A stretch of DNA of 64,000 bases, taken from assembly GCF_026684035.1 (NCBI RefSeq), contig NZ_CP113361.1, positions 1 through 64,000 on the forward strand. Reading direction: 5' to 3'. The position numbers were made by a program, and so were the translations under genes. The DNA is from Methanogenium organophilum. GTDB lineage: Archaea; Halobacteriota; Methanomicrobia; Methanomicrobiales; Methanomicrobiaceae. Positions 1-64,000 of the stretch are shown here, one piece after another. Under the pieces are notes generated by a model. That model was not told the DNA's origin. It did not search any database and saw only the letters and a list, made by a program, of their open reading frames with translations. Position 1 is the first letter of the stretch; each line of letters starts with the position of its first letter.

Positions 1-840
1 CCCTCCACGCAACTTTCGTCACCCTTCAGCCTGCCCACGCATGAGATCACTGGGCTTCGGGTCTTATCCTGTCGACTACACGCACGATTAATACGTCGTC
101 CCATGCACGAATGCTACGGACTTGTCGCTTTCGCTTCGGCTTCCCTTACCGGTTAACTCGCCAACAGAATAAACTCTCTGGCCCGTTCTTCAAACCGTAA
201 GTTGTGGACACCGGCAATACATCCCATACTACCGCCTCGCGACGGGTTCTTTCAACGTAAAGATCCTTTCATGCCACAACCACACCTATCACCTATCAGT
301 TTTCAGGCACTTTTTAACCACCTTTCCAGGGTTACTTTTCAAGCTTTCGCTCACGCTACTATTGCGCTATCGGTTTCGAGGAGTATTTAGTTTTGGAGGT
401 TGATGACCCCCAGGTTCATGCGAGAATTCCAACCCGCACTACTCGAGACACTTCCTCACCAAAACATCGGTATGCGTACGGGGCTATCACCCTCTGTGGC
501 AAACCGTTCCAGAATTATTTTCCGCTTCGGATGTTTGGCTAAACGGAAGGCTCACAACACCACATGTCCCCGAAGGGATTCGGTTTGAACTATGTCGTTT
601 TCGATCGCCTTTACTAACGACATCTCGTTTGATTTCTCTTCCTCCCCCTACTGAGATGTTTCAATTCGGGGGGGTTCCCAATCCTTACGGAATCGCTTCC
701 GAAGAAGCAGGAGGTCCCATTAGGGTATCTCCGGATCATAGGTTCCCATGCGCCTACCCGGAGCTTATCGCAGCTTGGCACGCCCTTCATCGGCACTCGA
801 AACCGAGCCATCCACTGACAGGTTTGTATCAGCTATGTCT
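1..840 (-). rRNA. 23S ribosomal RNA, 5' part (continues past the window edge)
   Basis: Read on the minus strand, this stretch has the conserved start of archaeal large-subunit rRNA: GTGGATGGCTCGG, then GATGAAGGGCGTGCCAAG and CTGCGATAAGC. The 5' end near 840 is set by analogy, about 20 nt before the GTGGATGG motif, and is uncertain by roughly 10 nt. Only about the first 840 nt are present; the rest of 23S and any 5S gene lie before position 1. It is third in a 16S / tRNA-Ala / 23S transcript. Short ORFs here are accidental. Confidence 0.96.
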
Positions 841-1013
841 TTTTGATTGTGTCCGTTAAAACTCATTTAACGTCCAATGTGCACACCTTTACACAGCCTC
901 TAAGAGTCTTGTGGACTCTCGGCCCTTCCCCGGAAACTCACGTCTCCGGGTGCATTGGTAGCCTGGTTCTCAGACAATAGATGTCACGAAGGACACATCT
1001 GATTACCAGGCAA
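841..1013 (-). other. Internal transcribed spacer, tRNA-Ala to 23S
   Basis: This is a non-coding transcribed spacer. It holds at least two obvious hairpins: CCCGGA/TCCGGG arms near 934-956 and AGAGTC/GACTCT arms near 902-919. They fit pre-23S processing structure. The partner strand of the pre-23S stem lies outside the window, so this cannot be confirmed here. Confidence 0.7.
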
Positions 1014-1086
1014 TGGACTTAAGGGGATTTGAACCCCTGGCCTCGGCGTTGCAAACGCCGCGCTCTTCCAGCTGAGCTATAAGCCC
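1014..1086 (-). tRNA. tRNA-Ala (anticodon TGC)
   Basis: The minus strand folds into a full cloverleaf. The acceptor pairs GGGCTTA with TAAGTCC (one G-U pair), the discriminator is A, the anticodon loop TTTGCAA gives TGC, and the T arm has GGTTCAAATCC. CCA is not encoded. It lies in the 16S-23S spacer, the usual place for tRNA-Ala in euryarchaeal rRNA operons. Confidence 0.98.
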
Positions 1087-1115
1087 ATATCCTGTTGACA
1101 CCAGCAATTTTACGT

Positions 1116-1137
1116 TCTATTTAATAACCGCATACCC
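1116..1137 (-). other. 3' arm of the pre-16S processing stem
   Basis: The precursor RNA here contains GCGGTTATTAAATAGA just after the 16S 3' end. It pairs with the leader arm at 2690-2713 (TCTATTTAGTAACCGC), 16 of 16 positions with one G-U pair. Such stems around 16S are cut by the archaeal splicing endonuclease at a bulge-helix-bulge. The pairing is seen directly; the processing role is family knowledge. Confidence 0.8.
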
Positions 1138-1145
1138 AGTTCTTT

Positions 1146-2613
<1,468 letters not shown>

Positions 2614-2689
2614 TAATTTCTTGAAGTAGGCAAACTGATACCTCAGTTTTGCTTTTCAAAGCACACTTATGTTCGACTTATTTTTTAAA

Positions 2690-2713
2690 GGATATTAGCG
2701 GTTACTAAATAGA
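2690..2713 (-). other. 5' arm of the pre-16S processing stem
   Basis: The leader RNA contains TCTATTTAGTAACCGC, complementary to the sequence just downstream of 16S at 1116-1137. Together they form the long helix that brings the ends of 16S together for endonuclease cutting. Confidence 0.8.
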
Positions 2714-3253
2714 TTTCCGCATTGCCAGTGCCAACGTCAGAACCGACACTCCCATCCGAGTGGTTTCGGTTCCCCATCAAAATCTTGGACTTCAATATTA
2801 GCGGCAAGAGGTGATAAACCCTCGCATTTCCCTCCGAAGTCCCGAAGACAGACCTCTGCACCGACCCGAAACGGTTCGGGCATGTACAAAGATCATATTT
2901 CTATGGTATCTGTATGCCTGCAGAGCAAACAAAGGCAGTATAGCCCCCGATTGTCACAGTCATTCGACCTAACTAAGTGGTAACTACCACACTATAATGA
3001 TTGTTATTTGCATCTAAAATCATTTAGGAGAAAAAAAGAAAATTCACATTATCAACTATACAAATCTAAGAACAAATTGAATCTGTTTTATCCATTAGAA
3101 TGAAATTATTGACCAGATATTCAGAATTGTACAGGATTATTTTTTGTCTACAGAAAAATCATTGTCACCAATACAAAATCAAATCAATCATTGAATTAAA
3201 GGGACAAATGAAATATTGTTAATAATTGCTTGAAATTTAAAAATACAGGACAA
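2714..3253 (-). promoter_or_regulatory. rRNA operon leader and promoter region; otherwise no gene
   Basis: There are about 270 nt of moderately GC-rich, hairpin-prone sequence (for example arms CCCGAA/TTCGGG at 2865-2880), then AT-rich DNA from about 2980 to 3253. A TATA-like ATTATAGTG on the minus strand at 2990-2998 could start the rRNA transcript, which would give a leader of about 350 nt before 16S. I compared the structured part with 5S, SRP and RNase P RNA motifs from memory and found no match. I see nothing in 3010-3253. Confidence 0.5.
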
Positions 3254-3988
3254 TTATTCATCGAATGCCTCTGCGCGCCATGTATCAATGTAAATATCTC
3301 CAAAAAATTCCTCCTGCCATATCATCAGTTTGCCTTCAAGCATCAAAAATAATAACGGGAGATAGACCACGCGGTAATCCTTATTCATCTCAGAACTCAG
3401 AGAGGAAAGTGTGACAGTTTTATCCCGTTTTGCCATCCTCTCAAAACAGGAATGTACAGATACTGTCAAATCCTGAAGATCTTCCTCATGGGCCACAGAA
3501 ACAATATCCCCGGCATCAAATACCACATCCGGAAACGCCCGCTTTTTGCGGGTACGCCGACGTTCCATTTTTTCAGCAGTCTTCAGTTCCTTGATGAGTT
3601 CATATAATGTGACAGGACTCTTTCGTTTCCCTTTTCTGCCAATTCTCCGCTTAATCTCTCGTTCAAGCTTTTCAATTGGTTCAGATATATCATCAAATGA
3701 AAAATCGATCCCGGCATCAAAATCATCAGTCAGATCAAACGATTCTTCAATGAAATCAGGTTCATCATCTTCAGTTTCTTCAAGATACTCTGATTTCATT
3801 CTCAGAAGAAGAGAGGCAAAAAAAAGAGTTCTTCCAGAAATCCTCAGATCCAGAGCCTTCATCCGTTCAAGCTCACCCAGAAACCGATCCGTCACCTCGA
3901 CAATATCAATGTTCCAGGGATCAATTTCCCCGGACTCAGCCATAGATACCAGAATCTCAACCGGCTCCTCATGCATTGCTTTTGACAC
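3254..3988 (-). CDS. scpA: Segregation and condensation protein A (kleisin ScpA)
   Basis: This 244-residue protein has the kleisin N-terminal pattern EEPVEILVSMAESGEIDPWNI..., which binds the Smc neck, then an acidic linker and a C-terminal winged-helix region that would close the Smc ring at the head. Known role: the non-Smc subunit of archaeal and bacterial condensin, acting on chromosome compaction and segregation. Its start overlaps the smc stop by 20 nt on the same strand, so the two are translated together. No scpB is in the window. Length and order (smc then scpA) are normal for euryarchaea. Confidence 0.93.
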   Translation of the reverse strand: MSKAMHEEPVEILVSMAESGEIDPWNIDIVEVTDRFLGELERMKALDLRISGRTLFFASLLLRMKSEYLEETEDDEPDFIEESFDLTDDFDAGIDFSFDDISEPIEKLEREIKRRIGRKGKRKSPVTLYELIKELKTAEKMERRRTRKKRAFPDVVFDAGDIVSVAHEEDLQDLTVSVHSCFERMAKRDKTVTLSSLSSEMNKDYRVVYLPLLFLMLEGKLMIWQEEFFGDIYIDTWRAEAFDE

Positions 3989-6900
3989 CGGTCACATACG
4001 TTGATTTGTCTGGCCTTGCAGTAACGCCGATAATACGATCTGCCCGTTCAATTGTTGGTTTACGAAGTGAGACACAGATAGACTGTGCACCAGTTGATAA
4101 TTCCTGGATCATTGTTGAAACACGTTCCACATTAGAACCATCCAGCATCATGTCAATTTCGTCCAGTGCATAAAACGGAGCGGGCATGTACTGCTGAATG
4201 GAAAATATAAACGAAAGTGTTGTCAGCGATTTCTCCCCTCCGGAAAGTGAATTAAGAAGGTGCACCTTTTTCCCCTGCGGTTGCACAGCGAACGTCATCC
4301 CCCCTGCAAACGGGTCATCCTCATTATCAAGAACAAGCTGACCGGAACCCCGTGTCAACTCTGCAAAAATTCTCCTGAAATTGGTATCAATTGCCGTATA
4401 CGCTTCCATGAACGCATCATACTTCATCTTCGCATAATGGTCAATACGCTCAATCAGGAGAGTGCGTTCATTTGAGAGGACCTCTTTTTTCTCTGTCCGC
4501 TCGTGGACGCGTTTATCAACGCGATCATACTCTTCAATTGCAAGCATATTTACAGCACCAATTCTCTTCATAGCCCTTTCAGCAGAATCAATACCCCTCT
4601 CAATCTCCTGAAGAGTCATATCCGTCTCACGATCCCCAACCTCCTGTTTAAGAGACGCAATTTCCTGAAGAACAGCAATCTTTCGTTCATTCAATGAAGA
4701 TATCTGTAATCTGATCTTTTCTATCTCGGTATCAATTTCAAGAATCCGGCGTTCCACGGCATGAAGATCATCAGACAGGCGATCATGCTCTTTCTGAAGA
4801 CCACTAATCTCATCAGAAAATGATTGCTTTCTCTGTTCAAGCATATCTATTTCGCCGTTTTTCTCGGAAATCTCGAGGTTTGCATTATTATTTTCATCAT
4901 CGATGAAAGCATTCCTCTTTTCAATACCTTCACGCTGACCAGTAAATTCATCGAGACGATTTCTAAAGTGCTGACGCTCAAGTTGCTTGTCGTGAATATC
5001 CGCCTCCTTATTCTTGAGCCGTCGCTCAAGATCAGAACATTCACGTGAAAGACGTTCCCGTTCCTCCGACAGAGCAGGAATATTCGTTGCATTCAGCCGG
5101 GTTTTCAATTCCTCAATATCGCGTGCAACCTGAGTGATCTGAGCATTTTTCTCCTCGATTTCCTGCTCAATTTCTGCCAGTCCACGTCCGCCCTCTTTTG
5201 ATTCATCCGATGGATCCTGCTGTGAATGAATAATTCCATCGAGTTCTTCACTCAATGATGCGATTCTGTTTTGATATTCATCATACAGCATATGATAGCG
5301 GGCAAGTTCATCGTCCGCAGCACTGCGCTCACGCCGTGCGGATTCGGCCTCATCAGAATATCTGGAAACAGCCGCTTCAATATCATTATATTCGGATCGC
5401 AGACCAAGAAGCTCCCCTTCTAATTTTTGAATTTCCTCACCAACTGCAACGCCAAACCCTCCGGACCGCTGTTTCCTCGATCCACCGGTCATGGCACCAC
5501 CCTTCTCCAGGAGTTCTCCCTCCAGAGTGACCATCCGATACGAACCAATCATCCGTCGCGCATTTTCAAGATGGTCGACAAGCACTGTCCCGGAAAATAC
5601 CTGTCTGAATACAGGTTCAAACAGAGGATCAAAATCAAGAAGATTCTCAGCATAATCGATAACAGCAGACGATGACCTCTTCAGTGGCGGCAGCGACTGC
5701 CGCTTCAGTTTATTGAGGGGCAGAAAAGTCATCCTGCCCAAACGGTTTTCCTTCAGGAACGAAATGGCAGACGATGCAACAGCATCCGTTTCCACAACAA
5801 CATAGTTAAGGCGCCCGCCAGCAGCGATATCAAGTGCAGTGGCATACTCGGGAGGCGCTTTACCCAGTTGTGCAACAGTGCCATATACGCCATCCATCCC
5901 AAGAATGGCTTCAAGAGCGCGGCCACCTGCACCCCCCGCCGCCTGTTGTTGCGCCTCCATGCGCATAATTTCCCGTTCTTTTGACTGAATATCTCTGCGC
6001 AGCCTTTCCTGTGCAGACCGGTTCTTCATCAGAAGAGCTTCTGTCCGTGCGATCCGTTCCTGAACAGCTGATTTCTGAGAATCAATTTTTTTAATAAGAG
6101 ATTCGTATTGACTGCACTGGTTCTCTTTATCATACTGTTCACTTTTTATCTGCTCGACCCTTCTGTTCAGGCGCTCATTTTCTGATGTCCGGAACCGGCT
6201 CCGCTCAATCATCCGATCCCGTTCCCCTATCAGATCAGAACGTGCCTCCTTTAATTCACCAACAGAAGTCTGGTACGCAAACAACTGGTCGCGGGCATCT
6301 GAGACTTCTCCACTCTCTGCAGAAAGAGACGCTTCTATTTTTTCACGTTCCCCTTGCAAACGGGAAAGGTCCATATTAAGATTCGAGCGATCTATTGAAA
6401 GATCACGAATTTCATCAGAGCGTTCTTTTATACTCGTTTCAGCCCGTTTTGAATTTGTATAAATCGACTGAAGCGTCTCCAGATTTTCTTTCTTCTCAAT
6501 ATTATTGCGCTCAATAGACTCGGTCAGTGAACGTATGTTTCCTTTGGCAGACTCAATACTTTCAAGGATTTCTAAATATTCACGACCCGTCTTTCGGTTA
6601 ATCTCTTCAGATATTTCAGAGATTTTCTTTTGTATCTCTTCAGCATCACCTATCGCAAGACCCCTGCGTTCCCCCGTCTGCCCCAACTCATTCTCATGAC
6701 TACAGACAATCTCATTTAAAGAAACCAATTCACGATTACGTTCATTGAGAAGAGCAGCAGAGCGACAACCCCTGAGTTCATCCAGTTTCTCCTGCAATTC
6801 CCGATAACGAATTGCCTGTTCCCGTTCTGTCTCAAGTTCGCTCAGTCTGCGAATTAATTCGGTGAGAACCAGTTCTTCACGCTCAATCCTCTCACGGACA

Positions 6901-7415
6901 ACCTCAAGTTCACCAAGGGCCTGATCTTTTTTCTTATCAAACTCTGAAACACCAGCGATTTCGTCAATGATCTTTCTCCGCTCATTGTCGGTCATCTCAG
7001 TGATACGCGTGACATCCCCCTGCATAACAACGTTGTATCCTTCTGCTTTTATCCCATATTTCGCAAGGAATTCAACGATTTCTCCCTGTTTGCAGAGCCG
7101 ATCGTTCAGATAATTATAACTGTAATATCCATGTGCCGTCTTTTTGATTCGTCTGCGGATTTTTGTATCATCTGAAAAAGTAATTGCTACTTCAGCAGTA
7201 TTTTTTCCGGTATTAACGTTAAGAAGATCCGTCAGTTTCTCAGCCCGAAGCCCCCGTGCACTCGACAGTGCAAGACAGAAAAGGATACTGTCAATTATAT
7301 TGCTTTTACCTGAACCATTCGGTCCGGATATGACAGTAAAACCCTCAAAAAAGGGAATTTTGGTTTTTCGCCCAAATGACTTGAAATTATCAATTTCAAG
7401 TTCAGTTATATACAA
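3969..7415 (-). CDS. smc: Chromosome segregation ATPase Smc
   Basis: This 1148-residue protein has the full Smc layout. The Walker A GPNGSGKS is at residues 31-38. A long coiled coil follows, then a hinge around residues 510-650 rich in glycine (GGAGGRALEAI...), a second coiled coil, the ABC signature LSGGEK and the Walker B region YALDEID near the C-terminus. Smc dimers form the ATP-driven ring that extrudes and holds DNA loops. It lies between a coiled-coil gene (16 nt upstream) and scpA (20-nt overlap), so the three probably form one operon read from about 8063. Length and motifs are intact. Confidence 0.97.
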   Translation of the reverse strand: MYITELEIDNFKSFGRKTKIPFFEGFTVISGPNGSGKSNIIDSILFCLALSSARGLRAEKLTDLLNVNTGKNTAEVAITFSDDTKIRRRIKKTAHGYYSYNYLNDRLCKQGEIVEFLAKYGIKAEGYNVVMQGDVTRITEMTDNERRKIIDEIAGVSEFDKKKDQALGELEVVRERIEREELVLTELIRRLSELETEREQAIRYRELQEKLDELRGCRSAALLNERNRELVSLNEIVCSHENELGQTGERRGLAIGDAEEIQKKISEISEEINRKTGREYLEILESIESAKGNIRSLTESIERNNIEKKENLETLQSIYTNSKRAETSIKERSDEIRDLSIDRSNLNMDLSRLQGEREKIEASLSAESGEVSDARDQLFAYQTSVGELKEARSDLIGERDRMIERSRFRTSENERLNRRVEQIKSEQYDKENQCSQYESLIKKIDSQKSAVQERIARTEALLMKNRSAQERLRRDIQSKEREIMRMEAQQQAAGGAGGRALEAILGMDGVYGTVAQLGKAPPEYATALDIAAGGRLNYVVVETDAVASSAISFLKENRLGRMTFLPLNKLKRQSLPPLKRSSSAVIDYAENLLDFDPLFEPVFRQVFSGTVLVDHLENARRMIGSYRMVTLEGELLEKGGAMTGGSRKQRSGGFGVAVGEEIQKLEGELLGLRSEYNDIEAAVSRYSDEAESARRERSAADDELARYHMLYDEYQNRIASLSEELDGIIHSQQDPSDESKEGGRGLAEIEQEIEEKNAQITQVARDIEELKTRLNATNIPALSEERERLSRECSDLERRLKNKEADIHDKQLERQHFRNRLDEFTGQREGIEKRNAFIDDENNNANLEISEKNGEIDMLEQRKQSFSDEISGLQKEHDRLSDDLHAVERRILEIDTEIEKIRLQISSLNERKIAVLQEIASLKQEVGDRETDMTLQEIERGIDSAERAMKRIGAVNMLAIEEYDRVDKRVHERTEKKEVLSNERTLLIERIDHYAKMKYDAFMEAYTAIDTNFRRIFAELTRGSGQLVLDNEDDPFAGGMTFAVQPQGKKVHLLNSLSGGEKSLTTLSFIFSIQQYMPAPFYALDEIDMMLDGSNVERVSTMIQELSTGAQSICVSLRKPTIERADRIIGVTARPDKSTYVTGVKSNA

Positions 7416-7430
7416 TTAAGAGACTCCCAA

Positions 7431-8063
7431 CTATTTCTTCTTTATTTCGACAGTGTCATCTTCATCTGCATAGATGAGCGGCTTCTTTTCTTCTTTGCCA
7501 CGATATTCACGATTTGCCTTTGTCTGATACATCTTTGCGGGACGGTTTCCGGCAACGATCAGATCATCATGATTCATTCGCGGCTCTTCAGCCAGCGTAC
7601 CATCGGGCTGCATAATGGTTGCAGTACCCGTTTCCGGTTCTGCAGGCGCACGGGCAGGCTGCTTGTTTGCAGGTTGTGGAGATGCTTCAGGGCGTTTCAC
7701 CATCTTTTCAGGTGCAGGGCGCGCACGGCGAATCTCAGGTTTTGGTTTTAGCTCTTCCTTCCCCTCAAGGACTTTCCCAAATTTTCTCACCTCGGCCTTG
7801 AGATCAAGAAGTTCCTCTGTCAGTCCCTTCACCATCCCTTCCAGTTCATTAATCCGTGTGTCCCGGGGTGCGACCTGATTATTACTGGCTGCAAGCTTTT
7901 TAATCATCTCTTCCAGTTCATCGACCCGGCGGGCAAAATCTTCTCTGATTCCGGGATCCATCCTGCCAGAACCATCTTCATTTTCTCTGAGCATCTCAAT
8001 CTCCCTGTCCTTCTCTTCAATAATATGCTTAAGCCGGTTTATTTCCCGCTGATTCTGTGCCAT
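7431..8063 (-). CDS. Coiled-coil protein of unknown function upstream of smc
   Basis: This 210-residue protein is not a family I recognise. Residues 1-30 and about 45-110 are heptad-rich, charged coiled coil (INRLKHIIEEKDREIEMLREN...). Residues 110-160 are low-complexity Pro/Ala/Lys. The C-terminus (MYQTKANREYRGKEEKKPLIYADEDDTVEIKKK) is basic then acidic. It has no signal peptide or membrane segment. It sits 16 nt before smc on the same strand and would be the first gene of the condensin operon, which suggests, but does not show, a chromosome-related or regulatory role. Confidence 0.75.
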   Translation of the reverse strand: MAQNQREINRLKHIIEEKDREIEMLRENEDGSGRMDPGIREDFARRVDELEEMIKKLAASNNQVAPRDTRINELEGMVKGLTEELLDLKAEVRKFGKVLEGKEELKPKPEIRRARPAPEKMVKRPEASPQPANKQPARAPAEPETGTATIMQPDGTLAEEPRMNHDDLIVAGNRPAKMYQTKANREYRGKEEKKPLIYADEDDTVEIKKK

Positions 8064-8193
8064 CGAACCTCTCCCAAGTGAATCATTTCACAGATAATCT
8101 AATAATTCTTATGTTATGTCATGTATGAAAGTGTTTCCGGGAAATACGGCGGAAACGTGATGAATTCCCGGTGGAAGGACATCATCGTAACAA

Positions 8194-8201
8194 CATATAT
8201 A
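8194..8201 (+). promoter_or_regulatory. TATA box of the glyA operon
   Basis: CATATATA is centred about 30 nt before the glyA ATG at 8228. With the usual archaeal spacing of about 25-27 nt, transcription would start within a few bases of the start codon. No Shine-Dalgarno lies before the ATG, which fits a leaderless or nearly leaderless mRNA. Confidence 0.65.
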
Positions 8202-8227
8202 CTCTTTTCAGTTCAACATTTCTCCAT

Positions 8228-9468
<1,241 letters not shown>

Positions 9469-9475
<7 letters not shown>

Positions 9476-10302
9476 TTGATGGAAAAAAAGTTTCACAGGA
9501 TCGTCTTGAGATCCTAAAACGTGAAATACAGGAATCAGGACTCTCACCAGGGCTTGCAACGGTGATCGTTGGTGAGGATCCTGCTTCACAGATGTATGTC
9601 CGGATGAAACACAAGGCGTGTGATGCAGTAGGCATCCGTTCTGTTGGTGTTGTCCTTCAGGCAGACGTAACAACAGAAGAAGTGATTAAACACGTTCAGT
9701 CGCTCAACGAAGATACGTCTGTAGACGGCATTCTTGTCCAGCTTCCCCTCCCCGATCACATTGATACAGAAGCGGTCATCGAAGCAGTGTCTCCCGAAAA
9801 AGACGTGGACGGATTTCATCCTGAAAATATCGGAGCACTCTTCTCAGGACGCCCTACGTTTGTGCCATGCACACCCGGCGGTATCATGACACTGCTCGAT
9901 GTCTATGACATTGACCCAAAAGGAATGAATGCAGTGGTCATCGGCAGAAGTGTTGATGTTGGACGGCCAATGGCCGCCCTGCTCTTAAACGCTGACGCAA
10001 CGGTCACCATCTGTCACTCAAAGACGAAGGATCTCCCGGAAGTGATAAAGCGGGCAGACCTTATTGTCAGTGCAATCGGCAGGGCGCACTTCATCACAAA
10101 AGAGATGGTTTCCCCGGGAGCAATCGTCATTGACGTCGGTATCAACCAGGACGAAAATGGGAAGCTCTGCGGCGATGTCGACTTTGATACTGTCAGCACC
10201 ATTGCATCGGCAATCACCCCGGTTCCCGGCGGTGTTGGCCCGATGACCATCGCAACGCTGATGGAAAACACCTTTGAATCAGCCAAAAAACATTCATGCT
10301 GA
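9469..10302 (+). CDS. folD: Bifunctional methylene-tetrahydrofolate dehydrogenase / methenyl cyclohydrolase
   Basis: This 277-residue protein of normal FolD length has the catalytic and substrate motifs [37 protein letters not shown], the nucleotide-binding segment [18 protein letters not shown] and the C-terminal [13 protein letters not shown]. It oxidises methylene-H4F to methenyl-H4F and hydrolyses it to formyl-H4F. The ATG overlaps the glyA stop, and its own end overlaps the next gene by 7 nt. Its presence with glyA suggests a folate-type C1 carrier is used for biosynthesis in parallel with the methanopterin of methanogenesis; that is inference. Confidence 0.95.
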
Positions 10303-11102
10303 CCTGCAGAATCGGAAATATACACATCGGAACGAACAGCCCAGTGCGGCTTATGGCTGTCATGAATGCCAGCCCCGAATCCTTTTTTTCCAAATCGTTC
10401 GTTCCGCCCGAATCAATCGTGACCACTGCCCAGAGATTTGTTGATGACGGCGCAGACATCATTGATATCGGTGCACGCAGCACCGCACCCAATTCGCCTG
10501 TAATTCCCCTGTCCACCGAGACAAAACGGGTAACAGAGACCCTTCGCCAGATTGAGGGAATGGGGATCCCCATCTCACTTGACACCATGTATCCCGAGGT
10601 GCTGGATGCAGCACTCCGGTACGATATTGCAGCAATAAATGACATCCACGGACTCAGCAGCCCGGAATATGCCAAAATTGCCGCTGATTCCGGACTACCG
10701 GTGATCGCCATGGCATCTGTTGACGCCCCTGGCGACGTGAAGGGTGTGGAAGAGACGGCATTCGCCCTCTCCTTAGTCGTTTCGCGGGCAGCGCACTACG
10801 GCATAGAAGACCTGATCCTTGATCCGGCCATCGGCAAATGGACGGCGGAATGGGAACCGGAAGACGACTGGGAACTCTGTCGCCATTTTTCAGAATTTCT
10901 GGACTTTGACCGGCCCCTTCTTGCAGCGGTATCACGAAAGACATTTATCGGCGATTTGACCGGAAGAACCCGTCCGGAAGACAGACTTGCAGGGACTCTT
11001 GCGGTAACCTGTTCCCTCATGGACAGGGGGGCGTCACTCATCCGTGCACATGATGTCCGCGAGACCGCAGATATTATCCGTGTGCACCAGAAACTCAAAT
11101 AG
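10296..11102 (+). CDS. Dihydropteroate-synthase-like protein (pterin-binding TIM barrel)
   Basis: This 268-residue protein has the DHPS motifs [13 protein letters not shown], a [12 protein letters not shown] loop and the C-terminal [10 protein letters not shown]...[13 protein letters not shown]. Archaeal members of this family have been connected with joining the pterin to the arylamine part of tetrahydromethanopterin rather than to p-aminobenzoate; which it does here cannot be read from sequence. It is third in the glyA-folD operon (7-nt overlap) and precedes cofE, so the operon groups makers and users of C1 and hydride carriers. It looks intact. Confidence 0.85.
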
Positions 11103-11117
11103 ACGGAATCTGATCCC

Positions 11118-11900
11118 ATGAATATACAATTTACCGTGACAGGTCTCAAAACAGGCATCATTGTACCGGGCGACGACATCACAGAGATCCTCCTGAAATC
11201 ACTCCGGGATACTGGTCTTACACTACAGGACGGCGATGTGATGGTCATCGCGGAGAATGCTGTTGCAACCGCTGAAGGAGCGCTTGTAACGCTCTCAGAG
11301 AACACACCGTCACCAAAAGCCCTGCAATACGCAGATACCTATGGGATGAACCCGCATCTCGCAGAAGCAGTCATTCAGGAGAGTGACACGGTAATCGGCG
11401 GCATCCCGGGATTCCTCCTCTGCATGAAGAACGGAACGCTTCTCCCGAATGCAGGAATTGACGGCTCAAATGCCCCCGAGGGCACCGTGGTATGCCTGCC
11501 CCGCGACCCCAATAAAAGTGCTGAATCAATTCGCGACAGAATCCACGAAATGACCGGGTGCACACCCATCATCATCATCGCGGATTCACGGACCCATGCG
11601 ATGCGTCTGGGATGCAGCGGTGTTGCCATCGGATGTGCCGGGACGCAGGCGGTGGTCGATGAGGTAGGGAAAGAAGACCTCTTCGGACGCGAACTTGAGG
11701 TAACCAAAAAAGCAGTTGCAGACAACCTTGCATCTGCTGCAGAACTGGTCATGGGCGAAGCAGGCGAATCAGTACCTGCCGCCATTATTCAGGGCTTATC
11801 TCTTCCGATGGAGGAAATATCCGGAATACCGGATATTGCAGCAGAAGAGTGTCTATTCATGGGCGCTGCGCTGAATGCCAACCCTGCCATGTTCAAGTGA
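11118..11900 (+). CDS. cofE: Coenzyme F420-0:L-glutamate ligase
   Basis: This 260-residue protein adds glutamates to F420-0 in a GTP-dependent step, giving the polyglutamylated hydride carrier of methanogenesis. Characteristic segments are the N-terminal VTGLKTGIIVPGDDI, GDVMVIAENAVATAEGALV, the central NAGIDGSNAPEGTV, and IADSRTHAMRLGCSGVAIGCAG. It is 15 nt after the DHPS-like gene on the same strand. Its last 48 nt overlap the 3' end of the convergent cofC, so two F420 genes meet tail to tail. Confidence 0.95.
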   Translation: MNIQFTVTGLKTGIIVPGDDITEILLKSLRDTGLTLQDGDVMVIAENAVATAEGALVTLSENTPSPKALQYADTYGMNPHLAEAVIQESDTVIGGIPGFLLCMKNGTLLPNAGIDGSNAPEGTVVCLPRDPNKSAESIRDRIHEMTGCTPIIIIADSRTHAMRLGCSGVAIGCAGTQAVVDEVGKEDLFGRELEVTKKAVADNLASAAELVMGEAGESVPAAIIQGLSLPMEEISGIPDIAAEECLFMGAALNANPAMFK

Positions 11901-12497
11901 GAGCTGAATCCCGATTTCCTGTAGAAAACAACGGGATCGCCCCATACCGTGGATCAGAATTTCAACCAGATCCTCTTTTTCATCTATGTCTGTTGACATA
12001 AAAAACGAATCAATGACCTCATAACTCAATCCGGCATCCTCTGCAATCCGTACATGGTCACAGAACGATGCACCGTAATAATCCACCCGGAATTCCTGTG
12101 GCTTTCTGACGTATAGAACATTTGTTCCTCCACCACGCCCGGGCACAATACCAACATCCGCAGTGCATGACAAAAGGCGCTGTATAGCATCCGGCGTAAC
12201 CAGAGGGAGATCTGACATGATTATGAGAACAGGCATCTTCTGCCGGGAAAGATATGCATTCAGTGCCTCATTAAGATCCCGTGTGTCAATCTGTGTCGTG
12301 ACATCACCATACTCAAACGGAACCGTAGAAAGAATACATGGTGAACATCCTGCCGTGTGGAGAACAGAAATGACATCCCCAAGCATGGCACGGGCAAATG
12401 ACTCCCGTTCCTCCTGATCCATTACTCCGGAAAGACGGGTTTTTGGATTTATGGGTCTGAATGGAATAATTGCATGAATCTTTGGGGATTCAGACAT
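11853..12497 (-). CDS. cofC: 2-phospho-L-lactate guanylyltransferase
   Basis: This 214-residue nucleotidyltransferase activates the phospholactate-type precursor with GTP for F420 side-chain synthesis. It shows the N-terminal signature IHAIIPFRPINPKTRLSGVM, the metal-binding region PVLIIMSDLPLV and PGRGGGTNVLYVR. The start at 12497 (MSESPK) fits the family and follows AGGTTTTTT; a further in-frame ATG at 12560 would add 21 residues that overlap the upstream gene. It converges on cofE with a 48-nt overlap. It appears complete. Confidence 0.93.
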   Translation of the reverse strand: MSESPKIHAIIPFRPINPKTRLSGVMDQEERESFARAMLGDVISVLHTAGCSPCILSTVPFEYGDVTTQIDTRDLNEALNAYLSRQKMPVLIIMSDLPLVTPDAIQRLLSCTADVGIVPGRGGGTNVLYVRKPQEFRVDYYGASFCDHVRIAEDAGLSYEVIDSFFMSTDIDEKEDLVEILIHGMGRSRCFLQEIGIQLSLEHGRVGIQRSAHE

Positions 12498-12513
12498 AAA
12501 AAAACCTAAAAAA

Positions 12514-12816
12514 TTATTCCTCACTGTCAAAGTAGAGACGACAGTGACAATATCCTTCATTCGCTATTTCATCTTCATGGAATATACAGGGACAGATAAT
12601 TTCCTTATCCTTTTCCACATCACCGGTTCTCATCCGGCAGGGACAATACTGTTCACCAAATCGGACGGTATTTCGTGCAAGCCCTTTAATGACTGCCCCT
12701 AACTGCTTGTCATTCGGATTTACCTTCCATCCGCGTGATGCAGCATATTCCCGTGCCCATGCAAGAATCGTTTCCTGGAGTCTGGATTCATCATCCGAAT
12801 CAATTTTATCTGCCAT
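12514..12816 (-). CDS. Ferredoxin:thioredoxin reductase catalytic-subunit-like protein
   Basis: This 100-residue protein has CPC-X14-CPC-X12-CHC near its C-terminus (YCPCRMR...ICPCIF...YCHC), the pattern of the FTR catalytic chain that holds a 4Fe-4S cluster beside a redox disulfide. Spacings differ from the plant CPC-X16-CPC-X8-CHC form. It would pass electrons from ferredoxin to thioredoxin-like proteins in the cytoplasm. The start at 12816 has a good AAAGGAGAG ribosome site inside the end of purQ and leaves 1 nt after the purQ stop. Confidence 0.88.
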   Translation of the reverse strand: MADKIDSDDESRLQETILAWAREYAASRGWKVNPNDKQLGAVIKGLARNTVRFGEQYCPCRMRTGDVEKDKEIICPCIFHEDEIANEGYCHCRLYFDSEE

Positions 12817-12817
12817 C

Positions 12818-13516
12818 TCATTCTCTCCTTTCACAATATTCAATCATAGAATCAAAGAGTTTTTTACCATCATCCGAACCAAGAATGGATTCAGCCGCCC
12901 GTTCCGGATGCGGCATCATCAACAATACATTTTGATCTTCACTCAGGACACCGGTGATATTCAGTGCTGAACCATTTGGATTGCTTTCCGGAGTACAGTT
13001 ACCCAACTCATCACAGAATCGGAATGCCACTCTCCCTTCATCCAGAAGTTGCTGTGCAACACCCTCTCCTGCAACATATCTACCCTCTTTATGAGCAATA
13101 GGAATCCGGATAACTTCCCCTTCGGTGTATCGTGATGTAAACGGTGATGTAGTGTTTTCAACTTTCAGATGGACCCACTCACAGATAAACTTCGGATATT
13201 CGTTCGTTGTAAAGACACCGGGAACAAGCCCGCTTTCTGCTCCGATCTGAGCACCATTACAGATACCCAGCACAAGGCCCCCGGCCGCGGCATGCTGACG
13301 TACGTCCTGCATCACTGGTGTTCGTGTCGCAATAGCACCTGCACGGAGATAATCGCCATAGGAAAAGCCTCCGGGAATCACAATCGCATCATAGGAACGG
13401 GTGAATCCTTCCTTGTACCATACCAGATCGCAGTCTACACCGCATACATCCCTGATGACGTGCTGTGCGTCATGGTCACAGTTGCTTCCACCAAACTGCA
13501 GAACAGCAAACCTCAT
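12818..13516 (-). CDS. purQ: Phosphoribosylformylglycinamidine synthase, glutaminase subunit
   Basis: This 232-residue class I glutamine amidotransferase supplies ammonia for the fourth step of purine synthesis with PurL and PurS. It shows the N-terminus AVLQFGGSNCDHDA, the nucleophile motif GLVLGICNGAQIG and the C-terminal MMPHPERAAE with catalytic His and Glu. Its start overlaps the purS stop by 1 nt. PurL is not in the window. Confidence 0.96.
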   Translation of the reverse strand: MRFAVLQFGGSNCDHDAQHVIRDVCGVDCDLVWYKEGFTRSYDAIVIPGGFSYGDYLRAGAIATRTPVMQDVRQHAAAGGLVLGICNGAQIGAESGLVPGVFTTNEYPKFICEWVHLKVENTTSPFTSRYTEGEVIRIPIAHKEGRYVAGEGVAQQLLDEGRVAFRFCDELGNCTPESNPNGSALNITGVLSEDQNVLLMMPHPERAAESILGSDDGKKLFDSMIEYCERRE

Positions 13517-13758
13517 TATATTACCTCAATCTCATACGAATGGATGACAGGATTTGCCAGGAGACGGTTGCACATCTCGGTGGCCATTCTTTCAGCCGTC
13601 TCTGCAGAATCTGCATCGAGACCCACGTTAAATACCCGCGCTGTTGAAAGTGTCTCTGTCGCATACCCCAAATTCGAGAGTGCATGCTGGATCGCCCGTG
13701 CCTCAGGGTCAAGCATGCCGTCCTTGAGTGAAATGGTAATTTTTACATTTATTGTCAT
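13516..13758 (-). CDS. purS: Phosphoribosylformylglycinamidine synthase subunit PurS
   Basis: This 80-residue protein of the right size carries the PurS pattern KITISLKDGMLDPEARAIQHALSNLGY and a C-terminal NPVIHSYEIEV. PurS is a small dimer that joins PurQ and PurL for ammonia transfer. It lies between purC (12-nt gap) and purQ (1-nt overlap) on the minus strand, a compact purine operon. Confidence 0.95.
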   Translation of the reverse strand: MTINVKITISLKDGMLDPEARAIQHALSNLGYATETLSTARVFNVGLDADSAETAERMATEMCNRLLANPVIHSYEIEVI

Positions 13759-13770
13759 TTTTGTCTTACC

Positions 13771-14481
13771 TCATAATGTCTGTAATATCTTGTCAACAAC
13801 TTTGCCGTATGCGGAGAGCACGTCACCCTTGCCGAACCGGTATACATCCTTATCCAGTGATTCTCCGGTTTTTTCATCCCACAACCGCATGGAATCCATG
13901 CTTATTTCATCTCCCAGATAGATGGTGTCACCAGAGCGCCCAAACTCAATCTTGAAATCCACCAGCTGTATTCCTGCCTCTGCAAAAAAATCCTTCAGGA
14001 GTTTATTTATTTTAAGGGTCATCTCACGAACGTCCCGCAGACCATCTGCTGACAGAAAGCCAAGAGCAAGAATCAGGTCATCATTTATCGACGGATCGCC
14101 GTGTTCATCACTTTTATAATCAGTAACGATAACAGGCGGCTCAATGAGCTGACCCTCGGTAAACGGGAACTTTTTAACGATAGAACCCGCAGCCACATTA
14201 CGGGCAATGACTTCAAGAGGAATCATGGTGAGTTCTTTGACAACCATTGTTCTTTCATCTTCCATTCGGATAAAATGTGTTGGAATCCCATTTTTTTCCA
14301 GATATTGAAAGAAAAATGCAGAAACACGTGCGTTATATTCTCCTTTTCCTGCGAGTGTATCTTTTTTCTCACCATTGAATGCGGTAATATCATCCCGGAA
14401 TATTACTTTCAGCTCACCGGGTACAGATGTCCGGAATACCGATTTTGCCTTTCCTTCATAAAGAAGCTGGTCTTCATTCAT
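13771..14481 (-). CDS. purC: Phosphoribosylaminoimidazole-succinocarboxamide (SAICAR) synthase
   Basis: This 236-residue enzyme joins aspartate to CAIR in purine synthesis. Motifs: LYEGKAKSVFRT at the N-terminus, DDITAFNGEKKDT, GIPTHFIRM, VVKELTMIPLEVIARNVAAGSIVKKFP, and LVDFKIEFGRSGDTIYLGDEISMDSMRLWD. The start at 14481 (MNEDQLLYEGK) fits homologues and has GGAG about 7 nt upstream. It follows cofG by 1 nt, so the F420 and purine genes are translated in series. Confidence 0.96.
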   Translation of the reverse strand: MNEDQLLYEGKAKSVFRTSVPGELKVIFRDDITAFNGEKKDTLAGKGEYNARVSAFFFQYLEKNGIPTHFIRMEDERTMVVKELTMIPLEVIARNVAAGSIVKKFPFTEGQLIEPPVIVTDYKSDEHGDPSINDDLILALGFLSADGLRDVREMTLKINKLLKDFFAEAGIQLVDFKIEFGRSGDTIYLGDEISMDSMRLWDEKTGESLDKDVYRFGKGDVLSAYGKVVDKILQTL

Positions 14482-14482
14482 G

Positions 14483-15487
14483 TTAATCATCATCTCCAAA
14501 TTCCGTTGAATTCCTAATCTCAATCATTTTCCTGAGTGTCTGTATTATTTCATCCAGATGGTCATCATACCATCCCCTGTCGATAAACCGCTGGTATATA
14601 CAAAGACGTTCTTTTAGAATATTATTCCCGACAACTGCTTTAAGTTCATCAATCTGTGGCCAGGGATGTTCCGGGTTAACATAATCAATGGTGACCGGTG
14701 AAACACCTCCCAGATCATCAACGCCACAGGTGACAAGATACGATGCGTCAGTGAGATTCGGAGGAACCTGAACCATCACATCTTCCGGAAGGATCTCCCG
14801 TGCGCTGCGAATTATCGCGCACATCTCTTCTACTCCCGGATACGTTGCAGCTTCCATGGGTGTGCCTTCCTTCGGGCAGAAATTCTGGATAATTACCTCC
14901 TGAATATGACCATATCGTTTATGGAGATCCCTGATCACTTCCAGTGATTCAATACGGTCCTCCACGCTTTCACCAATCCCGATCAATATTCCGGTGGTGA
15001 ATGGAATTTTTAGCTTTCCTGCGTCCTCCATCATGCCAATACGAACTTCCGGAGCTTTTCCGGGCGAACCACGATGGGCCGGAATGACAGCAGTCGTCTC
15101 GAGCATGAGGCCCATACTTGCATTGACCGTACGCAGATGCCTCATTTCATCTTCGGTGAGAATACCTGCATTTGTGTGGGGGAGCATGCCCATCGCAAGG
15201 GCCTCTTTACACATATCATAACAGTATTCAAGAATATCGGCATATCCGATTTTAGAAATGTGATCAGCAAACCCTGGTACGTCATCCGGACGTTCTCCAA
15301 AAGTAAACAATGCTTCAGTGCACCCCATCCCCGCACTATGCTGCAGAACATCACGGACAGCAGCCGGAGACATGACACACCCCAACTGAGGTGGCTTTTT
15401 GAAACTGCAATATCCACATGAATTACAACAGACTGTAGTCAGGGGAAGAAACGCATTGCGTGAAAATGTTACCACACGCCGCTGCAT
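14483..15487 (-). CDS. cofG: FO synthase subunit 1 (radical SAM)
   Basis: This 334-residue protein has the radical-SAM CX3CX2C at residues 20, 24 and 27 (VCCNSCGYC) and the CofG pattern GCTEALFTFGERPDD. With CofH it joins a ribityl-diaminouracil and a tyrosine-derived fragment to make the deazaflavin FO, the chromophore of F420. CofH is not in the window. It starts 54 nt after the fen stop and runs directly into purC. ATATATAT lies immediately before the ATG, too close to act as a TATA box for this start. Confidence 0.94.
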   Translation of the reverse strand: MQRRVVTFSRNAFLPLTTVCCNSCGYCSFKKPPQLGCVMSPAAVRDVLQHSAGMGCTEALFTFGERPDDVPGFADHISKIGYADILEYCYDMCKEALAMGMLPHTNAGILTEDEMRHLRTVNASMGLMLETTAVIPAHRGSPGKAPEVRIGMMEDAGKLKIPFTTGILIGIGESVEDRIESLEVIRDLHKRYGHIQEVIIQNFCPKEGTPMEAATYPGVEEMCAIIRSAREILPEDVMVQVPPNLTDASYLVTCGVDDLGGVSPVTIDYVNPEHPWPQIDELKAVVGNNILKERLCIYQRFIDRGWYDDHLDEIIQTLRKMIEIRNSTEFGDDD

Positions 15488-15541
15488 GCATATATATCTG
15501 CATCCAACATATTCAACCTTCGGACATGGCAGAAAAAAAGG

Positions 15542-16543
15542 TCAGAACCAGTGGTCCAGAGTCTTCTGACCTGCTGTTGTGCGCATCTTTGTGAGGACAG
15601 CATCAACACGTTCCGCAGAAAATTCATACCGTGAACAGAGCAGATCCCGAAGGGCAGATTCATCGGGATTTTGCCAGGAAATATCATATTTTTCCGTCAC
15701 TGGGGGGGAGCGGAAAAAATCAATTACCGGTTCCGGATCAAAATCAGGAGCTTTTTCGTCAAGAGTTTCCTGAAATGCATTGTTTCGCACAATTTTAAGT
15801 GCAGTTTTGGGCCCGATTCCCTTAATTCCTGCATTGAAATCAGTTCCAATGAGAATGCTCATTTCAATCAGGTTTTCGCGGGAAATACCAAGGCCTTCAA
15901 GAATCTTTGACAGATACAATTTTTCCGGTTCAACCGTTATCGTCCGTCCACGTATCCGCCGTTTCCCGCTGACAGCCAGATTTCTCACAAGTACCGGTAC
16001 ACCAAACAACAGTGAATCATAATCCTGCGATACGGAAAAATCCAGATCACCCTTCCGCACCATGAAGGCGGCCTGTGCCTCACCTTCACTGGGAGCATCC
16101 ACAAATGGAATTCCCATGCACGTCAGAAGTTCCTTAGAACTTGACAGGATCCATTCATCAACCCGGGTTGACGCGCGCGCCTGCTTGTAGGATTCTGCAA
16201 CATCCCCTTCTTCACGCGCCACTTTCCATGCGGTTCCTGCCTTGTCACGAATTTCGCGCCGTTTCGCAATAGTTGTTGATTTCAGGTCAGGCGGTTTTCC
16301 GTCAAATACATAAACCGGCTTGATTCCATACTCCAAAAACCGTGCAGTCCTGAAAAAGAGCCCCGACAGATGAGAGGTAACCTTTCCCTCACTGTTCATT
16401 AACGGAGTTCCATCCTGCTGTCTGATAATGGTCAGAAACTGATATAATGCATTGTTTCCATCAATCGCTGCGGTGCCGGAAAGCGAATCCCACCCAACCG
16501 GCACTTTATAATCCGTTAGAACTTCCCGTAATGCAACGCCCAT
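15542..16543 (-). CDS. fen: Flap endonuclease 1
   Basis: This 333-residue structure-specific nuclease removes 5' flaps in Okazaki-fragment maturation and repair. It has the N region SLSGTAAIDGNNALYQFL, VYVFDGKPPDLKS, the I region PSEGEAQAAFMVRKGDL and the helix-hairpin-helix GTDFNAGIKGIGPKTALKI. The C-terminus is QKTLDHWF, a PCNA-binding PIP box. The ATG at 16543 fits the family start (MGV...); an earlier in-frame start adds only three residues. Confidence 0.96.
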   Translation of the reverse strand: MGVALREVLTDYKVPVGWDSLSGTAAIDGNNALYQFLTIIRQQDGTPLMNSEGKVTSHLSGLFFRTARFLEYGIKPVYVFDGKPPDLKSTTIAKRREIRDKAGTAWKVAREEGDVAESYKQARASTRVDEWILSSSKELLTCMGIPFVDAPSEGEAQAAFMVRKGDLDFSVSQDYDSLLFGVPVLVRNLAVSGKRRIRGRTITVEPEKLYLSKILEGLGISRENLIEMSILIGTDFNAGIKGIGPKTALKIVRNNAFQETLDEKAPDFDPEPVIDFFRSPPVTEKYDISWQNPDESALRDLLCSRYEFSAERVDAVLTKMRTTAGQKTLDHWF

Positions 16544-16569
16544 AGGTATCAAAATAGTATGGGTTTTTT

Positions 16570-16884
16570 CTAACGGTATACTCTGCGGGAGAGTTCACCG
16601 ACAATCTGATGAACTTCTGAGATCATGGTATCGCATTTATTGCTCACCATGACATTGAGTTCATCCAGATTCATGCGCATAGTTCGTTCCCTCGCGATGA
16701 CGTTTTGATCAAGGTTTCTGATCTTTGCCCCAAGAGAGAGAAACAGTCCCCCCAACGATGCCATCATCAGCGTTGCCGCCACTGCAAGTATCAGATCCTG
16801 CCATACACGCATGATCAGAACCAACGTTGAAATGATAAGGACAATCGCCAGTATGATATCGACAATGGATTCCTGAATATCCAT
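16570..16884 (-). CDS. Small membrane protein of unknown function
   Basis: This 104-residue protein has two N-terminal hydrophobic helices (about residues 8-25 and 32-53, DIILAIVLIISTLVLIM and AVAATLMMASLGGLFLSLG) followed by about 50 polar residues likely in the cytoplasm as a short coiled coil. No family was recognised. It is 26 nt upstream of fen on the same strand and may be co-transcribed with it. Function unknown. Confidence 0.7.
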   Translation of the reverse strand: MDIQESIVDIILAIVLIISTLVLIMRVWQDLILAVAATLMMASLGGLFLSLGAKIRNLDQNVIARERTMRMNLDELNVMVSNKCDTMISEVHQIVGELSRRVYR

Positions 16885-17013
16885 AATATCTGATATCTGC
16901 AGGGCACTAATTAAATTACCTATATCGTTTTTGATAGCAATCGATCATCAACACAGGATAATTTTTCAGGTAAATACTCTTTTTAACCAATCAGGGCAAA
17001 TATTGACGTATCA

Positions 17014-17925
17014 ATGAATATGAGACAAATCGCTCCGTTCATCGGAATGGGTGTTCTGATGATTGCCGTACAAATGATCTCCATCTTCCTTACACCCCTG
17101 ATGCTTGGCGCGGGCTATGAAGCATTCGAAGATCCAGAATCCGCGGCAAATCCCCTCTATTTTATAATAATCCTCCTCATATTCACAGGAGTTCTTCTCT
17201 GGCTCATCAGACGCGGAAAGGAATTTGTCATAAAGGCCATTATTGCATTTTCCATTCTCTTTATTTTTGGATATATCTACAGCGCGCTCTTTCTCTTTGC
17301 TCTGGGAGGCACCGTTATTGCATGGACACTCACAATCGTTGCCACAGTTGTATCCGGAGTGCTCCTTTATGCATACCCCGAATGGTATATCATTGATATA
17401 TTGGGCGTTCTGATATGCGGGGGCGCTGCAGCGATATTCGGGATATCGCTTACCATAATGCCGGTACTAATTCTTCTGGTCATTCTTGCAGTTTACGATG
17501 CGATATCTGTATACCGCACAAAGCACATGGTTGATCTGGCTGAAAGCGTAATCAACATGAAAACGCCAATCCTGGTTGTGGTTCCAAAATCGCGCAATTA
17601 TTCATATATCAAAGAAGGAGTCGGGATAAAAAAGAATAAGGAAGACAGAGGGGCATACATCATGGGCATGGGAGATCTCATCATGCCAAATATCCTCGTT
17701 GTTTCTTCCCTTGCATTTTTAACAGACACACCTGCCATATTCGGTATCACGCTACCAACCATTGGCGCAATGGCAGGCACAATCTGTGGCCTTGCAGCTC
17801 TGTTATGGTTCGTATCAGGGGGAAAACCTCAGGCAGGTCTTCCCCTCCTGAATGGCGGAGCGATCGCCGGATTTCTTATTCTGTGCACTCTGACAGGAAG
17901 CTGGGCCTGGATTCCCGGTATGTGA
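17014..17925 (+). CDS. Presenilin-like intramembrane aspartyl protease (A22 family)
   Basis: This 303-residue polytopic protein has roughly nine membrane segments and the two aspartate motifs of presenilin/signal-peptide-peptidase enzymes: YD in LAVYDAISVY and GxGD in GMGDLIMP. A C-terminal GLPLLNGG takes the place of the usual PAL motif. Such archaeal homologues (PSH) cut transmembrane helices within the bilayer. The natural substrate is unknown. Its 3' end overlaps the convergent GTPase gene by 50 nt. Confidence 0.88.
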   Translation: MNMRQIAPFIGMGVLMIAVQMISIFLTPLMLGAGYEAFEDPESAANPLYFIIILLIFTGVLLWLIRRGKEFVIKAIIAFSILFIFGYIYSALFLFALGGTVIAWTLTIVATVVSGVLLYAYPEWYIIDILGVLICGGAAAIFGISLTIMPVLILLVILAVYDAISVYRTKHMVDLAESVINMKTPILVVVPKSRNYSYIKEGVGIKKNKEDRGAYIMGMGDLIMPNILVVSSLAFLTDTPAIFGITLPTIGAMAGTICGLAALLWFVSGGKPQAGLPLLNGGAIAGFLILCTLTGSWAWIPGM

Positions 17926-18835
17926 GGAGGAGATTCACAACTTCTTCAATCCCCTCACCGGTTGCCGTTGACATATTCTGGTATCCATCCAGTGATTTCA
18001 AATCGGACTTATTTACCACAACTTCAATTGGCACTTCAGCAATAACTCTCTGTATCTCTTCCAGGAGATTCAGCTGCTCATTAATCGGGTATCCACATGC
18101 TTCACTCGCATCAATAATAAACAAAATAACATTTGCGACATTGGTTATCGCAGACAGTGCCTGATGCTCAATATAATTGCGTTCATGAGCAGGCCGATCA
18201 AGAATTCCCGGCGTATCAACAATCTGAATCCGCTCTCTCCCTATTTCACAATGTCCAACTACAATCTGTTTTGTGGTGAATGCATATTCTGCCACTTCCG
18301 GATCTGCTGACGAGACATGCCGGATGAACGAAGACTTTCCGACATTCGGAAATCCTGCGACAACAATGGTAAACTCATCTCTGATATCCGGAAGTTTTCG
18401 GAGAGTATTACGTGCTTCATTGAGAAAATGAAGTTCATCATCAATCTGGTGGATAACAGAAGCTATGCGTGCGGTCCCCTGTTTGCGAACATCAGCCGAA
18501 TGATCCGATTTACGAATCTTCCATGCATAATCATTCCCGATTATCATTACCTGATTAGCAGCCCACGATAACGCGCCAAGAGATCGCCGCATTCTGTCAA
18601 TTCCAAAGAGAAGATCTGTCATCTCCTGATAGAATACCGGAAGATTCTCAATTGTGGGAAACCGTTTGACGGTATCAATTAGTTTATCGCTCAGTGATTT
18701 GGATATGGAACGGATAAATTCTTCATCAGCGCGTTTCTTATTCCTTTTTTCACGTTTATCAAGAGCAGGCCTGCGAAAAGCCCGGTCAAGCATTTCATCC
18801 GCAGTTAATATTGTCGGTATATTTTCATATTCCAT
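17876..18835 (-). CDS. NOG1-like GTPase (Obg superfamily)
   Basis: This 319-residue protein has an N-terminal helical domain (about residues 1-155) then a G domain: G1 GFPNVGKSS, G3 DTPGIL, G4 NKSD, and the ERNYIEHQALSAITN segment typical of Nog1. Archaeal and eukaryotic Nog1 act in large ribosomal subunit assembly. It diverges from the CBS-domain gene with only 48 nt between starts, so the promoters must lie back to back or overlap. Confidence 0.9.
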   Translation of the reverse strand: MEYENIPTILTADEMLDRAFRRPALDKREKRNKKRADEEFIRSISKSLSDKLIDTVKRFPTIENLPVFYQEMTDLLFGIDRMRRSLGALSWAANQVMIIGNDYAWKIRKSDHSADVRKQGTARIASVIHQIDDELHFLNEARNTLRKLPDIRDEFTIVVAGFPNVGKSSFIRHVSSADPEVAEYAFTTKQIVVGHCEIGRERIQIVDTPGILDRPAHERNYIEHQALSAITNVANVILFIIDASEACGYPINEQLNLLEEIQRVIAEVPIEVVVNKSDLKSLDGYQNMSTATGEGIEEVVNLLLTYRESRPSFLSECTE

Positions 18836-18883
18836 CTATTGCACAACCCATTATTATTAGCAATTAAGAAGCAATTAATCAGT

Positions 18884-19762
18884 ATGGAACTTTCACCGAT
18901 TCAGAAGGATATTCTGATTACGTTAATTACGCTGTATCATGAGAGTTCTTCAGCAATAAAAGGTGAGGGGATTGCTGAAGTGCTCAAACGTAACCCTGGG
19001 ACTGTCCGAAATCAGATGCAGGCATTGCGGGCACTGGGTCTTGTAGACGGTGTACCGGGACCAAAGGGCGGCTATACACCAACATCTCAGGCATACAGGG
19101 AACTGAATATTGATGACTATGCGAATGAATCCCTTGTTCCCATAAGAAAGGATGAAGAATTAGTGCCAAGTGTCAATGTATCCGAGATTGATTTCACCAC
19201 TCTATGCCACCCTGACATCTGTCAGGCTGTTGTAAAGCTCATTGGAAGTGCAAAAAACTTCGATATCGGGGATTCAATTACCATCGGACCGTCTCCTGTA
19301 ACAAAACTGCTGGTGCGCGGTGAAATATACGGAAAAGACGAAGTTTCACAGTCGCTTTTGATTACCATTACCGAAATGATTTCTCTACCAAAGAAACGGA
19401 TTAAACACTATATGTCCTCACCTGTAATCAGTATCGATACCGGGTCCACATTTGCAGATGCATTTCGGATATTCTCGGAGGCAAAAATACATGGCGCGCC
19501 AGTTACTGCAAATGGGAAAGTCATAGGAATTGTAACTCTTACCGATATTGCGGGGGGAATTGCAAGGGGGAAATCACTAACAGATTCCATTACCGATGTT
19601 ATGACACGGAATGTTGTCACAGCCTCACCAAATATAAATCTGTATGAAGTGATTGGAAGATTTAAAGAAGAAAATATCGGGAGACTGGTCATTATCAGAG
19701 ATAACAAACCAGTAGGAATTCTCACGCAGTCAGATATAATCCATGTATTCCCATCTCTCTGA
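18884..19762 (+). CDS. HTH and CBS-domain protein, probable transcriptional regulator
   Basis: This 292-residue protein has an N-terminal winged helix (residues about 5-65, KGEGIAEVLKRNPGTVRNQMQALRALGLVDG), a middle segment, and a C-terminal CBS pair (KRIKHYMSSPVISIDTGSTFADAFRIFSE... and SITDVMTRNVVTASPNINLYEVIGRF...). CBS pairs bind adenine nucleotides, so this is likely a regulator that senses energy state. The ATG at 18884 places the helix at the N-terminus; an in-frame start at 18839 is possible. Target genes are unknown. Confidence 0.85.
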   Translation: MELSPIQKDILITLITLYHESSSAIKGEGIAEVLKRNPGTVRNQMQALRALGLVDGVPGPKGGYTPTSQAYRELNIDDYANESLVPIRKDEELVPSVNVSEIDFTTLCHPDICQAVVKLIGSAKNFDIGDSITIGPSPVTKLLVRGEIYGKDEVSQSLLITITEMISLPKKRIKHYMSSPVISIDTGSTFADAFRIFSEAKIHGAPVTANGKVIGIVTLTDIAGGIARGKSLTDSITDVMTRNVVTASPNINLYEVIGRFKEENIGRLVIIRDNKPVGILTQSDIIHVFPSL

Positions 19763-19831
19763 AAATGCATGGGAATCAACCACCATTGTTGGTTTAAACC
19801 TAAAAAGAAGGACAATACCGACGATTTGGAA

Positions 19832-19842
19832 GACTATATATA
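19832..19842 (+). promoter_or_regulatory. TATA box of the PRC-barrel gene
   Basis: ACTATATATAC is centred about 30 nt before the ATG at 19867 and no ribosome site lies between, so the mRNA is probably leaderless or nearly so. Confidence 0.6.
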
Positions 19843-19866
19843 CTTGAATACCCACTCTTTTTGTAC

Positions 19867-20118
19867 ATGAAACTGACATTTTCCCGGACACTCTCCAAAA
19901 AAAAAGTAATGAGTACTGATGGTGTTGTTATCGGAACAATACGGAATATCATGGTGGACTATAAATCAGGAGAAGTGACAGATCTTATTTTAAAGCCGGA
20001 ATCCGGATTTGACACTTCAAGTTACCGAACAGAGGACGATAAATTGTTCATTCCGTTTGAAGCGGTAAAAGATATTAGGGATTATATCGTCGTTGATCGC
20101 TTCATGTCAAAAAAGTGA
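19867..20118 (+). CDS. PRC-barrel domain protein
   Basis: This 83-residue protein has the PRC-barrel pattern SKKKVMSTDGVVIGTIRNIMVDYKSGEVTDLILKPE, then FIPFEAVKDIRDYIVVD. Small single-barrel proteins of this kind are common in methanogens; some relatives act in RNA processing or ribosome maturation, but this one's role is not known. A TTG 6 nt upstream is an alternative start. Its end overlaps the convergent phosphatase by 12 nt. Confidence 0.88.
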   Translation: MKLTFSRTLSKKKVMSTDGVVIGTIRNIMVDYKSGEVTDLILKPESGFDTSSYRTEDDKLFIPFEAVKDIRDYIVVDRFMSKK

Positions 20119-20820
20119 AGGAAACACATTTTGTACTGCGTCAACAAATCCTTCACCATATTTTTTTCCGGAAACATAATCTGCGGCCTGACATATATCG
20201 TCACTGCAGTTTTGCACAACTGCACCATACCCTGCTGCCTGAATCATCTCGATATCATTATGAGAATCCCCAACCGCCAGAAATTCATCAGGTTTTCTCC
20301 CAATTGCATCACAAATTTGTAAAAACGCAGTGCCTTTTGTTATCCCTTCTGTCTGCAGATGGATAGCAAATCCGGTATCCAGCACACGAACAGGAGTGCC
20401 TGACAACACCTCCCGGACAATATCCGGATCAACTGTGCGCGCAAACGCAACATCAGCGAAACGATATTCCGGACTATACAATTGCAGAACCTCCCCTCTT
20501 TCTTTGAAATACCCCTGCAGTACTGAAAATGCGTTTCTGCATGCCGTGATATCACCGATAATACATTCGTCACCGTCAAATCCAATCCGATATGTTCCGC
20601 CGTTTTCACAGATGACCGTTCCATCCGTCCCAATCATCTTTGCGAGAATGGTCATTGAACACAGGGTGTTGCCACTTGCAAGGATGACAGGAATCCCGGA
20701 ATCCGTCAGTGTTCTGATACATTCAACTGCGACAGTGCTTATGCGCCTGCGTTTATCGGTCAGAGTTCCGTCAAGATCGGTAATAACTGCCGATATGGTA
20801 TGAGAAAAAGAGGTATTCAT
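20107..20820 (-). CDS. Phosphoglycolate phosphatase, archaeal HAD type
   Basis: This 237-residue HAD-family enzyme shows motif I DLDGTLTD, motif II VILASGN and motifs III/IV in KGTAFLQICDAIG and FLAVGDSHNDIEM, with the C2-type cap in the middle. Archaeal proteins of this type hydrolyse phosphoglycolate. The ATG at 20820 lies 15 nt after the radA stop; an in-frame TTG at 20832 is less likely. It is probably co-transcribed with radA. Confidence 0.88.
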   Translation of the reverse strand: MNTSFSHTISAVITDLDGTLTDKRRRISTVAVECIRTLTDSGIPVILASGNTLCSMTILAKMIGTDGTVICENGGTYRIGFDGDECIIGDITACRNAFSVLQGYFKERGEVLQLYSPEYRFADVAFARTVDPDIVREVLSGTPVRVLDTGFAIHLQTEGITKGTAFLQICDAIGRKPDEFLAVGDSHNDIEMIQAAGYGAVVQNCSDDICQAADYVSGKKYGEGFVDAVQNVFPSLF

Positions 20821-20834
20821 ATATTTAGTCAACT

Positions 20835-21809
20835 CTAGAGCGGTTTTAGCCCGGTTTCATCCACAAGGAATGCGGCTTCCCCATCAGGAAGACTCGGACT
20901 GTCAACTAATTTTGCAACACGTTTGCCGCCCTTGCTCTTCCGAAGGTATATTCTGAACTTTGATGCATGCCCAACGATATTCCCGCCTACCGGTTTTGTT
21001 GGATCTCCGAAAAATACAGCAGGGTTTGACTGTACCTGATTCGTAACAAGAACAACCGCATTATGCTCTTCTGCGAGCTTTGCAAGATCATACATGTGCT
21101 TGTTGAGCTTCTGCTGCCGAACCGAAAGCGTTCCACGACCAGAATACTCCGCACGGAAATGTGCAGTGAGGGAATCGACAATAAAAAGCCTGACAGGATG
21201 TTCGGTCTCACGAAGTTCACCTGCAAGCTCCCGTGCACTGTCGACGAGGAGCATCTGGTGATCAGAGGTGTATCCTTTTGCTACATGAATGCGTTCCAGA
21301 AACGTCTCTACCGGAGGAATGTCTATTTCAAGTTCAAGACCGTTTACCATCTGTTCAATTCGTTCCGGACGGAATGTATTTTCCGTATCGATGTAAACAC
21401 AGGAACCATCCAGACCGCCATATTCTTCCGGAAGCTGCGCATTAACTGCCATCTGATGTGAGATCTGACTCTTTCCGGAACCAAATTCACCGTAGAATTC
21501 AGTGATTGACTTGGTTTCAATACCGCCCCCCATCAGTTCATCAAAATCCGGAACAAGCATTTTGAGTTTGCGGACTTCTTTTCGTTCCTCAAGAACAGCA
21601 GTACCGGTCTTAAATCCGCCAATATCAGCCATTTTCCGCGCTTCGCGGATCATCTTTTTTGCTGTTGACTCACCAATTTCTGCGGCTTCCGCAAGATCGG
21701 CGTAGGATGCCGTTGCGATGCCTTCTACTGTTGTGTATCCGCCATCCCTGAGCTTATCAGCTGTTGTTGGTCCAACACCGGGAATATCTTCAATTTCTTG
21801 TTCTGCCAT
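20835..21809 (-). CDS. radA: DNA repair and recombination protein RadA
   Basis: This 324-residue archaeal recombinase has an N-terminal helix-hairpin-helix domain ([19 protein letters not shown]), Walker A GEFGSGKS at residues 107-114, Walker B LFIVDSL, and the L2 region [20 protein letters not shown]. It forms ATP-dependent filaments on single-stranded DNA and catalyses strand exchange. It is adjacent to an RPA-like gene on the same strand. There is no intein. Confidence 0.97.
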
Positions 21810-21897
21810 ATTCAGTACCTCTCAATTGTATTTCTACAGATAAACAATTTTTCTGATATAATAAGAAGGCAAGCCGTGCGGAGGGTGAAAGTAATCC

Positions 21898-23175
21898 TCA
21901 CCCCACAATTGATCGGATACGCTCTTCCACCAAATCTCTTGACCGGGTTAACACCGAATATGTGGATACGGAAAGTCTGTCTCCGGTCTGTACCCCTTCT
22001 ACAACATATTCCATGCCGGGCGGCAGCTCCGCATCAATACAAAGACATTCGTGTCCATCATCAATACATCGCCCTTTCGAAGTCTGAATAACCATTCCGG
22101 AGATGCGAACGATTTCACTCACGGGTTCCGAATCACAGACAAGAAGACATCCCCAACTGGCATGAATTTCCACTCTGCCATTTCGGTCATACTTACAGGA
22201 CGCATTATACAAGGAAATATGCTCTCCTTCGGGGGGGGAATTTCTCGCATTATCCCCCCAGAGTACCAGATGGATAGTTCCGCTGTCGTTCCTCAATTCA
22301 GCATTCCGTACCCATGATTGTGTTCCCTTTCGGGTTGTAAACTCGCGTACGCTCTTTATGGCATGAATTGTCCCGGAAACAGATACCACGGTATCCGGCT
22401 GTAGATCAGACACCGGTGAAAATAGCGGCGAATACCTGACATCCGATGTTTCAACCGATGCATGGAACCCGGCTGTGTACTCCCTTCCTGCACTACGGGT
22501 ATTTCTGCGTAATCCGGATATGGATATGCCCTGTCCGGGAGCAAAGCCTTCCAGCAAATCAGGATTCCAGAACACGAGGACCGCAATTCCGGTATCATCG
22601 GCAATAGCAACATCAACCCGTTTCCCCTCACTTCCGTCACGGCGCGTAAATGTGCTGGTCTCCCCAATTGTCACAATTGTGCCCTCGAGAGTATCTCCAT
22701 TGGGGGAATTTCCTGAAAATCCCTCGGAATCATTTCGGGTTGGAATATCGCAGACCGTTTTTTGCAGATCAATTACCCGTACATCACGTCCGGATTCACG
22801 TTTCCCAACAACCTCGATAACCTCGCCAATATCGATCTCATCAACGACAGAAACACGCTCATCCCAGAACAGAAGAGACACTTCACCACTGTCATCTCCA
22901 ACCTCGACACGTCTTACGGCACCGGGTGACCCATCATCACGGGTGAACAGCCTGGCATCACCTTTGTGAAGAACTTTTGCAAAAAAATGAACAAACGTAG
23001 AATTTTCCGGCAGGCGCCCAATTTTCTGATGTTTCCTTCCGGCACGTCGCAGTACAATCATCGCGGAGGTGCGTTCATCAAAGACATTCCCTGAATCTTC
23101 ACAAACCTCCTCGACCAGTGCCTGAAATGTTTCAAATGGAAACAGGTCGTCAACTAGGGAATAATATGCCCGCAT
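21898..23175 (-). CDS. Replication protein A-like single-stranded DNA-binding protein (multi-OB)
   Basis: This 425-residue protein has at least three OB-fold repeats with the RPA pattern: VRRVEVGDDSGEVSLLFWDE (about residues 86-105), KRVDVAIADDTGIAVLVFWNP and VRNAELRNDSGTIHLVLWGDNA. It would coat single-stranded DNA during replication and repair. Standing 88 nt upstream of radA on the same strand, it supports a recombination unit. I see no clear C-terminal zinc finger. The ATG at 23175 is preferred to an upstream in-frame TTG. Confidence 0.9.
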   Translation of the reverse strand: MRAYYSLVDDLFPFETFQALVEEVCEDSGNVFDERTSAMIVLRRAGRKHQKIGRLPENSTFVHFFAKVLHKGDARLFTRDDGSPGAVRRVEVGDDSGEVSLLFWDERVSVVDEIDIGEVIEVVGKRESGRDVRVIDLQKTVCDIPTRNDSEGFSGNSPNGDTLEGTIVTIGETSTFTRRDGSEGKRVDVAIADDTGIAVLVFWNPDLLEGFAPGQGISISGLRRNTRSAGREYTAGFHASVETSDVRYSPLFSPVSDLQPDTVVSVSGTIHAIKSVREFTTRKGTQSWVRNAELRNDSGTIHLVLWGDNARNSPPEGEHISLYNASCKYDRNGRVEIHASWGCLLVCDSEPVSEIVRISGMVIQTSKGRCIDDGHECLCIDAELPPGMEYVVEGVQTGDRLSVSTYSVLTRSRDLVEERIRSIVG

Positions 23176-23208
23176 ATGTATCAAAAAATAGGTAGCCCGA
23201 TGGCTTAA

Positions 23209-24516
23209 TCACTTCTGCCACGGCAGATCTTTCATTGTCTGTTTTATATCGATGATTGATTCGCGACGGCGCATCAGCCCTTCCTGTGAACCATTCACCA
23301 TTACCTCCGCACACCGGGGACGGCTGTTGTACTGTGATGACATCGAGAAACCATATGCTCCGGTATCGAGTACTGCAATCAGGTCTCCTGATTCAACCGC
23401 CGGAAGAAGTCTGTCATGTGCGAGAATGTCACCCGTTTCACAGATAGGGCCTGTGACAGTCATAACATCCCTCTTTGCATCATCTGCATAATCGGGGCCG
23501 GTCTTGTTTGCAACAACCACTTCATGGTATGAGTCATACATCGCAGGGCGTGCAAGCAGGTTAAACCCGGCATCGACATTCACAAACTTCTTGTGAGACT
23601 GCTTGACTGAATTCACCCGTGTCAGAAGAACAGTAGAATCCGCCATCAGGAATCTCCCGGGCTCAACCCAGAATTCAGGTTTGATTCCAATCGAATTGAT
23701 GCCATCCAGAAACACCGGCATCACCGCATCCGCGTATTCTGCCGGAGTCGGCACAGGATCGGTATCATGATGATACGGGATACCCAGACCGCCGCCAACA
23801 TCCATAAAACGTAACTTCACACCAATATCCGTTATTTCACTGGCTACCGAGATGAGAACTTCCGCTTCCTTAGCGAATGGTGCAACCTCGAGAATCTGTG
23901 ACCCGATATGGCAGTGGATACCAACCGGCAGAATATTCTCGGCATCCATTGCCGCCTGGTACGCAGACACGATCTCCCCTGCGTGGATACCAAATTTACT
24001 CGTGGCAAGCCCTGTTGCAATCTTGGGGTGTGTAGGAACCTCCATTGCAGGGTTTACCCGGAAAGAAACCTCTGCTGTTACCCCGGCATCCTGGGCAATC
24101 GCACTGAGCTGCCGGAGTTCATCCACCGAATCCAGAGATACACGGATCTTCTTTTCAAGAGCAAGGGAAAGATCCTCCGTCGTTTTTGAACTTCCGTTGT
24201 AAAGCAGATAATCCGGATTCATCCCGGCGGCAAGGGCCAGATGGAGTTCCCCGGCAGAGAATATATCAGCACCGGCACCAAGAGAGGCAAATATTTTCAT
24301 GACAGCGAGATTTCCGTTTGCCTTTGCCGCATACAGAACCTGCACTTTGTCGTAATAGCCTTTCAGCGCGTCATAATAGGACTGATAATTATCCCGGATA
24401 CGCTGCTCATCGGTCACATATAATGGAGTCCCGTACTTCTCTGCAAGAACATTGGTGTCATGCTCGCCGATATAGAGATGGCCATCTTTTTCTGAAATGT
24501 GAGGGGGATAATTCAT
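23209..24516 (-). CDS. lysA: Diaminopimelate decarboxylase
   Basis: This 435-residue fold-III PLP enzyme makes lysine from meso-diaminopimelate. The PLP lysine lies in [10 protein letters not shown] (about K65), with the glycine-rich phosphate loop [22 protein letters not shown] and the C-terminal [11 protein letters not shown] with [16 protein letters not shown]. Its start overlaps the dapL stop by 4 nt (ATGA), so the last steps of lysine synthesis are translationally coupled. Confidence 0.96.
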
Positions 24517-25664
24517 GCAAACACTCCCCGCATTCTCTCCAGTGCTTCCTCAATTCTTTCAACAGACCGGGTAATGGCAAATCTCACATATCCTTCGCCG
24601 GCATCTCCAAATCCGATGCCCGGAGTAACAACAATGCCTGCCTCGTTGAGCATTTTCGCTGCAAAGTCCATCGAATCATCAACCTTAAGCCAGACGTAGA
24701 ATGTCGCCTTTGGTGATGTCACTTCAAACCCTAACTCGCGCAGACCCGAAACCAGAACATCCCGCCGTTCCTTATACACCGCACACGACTCCTCAACACA
24801 TTCCTGTGAAGAAGTCAGTGCGGTTATTCCTGCCATCTGAATTGCATCAAATGCACCGGAATCAACGTTGGTCTTAACCCGCCCGAGTCCTGCGATGATA
24901 TCTGCAGACCCTGCTGCCATACCAATGCGCCATCCGGTCATATTGTATGTTTTTGAGAGGGAATGCATCTCAACGCCGACATCCATTGCCCCGCGAACTT
25001 CAAGGAATGATGGTGCCCGGTAACCATCGAATGCAATTTCAGAGTATGCATTGTCATGCACAATAATGACATCATGCTCTTGTGCAAATTCAACGGCTTC
25101 CTCAAAGAATGAGAGGGGGGCAATCGCTCCGGTCGGATTGTTTGGATAATTCAAAAACATCAGTTTGCTTTTTGCACAGACATCTGAGGGAATTGCGCTG
25201 AAATCCGGAAGAAATCCATTCTCTTCCAAGAGAGGCATATTCCAGGTTTTTCCTTCTGCAAAAAGCGTTGAAGTCTGGTATACAGGATAGCCGGGGGAAG
25301 GCACCAATACATAATCACCAGGGTTTACAAATGCCTCGGGAATATGTGCGATACCTTCCTTTGAACCAATGAGCGCCAGCACTTCGGTTTTTGGATCCAG
25401 TTCAATGGCAAACCGATTCCTGTACCATTCTGCTACGGCCTCACGGAATGCAAGCATGCCGGTATAATCAGGGTAATGGTGAGTCGCGGGATTACGCGCT
25501 GCTTCCACAAGTGCATCTATAATATGGGACGGAGTCGCAAGATCAGGATCACCTACTCCCAGATCAATCACGTCAACACCCTGCGCCCTCTTTTCGGCCT
25601 TCATTGCATCGATCCGCGCAAAAAGATACGGCGGAAGATGCTCCAGACGCTGTGCATACATCAT
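24513..25664 (-). CDS. dapL: LL-diaminopimelate aminotransferase
   Basis: This 383-residue class I/II PLP aminotransferase has [39 protein letters not shown] and the PLP-lysine motif [20 protein letters not shown]. Its placement directly before lysA supports the DapL role, converting tetrahydrodipicolinate straight to LL-diaminopimelate and bypassing the acylated branch. The start is one of two adjacent ATGs at 25664 and 25661; the upstream in-frame extension has no homology. Confidence 0.9.
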
Positions 25665-25718
25665 GCACTCATATAAGGAAACACAGCAATATAAGAGCAC
25701 TCATAGCAACCAATAGAA

Positions 25719-25728
25719 TCTATATAAT
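25719..25728 (+). promoter_or_regulatory. TATA box of the FdhD-like operon
   Basis: TCTATATAAT lies about 24 nt before an ATG at 25748 that opens an 11-codon ORF, and about 50 nt before the fdhD-like ATG at 25773. Transcription starting at the usual distance would begin at about 25748-25751. Confidence 0.55.
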
Positions 25729-25772
25729 TAATTGCAGGAGATAACTGATGTTCACCACAGGCAGGGTTTCAA

Positions 25773-26540
25773 ATGTTCACTGACACATACCCCGGAATCC
25801 GGGTTGAGGATGGTATACCCCGGAAAATTACTGATGAGGTCATACGGGAAGACCGGTTTTCCCTCTACCTAAACAATGTCCACATCATGGATCAAATCGC
25901 GAGCAACGATATGGTGAGAGAACTCGGAGCAGGATTTTTTATCTGTGAAGGGCTTTGTGATACTGTCGAGTCGGTGAAAGTGGAAGGTACTGACATATGG
26001 GTGGAAGCCGATGCGAGAGAAGATGTAACCCTTGAGATGCGCACAGGAGGGGGACATGGAATTCATCAGAGCAAACCCGGAACCATCGCATCATCTCTCA
26101 CGATTCCACCCGAAGAAGTGTATGCAGCCACAGCTCAAATCATGTCGGACACCTGGCAAAAAACAGGAGGAGTGCACTGTTCTGTTCTCCTAAAAGATGG
26201 AACTGTTGTCGCAAAAAGCTGTGATATCGGGCGTCATAATACCGTGGACAAGGTTGTCGGAGCAGCTGAATTGGAACGAACAGACCGTTCCCTCTGTTAC
26301 ATCGGCTGCACGGGAAGACAACCTTCAGGGATGGTAGGAAAAGTGGCAAATGCTGGAATACCAATACTCATCTCACGGGCAGCTCCGACAAATAAAGGAA
26401 TTGACCTCGCAGAGAAAACAGGAATTACCCTTATTAATTTTTCACGCGAACGAAGGTTCACAATATTTGCACACCCGGAGCGAATTTCGGGGATCAATGA
26501 TAAACTTACGGACAAACCGGACGGTAACACACATGAGTGA
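25773..26540 (+). CDS. FdhD/NarQ-family protein lacking the CXXC sulfurtransferase motif
   Basis: This 255-residue protein fits FdhD in the conserved RTGGxH segment (here KTGGVHCSVLL), DIGRHNTVDKVVGAA, AGIPILISRAAPTNKGIDLAE and GITLINFSRERRFTIFAHPERI. In E. coli FdhD a CXXC loop carries sulfur from IscS to the molybdenum cofactor of formate dehydrogenase. Here the matching position reads EMRTGGGHGI, with no cysteine. It may therefore have another activity or act only as a binding partner. It overlaps the DUF1890 gene by 8 nt and starts a three-gene overlapping operon. Confidence 0.82.
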   Translation: MFTDTYPGIRVEDGIPRKITDEVIREDRFSLYLNNVHIMDQIASNDMVRELGAGFFICEGLCDTVESVKVEGTDIWVEADAREDVTLEMRTGGGHGIHQSKPGTIASSLTIPPEEVYAATAQIMSDTWQKTGGVHCSVLLKDGTVVAKSCDIGRHNTVDKVVGAAELERTDRSLCYIGCTGRQPSGMVGKVANAGIPILISRAAPTNKGIDLAEKTGITLINFSRERRFTIFAHPERISGINDKLTDKPDGNTHE

Positions 26541-27015
26541 GAAGAACATTATTCAGAAAAAACCGGATTCAGCATTACTCCTGCTCGGATGCCCACAGGT
26601 TCCCATACAGACGAGTGCAGCACTGTACTTAAGCGGAATGCTTCGCAGAAACAATGTTGACGTAACAATTGCAGGAACAAAATCAGCACGGGCATTGGTC
26701 GAAATGGCAGATATCGATGCACAATACACCGGAAAACTGCAGGATATTGATCGCATCATTGACCATATGTCAGACGGTGACTTCGATGCAGACGTTTCGT
26801 TTGTTTTTGTCCATAATGAGGCAGGAGTGGCATATGCAGCTACTGTGCAGGCAATCTCATCCGGAAACGTGATCGCAGTCGTCTTCGGGAGTGAAACACA
26901 GGCACGGACAAGTGAACTGGATGAGATTGGATGTCCGGCAGTCACCGCCCAGGGAAGCCACAATCCCCTGCCGCTGAAAAGAAAAATTGATGGGGTATTA
27001 TCATGGGATGCATAG
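26533..27015 (+). CDS. DUF1890 family protein, methanogen-specific
   Basis: This 160-residue protein begins SALLLLGCPQVPIQTSAALYLSGMLRRNNVDVTIAG, an alpha/beta start with the conserved GCPQVP motif that I associate with DUF1890, a family found in methanogens. The body alternates short strands and helices in a Rossmann-like way (VSFVFVHNEAGVAYAATVQAI, VIAVVFGSETQ). Function unknown. The ATG overlaps the FdhD-like stop by 8 nt and the gene overlaps the next by 13 nt. Confidence 0.78.
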   Translation: MSEKNIIQKKPDSALLLLGCPQVPIQTSAALYLSGMLRRNNVDVTIAGTKSARALVEMADIDAQYTGKLQDIDRIIDHMSDGDFDADVSFVFVHNEAGVAYAATVQAISSGNVIAVVFGSETQARTSELDEIGCPAVTAQGSHNPLPLKRKIDGVLSWDA

Positions 27016-27290
27016 AAAAACTGAATTATGAGGTCATAGATAAACACATCTCGTTTAAAGAGGGCGCCACGTATGTTTCCAAAAATTGTTCGGAAATCTA
27101 TGAAGTCGAACCAGGATTCAAACTATTTGATAAAGTAATTATCGGAATACCTCCCATCCGAATAGGAATCGATGGCGATGTCATTACATTTCCATTCACA
27201 AAACCCTGCTATGGAACCTTCCTCCTCCGTGTCAGTGATGCCGAAGAAGCGGATATGCTGCGAAGAAAAGCAAAAATGATCAAACACTAA
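27003..27290 (+). CDS. DUF1894 family protein, methanogen-specific
   Basis: This 95-residue protein starts MGCIEKLNYEVIDKHISFKEG and has the strand-rich core FKLFDKVIIGIPPIRIGIDGDVITFPFTKPCYGTFLLRV, which I recognise as DUF1894, usually found beside DUF1890 in methanogens. Function unknown. It is last in the operon; its 3' end overlaps the convergent U32 peptidase by 11 nt. Confidence 0.78.
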   Translation: MGCIEKLNYEVIDKHISFKEGATYVSKNCSEIYEVEPGFKLFDKVIIGIPPIRIGIDGDVITFPFTKPCYGTFLLRVSDAEEADMLRRKAKMIKH

Positions 27291-29919
27291 AGATCTTCTT
27301 CTCTTTTTCAATGACTCCTTTCAGGAAATGCCCGGTGGTAATACCTCCGGATGCAATCTGTTGGATCTCATCCTTCAGCGCCTGAATATCCTTATCATTC
27401 ATACCGGTTCCGGCAGACAATAATTCAAACGCGGACATATATGCACGCACGACGGCATGTGCATACCTGCCGTTTCTGATACGACAATCAATGGCAACAG
27501 ATCGGATACCTGCGTCCAGAAGTGAATGCAGATGGTCAATCATGCAGGTTTCACGGGAATTCCAGATATGAGTCCGGCATTCGCGATCTATAGTTGCCGG
27601 GAAAACATGCCCTTTGGCATCTTTCAGCCCAAACCAATTCCCCGTACCTGCAAGCCCCCTGCATCCGGGACACGTTCCCGCTGCTGTTGCAATAACACAG
27701 TCTTCACTCACGACAAGTTCAGCAGAGCCGTGAATGATACATTCAGGAATTGTTCCGGTTCTCTCATCCGAAAGCAGTTCGGATACCAGTACCTGTATTG
27801 ACGAAAGAGAGAGTTCCGGAGAAAGAGTCACAGAGACACAGTCACGGCCACATATGGCGGCAGAATGGCTGTTGAATATATTCAGCCCGGTTCCCCCGTA
27901 TATTGAGATGGCAGAATCGACTCCTCTGAGCGCAGCAAGAGCACCGATATTTTCAACCATTACTCCCCGTACACCTGATTTTTGCAGGGATGGAAGAATA
28001 CAGCATGCAGCATCCAGAAAATGCTGCCGTGTGATGCGTGGCCATTTCCAGATGATATCAGCACCATATTCTGCACAAAGGGCTGATGCTGCGGAAATTT
28101 CTGACATCAGCCAGTCTTTGGTTTCGGCAGCATTCCATACCCTGCCATCCCCCGGTCTTCCCTGTGGTTCAAAGTAAATCTTCCTGCACCCACCTTCCAG
28201 CGCCCCCCGCACCGTATCACAGTCAGAAGCATACACTGAAATTTCGACATCATGGAGCGGAAGATGGGAGGGAGATGTGGTGCCCGATTCTCGTGCAGCA
28301 TTGCAGACAGATCCATCTGGAATGGCATTAAATTCGATTTTTCCGGGTACAAACGAACGGACAATGGCCTCCTCAAGCGCACCAAAAAATTCACGTCTGA
28401 ATCGGGTAATTTCACCTATCGGCGCAAATAATCCGCCGGAGTAGTCCGATGAAAAGGACTCGATGAAATAGGGCGTATCCCCTGTCCGGGAGAGCAGATC
28501 GGTAACCGTTTCTGCGGCAACAGGGCGATTCTTTGCCAATGAAAAGGCAAAATCTGCCTTAAATGTTACAGATATCTCTCCGGTTCTGAGAAATGCCGTT
28601 CCATTCATGACAGGCACGTTATCTTCCATTTTCAGACTGAGGTGAATCGGAACCATCCGGGACCCTTTGTTCCTGATGAGTTCATCTGCAGCTAAGGCAT
28701 CCCTCCCGGATTTTGTGAGATAGACGGCGTCCCCGGAACGCACATGCATGGGAACATGCACCTGACATTTTCGGTTGCGGATATCAGGCGTCTTTCTGAG
28801 AACAGTTCCCCCCGAAAATCCGTCCCCGTTACCGGAAAACGAGAGTCCATCTCCCACAACAGGAGAATATACCCCGTTCAGAGATATTTCAGCCAGTTTC
28901 TTCCGGGGATTGTATGAGGAGACCGTCCCGATATGCACACCCCTGTTTCCCGGTGCTTCCGGCCCCATCACGGTCCCGCTCTTTTTGTCCAGCAGATACC
29001 CCCCGGTAAATTCACGGTTAAATGCTGCATTTAATGTCAGGATGTCAGCCTCTGTCGGAACAAACGCTCCTGACTTCGCTTCATCAAGTGCCTTCCGGTA
29101 GACAGAGACAACAGTCGCAACATATTCAGGAGATTTCATGCGCCCTTCGATTTTGAGGGATACCGCCGGGGATTTGATGATCTCAGAGATATGGGGGTAT
29201 ACGCAGAGATCCCGTGGAGAGAGAAGATACTGTTTCTTAACAGCAGTAAGAGTGTTCGGTGCCGGAAGTCCCCAAACATCTGCAGCACCGCAAAGTAAAG
29301 TATATTCCCTGCGGCATGGCTGGGCACAGGATCCTCGGTTCCCGCTTCTGCCTCCTATCAGCGATGAAAGAAGGCATTGTCCGGAATAGGCATAGCAGAG
29401 TGCACCGTGGACGAACACTTCCGGTGCAGGATACCGGTCGTCCGAACCGGCATAAAGTGCTGAAATTTCCTGAATGGTAAGTTCGCGGGGAAGGACTACA
29501 CGGGAACAACCCAGTGCATGCACCCATCCAAGGCCCTCTTTTGAGAGTATGGTCATCTGCGTTGATGCATGCAGAACCAGAGCAGGAATATGGGTATGAA
29601 GAATATCTGCGAGCCCCACATCCTGCACAATCACTGCATCGACACCCTGTTCATACAGCCAGTATGCATACTGTACCGCGCCCTGCAGTTCAGCGTCTGA
29701 AAGCAGAATGTTCAGTGTTACATATACCCTGACACCACGCGTGTGGCAATATCGAAGCGCCCATTCCATCTCGGATTTGCCGAAATTGACTGCATTCCGT
29801 CGGGCCCCATACAGGTCCCCCCCCAGATAAACCGCATCGGCCCCCGCTGAAACCGCAGCGATCAACGCATCCGGGGAACCGGCTGGTGCAAGAAGTTCAG
29901 GTACCTCAGTAGAATGCAT
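27280..29919 (-). CDS. Peptidase U32 family protein, long form
   Basis: This 879-residue protein starts with the U32 signature VPELLAPAGSPDALIAAVSAGADAVYLGG and contains EVFVHGALCYAYSGQCLLSSLIGGRSGNRGSCAQPCRREY with the conserved cysteines. A second half has another U32-like barrel and a C-terminal cysteine set. Relatives such as E. coli RlhA hydroxylate 23S rRNA and others modify tRNA or ubiquinone, so the peptidase name is historical. The ATG at 29919 opens the conserved domain; an upstream in-frame start adds 17 unlikely residues. The protein is longer than the bacterial forms (about 650 residues). Confidence 0.88.
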   Translation of the reverse strand: MHSTEVPELLAPAGSPDALIAAVSAGADAVYLGGDLYGARRNAVNFGKSEMEWALRYCHTRGVRVYVTLNILLSDAELQGAVQYAYWLYEQGVDAVIVQDVGLADILHTHIPALVLHASTQMTILSKEGLGWVHALGCSRVVLPRELTIQEISALYAGSDDRYPAPEVFVHGALCYAYSGQCLLSSLIGGRSGNRGSCAQPCRREYTLLCGAADVWGLPAPNTLTAVKKQYLLSPRDLCVYPHISEIIKSPAVSLKIEGRMKSPEYVATVVSVYRKALDEAKSGAFVPTEADILTLNAAFNREFTGGYLLDKKSGTVMGPEAPGNRGVHIGTVSSYNPRKKLAEISLNGVYSPVVGDGLSFSGNGDGFSGGTVLRKTPDIRNRKCQVHVPMHVRSGDAVYLTKSGRDALAADELIRNKGSRMVPIHLSLKMEDNVPVMNGTAFLRTGEISVTFKADFAFSLAKNRPVAAETVTDLLSRTGDTPYFIESFSSDYSGGLFAPIGEITRFRREFFGALEEAIVRSFVPGKIEFNAIPDGSVCNAARESGTTSPSHLPLHDVEISVYASDCDTVRGALEGGCRKIYFEPQGRPGDGRVWNAAETKDWLMSEISAASALCAEYGADIIWKWPRITRQHFLDAACCILPSLQKSGVRGVMVENIGALAALRGVDSAISIYGGTGLNIFNSHSAAICGRDCVSVTLSPELSLSSIQVLVSELLSDERTGTIPECIIHGSAELVVSEDCVIATAAGTCPGCRGLAGTGNWFGLKDAKGHVFPATIDRECRTHIWNSRETCMIDHLHSLLDAGIRSVAIDCRIRNGRYAHAVVRAYMSAFELLSAGTGMNDKDIQALKDEIQQIASGGITTGHFLKGVIEKEKKIFSV

Positions 29920-30045
29920 GACATGCCTCAGATATATCAATATCATTGACGCCGGAGGGGCATAAACCATTCATACATGCCACCCGATAGGCCACATGAC
30001 GAACCCGGTGCCACCCCCCCCAGATGAGCGACCGAAGACCGATAC

Positions 30046-30056
30046 AAAAAAAAGAA
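30046..30056 (-). terminator. T-rich terminator after the methyltransferase-like gene
   Basis: The minus strand reads TTCTTTTTTTTG about 10 nt after the stop at 30066. Archaeal RNA polymerase commonly stops at such T tracts without a hairpin. Confidence 0.5.
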
Positions 30057-30065
30057 TTTTGGAAA

Positions 30066-30899
30066 TCAGACTGATGTGACACAGACCCATCTGTCGTAAA
30101 TCGGGTCGCGTTTATTTTCGATTATGTCACATGACCGCCCTTCCGCGAGACACCAGTTCTCAACGCGGCGGATTTCCGGTTCTGTTGCTGTGGAAATAAG
30201 TGTTTTTTCAGATAAACAGAGGAGCTCTGCAACGATATTTTCCCACATGTCCGCATTAAATGCCGTGATATCCCCAAGCATGCACCCCACACCATACCCG
30301 ACCGGAGAGATATAATCTCCTGCACGTGTGGCATCGATATGCATCACCTGATGCGCAGACAGACGTTCGCTTTGCAACCCAAGAGCAATAAGGGCCGGGT
30401 CGTTGTCATACGCACAAGGCCGTCCGCCACACTCAGCGATAGCTTCAGAGACCACACCAGACCCACAGCAGCAGTCAATGCATACTTCATCATTGAGTGA
30501 ACCCCATATTTCCCCGATGAGGGAGGCAACCATCTCCTTTCTTTCCGGACGGGTATCTTCCGTTGCCGGTGGAACCTCAGACAGCAGTTTCAGGCTGAAG
30601 TATTCCCGGAGGCTGTCTACATACCGGGATGCGTCCTCCTGATATATATCCCCGCCAACCTCTTCAAATTTGGAGAGAACTGCACGTGATGGAGACCTGA
30701 ATACAAAACTGCCTGCAACCCAGACGTCATCCGTTTTCAGCGCGAGTCCGATGGGATATTCATTCTCATCGATTAACAGGCGTGCTTCTTCTGCCGAAAG
30801 AGAAAGGAGTTCTTCCGTGTAATAATCTTCAGTTGTCTCCGCGAACACCGGTTCAATACACTGAATCCCGGTCACCTCAAAAATTTGATCAATCAGCAT
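30066..30899 (-). CDS. SAM-dependent methyltransferase-like protein
   Basis: This 277-residue protein has a unique N-terminal half (residues 1-120) and a Rossmann-type C-terminal half with a motif I-like loop CIDCCCGSGVVSEAIAECGG, then PCAYDNDPALIALGL (motif II position). I see no substrate motif such as NPPY. Its start overlaps the bactofilin-like gene by 7 nt, so the two are co-translated. Target unknown. Confidence 0.75.
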   Translation of the reverse strand: MLIDQIFEVTGIQCIEPVFAETTEDYYTEELLSLSAEEARLLIDENEYPIGLALKTDDVWVAGSFVFRSPSRAVLSKFEEVGGDIYQEDASRYVDSLREYFSLKLLSEVPPATEDTRPERKEMVASLIGEIWGSLNDEVCIDCCCGSGVVSEAIAECGGRPCAYDNDPALIALGLQSERLSAHQVMHIDATRAGDYISPVGYGVGCMLGDITAFNADMWENIVAELLCLSEKTLISTATEPEIRRVENWCLAEGRSCDIIENKRDPIYDRWVCVTSV

Positions 30900-31741
30900 T
30901 TTTCTCTCACAATCCGAACACCCAATGGTGCCTTAATCGTTCCATCCAGACGTGCTTCTTCATTTAGTGTCAGATTCGAGCACTGGACATCTCCCAGGAC
31001 ATGCACTCCCTCACAGATGACAACATTTCCGGCTGAATAGATATTGCCATGAATGTCGTTGTTTGGAGCAAGCGTAATGTCCCCTTCTGCACGAAGACTT
31101 CCAAAGATCGTATTTCCGGTATCAACAGTCACCGAACCTGCCCTGATATTACCATGAAGACGGCAGTCTGCACCAATTGTCATCGACTTTGGAACAGCAA
31201 ATGTCTCCATGTCGAGAACTGAATTTGAAGGGATCATCAGGGGCATTTCTGCTGCTTCATGCTCATCATATCCAAAAAGTTTCTGCATAATCTCGGATAT
31301 TTCTTCTTCCTTTTCAATTCCAAGGAGAGTTACGAGATATAATACGATATACGTCAGAACAGGAAGCGGGTTTCTGATTGAGATCCATCCCTTTGCCTCA
31401 AAACCCTTCTCAATCTGGACATTATCCCCGATATCCAGATCGCCGTTTACTATCAGACGCCCCCTGATTTTGACCCCTTCACCAAGATATGCATCCTCTG
31501 TGGCATACACATCCCCCTGCACTTCACAGAAATTGTCAATTCGTACATCCCCTCCGGCACGGATGTCACCATTTATGGTACTGAATTCGCACACAACAAT
31601 TTCGTTGCCTTCGAGACCATAGTCTATTTTGCACCGGTCCCCAATGACAATAATCCTGTCCGTTTTCAGTGTATGTTCCTGGAGTTCAGTATTATCCGGA
31701 AGGATACATTGTTCAAACCAATCCTGTCCACCTTTCTCCAT
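30893..31741 (-). CDS. Bactofilin-like (polymer-forming) protein
   Basis: This 282-residue protein is built mainly of short beta-helix repeats: TINGDIRAGGDVRIDNFCEVQGDVYATEDAYLGEGVKIRG and later HGNIRAGSVTVDTGNTIFGSLRAEGDITLAPNNDIHG. Such repeats form the stacked solenoid of bactofilin filaments. Between the two blocks is a hydrophobic stretch (PVLTYIVLYLVTLLGI, about residues 135-150) that could touch the membrane. It is co-translated with a methyltransferase-like gene. A role in envelope or cytoskeleton is inferred only from the fold. Confidence 0.8.
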   Translation of the reverse strand: MEKGGQDWFEQCILPDNTELQEHTLKTDRIIVIGDRCKIDYGLEGNEIVVCEFSTINGDIRAGGDVRIDNFCEVQGDVYATEDAYLGEGVKIRGRLIVNGDLDIGDNVQIEKGFEAKGWISIRNPLPVLTYIVLYLVTLLGIEKEEEISEIMQKLFGYDEHEAAEMPLMIPSNSVLDMETFAVPKSMTIGADCRLHGNIRAGSVTVDTGNTIFGSLRAEGDITLAPNNDIHGNIYSAGNVVICEGVHVLGDVQCSNLTLNEEARLDGTIKAPLGVRIVREKC

Positions 31742-32082
31742 CCTGTTCCCGCCTTCTGAAGAAACTTACTCATCGTATCCATATGAGTCTTCTTAATCAT
31801 CTCTGTGAAAAGAGTCACAGATGAATCATCATTCCCACCGGCATGAAATCACGGTGATGATAAAAAGAGCATGTGGAAGCAACGAAAATTCTGGATATAT
31901 ATTCATAAATACCATCTACCGATTATCTCGCAGAATCAGGTATCAGGATTGATACGTGCATTCCATAGTTCAGCAGACACACACATAGTGTTCAGTACAA
32001 TTATCTGTGTTTCACGTGCCGTGAAGGCGGCAATGACGTGAATAAAACGTGACCCCGGATCCCTCCGGAAAAAAAGGGAGAC
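31742..32082. other. Intergenic region, no gene seen
   Basis: About 340 nt without a convincing ORF. The minus strand has a TATA-like GAATATATATCC near 31890-31902, which could serve the bactofilin-like operon with a leader of about 130 nt. A T tract on the minus strand at 32072-32078 would terminate the rps3ae transcript. Confidence 0.5.
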
Positions 32083-32808
32083 TTAGTTCTCTTCTTCCTG
32101 CACATCTTCTGCAGGAACTTCAGAATCAGCTGTGGTCTCCTCTTCGGTAACCTGCTCAGTTTCAGCTACCGGTTCAGCTTCTGCTACCGGTTCTTCCACC
32201 ACTACACGGGCTTTACCGGTTGCCTTCTCTTCACCTTTTGATTTGATGATCTCAACACGGCGTGTCGGATAAATCTTCTTTACAATCTTGAATATCTCAC
32301 GTGAGAGTTCTCCAAGGACCATGTCACGAACGAACTGTTCGTAGGTCATGGAAGATGACTTTGCAATGAGATACTGGGTGATTGTTGACCGGATTGCCTT
32401 TGCCTGGCTCATGTCTGCACGGGAAATGGTGAAACATGATGCGGTCACACGGATCTTCCGTCCTTCTTTCGTGGTCAGCATTACCAGTGAATCAATACGT
32501 GATGTCCGGCGCTTGACCATTGCACGAAGGTAGTCCTTTGTCACTTCGTGTCCGACGAATTCTGTGTATGCAGAGTCGCCGCCGACATTGGTGACCTTGA
32601 AATTCATCTTAACGTTCTGCTTGGAATAGTCAGAGGTCATCTCACCGAGTGTGGTTCTCATAACTCTGCCGACAACCTTCTGTGCGTCACCTGCAATGGT
32701 TTCACCAAGATATGCACGGTCGAAATACTCGGGTGCGTATACCTTGTACCAGCTCTTTGCTTTCCAGCCTTCTACTCTTCGTCCAACTTGTTTTTTTCGT
32801 CTTGCCAT
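32083..32808 (-). CDS. rps3ae: 30S ribosomal protein S3Ae (eS1)
   Basis: This 241-residue protein starts MARRKKQVGRRVEGWKAKSWYKVYAPEYF and carries the eS1 core (LRAMVKRRTSRIDSLVMLTTKEGRKIRV). The last 40 residues are an acidic Glu/Ala/Val tail (EEPVAEAEPVAETEQVTEEE...), longer than in many archaea. It lies on the platform of the small subunit. It is last in the conserved archaeal cluster rps15, DHH phosphoesterase, pcc1, rps3ae. Confidence 0.96.
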   Translation of the reverse strand: MARRKKQVGRRVEGWKAKSWYKVYAPEYFDRAYLGETIAGDAQKVVGRVMRTTLGEMTSDYSKQNVKMNFKVTNVGGDSAYTEFVGHEVTKDYLRAMVKRRTSRIDSLVMLTTKEGRKIRVTASCFTISRADMSQAKAIRSTITQYLIAKSSSMTYEQFVRDMVLGELSREIFKIVKKIYPTRRVEIIKSKGEEKATGKARVVVEEPVAEAEPVAETEQVTEEETTADSEVPAEDVQEEEN

Positions 32809-32878
32809 GTAATTCTCTCCTCAATTTTATATTATTAAGAGGAACGCAGATGCTCCCTCTCTGTTCATGCAGATACGT

Positions 32879-33106
32879 CTAATGTGAGACGTACGTGCAC
32901 ATCTCCTCCGCTATTGCAAGATTCATAAGATAATCATCTACCGATGCAACGAGCGAGCGTAACCGGTCTGTCCGGATATCAGTTCTGACCATACCATCCG
33001 TTGCAGTTGTCTTCATATTCGTTAGATTGTCAGATGACAGGGCCTCCGCCACACATTCAGCGTCTGCATGTGGTGTGCACACACTGCCTTCAATACGCAT
33101 CGTCAT
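32879..33106 (-). CDS. pcc1: KEOPS complex subunit Pcc1
   Basis: This 75-residue protein (MTMRIEGSVCTPHADAECVAEALSSDNL...) matches Pcc1 in size and in the C-terminal LRSLVASVDDYLMNLAIAEEM helix. Pcc1 is the dimerisation subunit of KEOPS, which with a Sua5-family enzyme makes t6A37 on ANN-decoding tRNAs. The start at 33106 overlaps the DHH gene stop by 4 nt (ATGA). A Sua5-family gene occurs at 38361 in this window. Confidence 0.88.
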   Translation of the reverse strand: MTMRIEGSVCTPHADAECVAEALSSDNLTNMKTTATDGMVRTDIRTDRLRSLVASVDDYLMNLAIAEEMCTYVSH

Positions 33107-34317
33107 GCACACGCCTCCTGAAACCCGGATATGAAGCATTCCATCTTATCACGGGGAATCTTTGCGCCCCCGCGGGAATGATGTCCACCTCCGCTGCCGC
33201 CACATTCTCCTGCCAGCACCGACAGAATCGCGGCAAGGTCTTTTTCAACACCCTGGGGACAGCGTGCAGAAACAGAATACCATTCATCGAAGGGTGCCAT
33301 CACGGCAACAGGGTGATTCATCAGTCCGTCAAATGAAAATGCATCCGCAACGCCGCTAACCGCATCTGCATCAGCAATTTCATAGACAAACGGATTTTCA
33401 TTCACTGGATGTGCATTCCGTGCCGCATCAATTACTCTGAGGCGATACGCACGTGCCATCTCCCAGGCATCATCAAGATGTTCATGGGAGCGAAGACACA
33501 AGGCTGCGCCAAGAATACCCCGTCCGGATTTTCCACATCCGTCGAGAATACCTGCCATTGAGTGTGCGTCCTTCACGGATCCACGCTCAAGATGCCAGGT
33601 ATCACCCCAGAGTGAGGTCATCGAACGGGCATTGTGATATGGAGATATCTTCAGAATAACGTCTGACAGGAGGCGACCCATGTCAACTTCATTGCGGACA
33701 GTGCATGAATCAATCAGGGACCGGACAGTCTCATCCTCGCCTGCGATACCATACGACATGGGATGCAGGGCAGTGTACAGTTTTTCGTGAAGATCACGCC
33801 CGAAAAGAGGTATCCCCTTTCCGGGAGTGATGAAACTATTTGCCATCCCTTCATTCACAATATCCTGATTATGTCCCTGAATCGTCTGATGGTCTCCAAT
33901 CATTCCGATGAGTGCCAGACCCGCCAGATCACGATTATCCCCGATGTGTTGTGCCACAGTATATGCAGCACCCGAGGCAGAGAGTTCAGATTCCCCATCT
34001 ATGCCTTCCAGACGGGGGTTTACATGAAATTCTCCCTCAAACCGGGGTACATGATGGTCGATGACCATGACATCATCAGAAAGATCAGAGATGCCGGAAC
34101 CAAAATCACACAGAACAGTGGCGTTTCCGCTGCTGATATCATCGGGACAGATGCGTGGGAGGATACGCAGCCGTACCTGGATCTCCTCACGGATGAGGGC
34201 ATGAACCATTATGGATGCGGCTGCAATCCCGTCAGCATCATGGTGCCCGTAAATCTCGACATATTCCTTCTCACGAAGGTTTTCTGCGAGATGAGCAGCA
34301 GCGGATTCGATAGACAT
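33103..34317 (-). CDS. DHH-family phosphoesterase, RecJ-like nuclease (GAN type)
   Basis: This 404-residue protein has the DHH-family motifs YGHHDADGIAAASI, VLCDFGSG, MVIDHHVPR and the C-terminal DHHA1 motif GGHHSRGGAKIP. Archaeal members are single-strand exonucleases, some of which bind GINS and act at the replication fork. It lies between rps15 (10-nt gap) and pcc1, as in many euryarchaea. All metal-binding motifs are intact. Confidence 0.92.
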   Translation of the reverse strand: MSIESAAAHLAENLREKEYVEIYGHHDADGIAAASIMVHALIREEIQVRLRILPRICPDDISSGNATVLCDFGSGISDLSDDVMVIDHHVPRFEGEFHVNPRLEGIDGESELSASGAAYTVAQHIGDNRDLAGLALIGMIGDHQTIQGHNQDIVNEGMANSFITPGKGIPLFGRDLHEKLYTALHPMSYGIAGEDETVRSLIDSCTVRNEVDMGRLLSDVILKISPYHNARSMTSLWGDTWHLERGSVKDAHSMAGILDGCGKSGRGILGAALCLRSHEHLDDAWEMARAYRLRVIDAARNAHPVNENPFVYEIADADAVSGVADAFSFDGLMNHPVAVMAPFDEWYSVSARCPQGVEKDLAAILSVLAGECGGSGGGHHSRGGAKIPRDKMECFISGFQEACA

Positions 34318-34327
34318 ATTCCTTAAA

Positions 34328-34786
34328 TTATCTTGAAAGCAGGAATTCTGCGGTATCGGGTTTGTATGTCCATCCTGCCGGCATTTTTCCGTTCTTCACG
34401 TAGTATTTGCCAAGTCTGCGTACTTTTGCTTCAGTGAGCTGAAGCTGACGCTTGTTGTGGACATCTTTTTTATTCTCACTCAGATGCTTGCGCATCCCAA
34501 GCGCTTTGATAATAAGATTGCGAAGATCTTCAGGGATCTCAGATGCAACACCGTTTTCTGCAAGAATCTCTTCGACTCTCTTGCCGGTTGCAAGTTTTAC
34601 GGATGGAACGCCATGTTTATCACGAAGGATAAGGCCAATTTCCGCAGAAGACTTTCCGGTCTTCCTGAGTTCCACAATAATTTTCACAATCTCTGCGCTG
34701 TCTGTATTTGACCACTCCGGTGCTTCGGAGCGGTACGGACGTACTGAGCCAGATGTGCCCCGCCGCCGTGCATGCATTCGTGCCAC
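34328..34786 (-). CDS. rps15: 30S ribosomal protein S15 (uS15)
   Basis: This 152-residue archaeal S15 is recognised by MHARRRGTSGSVRP, the middle DLRNLIIKALGMRKHLSENKKDVHNKRQL and the C-terminal YVKNGKMPAGWTYKPDTA. A GTG at 34786 is the likely start because it gives VARMHARRRG, the family N-terminus, and follows GGTGGTGA; the ATG at 34777 is the alternative. It opens the rps15-DHH-pcc1-rps3ae cluster. Confidence 0.95.
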   Translation of the reverse strand: MARMHARRRGTSGSVRPYRSEAPEWSNTDSAEIVKIIVELRKTGKSSAEIGLILRDKHGVPSVKLATGKRVEEILAENGVASEIPEDLRNLIIKALGMRKHLSENKKDVHNKRQLQLTEAKVRRLGKYYVKNGKMPAGWTYKPDTAEFLLSR

Positions 34787-34850
34787 TTGTTCACCACCTT
34801 GGTTAATTTCATTTCGGAAAGACAATGATTGCCAAACCGAAACAGATACG

Positions 34851-34860
34851 ATATATTTGA
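34851..34860 (-). promoter_or_regulatory. TATA box of the rps15 operon
   Basis: The minus strand reads TCAAATATAT about 70 nt before the GTG. Transcription at the usual spacing would start near 34830, leaving a leader of about 45 nt that holds the ribosome site. Confidence 0.5.
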
Positions 34861-35126
34861 TAGGTAAAGTCCTCAAAAAAGTCAAAACTGACTTCTCTGT
34901 AATCCCAAAGCCGCATATGCGGCCATGCCAAAGGGCACGTCGGACTTACCGTAGTCAGCACAACCATAACGGTTCTGTGCTCCATTAATATTAGCCGTAC
35001 AGATATTAAGGGTATCGCACGAGAGACAGACTCCAGAGAAAACCATACCTGCGGAAATTCATCCAAAGAAAACGAAGATTTATCTGGGAAGGAAATCTAA
35101 CAAAACCCTGCACAGAACGAAACTGA

Positions 35127-35197
35127 GCGACTGTAGTCTAGTGGTATGACAGTGGCTTCCCAAGCCTCTATCTCGGGTTCGAATCCCGGCAGTCGCA
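35127..35197 (+). tRNA. tRNA-Gly (anticodon CCC)
   Basis: Complete cloverleaf: acceptor GCGACTG with CAGTCGC, D arm, anticodon loop CTTCCCAAG giving CCC, T arm GGGTTCGAATCCC and discriminator A. CCA is not encoded. A T tract at about 35217-35223 likely ends transcription. Confidence 0.97.
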
Positions 35198-35305
35198 CTC
35201 CGGGACATAAAGTCCGATTTTTTTGTATCACACTCAGAGAGAAACACCATTGTTCATCTGGAATAATCGGGATATACACGGTCTGATTTATACACGTCTA
35301 TCCCT

Positions 35306-36388
35306 TCACTTATGCGAATGCCTGTGATGGATGTCCGGCTTATGCGGATGTTCATGGATCAACTCTTCATGCTGGTGTGGATGACAGTGTTCACCTGATG
35401 ATGACAGCGATGGCTCAAATCCCATATGAATATGATCGTGATGCAGGTCATCATGATCATGACGATGTTCATGAAATATCGCCGGATGAGTGTGCATATG
35501 AGAATGATGTTCCGTCATCAGGAGGTAGGCACCGACACCCATCACCGGCAGCGCAATATAGAATTCCGGGGAAAGGGGATCGGGGAAAACCAGCAACGAT
35601 ATCAACACGCCAAAGAACGGTGAAACAGCCAAAATCGCACCTGCACGTGCCGTACCAATTCCCCTGAGTGCCCAGAAGAAGAACACACTGGTAATCCCTC
35701 CGTAACTAAAGAACCCAACAACCATTGTAATGATTGCAAGAGAGGGGGAGGGCATTGTTTCACCGAGAATAAACGCAATCAATGCCATTACAATGCCTGC
35801 AATGGCCCCTTTTATGGCAACAATCGGAACCGGGTCCTTTGCCGCAACATTACGTGAGATATTGTTGTCAAGCGCCCAGCATGTACATGCCAGAAGGATA
35901 CCCAGTGCGGCTATGGAAATACCCCATGCGGCCGATGGGTCATAGGACAAAATAACACATGATGCCGTAATCAGCCCGAGTGCAGTATAGATCCGTCTGC
36001 CGACTGCTTCATGAAAAAACAGTACTGCAATAATGGTCGTTGCCACCGGTTCAAAGTTCAACAGGAGAGAGGCCGTCGCTGACGGGGTGTACTGCAGTGA
36101 CACCATGAGTATCATCGGTGCGAGTATCCCACCAAAAAGAACAATTCCTATAACAGAAGGAATGTCAGAACGCGTCACAGCTGCTTCTATAGAATGGCGG
36201 TCTCCCCCCAACAGCCGATCAAGCCACAGGTAGGCTACGAGCCCAAACCCACTCCCTAGATAAAACAGTGCACCAAGAGTGACAGGAGATATTTCTGTAA
36301 GAAGTATCTTTGCAGCAGGTGCTGACGAGCCAAAAAGCGCCGCTGCAAGCAGGGCATATATCACCGGAAGCCTGTTTTTCGCAATCAT
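35306..36388 (-). CDS. EamA/DMT-family permease with a histidine-rich C-terminal tail
   Basis: This 360-residue protein has ten predicted membrane helices in two EamA repeats (PVIYALLAAALFGSSAPAAKILL... and LGILLACTCWALDNNISRN...). The last 70 residues are remarkable: about 20 of them are histidine, often as HxH or HDH (HEHRHDHDDLHHDHIHM, HPHQHEELIHEHPHKPDIHHRHSHK). EamA proteins export or import small metabolites. The His-rich tail suggests binding of Ni, Co or Zn, as in metal transporters, but the substrate is unknown. Confidence 0.85.
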   Translation of the reverse strand: MIAKNRLPVIYALLAAALFGSSAPAAKILLTEISPVTLGALFYLGSGFGLVAYLWLDRLLGGDRHSIEAAVTRSDIPSVIGIVLFGGILAPMILMVSLQYTPSATASLLLNFEPVATTIIAVLFFHEAVGRRIYTALGLITASCVILSYDPSAAWGISIAALGILLACTCWALDNNISRNVAAKDPVPIVAIKGAIAGIVMALIAFILGETMPSPSLAIITMVVGFFSYGGITSVFFFWALRGIGTARAGAILAVSPFFGVLISLLVFPDPLSPEFYIALPVMGVGAYLLMTEHHSHMHTHPAIFHEHRHDHDDLHHDHIHMGFEPSLSSSGEHCHPHQHEELIHEHPHKPDIHHRHSHK

Positions 36389-36481
36389 TTAACAGTTCAT
36401 ACAGGTATGTTCCTGCCTGCCAAAAATGCTTCATTTCCGATCAGGAGAAACCGTGGCGAAATTCACACAGGAAAAATAGGT

Positions 36482-36502
36482 GGTTTCGATGATATCGAAA
36501 CC
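36482..36502 (-). terminator. Perfect inverted repeat after the solute-binding protein gene
   Basis: GGTTTCGAT and ATCGAAACC form 9-bp arms around 3 nt, and on the minus strand the hairpin is followed within 5 nt by a T-rich run (TATTTTTCC). It lies 15 nt after the stop of the 36517 gene and 94 nt before the permease ATG. A terminator is the simpler reading; an operator for the permease is possible. Confidence 0.5.
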
Positions 36503-36516
36503 AAAACACCGGATGG

Positions 36517-37317
36517 TTATACAACCATGTCGTACTGAACCTTCAGCTCTTCCCAGTAGGGATCAGCCATCAGGTTTGTAAGACCGGCGTTCAGTTTATT
36601 GAGCAGTTCAGTGTCATCTTTCCGGACGGCAATACCAAACTCTTCATTGGTCTCAATAGAACCAATATTTTCTACATCACGGCCTCCAATAATGTCTTTC
36701 AGTGAGAGATCATCATACATGACAGCGTCGATTCTTCCGGTCGTCAGATCGTCAACCGCTTTTGTCGTGTCAGGATAAACTTTCAGGTTTTCCTTTGCCA
36801 TAATGCCGGTATCAATCAGGTTCTCTTCCATCCAGATTGCTGCAGTACATCCGCTCTGGGTACCGATGATGGCGTTTCCTTCCTTTATGTCATCAATGGT
36901 GACACCGGACCCGGGCACAACAACAACCATCTGGTTTACTGTCCAGTATGGGATACTGAAATTGACTTTTTCAAGGCGCTCATCGGTAATGGTCATACCT
37001 GAGTATACCATATCAATCTGACCGGCCTGAAGTGCAGGAATGATACCATCCCATGCAACGACCTCGAACTTTACCTCAAAACCCTGATTTTCTGCAATCC
37101 ACCGAATGGAATCAACATCGAATCCGGTTGGGTTGCCGTCGGTGTCCATCTTGGAGAACGGAGGATATGGTACATCTATTCCCACAGAGTATACGCTCTT
37201 TTCTCCTACTCCACCCTGTCCATCACCCGTAGCCGCTTCTGAACTTGTACATCCTGCAAATGCCACACACAACAATGCCATGCAGATTACAAACACGGAA
37301 AGTAATCTTTTGTTCAT
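36517..37317 (-). CDS. ABC transporter substrate-binding lipoprotein, polar amino acid type
   Basis: This 266-residue protein starts with a lipoprotein signal (LLSVFVICMALLCVAFAGC, lipid cysteine at the end) and has the SBP family 3 pattern SVGIDVPYPPFSKMDTDGNPTGFDVDSIRWIAENQG, WDGIIPALQAGQIDMVYSGMTITDERLEKVNFSIPYW. It would capture an amino acid or similar solute outside the membrane. No permease or ATPase gene is adjacent, so it must work with a transporter elsewhere. The ATG at 37317 fits the signal peptide. Confidence 0.92.
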   Translation of the reverse strand: MNKRLLSVFVICMALLCVAFAGCTSSEAATGDGQGGVGEKSVYSVGIDVPYPPFSKMDTDGNPTGFDVDSIRWIAENQGFEVKFEVVAWDGIIPALQAGQIDMVYSGMTITDERLEKVNFSIPYWTVNQMVVVVPGSGVTIDDIKEGNAIIGTQSGCTAAIWMEENLIDTGIMAKENLKVYPDTTKAVDDLTTGRIDAVMYDDLSLKDIIGGRDVENIGSIETNEEFGIAVRKDDTELLNKLNAGLTNLMADPYWEELKVQYDMVV

Positions 37318-37682
37318 ATGTGGGTTTTTGTGTACACATCCAATAATTGTTTTTACTTGAACATGCAACATACCACTTAACATACTATAAAAATATACGC
37401 ATATCCATTATCAGAACACAGGGTTAATTTTTTTAAAAAACAGATCCATGACAATATCTCTAATGGTTCCACTCACGTTAATTGATATCAATATACCATC
37501 CGCTATATCCGATCGAAAACCCCGATACCAAAATAATTCCGTTTGTCGTTTTGTTGTACAAATCGTTTGAAATACAGAACACAGACTACCTAAACGAATG
37601 CCTGCACGAAATCATTTATTTACAAAGCACCAAACTTGTACAGCCACAATTCCGTTTTTCGGTTTGCTGCGGTGATCCATCA

Positions 37683-38360
37683 ATGAATAAAACTGGCATC
37701 CCATATGCTCTGAGCATCCTGTCCGAAAATCGCCATGGGGTATTGCGCGACGTTTCCCGTGTTATGGCACATCACGGTGCAAATATCCTGACAACCCAGC
37801 AGTCGATCATATCGTCAGGAGAAAAGAAAGGCCTCTCGACACTCTATTTTGAATTTGAGGAAGTTGAAGATATCGAGTCTTTGATAACAGAACTAACAGA
37901 GATACCAGAGATCCTCTTTGTTGAAAGACACCAGCCATTTTCTGAAATATATGGAAAACGGGTCATCATACTGGGTGGCGGCGCACAGGTTGCACAGGTT
38001 GCGCTTGGTGCGGTAAATGAAGCCGACCGGCATAATATCAGAGGAGAACGGATATCTGTGGATACTATTCCCCTTGTCGGCGAAAACGATCTTGCTGCAG
38101 CGGCTGAAGCCGTCTCCCGACTCCCCCGCGCCTCAGTGCTTGTGCTCGCGGGGAGTCTCATGGGGGGAAAGATCAGCGAATCTGTCATCACCATTCAAAA
38201 ATTAGGCGTTCCGGTTATTTCTCTTTCCATGGCCGGAAGCGTCCCCGACTACGCGGATCTTGTGGTAACCGATCCAATCCAGGCAGGAGTATTTGCCGTT
38301 ATGCATATTAGTTCAAAAGCAGTGTTTGATATCTATCGTGTACGGGGGAGGAAATTCTAG
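37683..38360 (+). CDS. ACT-domain protein, probable metabolite-sensing regulator
   Basis: This 225-residue protein has an N-terminal ACT domain (residues 5-80, ALSILSENRHGVLRDVSRVMAHHGANILTTQQSII) and a C-terminal Rossmann-like half (KRVIILGGGAQVAQVALGAVNEADRH) often annotated DUF5612 in methanogens. ACT domains bind amino acids. The start at 37683 follows GGTGAT by 6 nt; an in-frame extension to 37482 lacks family residues. It is directly followed by the Sua5-family gene with no gap. Confidence 0.85.
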   Translation: MNKTGIPYALSILSENRHGVLRDVSRVMAHHGANILTTQQSIISSGEKKGLSTLYFEFEEVEDIESLITELTEIPEILFVERHQPFSEIYGKRVIILGGGAQVAQVALGAVNEADRHNIRGERISVDTIPLVGENDLAAAAEAVSRLPRASVLVLAGSLMGGKISESVITIQKLGVPVISLSMAGSVPDYADLVVTDPIQAGVFAVMHISSKAVFDIYRVRGRKF

Positions 38361-38936
38361 ATGAGTATCGTATCCGACGCCGTGCAGGTGCTGAGGCGTG
38401 ATGGACTCATCGTTTATCCGACGGAAACCGTATATGGCCTTGGTGCGGATGCACTTTCAGAATATGCCGTTCACCGGGTATATGAAATAAAGAACAGACC
38501 AATGGGAAAACCAATCTCGGTTGCGGTCTCCGATGAGGACATGATGGCCGCAATCGCGGATGTATCCGACGAGGCATGGGAGTTTATCAGGACGTTTCTT
38601 CCGGGGCCGGTAACCGTCGTTCTTCCGGTGAAAAGTTGTCTGCCGTCAGTTCTCTCCGGGGGAACGGGCAAGATCGGGATACGGATGCCGAATAATACGG
38701 TAACACGTGAGATCATCGATGAACTGGACGCGCCTATTACTGCAACCAGTGCCAACCTTTCGGGGACCCCTGCGCCGGTAACAAAAGAACAGGTTAATGT
38801 GCCGTACGACCTCTTCATTGAAGGAGGAGAACTCTCCGGAACGCCCTCTACGGTTGTGGACTTTGAATCACGCCAGATTTTGCGCCCCGGGGATGATATA
38901 GAACGAATTGCCGCATTTTTCAGAACTCTGGAGTAA
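38361..38936 (+). CDS. Sua5/YciO/YrdC-family protein, threonylcarbamoyl-AMP synthase
   Basis: This 191-residue protein has the YrdC domain motifs GLIVYPTETVYGLGADA, IKNRPMGKPISVAVSD, FLPGPVTVVLPV and the switch region ITATSANLSGTPAP. It makes threonylcarbamoyl-AMP, the donor for t6A on tRNA used by KEOPS. It lacks the extra C-terminal Sua5 domain. The ATG immediately follows the stop of the ACT gene, so they share a transcript. Confidence 0.92.
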   Translation: MSIVSDAVQVLRRDGLIVYPTETVYGLGADALSEYAVHRVYEIKNRPMGKPISVAVSDEDMMAAIADVSDEAWEFIRTFLPGPVTVVLPVKSCLPSVLSGGTGKIGIRMPNNTVTREIIDELDAPITATSANLSGTPAPVTKEQVNVPYDLFIEGGELSGTPSTVVDFESRQILRPGDDIERIAAFFRTLE

Positions 38937-38942
38937 ATACGA

Positions 38943-39869
38943 ATGAAACCAATACGTCTACGCGATTTTATTGAAGATAAAGATGGAAGAATATACGCCG
39001 TATCAGCATACGACAACGAGGAAAAGGTAGGCTGTGTGCTGCGGTATGTGCCGGATGTTGACGGGGATCGGACTGCCCCTGACGGAAGAAAATTCAAAAA
39101 GCTTGATTTTGAAGATGCATTTGAATATATTGCGGAACATAAGCCGGAATACCTTGATACGGTCCATCGCATCCCACATGCAGATATTGCACGGGTAATC
39201 AAACCGGAAGAGGAGATCATCCATGTGGCTGCCAGAAATGAGCGGGTAATGCAGCTCCTTCCGGTTTTTAACGTATCTATTGATAATGTCGGATGCACCG
39301 GATCTCTTCTGTGCGGTCTTGAAAACGAAGCATCAGACATCGATATGGTGGTATATGGTGCAGCCTGGTTTACGGCACAGAAAAATCTTATGAAGGCGGT
39401 GGAAAACGGCACGGTTTCCGGTCTCTCAGAAGAGATGTGGCAGAAAGTCTATACCAAACGTGTTCCGGAAATCGATTACGAGACGTTCATCGCCCACGAA
39501 AAGAGGAAGTGGAACAGGGGAGAGATTGACGGAACATATTTTGATCTGCTCTATACCCGCTCCTATGACCGCATCGCTTCCGGTGCTGTGCCAAAGGGGG
39601 AGGTCTGCGGGAAAGCGACAATTGAGGCGACGGTGACAGATGCATCACTTGCCTTTGACAGTCCTGCAGTCTACGATGTTGACCATGAAGAGATCAGTCG
39701 TGTGCTCTCCTTCACCCATACGTATAGTGGTCAAGCGCTTGCGGGGGAGGTTATTGAAGCAAAAGGTGTGGTTGAAGAGCATGGGGATACAAAATGGCTG
39801 ATTGTCGGGACAACACGGGAAGCAAAGGGCGAGTATATTATTTCAAAGACACTCCTTGAAACCCTTTAA
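38943..39869 (+). CDS. Archaeal nucleotidyltransferase-domain protein
   Basis: This 308-residue protein has the pol-beta-type nucleotidyltransferase motif GCTGSLLCGLENEASDIDMVVYG (about residues 117-139), with GS then DxD for two metals. The N-terminal 100 residues (MKPIRLRDFIEDKDGRIYAVSAYDN) and the C-terminal beta-rich part are specific to an archaeal family often labelled DNA polymerase beta-like. The true substrate is unknown. It is 6 nt after the Sua5-family gene and overlaps the convergent Cas4-like gene by 4 nt. Confidence 0.85.
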   Translation: MKPIRLRDFIEDKDGRIYAVSAYDNEEKVGCVLRYVPDVDGDRTAPDGRKFKKLDFEDAFEYIAEHKPEYLDTVHRIPHADIARVIKPEEEIIHVAARNERVMQLLPVFNVSIDNVGCTGSLLCGLENEASDIDMVVYGAAWFTAQKNLMKAVENGTVSGLSEEMWQKVYTKRVPEIDYETFIAHEKRKWNRGEIDGTYFDLLYTRSYDRIASGAVPKGEVCGKATIEATVTDASLAFDSPAVYDVDHEEISRVLSFTHTYSGQALAGEVIEAKGVVEEHGDTKWLIVGTTREAKGEYIISKTLLETL

Positions 39870-40546
39870 TCACCTTTTTTAAAGAGATCACCCAGTTTTT
39901 TCGGCCCGGAGACGGTGCATACCTCAGCAAGGAAACATCCTTCGCAGGGTGCGTTGCGTGGTTTTCTGGGGACCATTCCTTTGTCAATGGTGTCAGCAGT
40001 TCGTATTGCCTGCAAGGCACGGCGTCGGTCACGCGGTTCGGGGGTACAGGCACGCGAAATTCCTGACGGGAGATACTCACAGATGATGGAGGACGGAGTG
40101 AAGCCCAGCGATTCCTCGATGCAGACAGACAGGCAGGCCGACCGGATGCGATCCGCCCCCCAGACACCTGCTTCCGGTGCTTCGGTGACCCGCATAATGG
40201 CACACCGGGGCGGGCTGCCGGGAAGGATGCGGTCAATCGTCCCTCCGATGCCAAGCTTTTCAGATGATACACGGACATCATATTCGTCTGCTGGTTCCCA
40301 CTCGCTCTCGTTGCATGCAGTGACCCATGTGTCAAGCATCTCTCTCGCTTCATCACTGATTTCAGGAGAGACAAGTCTGATGTCCTCCCAGAGCACAGAT
40401 GCATCCAGCCGGTGCCCCAGTGCATACGACAGTTGTTTTGCAATCGTATACCGCTCGGGTTCTGCCGCTTCCTGTGATTTCATCAGTTGATATCGTACCG
40501 GACAGGCATGGCACGCCACAATTGATGAGATGCTTTTTTCCCGCAT
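39866..40546 (-). CDS. Cas4-like protein with altered nuclease residues
   Basis: This 226-residue protein has the Cas4/DUF83 frame: N-terminal cysteines ACHACPVRYQ (C12, C15), the mid motif GIGGTIDRI and C-terminal cysteines CEGCFLAEVC, which together could hold an Fe-S cluster. At the PD-(D/E)XK site, where Cas4 has an ExK-type motif, this protein reads CAIMRVTEAP, so the acidic residue and the lysine both seem lost. It may be a structural or degenerate relative. There are no cas genes or CRISPR nearby. The start at 40546 (MREK) is uncertain; upstream in-frame sequence shows no domain. Confidence 0.72.
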   Translation of the reverse strand: MREKSISSIVACHACPVRYQLMKSQEAAEPERYTIAKQLSYALGHRLDASVLWEDIRLVSPEISDEAREMLDTWVTACNESEWEPADEYDVRVSSEKLGIGGTIDRILPGSPPRCAIMRVTEAPEAGVWGADRIRSACLSVCIEESLGFTPSSIICEYLPSGISRACTPEPRDRRRALQAIRTADTIDKGMVPRKPRNAPCEGCFLAEVCTVSGPKKLGDLFKKGD

Positions 40547-40708
40547 ATCGCAACATATCCTGAATAACTGAGATTGATAACTAAGAATTGCTGAACAGAC
40601 ACCACGTTCATGAAGAGCCAATGAATCCTGAACAACGCTGAGTTCCAAAACACCACTGAGTTTCAGAACAAACAAAGGATTATCAGGCAAGCCGCATAAA
40701 ATATTGGT

Positions 40709-41005
40709 ATGACAAAACGGGAAATAGCAGTAAATATTCCAAGTGATTTGGACCCCGTCTATGCAAACCGGATTCAGGTTGCGTATAAAGACGATGAGTT
40801 TACGTTCGTCTTTCTCCATGAAATTCCCGGAACAAACCAGGCCCGTGCCAAGTCGATAGTCTCTATAAGCCCGAAACACGCCAAGAATTTCAGTCAGGTA
40901 CTCCAGAAGAGTGTGAAGGATTTCGAAGGGAAATTTGGCGAAATTAAAACAGAGGCCCCGGAAAAGCAGGAAGACCCGAATGTTACGATTCGCGGGTACT
41001 CCTGA
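40709..41005 (+). CDS. DUF3467 domain protein
   Basis: This 98-residue protein has the DUF3467 pattern VYANRIQVAYKDDEFTFVFLHEIPG...AKSIVSISPKHAKNFSQVLQKSVKDFEGKFGEI. The family is found in bacteria and archaea; its function is not known. It is transcribed away from the Cas4-like gene with 162 nt between starts, and is the last ordinary chromosomal gene before the accessory region. Confidence 0.85.
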   Translation: MTKREIAVNIPSDLDPVYANRIQVAYKDDEFTFVFLHEIPGTNQARAKSIVSISPKHAKNFSQVLQKSVKDFEGKFGEIKTEAPEKQEDPNVTIRGYS

Positions 41006-41090
41006 TCAGATTGTCTGCCTGATCTGATTGTCTGACGATCCGAAAATCCAAAATCTAAATACCCAAAAACCCAAAAATCATGCAATCTTT

Positions 41091-41130
41091 CAATCTCGCA
41101 ATCTCACAATCTCACAATCTCACAATCTTA
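41091..41130. repeat. Five tandem copies of an 8-bp unit
   Basis: Units of CAATCTCA (first CAATCTCG, last CAATCTTA) follow one another without a gap. Around it are other short repeats: two GATC-TGATTGTCTG copies near 41007-41035 and several GAATATTCA-like copies near 41147-41182. It looks like slippage-grown low-complexity DNA between the DUF3467 gene and the tRNA. Confidence 0.85.
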
Positions 41131-41286
41131 GAGATTTAACCAAAGAATATTCAGACGACGAATATTCAAACAAAGAATATCCATATCCAAACGCCACCTT
41201 TATTATTTTTCAGCGTCAAATGAAGTAGGCATCTGGCATTACCGGCAATGTGTTGCTGGTTTTGTTGGTTATTCTCAAACACACGT

Positions 41287-41358
41287 GCCGTTGTGGCTTA
41301 GAGGTATAGCGGCTGATTCGTAATCAGCAGGTCGGGGGTTCAAATCCCTCCAACGGCT
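41287..41358 (+). tRNA. tRNA-Thr (anticodon CGT)
   Basis: Complete cloverleaf: acceptor GCCGTTG with CAACGGC, anticodon loop TTCGTAA giving CGT, T arm GGGGGTTCAAATCCCTC and discriminator T. CCA is not encoded. It marks the change from dense core genes to sparse accessory DNA, so it is a candidate integration site; I found no second copy of its 3' end in the window. Confidence 0.97.
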
Positions 41359-42503
41359 TGGTTAGGGACAGTATTTAGTCCCAATTCAACTTTAAAGCTT
41401 TTTTTAAATTTATTGCATTTAAAGTATTAATTGTCAGATCGCCTATAAATAATGATCCGTTGACCAATGGATCCCCTTGTTCCAATCCAAAACCTGATGG
41501 GAAACCATGCGGCAAACCAAGATCATACCAATTAGTGACGGGAAAGAACATGAGATATCTGTCGAATGGGAATGCTCATTATGTGGGTGATTCAAAAAAT
41601 GCTGCTCAAATATCCTCACTGCGCCGTTTTTATAGCGAAAACGTAGATTTACAAGCGAATTATAGGGATTCTATTGCACACTTATTTTCAGTGGATATAT
41701 GCATCCAATGAATGGGAGAACGGGGACTCACGCGAAGATATGGGGATGATTTTTTTGCCTTCTTTCATTTCGATGGGTAACCACCCAATTATCCTGGTTT
41801 TGCATACCCATTCCGGCAATTTGCACTGGAAGATGTATAAGGGAAAACGGGACATCTTCACCATCGCCGTCATTCCCAAATCACTCAGGTATACGCATGC
41901 ATCTGAATCCTGTATTCATATCACTGGTATACAAGGGAATGTCAATAAGATACGCATCCGATGGTATGCATCTCACGAATACTATTCTGCCCTCCCATTT
42001 GCTTGTCCGGTATGGGTGTGCATTCCTGAATTTGATACACAAAGGAATGGTTCGTGTCCAGTGTGTATGAAAATCAATTCTCCCTGAACAAGGTAGTATT
42101 CTGGATATAGCCCTGTGGTTACCGGAGATGGACACGTAACGCATGAATGTATAATAATCAAATGGAAGGCATTCGGGCCGCGTCCGGGCGCGCGCCAATC
42201 TTTACCGTAGATATTGTTAGACCGAAACTGAAGTCTGAGCTGGTGTACGAAATTTAAACCGATGTCGATTTGAGTTTTACGAGTTGAGTCGATGATATCA
42301 AATCCTTCTGGATCTTTTCAATTGATGGGTCATCCAGTCAGATGTATCTGAATTTTATTTTTATTCTGATCGATATTAGTAACGAATGAATATGCCTATG
42401 CGAAATGGGGATATAGGGGCGGGCGGTAACACAACACCCTAGCTTTTTCTAAAAAACGCATTTTGGGAAAGTATATTTAGTATTAATTCAATCGTATCCA
42501 ATT
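41359..42503. other. Gene-poor accessory region, no confident gene
   Basis: This 1.1 kb has only short ORFs. The longest, 41674-42087 on plus (137 codons), has no recognisable domain and no ribosome site; another at 41460-41711 would start with TTG. Their stop-interrupted surroundings look like decayed sequence. A TATA-like AAGTATATTT at about 42470 serves the next gene. Confidence 0.5.
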
Positions 42504-42857
42504 ATGGTAGAAGTTGTAAAAATGCCAAAATGCCTCTCGATGATAAATCCCTCTAATATTGAAGGGGAATTTACATGCATTTATTGTGGGAAAACTTTTA
42601 AAAAATTAAATGCTATGAGGATTCATTTAGCCACGTGCAAAAAACGAGCATTGCGTCGGGACTTTAAATTCGGGACAACCAGATTTTATGTTTACATGAA
42701 TCCACGAAAGGACGTTTATGATCCTTTGGAAAGAGTTGCTGAAAAACATCGAGATAATCCAAAATGGTTCCTCGGGGCACTGGATTATTTGAAGGAGGCA
42801 GGGTGGGTCACTCAATACTACGCTTTGAAGGAGGGGGACTATATTATCGAAGATTGA
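42504..42857 (+). CDS. Small C2HC zinc-finger protein
   Basis: This 117-residue protein has one zinc finger, C25-X2-C28-X12-H41-X3-C45 (FTCIYCGKTFKKLNAMRIHLATCKK), then a basic stretch and a helix-rich C-terminus (DPLERVAEKHRDNPKWFLGALDYLKEAGW) that resembles a winged-helix half. It is probably a DNA-binding protein of a mobile element, a type common in archaeal viruses and plasmids; that is inference. The start at 42504 fits a leaderless mRNA from the TATA-like box about 30 nt upstream; 42522 is an alternative. Confidence 0.65.
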   Translation: MVEVVKMPKCLSMINPSNIEGEFTCIYCGKTFKKLNAMRIHLATCKKRALRRDFKFGTTRFYVYMNPRKDVYDPLERVAEKHRDNPKWFLGALDYLKEAGWVTQYYALKEGDYIIED

Positions 42858-42876
42858 TTGGACTGAACAATTTTTC

Positions 42877-43317
42877 TTGCCCGAATCAGTTCCCAACGCC
42901 ACATCCGAACCAACTGGGGCTACATCTGAGCCAGAAACGTTTAAAGAGACAAGCATCGATACCGGGACAATTAAGACGATTGTCATTGAAGGCAATGACA
43001 CAGAACTTGCCATAACTCTTAACCGAATCACAAAAACAGCAACGGTGGCATATTCACCTATAGCTGTTCCCCCGGAGTCTATTGAGGTTTTTATCCCCCT
43101 TATGGTCGGTGGACTTCAGGAGATGTTGTTCGACGAGGAAGAATTTAACAAAATGGTTGCCGAGGAATCTATTGATGAGGATGAGTGGGTTCTTGATGGG
43201 TACACTGTTACAAAATTGACTATACCTTTCGTCGAAGAAGGCACCAATACCCCAATTAGCGACTATGTTATCACTTGGCCAACAGAGAATGAGATAGTGA
43301 TTACAAAACACAGATGA
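42877..43317 (+). CDS. Hypothetical protein, possibly a fragment
   Basis: This open frame of 146 codons has a plausible protein sequence (TSIDTGTIKTIVIEGNDTELAITLNRITKTATVAYSPIAVPPESIEVFIPL) but no ATG. The first usable start is TTG at 42877, and the frame is open back to 42829. It may be the rest of a larger gene whose 5' end was lost, or may be translated after the zinc-finger gene through a non-ATG start. No family recognised. Confidence 0.4.
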   Translation: MPESVPNATSEPTGATSEPETFKETSIDTGTIKTIVIEGNDTELAITLNRITKTATVAYSPIAVPPESIEVFIPLMVGGLQEMLFDEEEFNKMVAEESIDEDEWVLDGYTVTKLTIPFVEEGTNTPISDYVITWPTENEIVITKHR

Positions 43318-43664
43318 CAACCGTGCCAGGAGGCCAAGAAGGGCCGACCGTCACAAAGGAAGTTTACCTGCACATGTGGAAAACAGCATGAAGTGATGAT
43401 CTTCATTTCTTGCCATATGTAATGTGAAATTGTTTAAATAGGATTGTTCCTCTTTCTTTTTTGGTATCGACAGCGGGCCGTCAGATTGTCGTATAGCGGC
43501 ACGCTATGGTAATTCCCAGATATGCCACTTTTGGTTTCAAACGATGTTACAAAATGCAACACAAGCCCGCTGTGTGTGTTTGATGTGGATATATTGCGAC
43601 ACCAAAGTGCAAAACACACCCTAAATGTTGCAACACCTTTTATTGATACATCCCAACAAAGGAA
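43318..43664. other. Intergenic region, no gene seen
   Basis: About 350 nt with no supported ORF on either strand. It carries short repeated GTTGCAACA/TGCAACAC words but no clear structured element. Confidence 0.5.
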
Positions 43665-43784
43665 TTGAGAAAATGGGCGGGAAAAGTCACCGAACACAAA
43701 ATACGAAAAAACTATTCTTACGCCACATTCCGGCTACCTGTCAATGAATCATTAGATATTGTCGAGGAAGGAGATCATCATTGA
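43665..43784 (+). CDS. Short open frame just upstream of the integrase, possible frameshifted N-terminus
   Basis: The 39-codon frame from TTG 43665 reads with natural-looking composition (KVTEHKIRKNYSYATFRL, then PVNESLDIVEEGDHH) and ends at TGA 43782-43784. The integrase frame is open from before this point and reads EDVPRGYNIRFIG right after. Removing one T near 43781 would join the two into a single protein. It is either a small separate gene or the true N-terminus of the integrase cut off by a 1-nt frameshift. Ribosome-site spacing is poor. Confidence 0.35.
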   Translation: MRKWAGKVTEHKIRKNYSYATFRLPVNESLDIVEEGDHH

Positions 43785-44814
43785 GGACGTACCCAGAGGT
43801 TATAACATTCGGTTTATTGGTTGTAACAATAGGGTAGAGGCGTTGCAACACGACAGCAGCGCCAATATTCTAAATGAACGGATGAATACGTTTGAAAATA
43901 AAATTGATAGATTAACAGATGCTATTTTAGAAAATGAAGGCAATATAACAGATAAAACAAAAATTCAGATTGACCGAGCGGAAATTGAACTCGCGGCCTC
44001 TAACATGCCATGGAATCTAAATTTAAGGCAGATATACCGTTCTTTTCAAAACGACTTTCATGAGTATTTGATCAATGTAAGAAATGTTGCCGAAAAGAAA
44101 GCAAGATGGTATCTTGGTTCTTTAAACAGAATGCCAGATATATACACCATTCAGGATTTCATATCAGCCAAATTCACCGAAAACGGCATAAAAGCGTTTA
44201 GAAATTTTATCCACTTCCTTGAAGACATCAAAGGATATTCCCAAATAAATGACATAACTCCTGAAAAATGGTTAAAGCCTGCCAAGGTCAAACAAAGCAG
44301 ACCAAAAATTACCTTCATCAATGTTAGTGATATTGTCGAAGTGTTTCATTATTGCCCGGACAATCTCAAAACGTTCTATAAACTTCTGACATATACAGGC
44401 GGAAGAGGTGAACACATCAAAAATATGATTGATACCTTTGAGCCTGACAGAATAATCACATCATATGAATTCCCGGATGTATCATATTATCCAACATCTG
44501 AATTAAGGAAAGGCACTAAGAACACATATTTTGTATTCTTTCCCACTTCCTTCATTGACGAATTAAAAGAATACAAAATGCCATACAATCACATTGAAAC
44601 CGTTTACAGCAAAGTAAGGCACAATAACGTAAACACAAAGAATATCAGAAAATGGCACGCCAATATGCTCTTTAAAGAGGGAACACAGGAAAGTGTAGTT
44701 GATTACCTGCAAGGAAGAACACCTCAAAGTGTTGTTGCAAAACATTACGCTAATCTGAATATGCAGGCGGAACGATGTTACCATTCAATATTGCCTAAAT
44801 TCAATATTGCCTAA
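43759..44814 (+). CDS. Tyrosine recombinase (archaeal integrase)
   Basis: This frame of 351 codons has a catalytic domain in the C-terminal half: box I arginine in YTGGRGEHIKNM, a basic box KNIRKWHANMLFKEG, then LQGRTPQSVVAKHYANL with the nucleophilic tyrosine. The N-terminal half (residues about 60-165) resembles a core-binding domain. Such enzymes integrate archaeal plasmids and viruses, usually into tRNA genes. The start is unclear: TTG at 43759 or ATG at 43882. Its last 15 codons lie in a 16-bp tandem duplication. Confidence 0.8.
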   Translation: MSRKEIIIEDVPRGYNIRFIGCNNRVEALQHDSSANILNERMNTFENKIDRLTDAILENEGNITDKTKIQIDRAEIELAASNMPWNLNLRQIYRSFQNDFHEYLINVRNVAEKKARWYLGSLNRMPDIYTIQDFISAKFTENGIKAFRNFIHFLEDIKGYSQINDITPEKWLKPAKVKQSRPKITFINVSDIVEVFHYCPDNLKTFYKLLTYTGGRGEHIKNMIDTFEPDRIITSYEFPDVSYYPTSELRKGTKNTYFVFFPTSFIDELKEYKMPYNHIETVYSKVRHNNVNTKNIRKWHANMLFKEGTQESVVDYLQGRTPQSVVAKHYANLNMQAERCYHSILPKFNIA

Positions 44815-44815
44815 A
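44784..44815 (+). repeat. Perfect 16-bp tandem duplication at the integrase 3' end
   Basis: TTCAATATTGCCTAAA occurs twice in direct succession (44784-44799 and 44800-44815). The integrase stop codon lies within the second copy, and the truncated metallopeptidase frame begins in it. Confidence 0.95.
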
Positions 44816-45100
44816 GTAGACAGTTACAAAGACCGATTCGAAGAAATACCCCGTGGTATCAGAGTGATAGATTTCAAATACCGGTGGAGATCCTGTTCAT
44901 CGAAGAATCACCTTAATTTTCACTGGAAGATCATCCTTGCACCAATGACTATTGTAGACTACATCGTAGTCCATGAGATGGCACATCTTATTGAAAAGAA
45001 CCATACACCCGAATTCTGGGAAATTATTGGTACCGTCCTTCCTGACTATGAACAGAGGAAGGAATGGCTTCGTAGAAATGGCAAATATTTGGATATATAG
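44807..45100 (+). pseudogene. C-terminal half of a YgjP/DUF45-type metallopeptidase
   Basis: These 97 codons hold RWRSCSSKNHLNFHWKIILAP, the zinc motif HEMAH (residues 56-60) and NHTPEFW with the third ligand, the C-terminal half of the DUF45 family. Normal members are roughly twice this length, with an N-terminal half that is missing here. The frame starts at a TTG inside the 16-bp duplication, overlapping the integrase end. It is most likely a gene truncated by the integration event; it could still be made from the TTG start. Confidence 0.7.
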
Positions 45101-45151
45101 TAACTTTAGGAAAGAGAGGCCAGATATGGATTACATAGTCTTTTCTGAATT

Positions 45152-46123
45152 CTATTTCGTAAATCCGTCAGATACTATTTCCGCAGCTTTAGAATAATGC
45201 TTTAACAATGTCAACTGGTTTCTTGTTCCCATGCGCATGAATATATTACAAATTCGATTTGACAAATATGGACTTGCAGATACCATTGCCTTTAATAATT
45301 CATTAGGAATCATCGGAGTATCCGGAACATTTGGTCCTGAATCAGCGACACAATGAGTTTTGCAATATCCACAAAAATGTTTCAGAAGAGGGTCTATTCT
45401 CTCTTTTTGTACTGGAGTTTTCGATATTACCTGATCAAATGAATTTAATTTTATAATATATTCAGCTGTGATATCCGGTACAAAATTATTATTTACCAAA
45501 TAGCCATTAAGAGAGAAACATACAATTCCAATTGTATTCATTAGGCATCTGGCCATTTTAAGGGGGTCTTCAATTTTCACTACATATGGCCTAGTTTTAT
45601 TATTGATACGAACATTTGATATTTTTTGATTTATGGATGCATATTCCCGTATGCATTCAAATTTCTTAGAATCGGTCATCAATTTATATGAAAATAAATT
45701 TCTGAACCAATCTGAGTCAATTACAATTTTTACTGACAAATAATCATTTTCATTATATTTATCCCGACTCGATTTTAGGCGCTCCTCAATCTCTGAATAA
45801 ATTGGATCAATGGATGATTTGTATAGTATTTTTCCATTAACCTCACTTTCTGAGATTAAATTTATTCCAATCAGAGTAGCAATATTCTTTTCAAAGGGAG
45901 AGGCATTGGCATGATACCATTTTTTAACTCCATAGAAGCCTTTTTCCGCATCATTTGCTGTTTTCTCTTCGATAAATGCACCATATACATTATCTTCAGT
46001 GAGATAAGTTGAACCCCTTTTGTTTTCATATTTAAATGTATCCAACACAATATGCAATATCTGTCGGATACTTGTTTTAAAGTATCCATTGATGATAGTA
46101 TTGGTGATTGGATGAGAGAACAT
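45152..46123 (-). CDS. Unrecognised accessory protein with a CXXCXXXC cluster
   Basis: This 323-residue, low-GC protein is not one I recognise. The N-terminal 110 residues look helical (FSHPITNTIINGYFKTSIRQILHIVLDTFKYENKRG...SPFEKNIATLIGINLISES) and could hold a winged helix. Near residue 265 is HFCGYCKTHC, a possible metal site. It has no signal peptide or membrane helices. The ATG at 46123 has AGAGGG upstream. Its start overlaps by 12 nt the start of the divergent RHH-like gene at 46112, so the two are unlikely to be translated independently of each other's regulation. Confidence 0.65.
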   Translation of the reverse strand: MFSHPITNTIINGYFKTSIRQILHIVLDTFKYENKRGSTYLTEDNVYGAFIEEKTANDAEKGFYGVKKWYHANASPFEKNIATLIGINLISESEVNGKILYKSSIDPIYSEIEERLKSSRDKYNENDYLSVKIVIDSDWFRNLFSYKLMTDSKKFECIREYASINQKISNVRINNKTRPYVVKIEDPLKMARCLMNTIGIVCFSLNGYLVNNNFVPDITAEYIIKLNSFDQVISKTPVQKERIDPLLKHFCGYCKTHCVADSGPNVPDTPMIPNELLKAMVSASPYLSNRICNIFMRMGTRNQLTLLKHYSKAAEIVSDGFTK

Positions 46124-46264
46124 GAAAAATCCCTCTGTTTCCAGATTTCGCCTCAGATTCACCAGAATTTCAAAATGGTGACGGTGAGAATCGGAAGAAC
46201 ACAGAAAGCTGTGTTGGTAGAGCTAATGGAACAATTCATCGATGAAAATGGATCAGGCAGATGA
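46112..46264 (+). CDS. Small ribbon-helix-helix-like protein
   Basis: This 50-residue protein (KSLCFQISPQIHQNFKMVTVRI, then GRTQKAVLVELMEQFIDE) has the strand-helix-helix pattern of CopG/Arc-type DNA-binding proteins. GGTGA lies 4 nt before the ATG. It heads three co-oriented genes (46338, 46505) and starts inside the divergent 45152-46123 gene, an arrangement suited to an autoregulator. The assignment rests on pattern only. Confidence 0.55.
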   Translation: MREHEKSLCFQISPQIHQNFKMVTVRIGRTQKAVLVELMEQFIDENGSGR

Positions 46265-46337
46265 GGGGCAAACGTTACCAGCGAAATCCCCCTCTCATCT
46301 GCAACCCCCAACATCAATCAAGAAGGAGGGTCAGACA

Positions 46338-46508
46338 ATGGTTAACGTAAAAGGTATTTATACTTCACGTAAAGTGAAAGCAAAAAAAGAGTGCATCGAA
46401 TCTCTTGACCCAATTGAGAGGATAATTTGTGAGTGTCTGATATCAATTGGCGATATCACAATTGAAAGTTCGGAAAAAGAGTCTTTTGCTGGTGGTGATG
46501 GTCAATGA
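46338..46508 (+). CDS. Small accessory protein of unknown function
   Basis: This 56-residue, Lys/Glu-rich protein (VNVKGIYTSRKVKAKKECIESLD, then PIERIICECLISIGDITIES) has a strong ribosome site, AAGGAGGG, 8 nt before the ATG at 46338. Its stop overlaps the next ATG (ATGA), so it is translationally coupled to the 434-residue gene. No family recognised. Confidence 0.65.
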   Translation: MVNVKGIYTSRKVKAKKECIESLDPIERIICECLISIGDITIESSEKESFAGGDGQ

Positions 46509-47809
46509 CAGTACCACCATATACTACTACTGCAAATGGTGAAGTTGAAAAGAACCCCGGATCAGGAGAATCCTATGACAAACCACCTTCTTTTGGATAT
46601 GAAAAATCTATTCTAAATGGTCTAAATCAAGATCCAGAATCATTAAGGTATGGTGATCACCCTTTTCAGACCTCATACGCGCCAGAATTTAATATAAAAG
46701 AGCAATGCAAGCTCTGTCCTTTCAAATACTCGAAATTTGAGCGTGACGCAATTCAATATGTCGTTATTGATCCCGTATTTCGCAATCTGCTTGAATTGTT
46801 AGCAACTCCAAATAAATGGAAAATCAAACGGAAAAAAAGAGATACATGGATATATCTGGATCATGTCACATTTCAACTCGGGAATGATTTTGTTGTTATC
46901 TATTCTGATGATCCGTATGATCTGAAGTGGATTGGTAACTGGGTCCGTGAGAATTTACAGGGTTATTATGTAGATATTGAAAAATTAGTTTCAAAAATTG
47001 TTCATCCACGGCTAATTTCACGAGATGAGCTTTCAATTGACATTACAGATCCGGAGATGATTCAAACTGTTGAAGGGTTAACTGAGAATTACAAAAACAA
47101 ATCCGGCTATTTAAGATTCAATTCACCGAATGAAGTAATTCCTGCTCTTAAAATTTACAGGAAAGACAAGGTCTTAAGAATGGAATTTATCTGTCATAGT
47201 GGATTTCAGACAACTTCTGTAATTGCAATCCGCAACAGGCTGCTTTACTGTCTGCAAAACATCTGCAAACAACCAGGGTGCCTCTATGATTTTCTGCATT
47301 CATACTATCCGACAGATATTAATTCTGATATTAAATGTTCAATCCAGAAAATAGAAACAGGACTGGATGAGTTAAAGCAGATGGTTAAATTATGTTCTCC
47401 GGAACCGGTAATTGCTAAAGGAAAAATCGGCACTGAGGCAAAGAATAAGGAAAAAATCAACGCTGTTATTGATTCAATCGATAAAGAAAACGTATCAATG
47501 GATAGTATATCCTGCAGGATATCGGAAATATTTGGAGTAACGAGAGAAGCGGCTATAGTTTTTCTAGCTGGTTTTCAGATCTGGGCTACGAGTATATACA
47601 GAAAAAGAGTCATGTTTGAGGATATATCAAGTCTATTTCTAAAACAGAGCTTACATAATATTTCGAAATTAAGTTGCATCAGAAGTGCTGCTAGAGAGTT
47701 AATAGCTGCCGGGTTGTTAAATGATGACCCTGAGCTGGATATCAGCTTTTCTTCTCAGGGTACCACTCTGGGTAAAAAACTCATTGCAAAGAAGGAGGGG
47801 ATAAAATGA
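46505..47809 (+). CDS. Unrecognised 434-residue accessory protein, possibly replication-related
   Basis: The protein is large and complete with an ATGA-coupled start. Residues 1-60 look disordered, with CKLCPFKY after. The middle (about 90-270) is a mixed alpha/beta domain with LKIYRKDKVLRMEFICHSG, which recalls the core of some plasmid replication proteins. The C-terminal 110 residues include a possible helix-turn-helix (MDSISCRISEIFGVTREAAI) and a winged-helix-like KLSCIRSAARELIAAGLL. I cannot assign a family. With a regulator and a nearby recombinase, a replication or maintenance role in an integrated element is possible. Confidence 0.65.
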   Translation: MTVPPYTTTANGEVEKNPGSGESYDKPPSFGYEKSILNGLNQDPESLRYGDHPFQTSYAPEFNIKEQCKLCPFKYSKFERDAIQYVVIDPVFRNLLELLATPNKWKIKRKKRDTWIYLDHVTFQLGNDFVVIYSDDPYDLKWIGNWVRENLQGYYVDIEKLVSKIVHPRLISRDELSIDITDPEMIQTVEGLTENYKNKSGYLRFNSPNEVIPALKIYRKDKVLRMEFICHSGFQTTSVIAIRNRLLYCLQNICKQPGCLYDFLHSYYPTDINSDIKCSIQKIETGLDELKQMVKLCSPEPVIAKGKIGTEAKNKEKINAVIDSIDKENVSMDSISCRISEIFGVTREAAIVFLAGFQIWATSIYRKRVMFEDISSLFLKQSLHNISKLSCIRSAARELIAAGLLNDDPELDISFSSQGTTLGKKLIAKKEGIK

Positions 47810-48078
47810 TTATAATGCCCCTATCTCTAATATATCCATTAATTCCACTGCATACAACTCCGAATGGGATTATTAAGGGAGTAAGACGATCTAGGAAAAT
47901 TATCAGGATTGAAAAAGAATCCAGGAGTAATTTGTAACCTTGGTTCTGAATTTAGAAAGTTTCCGTTTTGTTATATAACGGTAACATATTCTGAATTATC
48001 GATGGTTCTGAAAGGCAAATACCCACTTTCAACAGGTTAGTTTGAGAGTATTTTTACCATTTTAACAAAAAGGAAACT
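47810..48078 (+). promoter_or_regulatory. Promoter region of the second recombinase
   Basis: No gene. TTATATAACGGTAAC near 47974-47988 holds a TATA-like box about 95 nt before the ATG at 48079, and AAAAAGGAAACT precedes the ATG as a ribosome site. TGGTTCTGAA occurs twice (47941 and 48003). Confidence 0.4.
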
Positions 48079-48645
48079 ATGACGCTCTTAAAAGCAGACA
48101 CTCGTATTCTCACCCCCGTGGAATATACCAAAATTCGGAATGGATTAAAAAAACCGCACAAAATCTATTTTGATGGTCTAATGTTTACGGGAATGCGATA
48201 TGAAGAATATTTACGCTTTCTGGACAAACAGCAGTGGTTTTACCTGGAACGTTCAGCTATCCATCTCCCCCGTGAGGCATCATTGAAACAGAAACGGACG
48301 CAGCCTGAACGATATGTTCAATTGTCAAACTATGCCCTCCTTATTACTGAACGTCTGTTTGACCAGGAACTCCCAAGGTTGACCCGACAAGGCTGGAGAA
48401 AGGCCCTCCTGAAGGCCGCTGAGATGGCTGATATTTCGACCGATGGTATTACCCCTAAAATGACACGAAAGACATGGGAGTCATGGCTGGTGTGCTGCTA
48501 TCCGGCTCTTACGATGCAGATTGCACTGTCCCAGGGTCATACGAATATCACAGCAATGAATCATTATCTGAACCTTTCATTCAGCCCTTCGGAAAAAGAG
48601 GATATGAAGAAGTATGTTAATGGATTTGGCGGGGTTTCGATTTAG
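48079..48645 (+). CDS. Minimal tyrosine recombinase (catalytic domain only)
   Basis: This 188-residue protein matches just the catalytic part of tyrosine recombinases: box I R in MFTGMRYEEYLRF, the beta-hairpin K/R region KQKRTQPERYVQL, MTRKTWESWLV, then LSQGHTNITAMNHYLNL with GH and the nucleophilic Y. The N-terminal core-binding domain is absent. Short integrases of this kind occur in archaea and may be functional; a 5' deletion is the alternative. It has a good ribosome site and its own promoter. Confidence 0.8.
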   Translation: MTLLKADTRILTPVEYTKIRNGLKKPHKIYFDGLMFTGMRYEEYLRFLDKQQWFYLERSAIHLPREASLKQKRTQPERYVQLSNYALLITERLFDQELPRLTRQGWRKALLKAAEMADISTDGITPKMTRKTWESWLVCCYPALTMQIALSQGHTNITAMNHYLNLSFSPSEKEDMKKYVNGFGGVSI

Positions 48646-48897
48646 TCAATGCAGAACAGTTATATTAAATTTTTATTTTGTTCTGAGTGAATTCGCTGTG
48701 GTTTGAAGGGTTTCTCATCCATTGTATCCATTTGCTATGACAAACACCTTTCAGCATCAATCACTACTCCAGAACCATACTGGTTGGTCCGATAGTGTCA
48801 AACCAGGTAGGGAATGAAGAAGGGGTTAATATGAGATACATATCCGGCAGGCATTGCCGATTTTCCCCATTTACTCAATAAAATGCAAAATAATTGA

Positions 48898-51111
48898 CTA
48901 TATTCTCAACGCAAACCACGCATCCCGCAGCCCTACGTTATATTGGGCGATGAACATGGCGTCTCCCACATCGATCACACTGTTTGTGTGGACGTCGGTC
49001 TTGGTGAACTGGTCAGTCCCAGGTGAAGGTTTCGGGGTGAAACCGACCACCTCCTTGAGCACCCGCAGGGTGTCAGCCTGGTTTACCTCTCCATCGTTAT
49101 TGGCATCACCAAGCAGGGGTGAAGTAACTATGATAAAGTCGGGCCGTGTGAAGGTGTCCTCACCTCCATTCACCGCGAGGGTGACCGTATAGGTGCCATC
49201 AGCAGTATAGACGTGTACCGGGTTTTGTTCGTCAGAAGTTGCGCCATCGCCGAAGGACCAGTGCCATTCCGTCGGCCCGCCGGAAGAGCGATCGGTGAAC
49301 TGCACAGTGAGGGGGGCAGTTCCACTGGTGACGCCGGCGGTGAAGGCCGCCACCGGTGCAGCAACCGAACCACTGCCCTCCAGTTTCACCACCCAGTAAT
49401 CACCGCTGCCATGGTTCCCGCTCACGTCGCCGTCGGTTGAAGTGGTATAACCAGCCACTGCGTATCCGCCGTCCACGGTCTGGACGATGCTGCGTGCATA
49501 ATCCCAACTGCTCCCACTGAGACACTTCTGCCACACTATGGTACCTGTGGAACTGAGCTTGACCACCCAGTAATCATATCCGCCATGGTTCCCGCTCACG
49601 TCGCTGTCGTCTGAATAGGTATAACCAGCCACTGCGTATCCGCCGTCCGCGGTCTGGACGATGCTGCGTGCGCGATCATCATTGCTCCCACCGAGACACT
49701 TCTGCCACACTATGGTACCTGTGGAACTGAGCTTGACCACCCATGAATCATAGCCGTTATGTTTCCCGCTCACGTCGCCGTCGGCTGATAAGGTATAACC
49801 AGCCACTGCATACCCGCCGTCCGTGGTCTGGACGGTGCTGTATGCATAATCATCACTGCTCCCACCGAGACACTTCTGCCACTCAATACCGGGGACCCCT
49901 CCAGAGGCTGCTAGGCTGGCATCCACAGTACTCGTTGTTCCTGCAGTCACTGAGACTGGTGTCGTGTAGTTCACGTAACCGGCCTTCGTCAGGGTCACCA
50001 CGTGGTTGCCGGCTGCAATATTGTTTGCGAGTAAGGCACAGCCGGGGTTGGTTGTACCATAGTAGATGCTGTCAACATAGACTGAGGCATACGACGGATT
50101 TGAGGAGATTGAGATAGAACCTGTGGTAGCCTGTGGGTCTGCAGTGAGTGTCGCTGTCACATAGCTAACCTGGTTTGCATGTATCTGGATAGTGTTTGCC
50201 CATTCCTGGTAGCCAGGCATGGTGATCTCAAGAGTGTGTACACCCTCGGAGATTCCGCTGATGGTCCGTGGGGCTGTACCCTTGTATGCACCATCCAGGT
50301 AGATGTTTGCATTGGATGGGGTGCTGGAAACAGAAAGCGTACCATATGTCACTTCTGCTGTCAGGGACGCATAGGTGGTCTGGGTCTGTCCAGCGACGAT
50401 GTTGATCGTATCCTGGTAGTCCTTATATCCTGAATAGGTAAGCCTCAGGTTGTTATTTCCAGCAGGGAGGTTTGAGACCGTTTGTGGGGTTGTACCATAG
50501 TATACACTGTTCACATAGACTGCTGCACCGGATGGGGTGCTGGAAACAGAAAGCGTACCATATGTCACTTCTGCTGTCAGGGACGCATAGGTGGTCTGGG
50601 TCTGTCCGGCGACGATGTTGATCGTATCCTGGTAGTCCTTATATCCTGAATAGGTAAGCCTCAGGTCATTGTTCCCTGCAGGGAGGTTGGATACTGTGTG
50701 TGGGGTCGTACCATAGTAAACACTGTTCACATAGACTGCTGCACCGGATGGTGAGGAGCTTACCTGGATGTTTCAGGTTGTGGGTGTATTTGGGTTTAAC
50801 GTCAGGTAGACAGACTGGTGTTCTCCCGGACTTGGTGTTGCTGGGAGAGACTGTGATGCAGACGAGTAGCCGGACTTTTCCGCCCTCACGGTGCTGTATG
50901 GAGCTGCGGTGGAATACACTCCGACACTCAGGACTCCACCTGTGGTTACTCCCTTGTATTCTCCGTCAAAGTAGATGGAACAGCCATCCACATTGGTGTA
51001 GACGTCATACCATCCCTGGTCACCGCCTATGGTGGTCGCAGCCAGTGCAGCAGGGACTGCAGCAGCGATGATGAGCATGCTTATGATAAGCACGTAAAAT
51101 TTTCGTACCAT
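48898..51111 (-). pseudogene. Exported PEGA / repeat / PKD / dockerin-like surface protein with an in-frame TGA
   Basis: One frame runs from ATG 51111 to the stop at 48898 (about 737 codons) and is broken only by a TGA at 50773-50775. Order: signal peptide (FYVLIISMLIIAAAVPAALA), a PEGA-like domain, then several PEGA repeats (two nearly identical 72-residue copies), three IEWQKCLGGSSDDYA-type propeller-like repeats, a PKD domain (TAPLTVQFTDRSSGGPTEWHWSFGDG) and a dockerin-like C-terminus (LGDANNDGEVNQADTLRVLKE). A Gly codon GGA changed to TGA would explain the break. The downstream part could only be made by readthrough or restart at a Met in a PEGA repeat. Confidence 0.8.
50341..50772 (-). 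repeat. Two tandem 216-bp PEGA-coding repeats
   Basis: The segments 50341-50556 and 50557-50772 are nearly identical. Each codes a 72-residue unit (PSGAAVYVNSVYYGTTP...NLPAGNN...SGYKDYQDTINIVAGQTQTTYASL). A recent duplication inside the surface-protein gene is the likely origin. Confidence 0.9.
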
Positions 51112-51289
51112 AGTAGTAAGTGAGCGGTTATTTTGCCGGATATAAATAATCTGCTGTTTCCATTCCCGGATGAATGAGCAATTTCTCAATTTTATGGGAA
51201 AAATTGTCTAAATGGGTGGGATTTTCCCAAATAAATATGTGGTATCTGTATTTCCTGTGTTCATGTCTGCAGAAGAAGATACAAGGGGA

Positions 51290-52430
51290 CAGTGCCACAA
51301 GCACACCGGCAGGCAGCATGAGTGAGGGGGATGACTGCCTGGGGACAGGTGAGAGGATGAGGTCGAGCCTGCTGTCACTTCAGTAACCTATGTCCATTCC
51401 GTGTAGCCTGAAAGCCGGACTGTCATGGTATATGATCCAGACATTACTTCATTTGAGATAACAGGGGTAATGCCTGCCTTTGCATTATTGAAATACACCT
51501 CTGCACCATTCGGGGATGAGGTGACAGAGAGCGTTCCGTATCCGGTGCCTGATGGGGAGATTTCGGCACTCACCGTTGTGGTCTGGCCAAAGTTGACGGT
51601 GACTGTCGAGACTGAATAATTATACCCGAAGAGGCAGACCATGACGGTATGGCTGCCTGCAGAAACTGCACTGATTATAAATGGTGTGCCTGGGGATGTA
51701 TGGGGCCCTCATAGGTTCCGTCCAGATAGATGGCGGCATAGGACAGGTTTTATGTGATAGATAGAGCACCTGTTGTCGGTGACTGCACTGGTATCTGTGT
51801 CGGGGAGACAGAGGTGACCTGACTCGGATAAACCCGCACTGACCCGATCCAGTCCTGATATCCGAGTCTGGTGAGTTCGACAAAGTATGGCCCTGCGGTG
51901 AGGCTACCTATCGTCTGGGTTGTTGTGCCGCGGAAATTCCCATCCAGATATTGGCCTTGGACGGTGAACTGGAGACCGAGATGATCCCACATGAGGTGGA
52001 TGGGACAAGGGATACACTTACCCTCGTTGTCTGGCCGCCGTAGACATAGACTTGTTGTGTATAGCTGTTATATCCGCTTGTGTTCCAGTCGGAGAGTGTA
52101 CTGGCCGTGCGTGAGGCCACGATATACGTTATCGACACATAGACACCGAGGCCCCGGTGGGGGATGTGAGGTTACTGAGAGGGTGCCGTAGGGCGGTGCG
52201 ATGGACGTCAGGGTGAGGGTGACAGAATATATTCCTCTTGGTGAGGGGCAGCGGGTAGGTTTGCATAGGCATTGTTATACCCTGCCTGGGATGCCATTGC
52301 CGGGGTGTATCAACCGTTACCTGAAGATACCCGCCTGATGTCCTGCCCATGTAGATTCCGTTAAAGTAGATCTCAACTGCATCCACATTGGTGTAGATAT
52401 CTTAGTGGGCAATGACTGAAATTGTGATGT
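51290..52430 (-). pseudogene. Decayed PEGA-domain surface-protein gene
   Basis: Minus-strand frames with PEGA sequence are spread over several registers: NVDAVEIYFNGIYMGRTSGGYL (about 52320-52390), GNFRGTTTQTIGSLTAGPYFVEL (about 51890-51940), then GYGTLSVTSSPNGAEVYFNNAKAGITP (about 51460-51540). Frameshifts and stops (for example TAA before DIYTNVDA and TAG after GYTEWT) break it at least five times. No single product is possible. It looks like an older relative of the neighbouring 48898-51111 gene. Confidence 0.75.
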
Positions 52431-53035
52431 CGAGTTTTGGGGATAGCAGTGTCGATGATTTCTGCTATTCCAATGGAATCATAGGCATTGGCTACTATGC
52501 CGAGGTGACCAACAGAAAGGATTGATTTTTCATTTAATCTATCACTGAAGGGCATATCTTAGGATATTTGCCTACGCTTACATAGATCTTTAGGTGGGTT
52601 AATTGCGTTGAGGATGGATTTTACTGCGGATACTGGGATCATAGACAACAACCAGGCTGTTCATAGACAACATAAGAAGTGCCCGGTTGCTCATAGACAT
52701 ACTCGCTATCTTGTATCAATCCCCAGCACTACCACTTCAGTATCATTGGTTAGCAATTCAATTTAGAGCACAAAAAAATAGTATCTATGTATCCCCCTCT
52801 GTTGTTGGGATAGGGAATAAATATGTGAATACTGACAGATTAAAAATCCGTCATTATTCTGAACTGATCCACCTGCGATTTGTCTAGCCAATGGTTAATT
52901 TATCTCAATCAAATCATGTTATTTCGATGAAAGGAGAACATTTCACGTTTGTCTGCAGAATGGAGGAGACTGAGAATTGGTCTATATGCCTAGTGTTCCT
53001 CTTAGTAAGTTAGAGGGATGGTAATGAAGTGGTGA
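52431..53035. other. AT-rich intergenic region, no gene seen
   Basis: Six hundred nt between two decayed surface-protein genes. No ORF with homology or a ribosome site was found. It holds two approximate copies of an ATAGACAAC/CATAGACA word around 52640-52700. Confidence 0.5.
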
Positions 53036-53103
53036 ATATGATAACATATTCGGCAGGCATTGCCGATTCTCCCCATTTACTCTTAAAAAAGCAAAATAAT
53101 TTA

Positions 53104-54408
53104 CTATATTCTCAACGCAAACCACGCATTCCGCAGCCCTATGTTATATTGGGCGATGAAAATTGCATCTCCCACATCAATCACACCATTTGCATGGACG
53201 TCGGTCTTGGTGAACAAGTCGGTTCCAGGTGAAGGTTTCGGGGTGAAAACGACCACCTCCTTGAGCACCCGCAGGGTATCGGCTTGGTTTACCTCACCAT
53301 TGTCGTTTGCATCGCCAAGCAGGAGTGAAGTAACTCTGATGAAGTCAGACTGTGTGAATGTGTCTTCACCCCCATTCACCGCAAGGGTGACTGTATAGAT
53401 GCCATCGGAAGTATAGACATGTACCGGGTTTTGTTCGTTAGAGCAACATCGCCAAATGTCCAGTTCCAGGTGTCAGGAGCGCCCGTAGAGGTGTCAGTGA
53501 ACTGCACGGTGAGAGGAGCTTTGCCACCAGTAATATTGACATTGAAATTTGCTTCAAGTGGAGGAACGGTGGCAATGACGTATCCCAACTTTGTTTCAGT
53601 GTCACTTCCCGCGTCATTGGTTGAGGTAAGTGAGACCGTGTAGGTGCTTTCATCAGTATAGGTGTGGATTGGGTTCTGATCCGTTGAGATTGCACTGTCG
53701 CCGAAGGACCAGTTCCAAGTGTTGGATCGTTGGTGGAAGTATCCGTGAACTGGACGACAAGTGGAGCAGTGCCAATAGTAGGTGTGCCAGTGAAGGCGGC
53801 AACTGGTTCATGTGTCAGGGCGAAGGTTACCTCTTTCGTTTCACCGTCTGTCAGGTTAACTGCCCTATATTCCGGTGCGGAGGTATAACCTGCACGCACA
53901 ACGGTGATATTATACTCACCTGCAGGCTGATCACTGAAGATATGATTCGTAACTGCCGTGGTATTTACGCCATTCAGTGAGATTGCTGCACCCTCTGGAT
54001 CTGAATTGATAGTAAGGGTCACATTTCCAGTAGACTGCCACTGAAAAATAGGATACTGACACTTATATGTGAATACCCTCCATGGTTTCGAAGAATCAGC
54101 ATCATTACTGATGATACTTTCTGGCCAGTTAAGACCCTCTCCTTCTGTTCCGGTTATGAATGCATAGTCCCTGAATTTCGTTAAATCAGATATATGGGTG
54201 CCTAAACTGGTGCCGCTGTTAGTATAGCGATAAAAGTTCGTTATGATGCCAGCATCATTAACACCAACAAGACCGCCAGCAGAATAATCAGCAGTGGCAC
54301 TGCCCATTGCATAACAATTTGTTATGGTGCCAGCATCATTAACACCAACAAGACCGCCAGCAGAATAATCAGCAGTGGCATTGCCCGTTGCATAATATTT
54401 CGTTTTTA
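53104..54408 (-). pseudogene. Decayed GLUG / PEGA / PKD / dockerin-like surface-protein gene
   Basis: Reading down the minus strand: two GLUG repeats (ADYSAGGLVGVNDAG), a PEGA-like domain (TLTINSDPEGAAISLNGVNTT), two PKD domains and a dockerin-like C-terminus nearly the same as that of the 48898-51111 gene. Each PKD domain has an apparent 1-nt deletion (near 53717 and 53447), and the 5' end with the signal peptide is missing after about 54408. It is therefore both frameshifted and truncated. Confidence 0.8.
54241..54402 (-). repeat. Two tandem 81-bp GLUG repeats
   Basis: 54241-54321 and 54322-54402 differ at only a few bases and each codes 27 residues with AGGLVGVNDAG. They lie at the broken 5' edge of the surface-protein pseudogene. 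Confidence 0.9.
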
Positions 54409-54547
54409 TTGCAGCCTATTCTACCAACATTTCAATTAAAAAAATGCACATATATTGCTTTTTATTTTATTATATGGCCATATCTGTCCGTAATGGAAAA
54501 ATGACACCCTTGGCATTCGTGAGGTGGATGTTGCCTCTCATGACCTG

Positions 54548-54641
54548 GGTTGAATCCACTCAGAAAGGATTGGAACCATGCATTATAGGTCGTGTCTACG
54601 AACACGTTAATAGATATTCACGAGGTTGAATCCACTCAGAA
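54548..54641. repeat. Two copies of an 18-bp direct repeat
   Basis: GGTTGAATCCACTCAGAA is found at 54548-54565 and 54624-54641, 76 nt apart start to start. The rest of 54409-54712 has no supported gene. The spacing resembles one repeat-spacer unit but two short copies are not a CRISPR array. Confidence 0.85.
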
Positions 54642-54712
54642 GTCATATGAACTTCAATGCAATTTTCCTGATTGCAGTCACAGGAATATTTCAAAAAAAA
54701 GAGATGATGATA

Positions 54713-57700
54713 TTACTCAAATTTCAGCTCTGGCAACCCATCCACAATATCAACCGTCTGCACACTGACATTGATAACACTGAGAAGCAAATCTAAGATA
54801 TAACGGGGATTACCTACTTCTTTAGCCCAATCATTTGGGTCATTTGTAATTCCGCTGTCTTTATGAGTGCTTATCTGGTATCGTTCCATTATCCATTCAA
54901 CGGCACTTTTTCCATTTACTATGTATTGATATGCCTTGTCTGGTATTTCTGTAATTGAGATGGTATTGTTGTAGATGATAGTGTCCTTTTGGCCTTTTTT
55001 CGGGAATTTCATCTTATTAACTATGAAATATTCACCTTCAGTGCCCGTGACCTTCACATCAGAGCATGGTGGAACAGTCTCATAATTCAGGTGAAGATTT
55101 GCTAATTTTCGCCCAGCTTTGCTAAAACTCCAAAAATCGGTAATATTTTCAACTAAAGGTATTCTGGGGAGCATCTTTTTTAGGTCGTTTGAAAAGGTCT
55201 TGCGGTAATTAGGACAATGAAGTATGCCGTAAACATAATAAAATATGTCTTCTTTGGTTAAGCTGGATTCTCCATACTGCTTTTTCGCCTTTTCAAAAAT
55301 AAAATCACTTACCCCATCTCGCTTGATATATTTATTCAATGGTTCGGGTTCGTCTGCTTCAAAAATTGTTTTCTGAGACGGATTTATTTCTCTGTTTTTC
55401 TTATTTCCTAATTCTTCATAATAATACAGGGGAAAACATTGAGTGCCAGCGTCAAGGCAATTTAAATCTGGGATTGCATCAGTAATTAGAGCACTATTCT
55501 CTTTATTTCCTCCAATTCCCGATACGCAAATTACCTTATTTTCACTTTCCGAAGTAGGGTAAAGTTTAGGGATTTGATTAACCATATTATTTAACTGGCG
55601 ATTAAAATAGAGAAATTGCTTAAAAAATGGTCTATAAATACTTGTTTGAACCGAATTACTATCAAAAGTATATTTTTTTAGTTGATTAATGTCCTTTTTA
55701 TGTTCTCTTGTCCAGCCAAATTTTGTTGAATCGTAACAAATAAAATCTTCTGCAATTAATTTTTTATTTTGAGATTTCTTTAAGGAAAATACATCTACTT
55801 GAGAATTATAAAAATTAATAGTCTCCTTTATATTTTGAATTAATTCACTTTTTTTGGAATTATAACACCAAGCATCTTTAGATGTAGCCAAACCCCTCGA
55901 ATAAAAAGGTACAAAATATGATTTATTAGTATCATTCCCTTTTTTGTCTCCAATGGAGAGATATTCATTAAAGGCATTATTTCGCTGATTAATCCAGTCA
56001 CCTTCTTTATTTGGTGTTAGAATATCCCAATCCATTTCAGGATTCTCTACTGTCCCATATTTTTTAATGATTGTCAGCTTTTCTTCTCTATTTAGGTAAT
56101 CTCCAATATCATGATAATAGATGGTAGTTTTTTTATTGTTTTTTTGTGGGTTTTTAACGAGTAACGTTATAGATACCGTGGTTCTTGATCCAGAACCAAA
56201 TATTTTCCCTCCTTCTTTTCTACTTAACTCTCCAGAGGTTCGTTGGTTTCCTCGCAAATTAAAGACATAAATGCTGTTAAATTCTTTTTCCAAATTCTTT
56301 CTAAAGCCATCATGAGCATTACCATCAAGCCAACTACCATTGGAAACAAAACAGATTATACCACCATGATTTTCATCCAGCCTGTCAGATGACCAGCGAA
56401 AAGCCTTGATATAAGCATCGTATAATGACTGTTTTAAATTGGCAGATGAATCTTTGGCATAAGTGTCAGTAATGCGTTTTTCCAGAATTGGATATGACAT
56501 ATTCTGAGCATTATCATTAGCTGACTTCTGCCCAACTGAATAAGGAGGATTGCTCATTATCACCGTTATGGGTGTCTTTTGTTGGGCATTTACTCGTTCA
56601 CTATTTTTAGGGAAGAATTCAGAAATAAGGTGCTCACCTTCTTTGAACTCGCCCAACTGGAAAGTATCTGTTAAGCAAATGCCGTCAAAACTCTGGTATT
56701 CCTTTGTCTCTGGTAATAAATCGTGATAGGTATTTTCGATGTTGATGGCAGCGATATAATATGCCAGCAAAACGAGTTCGTTGGCGTGTATTTCACTCAA
56801 ATATTTGCGTTGTAAATCTTCAGGGTTTATCAGTCCACTTTGAAGCAATCTGGTGATGAATGTGCCAGTGCCGGTAAATGGATCAAGGATATGAACATTT
56901 TCGTCGGTAAGACTTCTATCAAATTCATTCCGCAAAACATCATCAACAGAATGCACAATAAAGTCCACCACTTCCACAGGGGTGTACACAATACCAAGCT
57001 GTTCGACCATCTTTGGGAAAGCGGATTTAAAGAATTTGTCGTAAAGCTCGACGATTACACGCTGTCTGCCCTCAGCATTATCGATATTAGATACCCTCAT
57101 TTTCACGGATTCATAGAAACTATCCAAGCTTTGAGTATCTTTTTCAATCGCCTGGGTTTCTAACAAATCAATCATTCGTTGCATTGATTTTGATATCGGA
57201 TTATGTTCTGCAAAGGAATAGTCTTGAAAAATAGCTTCAAAAACAGGTTTGGTTATCATATGTTGTGATAACATCTCAATAGCCTGTTCCCTGGTAATTG
57301 AGGGATTAATATTTTGCTGAAGTCCTGATAAAAACTCATCAAAAGTATCTTTGATATCCTCATTCTTTACCAGATTGTTTATGCGGCCTATTTGCTTTTC
57401 AGCAATATCTGCGACACTTTTAGCCCATTGTTCCCAATAAAGGCGGTCCCCAACTTTATTGACCATGCGGGCAAAAACCACACTTTGTAGCTCTTCAAAC
57501 TGCAATTGTAATTGTGTTTGTATGGTTTTGTCTCTCTCTTCATCTTCGACAAAAACAGGATTCCCCTTATCATCAAAGCTGATTTCAGGTCTTCCAACTA
57601 AAATATTGGTAGGTTTTTTCTTATTAAGATCAATCTTGTTAACCGTGGCATTAAAACGGTCATCATGAGCCCTGAGAGCATTTAAAACAGTCCAGACGAC

Positions 57701-59584
57701 TTTATATCGTGAATTATCATTTAATGCCCTTTCAGCAGGAATATCGCTTGGAACGATTACAGGGATAATTATGTAGCCATACTTTTTCCCTTCAGAAAGC
57801 CTCATTACACGACCAACAGACTGAACAACATCAATCTGAGAATTACGTGCAGATAAAAACATCACCGCATCTAAAGAAGGGACATCTACACCTTCACTTA
57901 AACATCTGACATTCGTAAGTATCCGGCACTCTTCACTGTCTTCTTTCAACCACCCTAATAAATTGTCGCGGGCTGTTGCATTCATCGTTCCATCAACATG
58001 GCGAGACTTCACATTGAGAATATTTTCTTGTATATCTTCAGGTAAATCGGCAATATATTTCTCAGGAACGTCATTGAAATTGACTGTAATTTCTTTGCTG
58101 ACTCTAATTGTTTGACAAAAGGCTACAGCCCTTTTCATTGGAAGAGGATCTGTCTCTTTTATAATTCCTTCGTCACCTAAGATCTGTTTTGATAAAGCAT
58201 TGACACAACCTATGAGCTTGGAAGCATCATCGGCACTTATTGAATGCTCATCGTCAGCCACCATTTTTTGTACAGATGGAGAAATATCCTTATCACTTAA
58301 AGTAAGAATTAACACCTTATAGTCGGCAAGTAATCCTTCATCCACTGCCTGACCAAAACCAATTCTGTACATCTCTTGCCCATACAGAGTTTCATCATCC
58401 ATGGAGCAGAGGACAGCATCGTGTGTATCCGCCTTACTTTTACTATCATCACTAAAAATACGGGGCGTGGCGGTCATGTAAAGGCGTTTTTTTGCCTTTA
58501 AAAATTCATTATCATGTACCTTTACAAAAGCAGATTCATCATTTCCAGCTAAAGTAACCCCTGTAGTACGGTGGGCCTCATCACAAACAATAAGATCAAA
58601 AATATTTCCCAGAATTGTTTGCGCCTTTGAAATTACATCTATGCTTTGATAGGTCGAAAAAACAACGGTAAGTCCATCGGTCCCGTTTTTTCCGATGTGT
58701 TCAAATTGTCTTATTATATTGTCAACATTAGTACTCGCTGGTAAGGCTAAGTTTACCACACTCGTAGTATCTATATCATTTTTTATGCCTTTCTTCTTTG
58801 AAACTTCAGTGTCAGAGCAGATACAAACGGCATTGATGGGTTCCTCAGCATCATAATACCATTCAGTTAAAGTCTGCCCCATAAGAGCAATAGAAGGAAC
58901 TAAGACCAGAATTAAGCCTTTACCCTCTGTTTCGTTCTCAGCAATTTTTAAGGCGGTGTATGTCTTGCCGGTCCCACAAGCCATAATGAGCTTTCCTCTA
59001 TCTTCCTCCAGAAAATGCTCATGAACATTATCCATAGCTTCTTTTTGATGAGGTCTAATCGTTTTTTTGGCTAGTCGTGCCTTAGGACCAAATATTCCTT
59101 TATCCAGACTTTCCCAGTCAATAGGAGCAGTTTCTAAATCAAGCAGATTAATCCGTGAGACAGGGGGATTCTGATTGTGTAGAGCTTCTTCAGCGTTCTT
59201 CCCCCATTTATTTGTTGTAGATATCCAAAGACGATGTGAAAATCTGACTTTTTCACTATTTCCTGTTGAAAATTCTCGACTCGATGTTGCTAAAAAAGAA
59301 TCTACATCTCCTTTGCTAATCGGAGTGTCTTCTTGATAGCATTTACACTGAATTGCCCAATATTCGTTATCTTTCGTTAAAGCAACAATATCAATACCTG
59401 TATCAGAACCACCAAGTTCATGTTTAAATGGGAATTCATTCCATAACCAAACCGTTTCAAATTTATTTTCATATATCGGGTTTGTTAGTAAGTATCCCTG
59501 CATAAGTCGTTCAAAGCGATTGCCTTTCTCAACTTCTGAAAAAGAGATATCCCGATGTTTGTTTAAGATGGTTTGGAATTTCAT
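54713..59584 (-). CDS. Single-chain restriction-modification enzyme (Type ISP-like: nuclease, helicase, N6-adenine methyltransferase, target recognition)
   Basis: This 1623-residue protein has in order: an Mrr-type PD-(D/E)XK nuclease (GGSDTGIDIV...WAIQCKCY, residues about 59-83), an SF2 translocase with Walker A MACGTGKT (201-208), DEAH (335-338) and helicase motif VI region VQSVGRVMRL, then a gamma-class methyltransferase with ILDPFTGTGTF and NPPYSVG, then a long C-terminal target-recognition part. This is the layout of LlaGI/LlaBIII enzymes, about 1570 residues. The whole R-M system is one polypeptide. GC is much lower than in the core genome, which supports transfer. The start at 59584 (MKFQTILNKH) is chosen by homology; 59656 is possible. 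Confidence 0.9.
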   Translation of the reverse strand: MKFQTILNKHRDISFSEVEKGNRFERLMQGYLLTNPIYENKFETVWLWNEFPFKHELGGSDTGIDIVALTKDNEYWAIQCKCYQEDTPISKGDVDSFLATSSREFSTGNSEKVRFSHRLWISTTNKWGKNAEEALHNQNPPVSRINLLDLETAPIDWESLDKGIFGPKARLAKKTIRPHQKEAMDNVHEHFLEEDRGKLIMACGTGKTYTALKIAENETEGKGLILVLVPSIALMGQTLTEWYYDAEEPINAVCICSDTEVSKKKGIKNDIDTTSVVNLALPASTNVDNIIRQFEHIGKNGTDGLTVVFSTYQSIDVISKAQTILGNIFDLIVCDEAHRTTGVTLAGNDESAFVKVHDNEFLKAKKRLYMTATPRIFSDDSKSKADTHDAVLCSMDDETLYGQEMYRIGFGQAVDEGLLADYKVLILTLSDKDISPSVQKMVADDEHSISADDASKLIGCVNALSKQILGDEGIIKETDPLPMKRAVAFCQTIRVSKEITVNFNDVPEKYIADLPEDIQENILNVKSRHVDGTMNATARDNLLGWLKEDSEECRILTNVRCLSEGVDVPSLDAVMFLSARNSQIDVVQSVGRVMRLSEGKKYGYIIIPVIVPSDIPAERALNDNSRYKVVWTVLNALRAHDDRFNATVNKIDLNKKKPTNILVGRPEISFDDKGNPVFVEDEERDKTIQTQLQLQFEELQSVVFARMVNKVGDRLYWEQWAKSVADIAEKQIGRINNLVKNEDIKDTFDEFLSGLQQNINPSITREQAIEMLSQHMITKPVFEAIFQDYSFAEHNPISKSMQRMIDLLETQAIEKDTQSLDSFYESVKMRVSNIDNAEGRQRVIVELYDKFFKSAFPKMVEQLGIVYTPVEVVDFIVHSVDDVLRNEFDRSLTDENVHILDPFTGTGTFITRLLQSGLINPEDLQRKYLSEIHANELVLLAYYIAAINIENTYHDLLPETKEYQSFDGICLTDTFQLGEFKEGEHLISEFFPKNSERVNAQQKTPITVIMSNPPYSVGQKSANDNAQNMSYPILEKRITDTYAKDSSANLKQSLYDAYIKAFRWSSDRLDENHGGIICFVSNGSWLDGNAHDGFRKNLEKEFNSIYVFNLRGNQRTSGELSRKEGGKIFGSGSRTTVSITLLVKNPQKNNKKTTIYYHDIGDYLNREEKLTIIKKYGTVENPEMDWDILTPNKEGDWINQRNNAFNEYLSIGDKKGNDTNKSYFVPFYSRGLATSKDAWCYNSKKSELIQNIKETINFYNSQVDVFSLKKSQNKKLIAEDFICYDSTKFGWTREHKKDINQLKKYTFDSNSVQTSIYRPFFKQFLYFNRQLNNMVNQIPKLYPTSESENKVICVSGIGGNKENSALITDAIPDLNCLDAGTQCFPLYYYEELGNKKNREINPSQKTIFEADEPEPLNKYIKRDGVSDFIFEKAKKQYGESSLTKEDIFYYVYGILHCPNYRKTFSNDLKKMLPRIPLVENITDFWSFSKAGRKLANLHLNYETVPPCSDVKVTGTEGEYFIVNKMKFPKKGQKDTIIYNNTISITEIPDKAYQYIVNGKSAVEWIMERYQISTHKDSGITNDPNDWAKEVGNPRYILDLLLSVINVSVQTVDIVDGLPELKFE

Positions 59585-59794
59585 GTTTTGTTCAAGTCCC
59601 TCAATAAAAGTAACTTTGACATCAACGTATATATGCACGAAGATTTGGTCAGGCAAAATATTTTCAGTTATTCTTACATTATTCGACGATACGGCAGCTG
59701 TTTTAGAATTCCGTGTCGCAGGCTGAAAAGATGCTGTGCAAATCAGGTTGTAACGCCATCACAGAGGGTATAACAGTGGAAAAAATGAGGGGTA

Positions 59795-60130
59795 GTGTGG
59801 AAGAGATGGATTTGGTTCAAAGGAGTGAATCTCCCCCTCGAAGCCGATACCATCGGCGATGTCTCCGTTCAGGTCGCAACGGTCGCAGCATTCGGGACCG
59901 CTACCATTCATGTGATGAACGACGACGAACTCGCCACCGCGATCGGCGGAACACAGTCCCGTGACAACGCAAAGGACACCTTCTCCTGCAAGCTGAAGTG
60001 CCACGACGCGAATGGCGAGACGTACTATGTGACGATCTCCCGCACAAAGGTCCGCATCTCCTCGTATGCGGATGATGCCATCCGGACCACAGTTGAGACC
60101 TGGGCCGATGGGAAGCCGGAACTCGGCTGA
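59795..60130 (+). CDS. GC-rich hypothetical protein, possibly a gene fragment
   Basis: The frame of 111 codons has about 58 percent GC in its main part while the surrounding DNA is near 35-40 percent. VNLPLEADTIGDVSVQVATVAA, FGTATIHVMNDDELATAIGG and CKLKCHDANGETYYVTISRTKVRISSYADDAIRTTVE read as a real beta-rich protein. The likely starts are GTG (59795 or 59825). A second frame (MLCKSGCNAITEGITVEKMRGSVEEMDLVQ) leads into it from 59730, so a frameshifted longer gene is possible. No family recognised. Confidence 0.45.
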   Translation: MWKRWIWFKGVNLPLEADTIGDVSVQVATVAAFGTATIHVMNDDELATAIGGTQSRDNAKDTFSCKLKCHDANGETYYVTISRTKVRISSYADDAIRTTVETWADGKPELG

Positions 60131-60664
60131 ACGGCCCGATGGATACCAGAAACAGGGGTAATATCCCCCTATTTTGAATGAAAACGGGGGGCAGAATTCT
60201 TCCCGTTTCCAACACCTTGTGGCCACTAAAAAATACGGCTATTTTGTGCGTTATTATTATTTTTAACTCATTATTTCGGGTTATTGCGGGGGTGCAATTG
60301 GTGCCTTATGTGAGAGGATGTATTGCCCGGATGTAAGTGCGATCGGCCCACTCCGGCCGTCTGTGTGGACGTTTTTTCGAGGAACGGGTTTATTTTGGGG
60401 TCTATTTAAGCTTTACTTAACCCCTAGGCGGAAATTTTGCCCCACATGAAGCGTATCATAATCCGCAACGGATCAATACAGTACCGAAGGTGAAATGGTC
60501 GTGAGTCGGTACTTTCTGGAATTGCTGCCATTAGAAATATGCATATATTTTTGTCAGATAATTTTAGATTTCAAAATAGGAATTATGGATTAAACAAAAA
60601 GACACAGAAATAAACAAAAAAGGATAGTTTTCTGGTGAGTTCAGGTTATTGGAATAATCTGCTA
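60131..60664. other. Intergenic region, no gene seen apart from the start of the direct repeat
   Basis: About 400 nt of mixed GC without a supported ORF. The left copy of the direct repeat begins at 60538. Confidence 0.5.
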
Positions 60665-60717
60665 TTATCCTTTTTTCTGAGATACTATTTTTCCACTGCT
60701 GTCATACAGGTAGGCAG
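60538..60717. repeat. Left copy of a 180-bp direct repeat flanking the DpnII-type system
   Basis: It matches 63075-63260 with small indels and substitutions, by eye roughly 85 percent identity. Shared landmarks are TATGCAT, TTTTGTCAGATAA, AATTATGGATTAAACAAAAA, GACACAGAAAT, TATTATCCTTTTTTCTGAGA and GTCATACAGGTAGGCAG. The coding end of a lamin-tail domain lies in both copies. Confidence 0.9.
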
Positions 60718-60763
60718 TTTCAGCTTTCTTGGGGTAATCTATTGTGTGTCTTTGTATCTTCAT
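60665..60763 (-). pseudogene. C-terminal remnant of a lamin-tail-domain protein
   Basis: The minus strand codes AETAYLYDSSGKIVSQKKG then TAA, almost the same as the end of the intact gene at 63208 (DTAYLYDSSGKLVSQKKG). Homology stops after about 20 codons; the upstream MKIQRHTIDYPKK reads on in frame but does not match. It is a scar of a paralogous gene whose body is gone. Confidence 0.75.
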
Positions 60764-60989
60764 TCAATGTAAATCTACTATTTTGCCCGTGGGTATTATT
60801 ATTTGGAATAGAGAGGAATAGCATTGCAAAATTGTAGCAATCTGTAATATTGTGTATCTATAGTTAAATTGAATTGAGGTATAAATAAGATGAAAAATCT
60901 CATTATAATTCAGTATAAGAAATTTGAACGCTGGCAGGGCATATTTCGATGAATGTGCCACATCGCCAAAATAAAAATCGCAAACAAAT

Positions 60990-61907
60990 TTAAATAATAT
61001 TTCCTAATATGCCCTCACTTATCATTTTTAGATTAAAAATGTAATTGTTGTGATTAAAACTCTCTTCTAATGGTCTTTTTGTCGTCAGCCAGCCTTTGCC
61101 ATCGGTAATCCAAATCAATTCGATATTTTGTTTCTGCAATTCATCGAACAATTGTCGAAATTCACCACAAACAGATTTTAATTTTGATCCGCCACCATTG
61201 TAGAAATTAGATTCGATAATAATGATATTCCCAGTTTTTTTGTTATAAATAGCAAAATCAAACTTACGAGACGATTTCTCATACTTAATTTTTTTTCCCC
61301 ATTTTTGCATAATCTTCTGTGGCGTGGCTTCAGATAGATAATCCAAATTTTTATTTTTTTGAACGAAATCTAAAATAAATACCTCTAAGATATTTTCCAT
61401 CAATTTCCCTCCTCGATTCTTTCTTCCATTTGAGTCGAGGCCTACTTCCACGCCAAAGGTATAATCAACAAAATTTTTGATTTTTTCACCACTGAACAAA
61501 TCAATTAATCCACTTTGTTCTATGAAATTGAAGTATTTCGCTGCTGATGAATAATCCAGAGAGGCCTTTTGGGAAAAATCGAACTCTAAGTATGACATAT
61601 CATTATTTTGGTAATCCTTTATTATTTGAAGTGAATTCTCTCTTACCGCTAATATAATCGGTAAAACCTTTATTGTGTTAGGATATTTACGAACTAGATT
61701 TATGAAATCATTTTCAAGATTTCTCGAACCAATAAGAGAATTTAAGATATTCAATTCAACTTTAATATCCACCATGTTTCCATTGACTTTTTCCCAATTA
61801 ACGAAATAATCCCATACTTTGATTGATGGTTTTAAATTTTCGAGGAAAAATGTAAATGTTTCAGATTCTTGGACATTATTCTCTCTATAGTAAGGTATGT
61901 ATTTCAT
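60990..61907 (-). CDS. DpnII-family Type II restriction endonuclease (predicted GATC cutter)
   Basis: This 305-residue protein has the DpnII family layout: VEVGLDSNGRKNRGGKLMENIL in the middle, then the nuclease core KFDFAIYNKKTGNIIIIESNFYNGGGSKLKSVCGEFRQL with the D...ExN-type site. Family members cut GATC. It overlaps the methyltransferase gene by 23 nt and follows it on the same strand, so the protective methylase is translated first. Very low GC. Confidence 0.92.
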   Translation of the reverse strand: MKYIPYYRENNVQESETFTFFLENLKPSIKVWDYFVNWEKVNGNMVDIKVELNILNSLIGSRNLENDFINLVRKYPNTIKVLPIILAVRENSLQIIKDYQNNDMSYLEFDFSQKASLDYSSAAKYFNFIEQSGLIDLFSGEKIKNFVDYTFGVEVGLDSNGRKNRGGKLMENILEVFILDFVQKNKNLDYLSEATPQKIMQKWGKKIKYEKSSRKFDFAIYNKKTGNIIIIESNFYNGGGSKLKSVCGEFRQLFDELQKQNIELIWITDGKGWLTTKRPLEESFNHNNYIFNLKMISEGILGNII

Positions 61908-62772
61908 CTGTTTTCACCGGATAATTAGTAACAATGACTTCTGTCACTCCAGTTCTTTTACTTGCGTCACTATTTATTGATCGATTTGCTCGTATTACTG
62001 AGATATTGAAGTCCCCATAGAGTTCATGGATGGCTGGTGCATCAGAATTACTCAGCATTACAGAAACCCCTTTTTCGGCAAGGCGTTTATATGTTTCAGC
62101 AAGTCTTACCTGATCGTCATAAGAGAAACCATTTGAGGTGTAATTAGTAAAATGTGCTGTATCAGATAGAGGCATGTAAGGCGGATCGAAATATACAAAA
62201 TCCCCTTCCTTTGCATCAGCAACTACAACCTCAAAATCTTCATTCCGAATATTTACTTTCTGGAATAACTGACTCAAGCCATGAATCATTTTATTGTCAG
62301 CCAATTTGGGGTTTTTATATCGACCAAAAGGCACATTGTAGTTATTTTTTTTATTGACACGCCAAAGACCGTTGAAACAGTGACGATTTAAATAAATAAA
62401 AATTGAAGCGCGTTCAATATCAAATTCATCTTTGGCTTTTATTTCATTGAAGTGATCACGGAACTGGTAAAATATTTCTTGGTCATTTTGATATTTCCCC
62501 GATTGTAGTTCCTGAAGGAGATCTTCGGGCGATTTTTTAATTACATTATATAAATTAATTAATTCCAAATTAATATCTGAAATTATCGCTTTGTTGATTT
62601 TTTTAGAATTATTCAATTCAATTAGTAAAGCAGCACCACCAATAAATGGTTCATAATATACATCCCAATTTATTGGCAATCTTTTTACAATTTCGGGAAG
62701 TATTTGCCGTTTTCCGCCTGCCCATTTAACTACCGGTCGTAGCATCACAAATAAGGTTATCCTTGAATCCAT
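61885..62772 (-). CDS. Dam-type DNA adenine methyltransferase (predicted GATC)
   Basis: This 295-residue alpha-class N6-adenine methyltransferase has the SAM motif PVVKWAGGKRQIL, YYEPFIGGAALLIEL, the catalytic DPPY (GDFVYFDPPYMPLSDTAHFTNYT) and the Dam-specific RHCFNGLWRVNKKNNYNVPFG. Paired with a DpnII endonuclease it would protect GATC sites. The start is at 62772, or 62745 if the first nine residues are not made. Confidence 0.94.
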   Translation of the reverse strand: MDSRITLFVMLRPVVKWAGGKRQILPEIVKRLPINWDVYYEPFIGGAALLIELNNSKKINKAIISDINLELINLYNVIKKSPEDLLQELQSGKYQNDQEIFYQFRDHFNEIKAKDEFDIERASIFIYLNRHCFNGLWRVNKKNNYNVPFGRYKNPKLADNKMIHGLSQLFQKVNIRNEDFEVVVADAKEGDFVYFDPPYMPLSDTAHFTNYTSNGFSYDDQVRLAETYKRLAEKGVSVMLSNSDAPAIHELYGDFNISVIRANRSINSDASKRTGVTEVIVTNYPVKTDEIHTLL

Positions 62773-62775
62773 TTA

Positions 62776-62814
62776 TTTGTGTGTAAAACCACATGCTTCT
62801 AATTGGCACACAAA
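62776..62814. promoter_or_regulatory. Inverted repeat just upstream of the dam-like gene
   Basis: TTTGTGTG (62776-62783) and CACACAAA (62807-62814) form perfect 8-bp arms around 23 nt, between a TATA-like AATAAATATTTC on the minus strand (about 62818-62829) and the ATG at 62772. It could be an operator or a leader hairpin that tunes expression of the R-M pair. Confidence 0.45.
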
Positions 62815-62829
62815 ATGAAATATTTATTA

Positions 62830-63074
62830 GAATGATAATTTGGTAAGATTGATGGTAACACCTTTCCGCCTGTATATTTTGATTGGCGTAATGTTTTTCA
62901 GCAACACTTTCCTATATCCCTTCCTTAACCAGCATATTGTTATGCATTTTTAGAGATTATATACTAGTTCTCACCCAAATCCCAACCACTACACCACCCA
63001 CGCTGCAAGGGCCCCCACAATCCCACTGGCCCGTTTTTCTCCCCGGCGCCCCCTTCTCAGCCTGCCATTCAAAG
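62830..63074. other. Intergenic region, no gene seen
   Basis: AT-rich to about 62985, then a short GC-rich patch (62990-63065) rich in CCC words. No ORF with support. Confidence 0.5.
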
Positions 63075-63260
63075 TATGCATCTATTTTTTATTTTGTCAG
63101 ATAATTTAAGATTTCCAAATGGGAATTATGGATTAAACAAAAAGACACAGAAATACACAAAAAATGATAGTTTTCTGGCGAGTTCAAATTATTGGGATAA
63201 TATGTTATTATCCTTTTTTCTGAGAGACTAATTTTCCACTACTGTCATACAGGTAGGCAG
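63075..63260. repeat. Right copy of the 180-bp direct repeat
   Basis: It matches 60538-60717 (see there). This copy includes the genuine 3' end and downstream region of the 63208 gene, so it is probably the source and the left copy the derived or remnant one. Confidence 0.9.
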
Positions 63261-64000
63261 TATCACCATCATTGTTCCAGACATTTTTCCCATCCCAGTA
63301 GAGTTCAGTGGAAGTGTCTGTTCCCTTTTCGGAATGTAAGGTTACTGTTGATTCGGATACAAGTGTAATCGATGGAAATGTGTAGGTGTGTTTAGCATCA
63401 TCATCCTGAATGTACCATCCTTTGAGATTCACAGATGACCCCTTATTTGTTATCTTCACCCATTCATCTTCAAGTGAGATTCCACTTATGTAAACATCGG
63501 ACGTGCCAGAGGTCACTGGAGTTGGATTAGATGTTGTTGGTATAGTAGTTGGAATGGTTGTGGATATGGTAGTTGAATCAGTATGCACTGGAGTTGGTAT
63601 AGTCGTTGTCACAGCAGAATTGTATGTCCCTGTACCACCTGTGAAAAATATAGCATAGACTGGGTAATGATCTGAAACATCCTCTGTTTCATCCTGTGTA
63701 AGTCCATATTGAGTGTCATACCTGAACACTCCTGCATCACCAGTAAAGTAAGGTGTCACAGATTTTGTGAGAACTATTCGATCATATGTGTAATCAGTAG
63801 ATTTTGTGGTCGTGTCCACATCATTACCAATAATCCATTCGTACTCACTACTCGTCATGGAAGATGAGCAATCCTCTTTGAAATATGAACCATCAGCATT
63901 GAAATCCCCCATTACAATGACATCCTGGTCGTAGGGGGTATGACTTACAGCATAATCCACAACAGCATCAAGTGAATTTATTTCTTCTGTGGCTTCATCG
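63208..64000 (-). CDS. Exported endonuclease/exonuclease/phosphatase-like protein with a lamin-tail domain (5' end beyond the window)
   Basis: About 263 C-terminal codons are present. The first part is the end of a DNase I-like domain: VIVMGDFNADGSYF (catalytic D, N), YTYDRIVL and DVSDHYPVYAIF with the SDH motif. A Thr/Pro/Ser linker follows (TTTIPTPVHTDSTTIST...), then a lamin-tail domain (DVYISGISLEDEWVKITNKGSSVNLKGWYIQDDD... ending SGKLVSQKKG). Such proteins are usually secreted nucleases or phosphatases. The gene starts to the right of 64000. Confidence 0.87.
   Translation of the reverse strand, partial: DEATEEINSLDAVVDYAVSHTPYDQDVIVMGDFNADGSYFKEDCSSSMTSSEYEWIIGNDVDTTTKSTDYTYDRIVLTKSVTPYFTGDAGVFRYDTQYGLTQDETEDVSDHYPVYAIFFTGGTGTYNSAVTTTIPTPVHTDSTTISTTIPTTIPTTSNPTPVTSGTSDVYISGISLEDEWVKITNKGSSVNLKGWYIQDDDAKHTYTFPSITLVSESTVTLHSEKGTDTSTELYWDGKNVWNNDGDTAYLYDSSGKLVSQKKG

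Follow-up and report, generated by a model that had tools for sequence, protein, structure and literature searches.

The four genes P0001 to P0004 (Table 1) appear to form the replication and control core of a small integrated DNA element of viral or plasmid type, and the term replication/control module suits them better than that of a generic cassette. They lie in the window, that is, the whole stretch of 64,000 nucleotides of Methanogenium organophilum analysed here (contig NZ_CP113361.1, positions 1 to 64,000). In the reading that we favour with moderate confidence, they belong to an integrated plasmid- or provirus-like element next to a tRNA-Thr gene of this Methanomicrobiales methanogen, with P0004 acting as a rolling-circle initiator. 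We read P0004 as a protein working like the TBP-fold rolling-circle initiators Rep_trans and Rep-Arvir, with nicking and an origin that we infer, because it combines a bilobed domain with weak TBP matches, a MarR-like winged helix, and the invariant residues Tyr218, Asp89, Glu175, Arg225, and Glu227. The conservation of the P0004 family and the recurrence of P0003, P0004, and a mini-integrase together in two other genomes (G213 and, with a weaker P0003 link, G013) make the gene set more than a chance assembly.

Table 1. Features of the cassette and its surroundings, in window coordinates.
Feature	Position	Strand	Description
tRNA-Thr(CGT)	41287..41358	plus	probable left border/insertion point
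C2H2-type zinc-finger protein	42504..42857	plus	117 aa; zf-C2H2 E 6e-4, below cut-off
SSV-type tyrosine integrase	43759..44814	plus	351 aa, intact; PF16795 Phage_integr_3 E 4.4e-33; PHROG 5127 E 1.1e-36
YgjP-like metallopeptidase remnant	44807..45100	plus	3' half of the gene; PF01863 positions 119-207 of 207
P0001	45152..46123	minus	323 aa, ATG 46123, stop 45152; divergent accessory gene
Inverted repeat	46066..46087		perfect 8+8 nt with TTTTAAAG stretch; 25 nt upstream of P0002, z -3.2
P0002	46112..46264	plus	50 aa; putative DNA-binding regulator, RHH-like by eye
Inverted repeat	46257..46302		12 nt, 92% complementary; between P0002 and P0003, z -2.5
P0003	46338..46508	plus	56 aa; conserved small protein 5' of putative Rep gene
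P0004	46505..47809	plus	434 aa; predicted TBP-fold replication initiator; catalytic-like domain ~83-267, winged helix ~330-431
Mini-integrase	48079..48645	plus	188 aa; catalytic-domain-only tyrosine recombinase; PF00589, 28.6 bits, cut-off 27.1

The four reading frames, all intact, have the positions, sizes, and strands given in the initial annotation. P0001 and P0002 overlap by 12 nt (46112–46123), an overlap contingent on the choice of starts, as the longest ORFs run from GTG 46162 (336 aa) and ATG 46052 (70 aa), and P0003 and P0004 are coupled by ATGA (46505–46508). The C-x2-C-x3-C cluster described for the divergent protein is also present (HFCGYCKTHC). None of the four proteins was named by any protein library searched; profile searches with the larger ones and structure comparison of P0004 gave no confident family match, in agreement with the initial annotation, which had matched none of the larger proteins to a family. 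The 50-residue protein had been called RHH-like; its ORF stands, but the label was not backed by the searches, with no Pfam match at E ≤ 1 and best weak matches in PHROG (E 0.031) and NCBIfam (E 0.063–0.11).

The cassette is located within a low-GC insert downstream of the tRNA-Thr gene, the 3' end of which is the exact end of synteny with three genomes of the same genus and probably the left border and insertion point of the element. Allowing up to 3 mismatches, no second copy of this 3' end, as a candidate right att site, was found within the window; the right border was not found, the search with right-flank DNA being swamped by repetitive matches, and neither was a circular form of the element. 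Recombinases flank the cassette on both sides, as initially described: the SSV-type integrase, carrying the PF16795 C-terminal domain, and the mini-integrase, whose R-K-R-H-Y active site (R40, K70, R130, H154, Y163) is present in 11 of 11 aligned sequences, the usual H of HxxR being replaced. An intact SSV-type integrase and insertion at a tRNA gene are common to SSV-type integrated archaeal elements, from which this one differs in the missing direct repeat of the tRNA end (within the window) and in the second, catalytic-domain-only integrase linked to the Rep gene. In addition, the zinc-finger protein has a homolog at L031 (positions 623–961; 38% over 81 aa, E 3e-18), and in G213 such a homolog adjoins the Rep homolog and the mini-integrase. 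The genome has two complete copies of the YgjP-like metallopeptidase gene at other sites. The earlier suggestion of a mobile element core gains support from these recombinases, the low GC, the tRNA-Thr insertion point, and conserved relatives that occur both on viral contigs and in integrated elements.

Of 232 genomes of the class, 10 encode proteins related to P0004 over its central domain, as do seven IMG/VR viral contigs, three of which also have a large terminase; in what was searched, the relatives were confined to Methanomicrobiales genomes and viral contigs. No match was obtained in the "phages" or "plasmids" records, and a scan of viral contigs with the single P0004 sequence gave no relatives; a search of titles and abstracts found no description of the family in Methanomicrobiales. 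Antirepressors adjoin the relatives on two viral contigs (L020, L053) and in one genome (L030), and PCNA lies ~4.5 kb from the relative in L051. P0004 groups with L009 and L031 in a single clade (support 0.98/0.999), and a mini-integrase is found near all three. In G213, the recurring set consists of a divergent gene, a small DNA-binding protein, homologs of P0003 and P0004, a zinc-finger gene, and a 190-aa integrase, with the P0002 slot taken by an HTH_17 protein; the P0003 homolog at L031 (2470–2754) showed 52% over 42 aa (E 1.8e-13). The gene order is conserved in part: the run from P0003 to the mini-integrase recurs in G213 and, with a weaker P0003 link, in G013. P0001 is the least conserved part of the cassette; relatives were found in four other genomes, located elsewhere in chromosomal surroundings, and the three that extend over the Cys cluster do not conserve it. 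No P0001 relatives were found in plasmids, phages, or viral contigs (the latter by a single-sequence scan). Finally, three further mini-integrase loci have a known replication protein as neighbour, either a D5 helicase (L104, L101) or an NrS-1 polymerase HBD/DUF3987 protein (L105), which suggests that P0004 fills a replication-gene slot.

Residues D81, D89, D128, E175, Y218, R225, E227, and R243 of P0004 are invariant in 15 of 15 aligned sequences (pairwise identity 25–98%). The domain model (pLDDT 86.7) is bilobed, with lobes b-a-b-b-b-b-a and b-a-b-b-b-a, a predicted order that fits two TBP-type lobes. Archaeal TBPs align over 152–156 of the 195 domain residues (2z8u and 1mp9, Z 5.2; 1ais, Z 5.1), with rmsd to TBP of 6.4–8 Å; TBP chains (Z 4.5–5.2) are tied with guanidino kinases and below METTL16 KA1 (6.4), and there was no Foldseek match at E 0.001. 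Searches of PDB sequences with the family profiles gave weak, mostly generic matches only. The best BFVD match of P0004 was A0A2N9QVX7, a viral TBP that a recent paper reports as a match of the rolling-circle Rep RepSNJ2 (PMC13107129). Residues 326–434 matched winged-helix chains of MarR, MntR, and OhrR (Z 8.0–9.3, 69–93 residues, rmsd 2.0–4.3) as well as an ORC/Cdc6-complex chain (7jgs_B, Z 7.5), and the longer relatives have an N-terminal HTH (HTH_11 in four of nine). Two Pfam candidates below cut-off, AbiTii (E 0.025, in one family member only) and MuDR (E 0.14), were discarded.

At the sequence level, P0004 is not a recognisable member of Rep_trans or Rep-Arvir, and its family seems not yet to be recognised by sequence databases. 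Neither PF25227 nor PF02486 was among the P0004 matches at E ≤ 1 or among the matches listed (25 of 35 families) when nine members of the family were searched at E ≤ 10, and neither matched in genome G000; PF02486 was over cut-off in 0 of 246 genomes of the phylum, and the Bacillus subtilis control did exceed the cut-off. With hhalign, the catalytic domains of P0004 and DUF7845 gave a probability of 0.2% or less; the full-length alignment of the two families was rejected, as it paired nothing but the N-terminal HTH of the P0004 family with the winged helix of DUF7845. Motif III of Rep_trans (YxxK) is missing, as P0004 has Y218-R-K-D and its aligned relatives show no K at Tyr+3 either. The R-x-E of P0004 is a similarity to Rep_trans. 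No invariant or near-invariant His, as in the His-hydrophobic-His motif of HUH Reps, was found in the 15-row alignment. RepD/RepDE were not among the 50 matches listed in the structure comparison of the domain, which rules nothing out, and the candidate Rep of phage Pf1 (orf 430), considered as a Rep_trans yardstick, had no Pfam match.

As described (NAR 2026 gkag363, PMC13107129), Rep-Arvir is the family of RepSNJ2 from pleolipovirus SNJ2 (DUF7845/PF25227), with a TBP-like catalytic domain followed by a MarR-like winged helix, and bacterial Rep_trans (PF02486; RepD/RepDE, NicK) has a TBP-like core. P0004 resembles Rep-Arvir in the same order of domains, its TBP-like catalytic domain being predicted, in the K-x-Y around the conserved tyrosine, in its acidic residues, and in being a predicted replication initiator of archaeal viruses or plasmids with an integrase-linked gene. 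It differs in a smaller catalytic domain (~190 aa versus ~300), a shorter Tyr-to-Glu spacing (9 versus 20), a winged helix that forms the C terminus without any further domain, and the extra N-terminal HTH of most relatives. With Rep_trans it would share a strand bearing the catalytic Tyr and, next, one with an acidic residue, and it differs in its fusion to a winged helix, apart from the PF02486 match and YxxK motif that it lacks.

According to the proposed mechanism, the C-terminal winged helix of P0004 would bind the origin of the element, and the TBP-like domain would nick one strand via Tyr218, with Asp89, Glu175, and Glu227 binding metal; P0004 would stay attached to the 5' end, and the 3' end would prime rolling-circle copying. 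P0002, at the divergent promoter region, and P0003 may be small proteins that help to control the Rep operon, the mini-integrase could serve in integration/excision or multimer resolution, alongside or replacing the SSV-type integrase, and P0001 would be an exchangeable accessory gene. The strongest hairpins examined were the two inverted repeats in Table 1: the one upstream of P0002, of a size common here (24 in 7.5 kb), is a candidate operator/TATA, and the other a candidate terminator or origin hairpin; neither is shared with L009 or L031. The Rep-Arvir origin is placed at a hairpin and inverted repeat downstream of rep (PMC13107129). Downstream of rep in the window, the fold was weak (47935–48020, z -1.2 to -1.8), a palindrome at 47989–48012 was rejected as origin hairpin for this reason, and no origin hairpin was conserved between the window, L009, and L031. 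A sigma-70 promoter scan, with a consensus not apt for archaea, gave no excess over shuffles.

TBP itself only bends DNA, and the TBP-like domain of P0004 might likewise be an architectural DNA binder in a protein that initiates theta-type replication by origin binding and melting, recruiting a host helicase without nicking. The ORC/Cdc6 match of the winged helix and the PCNA on the contig of a viral relative would fit such a role, but the tyrosine and several acidic residues, invariant throughout the alignment and apparently active-site-like, go beyond the needs of DNA bending, and we consider it unlikely. These enzyme-like residues also argue against P0004 being a viral or plasmid transcription factor for early genes, as do the D5 or NrS-1-type replication genes that replace it beside the same mini-integrase; the TBP-like fold matches, the N-terminal HTH of longer relatives, and the antirepressors adjoining relatives in viruses are compatible with a transcription factor built from a TBP-like core and winged helices, which we regard as quite unlikely.

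A small DNA-binding-like gene beside a divergent one is also reminiscent of toxin-antitoxin or defence cassettes, with P0001 as effector, P0002 as antitoxin or regulator, and P0003–P0004 as a second unit, and the P0001 relative L017 is followed by a 70-aa ORF, DUF2281-like by eye. However, no PADLOC family matched P0001, P0004, or the mini-integrase at E ≤ 1, P0001 is not conserved alongside the other three genes, and the P0004 relatives are viral; with no defence-like pattern either, the new defence cassette proposed initially was not borne out and appears very improbable. Only a slim chance is given to a decayed set of unrelated genes gathered by repeated insertions without functional unity: the YgjP half-gene and a second integrase lie inside, and the G006 mini-integrase is next to a PEGA gene without P0004, but all four frames are intact and the order from P0003 to the mini-integrase recurs.

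Returning to the rolling-circle reading, it is possible, and proposed here tentatively, that P0004 adds to Rep_trans and Rep-Arvir a third family of TBP-fold initiators, one not recognisable by sequence, present in small integrated plasmids and in terminase-encoding tailed viruses of Methanomicrobiales, whose gene 3' end would also dock defence cargo. Little has been described of how viruses and plasmids of Methanomicrobiales begin replication. Should P0004 prove to be a TBP-fold Rep, the type of archaeal initiator reported in 2026 would reach elements that its sequence models miss, a protein without a name on contigs of methanogen viruses would be explained, and a compact replicon could become the basis for vectors in methanogens that are hard to manipulate.

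As a separate observation, G016 and G011 contain copies of the 3' end of rep; these end at the stop codon and are found in alternation with cargo, for example a HamA-helicase pair.

The cassette layout of the initial annotation was recovered at its stated coordinates by sequence inspection, including its four open reading frames, the ATGA coupling between the 56-residue P0003 and P0004 (putative rep), and the two flanking recombinases. The divergent starts of P0001 and P0002 do overlap in the sequence, although the annotated extent of 12 nt varies with the start codon chosen. The cysteine cluster of P0001 is present, but it is missing in the relatives reaching that far in the alignment (L017, L107, and L109), and the RHH label of P0002, the putative regulator, found no HMM support in the profile libraries searched.

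Positions of the features discussed, in the window or in the compared DNA stretches (L-numbers)
Feature	Sequence	Position	Strand
tRNA-Thr 3' end	window	41359	
SSV-type integrase	window	43759-44814	+
YgjP-like metallopeptidase, 3' half	window	44807-45100	
P0001, 323 residues	window	45152-46123	-
Perfect inverted repeat	window	46066-46087	
P0002, 50 residues	window	46112-46264	+
Hairpin	window	46257-46302	
P0003, 56 residues	window	46338-46508	+
P0004, 434 residues	window	46505-47809	+
Mini-integrase, 188 residues	window	48079-48645	+
PEGA/PKD surface protein	window	48898-50743	
Type ISP restriction-modification enzyme	window	54713-59656	
Type II restriction-modification pair	window	60990-62772	
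Second mini-integrase region	L098 (G000:C1 about 2251968-2254214)	5968-8214	
HTH_17 protein	L031	2755-3024	
Divergent gene	L031	3003-3977	
rep 3'-end copies alternating with cargo	L011	4871-9802	
rep 3'-end copies alternating with cargo	L015	6982-12089	
Surroundings of P0001 relative	L109	5209-7857	

The mini-integrase, a tyrosine recombinase reduced to its catalytic domain, was found at 14 places in 13 of 232 genomes, and its surroundings were examined at 13 places (G204 left out). Six of these have a replication gene no more than about 4.5 kb away: the neighbour is a P0004-family gene in the window, L009, and L031, a D5 helicase in L104 and L101, and an NrS-1 HBD/DUF3987 gene in L105. Known replication proteins take the place of P0004 beside the same recombinase, which is our main contextual argument for P0004 being a replication protein. 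Residues R40, K70, R130, H154, and Y163 of the mini-integrase are invariant in eleven aligned copies (L101, truncated, L106, with its ORF not called, and G204 were left out). The host genome carries a second copy, 86% identical to that of the window, which adjoins a CBASS-like pair of a SMODS/Mab-21 nucleotidyltransferase and a SLATT_4 protein.

The gene order around P0004 recurs in part in two other genomes. L031 (genome G213) shows a divergent gene extending beyond the end of the stretch, an HTH_17 protein with a 22-nt head-to-head overlap with this gene (longest-ORF calls), a P0003 homolog, a P0004 homolog whose start overlaps the latter, a 65-residue ORF, a zinc-finger protein, and the mini-integrase; homology to the window was detected for P0003 (E 1.8e-13), the zinc finger (E 3e-18), and the mini-integrase (E 2e-77). 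L009 (G013) presents a XerD-like integrase, a minus-strand gene, a small P0003-like gene (E 0.001 against its L031 counterpart, 0.15 against P0003), a P0004 homolog, and the mini-integrase. The minus-strand genes of both stretches have only a treble-clef end in common, and no similarity of P0001 to either was detected. In the catalytic-domain tree, P0004 and its L009 and L031 homologs form one clade (0.98/0.999).

The AlphaFold2 model of full-length P0004 (nine sequences) had a mean pLDDT of 66.6, with residues 1-82 and 272-309 below 50; its C-terminal part resembles MarR/MntR winged helices (Z 8.0-9.3). Modelled alone, the central domain reached 86.7, with elements b-a-b-b-b-b-a followed by b-a-b-b-b-a, a topology like that of the two halves of TBP. 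Among the 50 VIA-align matches listed for this domain, nine were TBP chains (Z 4.5-5.2, 151-156 residues, rmsd 6.4-8.0); the listed matches also included RNase HIII, over one lobe of about 65 residues (rmsd 2.5-3.1), RnlA, guanidino kinases with Z about equal to TBP, and the METTL16 KA1 domain (Z 6.4). Model and matches support, short of proof, a predicted TBP-like fold. In BFVD, the full-length model was most similar to A0A2N9QVX7 (E 2e-3), a viral TBP named as a RepSNJ2 match in PMC13107129.

Eleven residues (D81, D89, D128, P137, W146, E175, P213, Y218, R225, E227, and R243) are unchanged in 15 of 15 family sequences, whose catalytic-like domains share 25-98% pairwise identity (median 39%). 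In the predicted model, Tyr218 and Glu227 lie on neighbouring strands of lobe 2 (214-220 and 223-229), while the first strand of lobe 1 is followed by Asp89 and that of lobe 2 preceded by Glu175. PMC13107129 also describes Y191 with D46, D142, and E214 in RepDE, and Y283 (in KHYYM) with E25, D207, and E303 in RepSNJ2, where Y283, E25, and E303 are essential. The conserved tyrosine and acidic residues of P0004 appear to fit this pattern, and we think that the predicted mode of action of P0004 is Rep-Arvir-like. However, P0004 is not classed as a Rep-Arvir member: neither PF25227 nor PF02486 was among the families listed (E<=10) for nine family members, the host genome holds neither, and hhalign of the domain against 24 DUF7845 proteins (37 loci, 13 dropped as having no usable ORF), or against five shorter ones, gave probabilities of 0.2% or less.

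A single-sequence search with P0004 gave matches in 8 of 100 relatives, and a profile search in 15 of the 232 genomes of the class, covering the central domain in 10 and only N-terminal HTH or C-terminal pieces in the other five. Against 392 genomes of the phylum, the 15-row profile matched 24, with the central domain in seven, all from the host's order, and HTH or winged-helix pieces in the others. An N-terminal HTH, absent from P0004, occurs in some longer relatives. G047 C33 and L019 (Methanocorpusculum petauri, of a genus in Methanomicrobiales, the order to which the host belongs) share one family gene. Relatives were also found on seven IMG/VR contigs, the same seven being recovered by another search. 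A large terminase is encoded on three of these contigs (L022, L023, and L052), together with portal-like and minor-head-like proteins in L023; an antirepressor adjoins the relative in L020, L053, and the genomic L030, and PCNA lies about 4.5 kb from it in L051.

Pieces of the rep 3' end, about 330-400 bp long, are repeated in G016 and G011 at 72-84% identity, and in all four pairs involving the full-length rep of G016 the match ends no more than one base from the stop codon. In L011 and L015 such copies alternate with cargo, which in L011 includes a HamA-like gene (E 7e-4, below the cut-off) and a 1053-residue DEAD helicase, a pair which we take to resemble Hachiman. The repeated copies suggest that the rep stop codon is a docking site for cassettes, and both stretches look like stepwise accretion of defence cassettes there. 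This pattern is not seen in the window, which has a single copy of the rep 3' end.

P0001 is present in five of 232 genomes including its own, at 27-33% identity in the other four, and our best guess is an accessory gene. Three relatives (L017, L108, and L109) lie near a histone-deacetylase-like and/or von Willebrand-A gene, assigned by eye except for one VWA checked by profile, which fell below the cut-off; their shared surroundings may be a conserved chromosomal neighbourhood.

A perfect 8+8 inverted repeat lies 25 nt upstream of P0002, within the coding end of P0001, and includes the stretch TTTTAAAG, presumably placed as an archaeal TATA box would be if the P0002 transcript is leaderless. 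The repeat occurs once in the window, yet a 7.5-kb stretch contains 24 inverted repeats of comparable or greater size. The hairpin downstream is stronger (z -2.5; 2 of 200 shuffles equally good). Both remain candidates only, the repeat for an operator or TATA element and the hairpin for a terminator or origin, because neither was seen in the folded stretches of L009 and L031.

The window opens the single 2.65-Mb contig of its genome, and GC content drops to 0.32-0.39 across 43.5-48.0 kb; on either side it is 0.48-0.57 (38.0-40.5 kb) and 0.46-0.59 (49.0-52.5 kb). At the DNA level, the window is syntenic with G006, G001, and G003 only as far as the 3' end of tRNA-Thr, past which gene content differs in each of the three; no second copy of this end was found within the window. 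G006 has the mini-integrase, together with the end of the adjacent PEGA gene, in inverted orientation some 12 kb downstream of that tRNA-Thr, and the profile search of the 232 class genomes found no P0004 relative in G006. The PEGA/PKD gene of the window contains tandem repeats of 174 and 216 nt. Immediately after the SSV-type integrase lies the 3' half of a YgjP-like metallopeptidase gene, with no 5' half found nearby. Further downstream, the window encodes a type ISP restriction-modification enzyme in one polypeptide (Mrr_cat_2, ISP_coupler, and Type_ISP_C) and a type II pair in which a DpnII-type endonuclease adjoins a D12-class adenine methyltransferase.

Follow-up and report, generated by a model that had tools for sequence, protein, structure and literature searches.

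Some restriction systems are described as duplicating a long and variable stretch of target DNA, on the order of 100 bp, when they insert (reviewed in PMC3874152), and unequal crossing-over is expected to produce tandem amplification of such repeat-bounded forms (PMC3031569). Here we describe a DpnII-type (GATC) Type II pair from the archaeon Methanogenium organophilum, located in a window of 64,000 nucleotides that corresponds to positions 1 to 64,000 of contig NZ_CP113361.1. The dam-dpnII genes have direct repeats of about this length or longer on both sides. With direct repeats of about 100-200 bp around the pair, the locus is reminiscent of the long-target-duplication systems (Nobusato 2000 and Furuta 2010, in so far as PMC3874152 and PMC3031569, which cite them, portray these cases), but the two copies in the window are 10% diverged and the right copy appears to be original on both sides. 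A unit bounded by direct repeats also recalls the tandem amplification of restriction genes between such repeats (PMC3031569), although today the genes occur just once. The locus resembles both kinds of case and is proof of neither.

The dam-dpnII pair and its archaeal counterparts

The DpnII restriction endonuclease gene (60990-61907, minus strand, 305 aa) and the Dam-type adenine methyltransferase gene (61885-62772, minus strand, 295 aa) are both intact and, as in described DpnII-type systems, adjacent and on the same strand, where they overlap by 23 bases. The endonuclease matches PF04556 (E=9.7e-92, 307.6 bits) over positions 2-276 of the 278 in the profile, which places it in the DpnII family, and is assigned to REase_II by PADLOC. 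The adjacent gene matches PF02086 (E=7.8e-69) and TIGR00571, as a Dam-type N6-adenine methylase should, and the best solved-structure match of its product is 2dpm, the DpnII 1 methylase (PDB). Judging from these families, the two genes would form an ordinary GATC restriction-modification pair, predicted to methylate and to cut GATC. The window contains 241 GATC sites against 244 expected, i.e. GATC is not depleted. Directly to the left of the pair, a 1647-aa single-chain Type ISP restriction-modification enzyme is encoded at 54713-59656, so that two restriction systems stand side by side.

DpnII is rare among related archaea. A search of 198 further genomes of the order gave one other (G107, 42% identical), and a sample of 394 genomes from the phylum added G357 (62%) and G258 (32%). 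A dam gene adjoins DpnII in both G107 and G357, and the two genomes also have a gene for an N6/N4-type methylase next to the pair, whereas the pair of the window has no DpnA-like second methylase alongside. The stretches from G107, G357 and G258 contain no LTD (lamin-tail) gene. The comparison of flanking repeats took in G107 and G357 (G258 lies at a contig end) and revealed no direct repeat of comparable kind, with the flank of G357 limited to 0.9 kb on one side. The initial annotation had named a pair without repeats in relatives as evidence against its proposal that pair and repeat travel as a module. G107 and G357 carry such pairs and refute the proposal as a general rule, but their DpnII proteins are at most 62% identical to that of the window, and the history of the window's own locus is not refuted by them. 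Searches of viral and genome contig collections found no relatives of the pair or of the repeat.

The direct repeat and the LTD nuclease gene

Direct repeats had initially been placed around the pair at 60538-60717 and 63075-63260. They are real and slightly wider at the left edge, extending over 60525-60722 (left copy) and 63062-63265 (right copy), with 179 of 198 aligned bases identical, 19 different, one 6-base indel and a longest run of identity of 34 bp. The match has E = 1e-66 or better in a within-genome search, which rules out chance. A genome-wide search of the 2.65 Mb returned these two copies only, and a dispersed genomic repeat was rejected on that count. Moreover, the repeat sequence was not found in the 60 relatives searched, nor in 28 genomes of the family, and no second locus came to light. 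An assembly error is unlikely, as the genome is a single contig and the copies have diverged from each other. The repeat is not an insertion sequence with a transposase, of the kind that would bound a composite transposon, but a gene tail and a noncoding flank present twice in the genome; it has no Rfam match. A role of GATC cleavage in setting the repeat ends was likewise rejected, with one site at 60471, none in the right flank and no pattern.

Both copies lie on the minus strand and, read in that direction, begin with the final 19 codons of an LTD gene, for which the consensus of the two is (D/E)TAYLYDSSGK(L/I)VSQKKG followed by a stop, and continue with about 140 bases of 3' flank. The lamin-tail codons had been recognised correctly in each copy: the right copy belongs to an intact gene whose stop, at 63208, lies within the repeat, and the left copy is a stub of 19 codons, ETAYLYDSSGKIVSQKKG plus stop, without a gene body. 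The intact gene occupies 63208-64000 of the window on the minus strand and starts at contig 64608. It encodes a 466-aa protein (PF00932 and PF03372) composed of an endonuclease/exonuclease/phosphatase domain and a C-terminal LTD domain, and the N-terminus, on reading, appears to resemble a lipoprotein signal. A paralogue of this LTD nuclease is found in the same genome at contig 382.7 kb (L018:1706-4789); about 0.9 kb separate its start from a gene for an N6/N4 DNA methylase. The window also contains a further gene-tail direct repeat of 300 nt (48838-49137 and 53044-53343, 89%), which covers the terminal parts of two repeat-rich genes of surface type together with their flank.

Across the 19 codons, the tails of the two copies differ at four places, two of the changes being silent and two conservative. 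These changes look coding-like and, like the presence of a second LTD nuclease gene elsewhere in the genome, are consistent with a history in which two LTD genes once stood in tandem, the second of which was lost, apart from its tail, to a deletion and the insertion of dam-dpnII. However, four changes are too few to show selection, no tandem LTD gene pair was seen among the relatives searched, and no LTD gene body was found hidden in 60725-60989. We consider a lost tandem gene improbable.

Gene remnants and the slot downstream of the XhlA-like gene

The pair had been described as sitting exactly between the repeats. It does lie between them, but not exactly: the left copy is separated from dpnII by about 265 bp of AT-rich DNA without a match, and the interval from dam to the right copy is occupied by two minus-strand remnants. 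The first (62837-62958) is the degenerate C-terminus of a PF16795 archaeal tyrosine integrase, with one stop and a 12-residue deletion (tblastn E=7e-11), and is 84% identical over 76 bp to window 44726-44801. An intact PF16795 archaeal integrase gene at window 43759-44814 is its close relative. The second (62971-63087) is the 3' remnant of an XhlA-like gene, 88% identical over 57 bp to the XhlA of L077; it enters the right repeat copy, surely up to 63067 and probably up to 63087. The term XhlA-like is only a label, chosen because the protein has a polar part and, at its C-terminus, a hydrophobic helix, and the gene matched no Pfam or PHROGs model.

An integrase remnant about 100 bp from the right repeat, and a target at the 3' end of a gene that stays intact, could point to an eroded integrative island, in which the PF16795 integrase would have put an element at the end of the LTD gene and the repeats would be attL and attR. 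Yet the remnant is cut beside that of the XhlA-like gene, which leaves its tie to the dam-dpnII unit uncertain, and the unit holds this degenerate C-terminus as its only integrase, i.e. no functional one. The repeat, about 200 bp long and diverged, with no identity beyond 34 bp, lacks a sharp core, there is no tRNA nearby, and the surroundings of the intact relative at 43.8 kb showed no clear att repeats. This origin is very improbable in our view.

The outer left flank of the repeat is also gene rubble. A short remnant at 59681-59778 (plus strand) matches another element copy in the same genome (L080; 79.6% over 98 bp) and, on reading of the translations, is probably the end of the primase-like gene of that copy. 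At 59836-60132 (plus strand) lies a gene X of the genus-wide Cdc6/XhlA element family that has lost its 5' part; the remaining 3' half is 88.9% identical over 297 bp to an intact gene in G002 (L077:7378-7992). In that genome, gene X is followed by a defence-type pair of an AAA_21 ATPase gene and a RloB-like gene (L077:8587-10458), and, in another family of the order, G107 has a gene-X-like gene (L083:13437-13913) at a distance of about 6 kb from its DpnII pair. Finally, 60338-60467 (minus strand; 84.7% over 131 bp to L076) holds the last codons of a gene for a small hydrophobic protein, with its 3' flank, from a family dispersed genus-wide. Nested insertions, with this stub and another at contig 64862-64964 as an older duplication, were rejected, because the left stub is nearer to a G002 copy (85%, 131 bp) than to the right stub (71%, 103 bp); to judge by these matches, the two stubs belong to a dispersed family.

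In relatives, the XhlA-like gene is flanked by a Cdc6-type ATPase on one side and by gene X on the other. It is present in 22 of the 27 relatives searched, in several copies in some, and the arrangement is multi-copy in this archaeal family. Directly downstream, some copies have the ATPase (e.g. L115-L118), and others, in a small sample read by eye, a Fic/Doc, zeta-toxin-like kinase, ParE-like or transglutaminase-like gene, the ParE-like match scoring below the curated cut-off. In the window it is dam-dpnII that sits downstream of the XhlA-like remnant, and a natural reading, resting on the same small sample, is that the pair is cargo in this slot. Since related copies hold toxin-type and other genes there, the presence of a restriction pair can be explained without the repeat. 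The slot (L093-L098, L115-L118) could be a cargo hotspot. The stretch at 59.8-63.3 kb is made up largely of gene 3' ends with their 5' sides cut. A broader view, that gene 3' ends with terminators are preferred joints in this archaeal lineage and that dam-dpnII is cargo moved or amplified through duplicated tails, seems to us quite improbable.

The right copy and the history of the locus

A target duplication leads to a simple expectation: the inner sides of both copies belong to the insert and the outer sides to the old target. At the right copy, the inner side was compared with XhlA-like genes. Of the 16 bases of TGGCAGGCTGAGAAGG, whose first six belong to the repeat, 15 match the XhlA homologue in L064. 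Upstream, the right copy AGATGCATACTTTGA and the homologue AGATGCAGACTTCGA match collinearly after a 24-base in-frame deletion (p 0.003-0.007 against shuffled sequence), while for the left copy alone the match to XhlA is within chance (p 0.2-0.4, shuffled sequence). The XhlA remnant thus appears to extend into the right repeat, by six bases surely and by about 25 probably. The right copy, which runs on into the LTD gene at one end and into the XhlA remnant at the other, appears to stand in its original context on both sides, and the left copy, which probably includes the first 24 bp or so of an XhlA remnant and is cut abruptly on both sides, appears to be the fragment of a duplicate. The continuity of the right copy with a remnant that lies in the interior of the unit argues against a simple duplication of a target site or of an att site. 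A chance microhomology of 6-8 bases at the joint is possible, and would bring the insertion models back.

Among these models, the restriction unit may have inserted with a long target duplication, or a circle with a diverged LTD tail may have integrated homologously; the empty site would then be the LTD flank joined to 60338-60524. The geometry speaks for such an insertion, with about 200 bp repeated on either side of a restriction pair and the LTD gene left intact, as do the long target duplications described for restriction systems (PMC3874152, PMC3031569). On the other hand, besides the continuity of the right copy, the 10% divergence means that the event is old or the donor different, and no empty site with one repeat copy was found in the 60 relatives and 28 family genomes, with one genome per species. 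An insertion of either kind is unlikely, though it deserves to be taken seriously. With no empty site and no second locus found, and with the right copy continuous with the XhlA remnant, the initial proposal that the pair arrived by recombination at duplicated tails lacks support.

The history we favour, tentatively and at somewhat under an even chance, is that the repeat goes back to an old local duplication of the junction between LTD tail and XhlA, with the pair an ordinary resident among element remnants. A unit of about 2.5 kb, comprising the LTD tail, XhlA remnant, integrase remnant, dam and dpnII, would have been duplicated in tandem, starting in the last LTD codons and ending after dpnII, with a new joint just right of 60722. 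The second copy would then have been lost from the XhlA-like codons onward, its first 200 bp being kept and fused to the sequence left of 60525. A shorter templated copy of 200 bases would give the same trace. The order of these events is one we infer from the geometry alone. In favour of a duplication, there are two copies only, none of the relatives searched has the repeat, the right copy enters the XhlA remnant and the left one is cut on both sides, and the dam-DpnII loci of G107 and G357 lack flanking repeats. Against it, the XhlA part of the repeat is short, the left copy alone does not match XhlA beyond chance, and there is no outgroup with the locus; a search to the left of the repeat turned up nothing of a second dam-dpnII copy.

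Under a local duplication, the repeats need not have brought the pair in, and support is lacking for a module that the repeat would carry or delimit. As had been suggested, recombination between the copies could in principle lead to loss of the unit: the repeats could serve today as a substrate for rare deletion of the whole interior by homologous recombination, which would leave the LTD gene intact. The locus calls for caution more generally, since a repeat can enclose a restriction pair without being its vehicle. It is a rare archaeal DpnII locus whose flanks still hold traces of how the pair came to lie among relic elements and, if deletion between the repeats does take place, it would offer a handle on the gain and loss of restriction genes in archaea.
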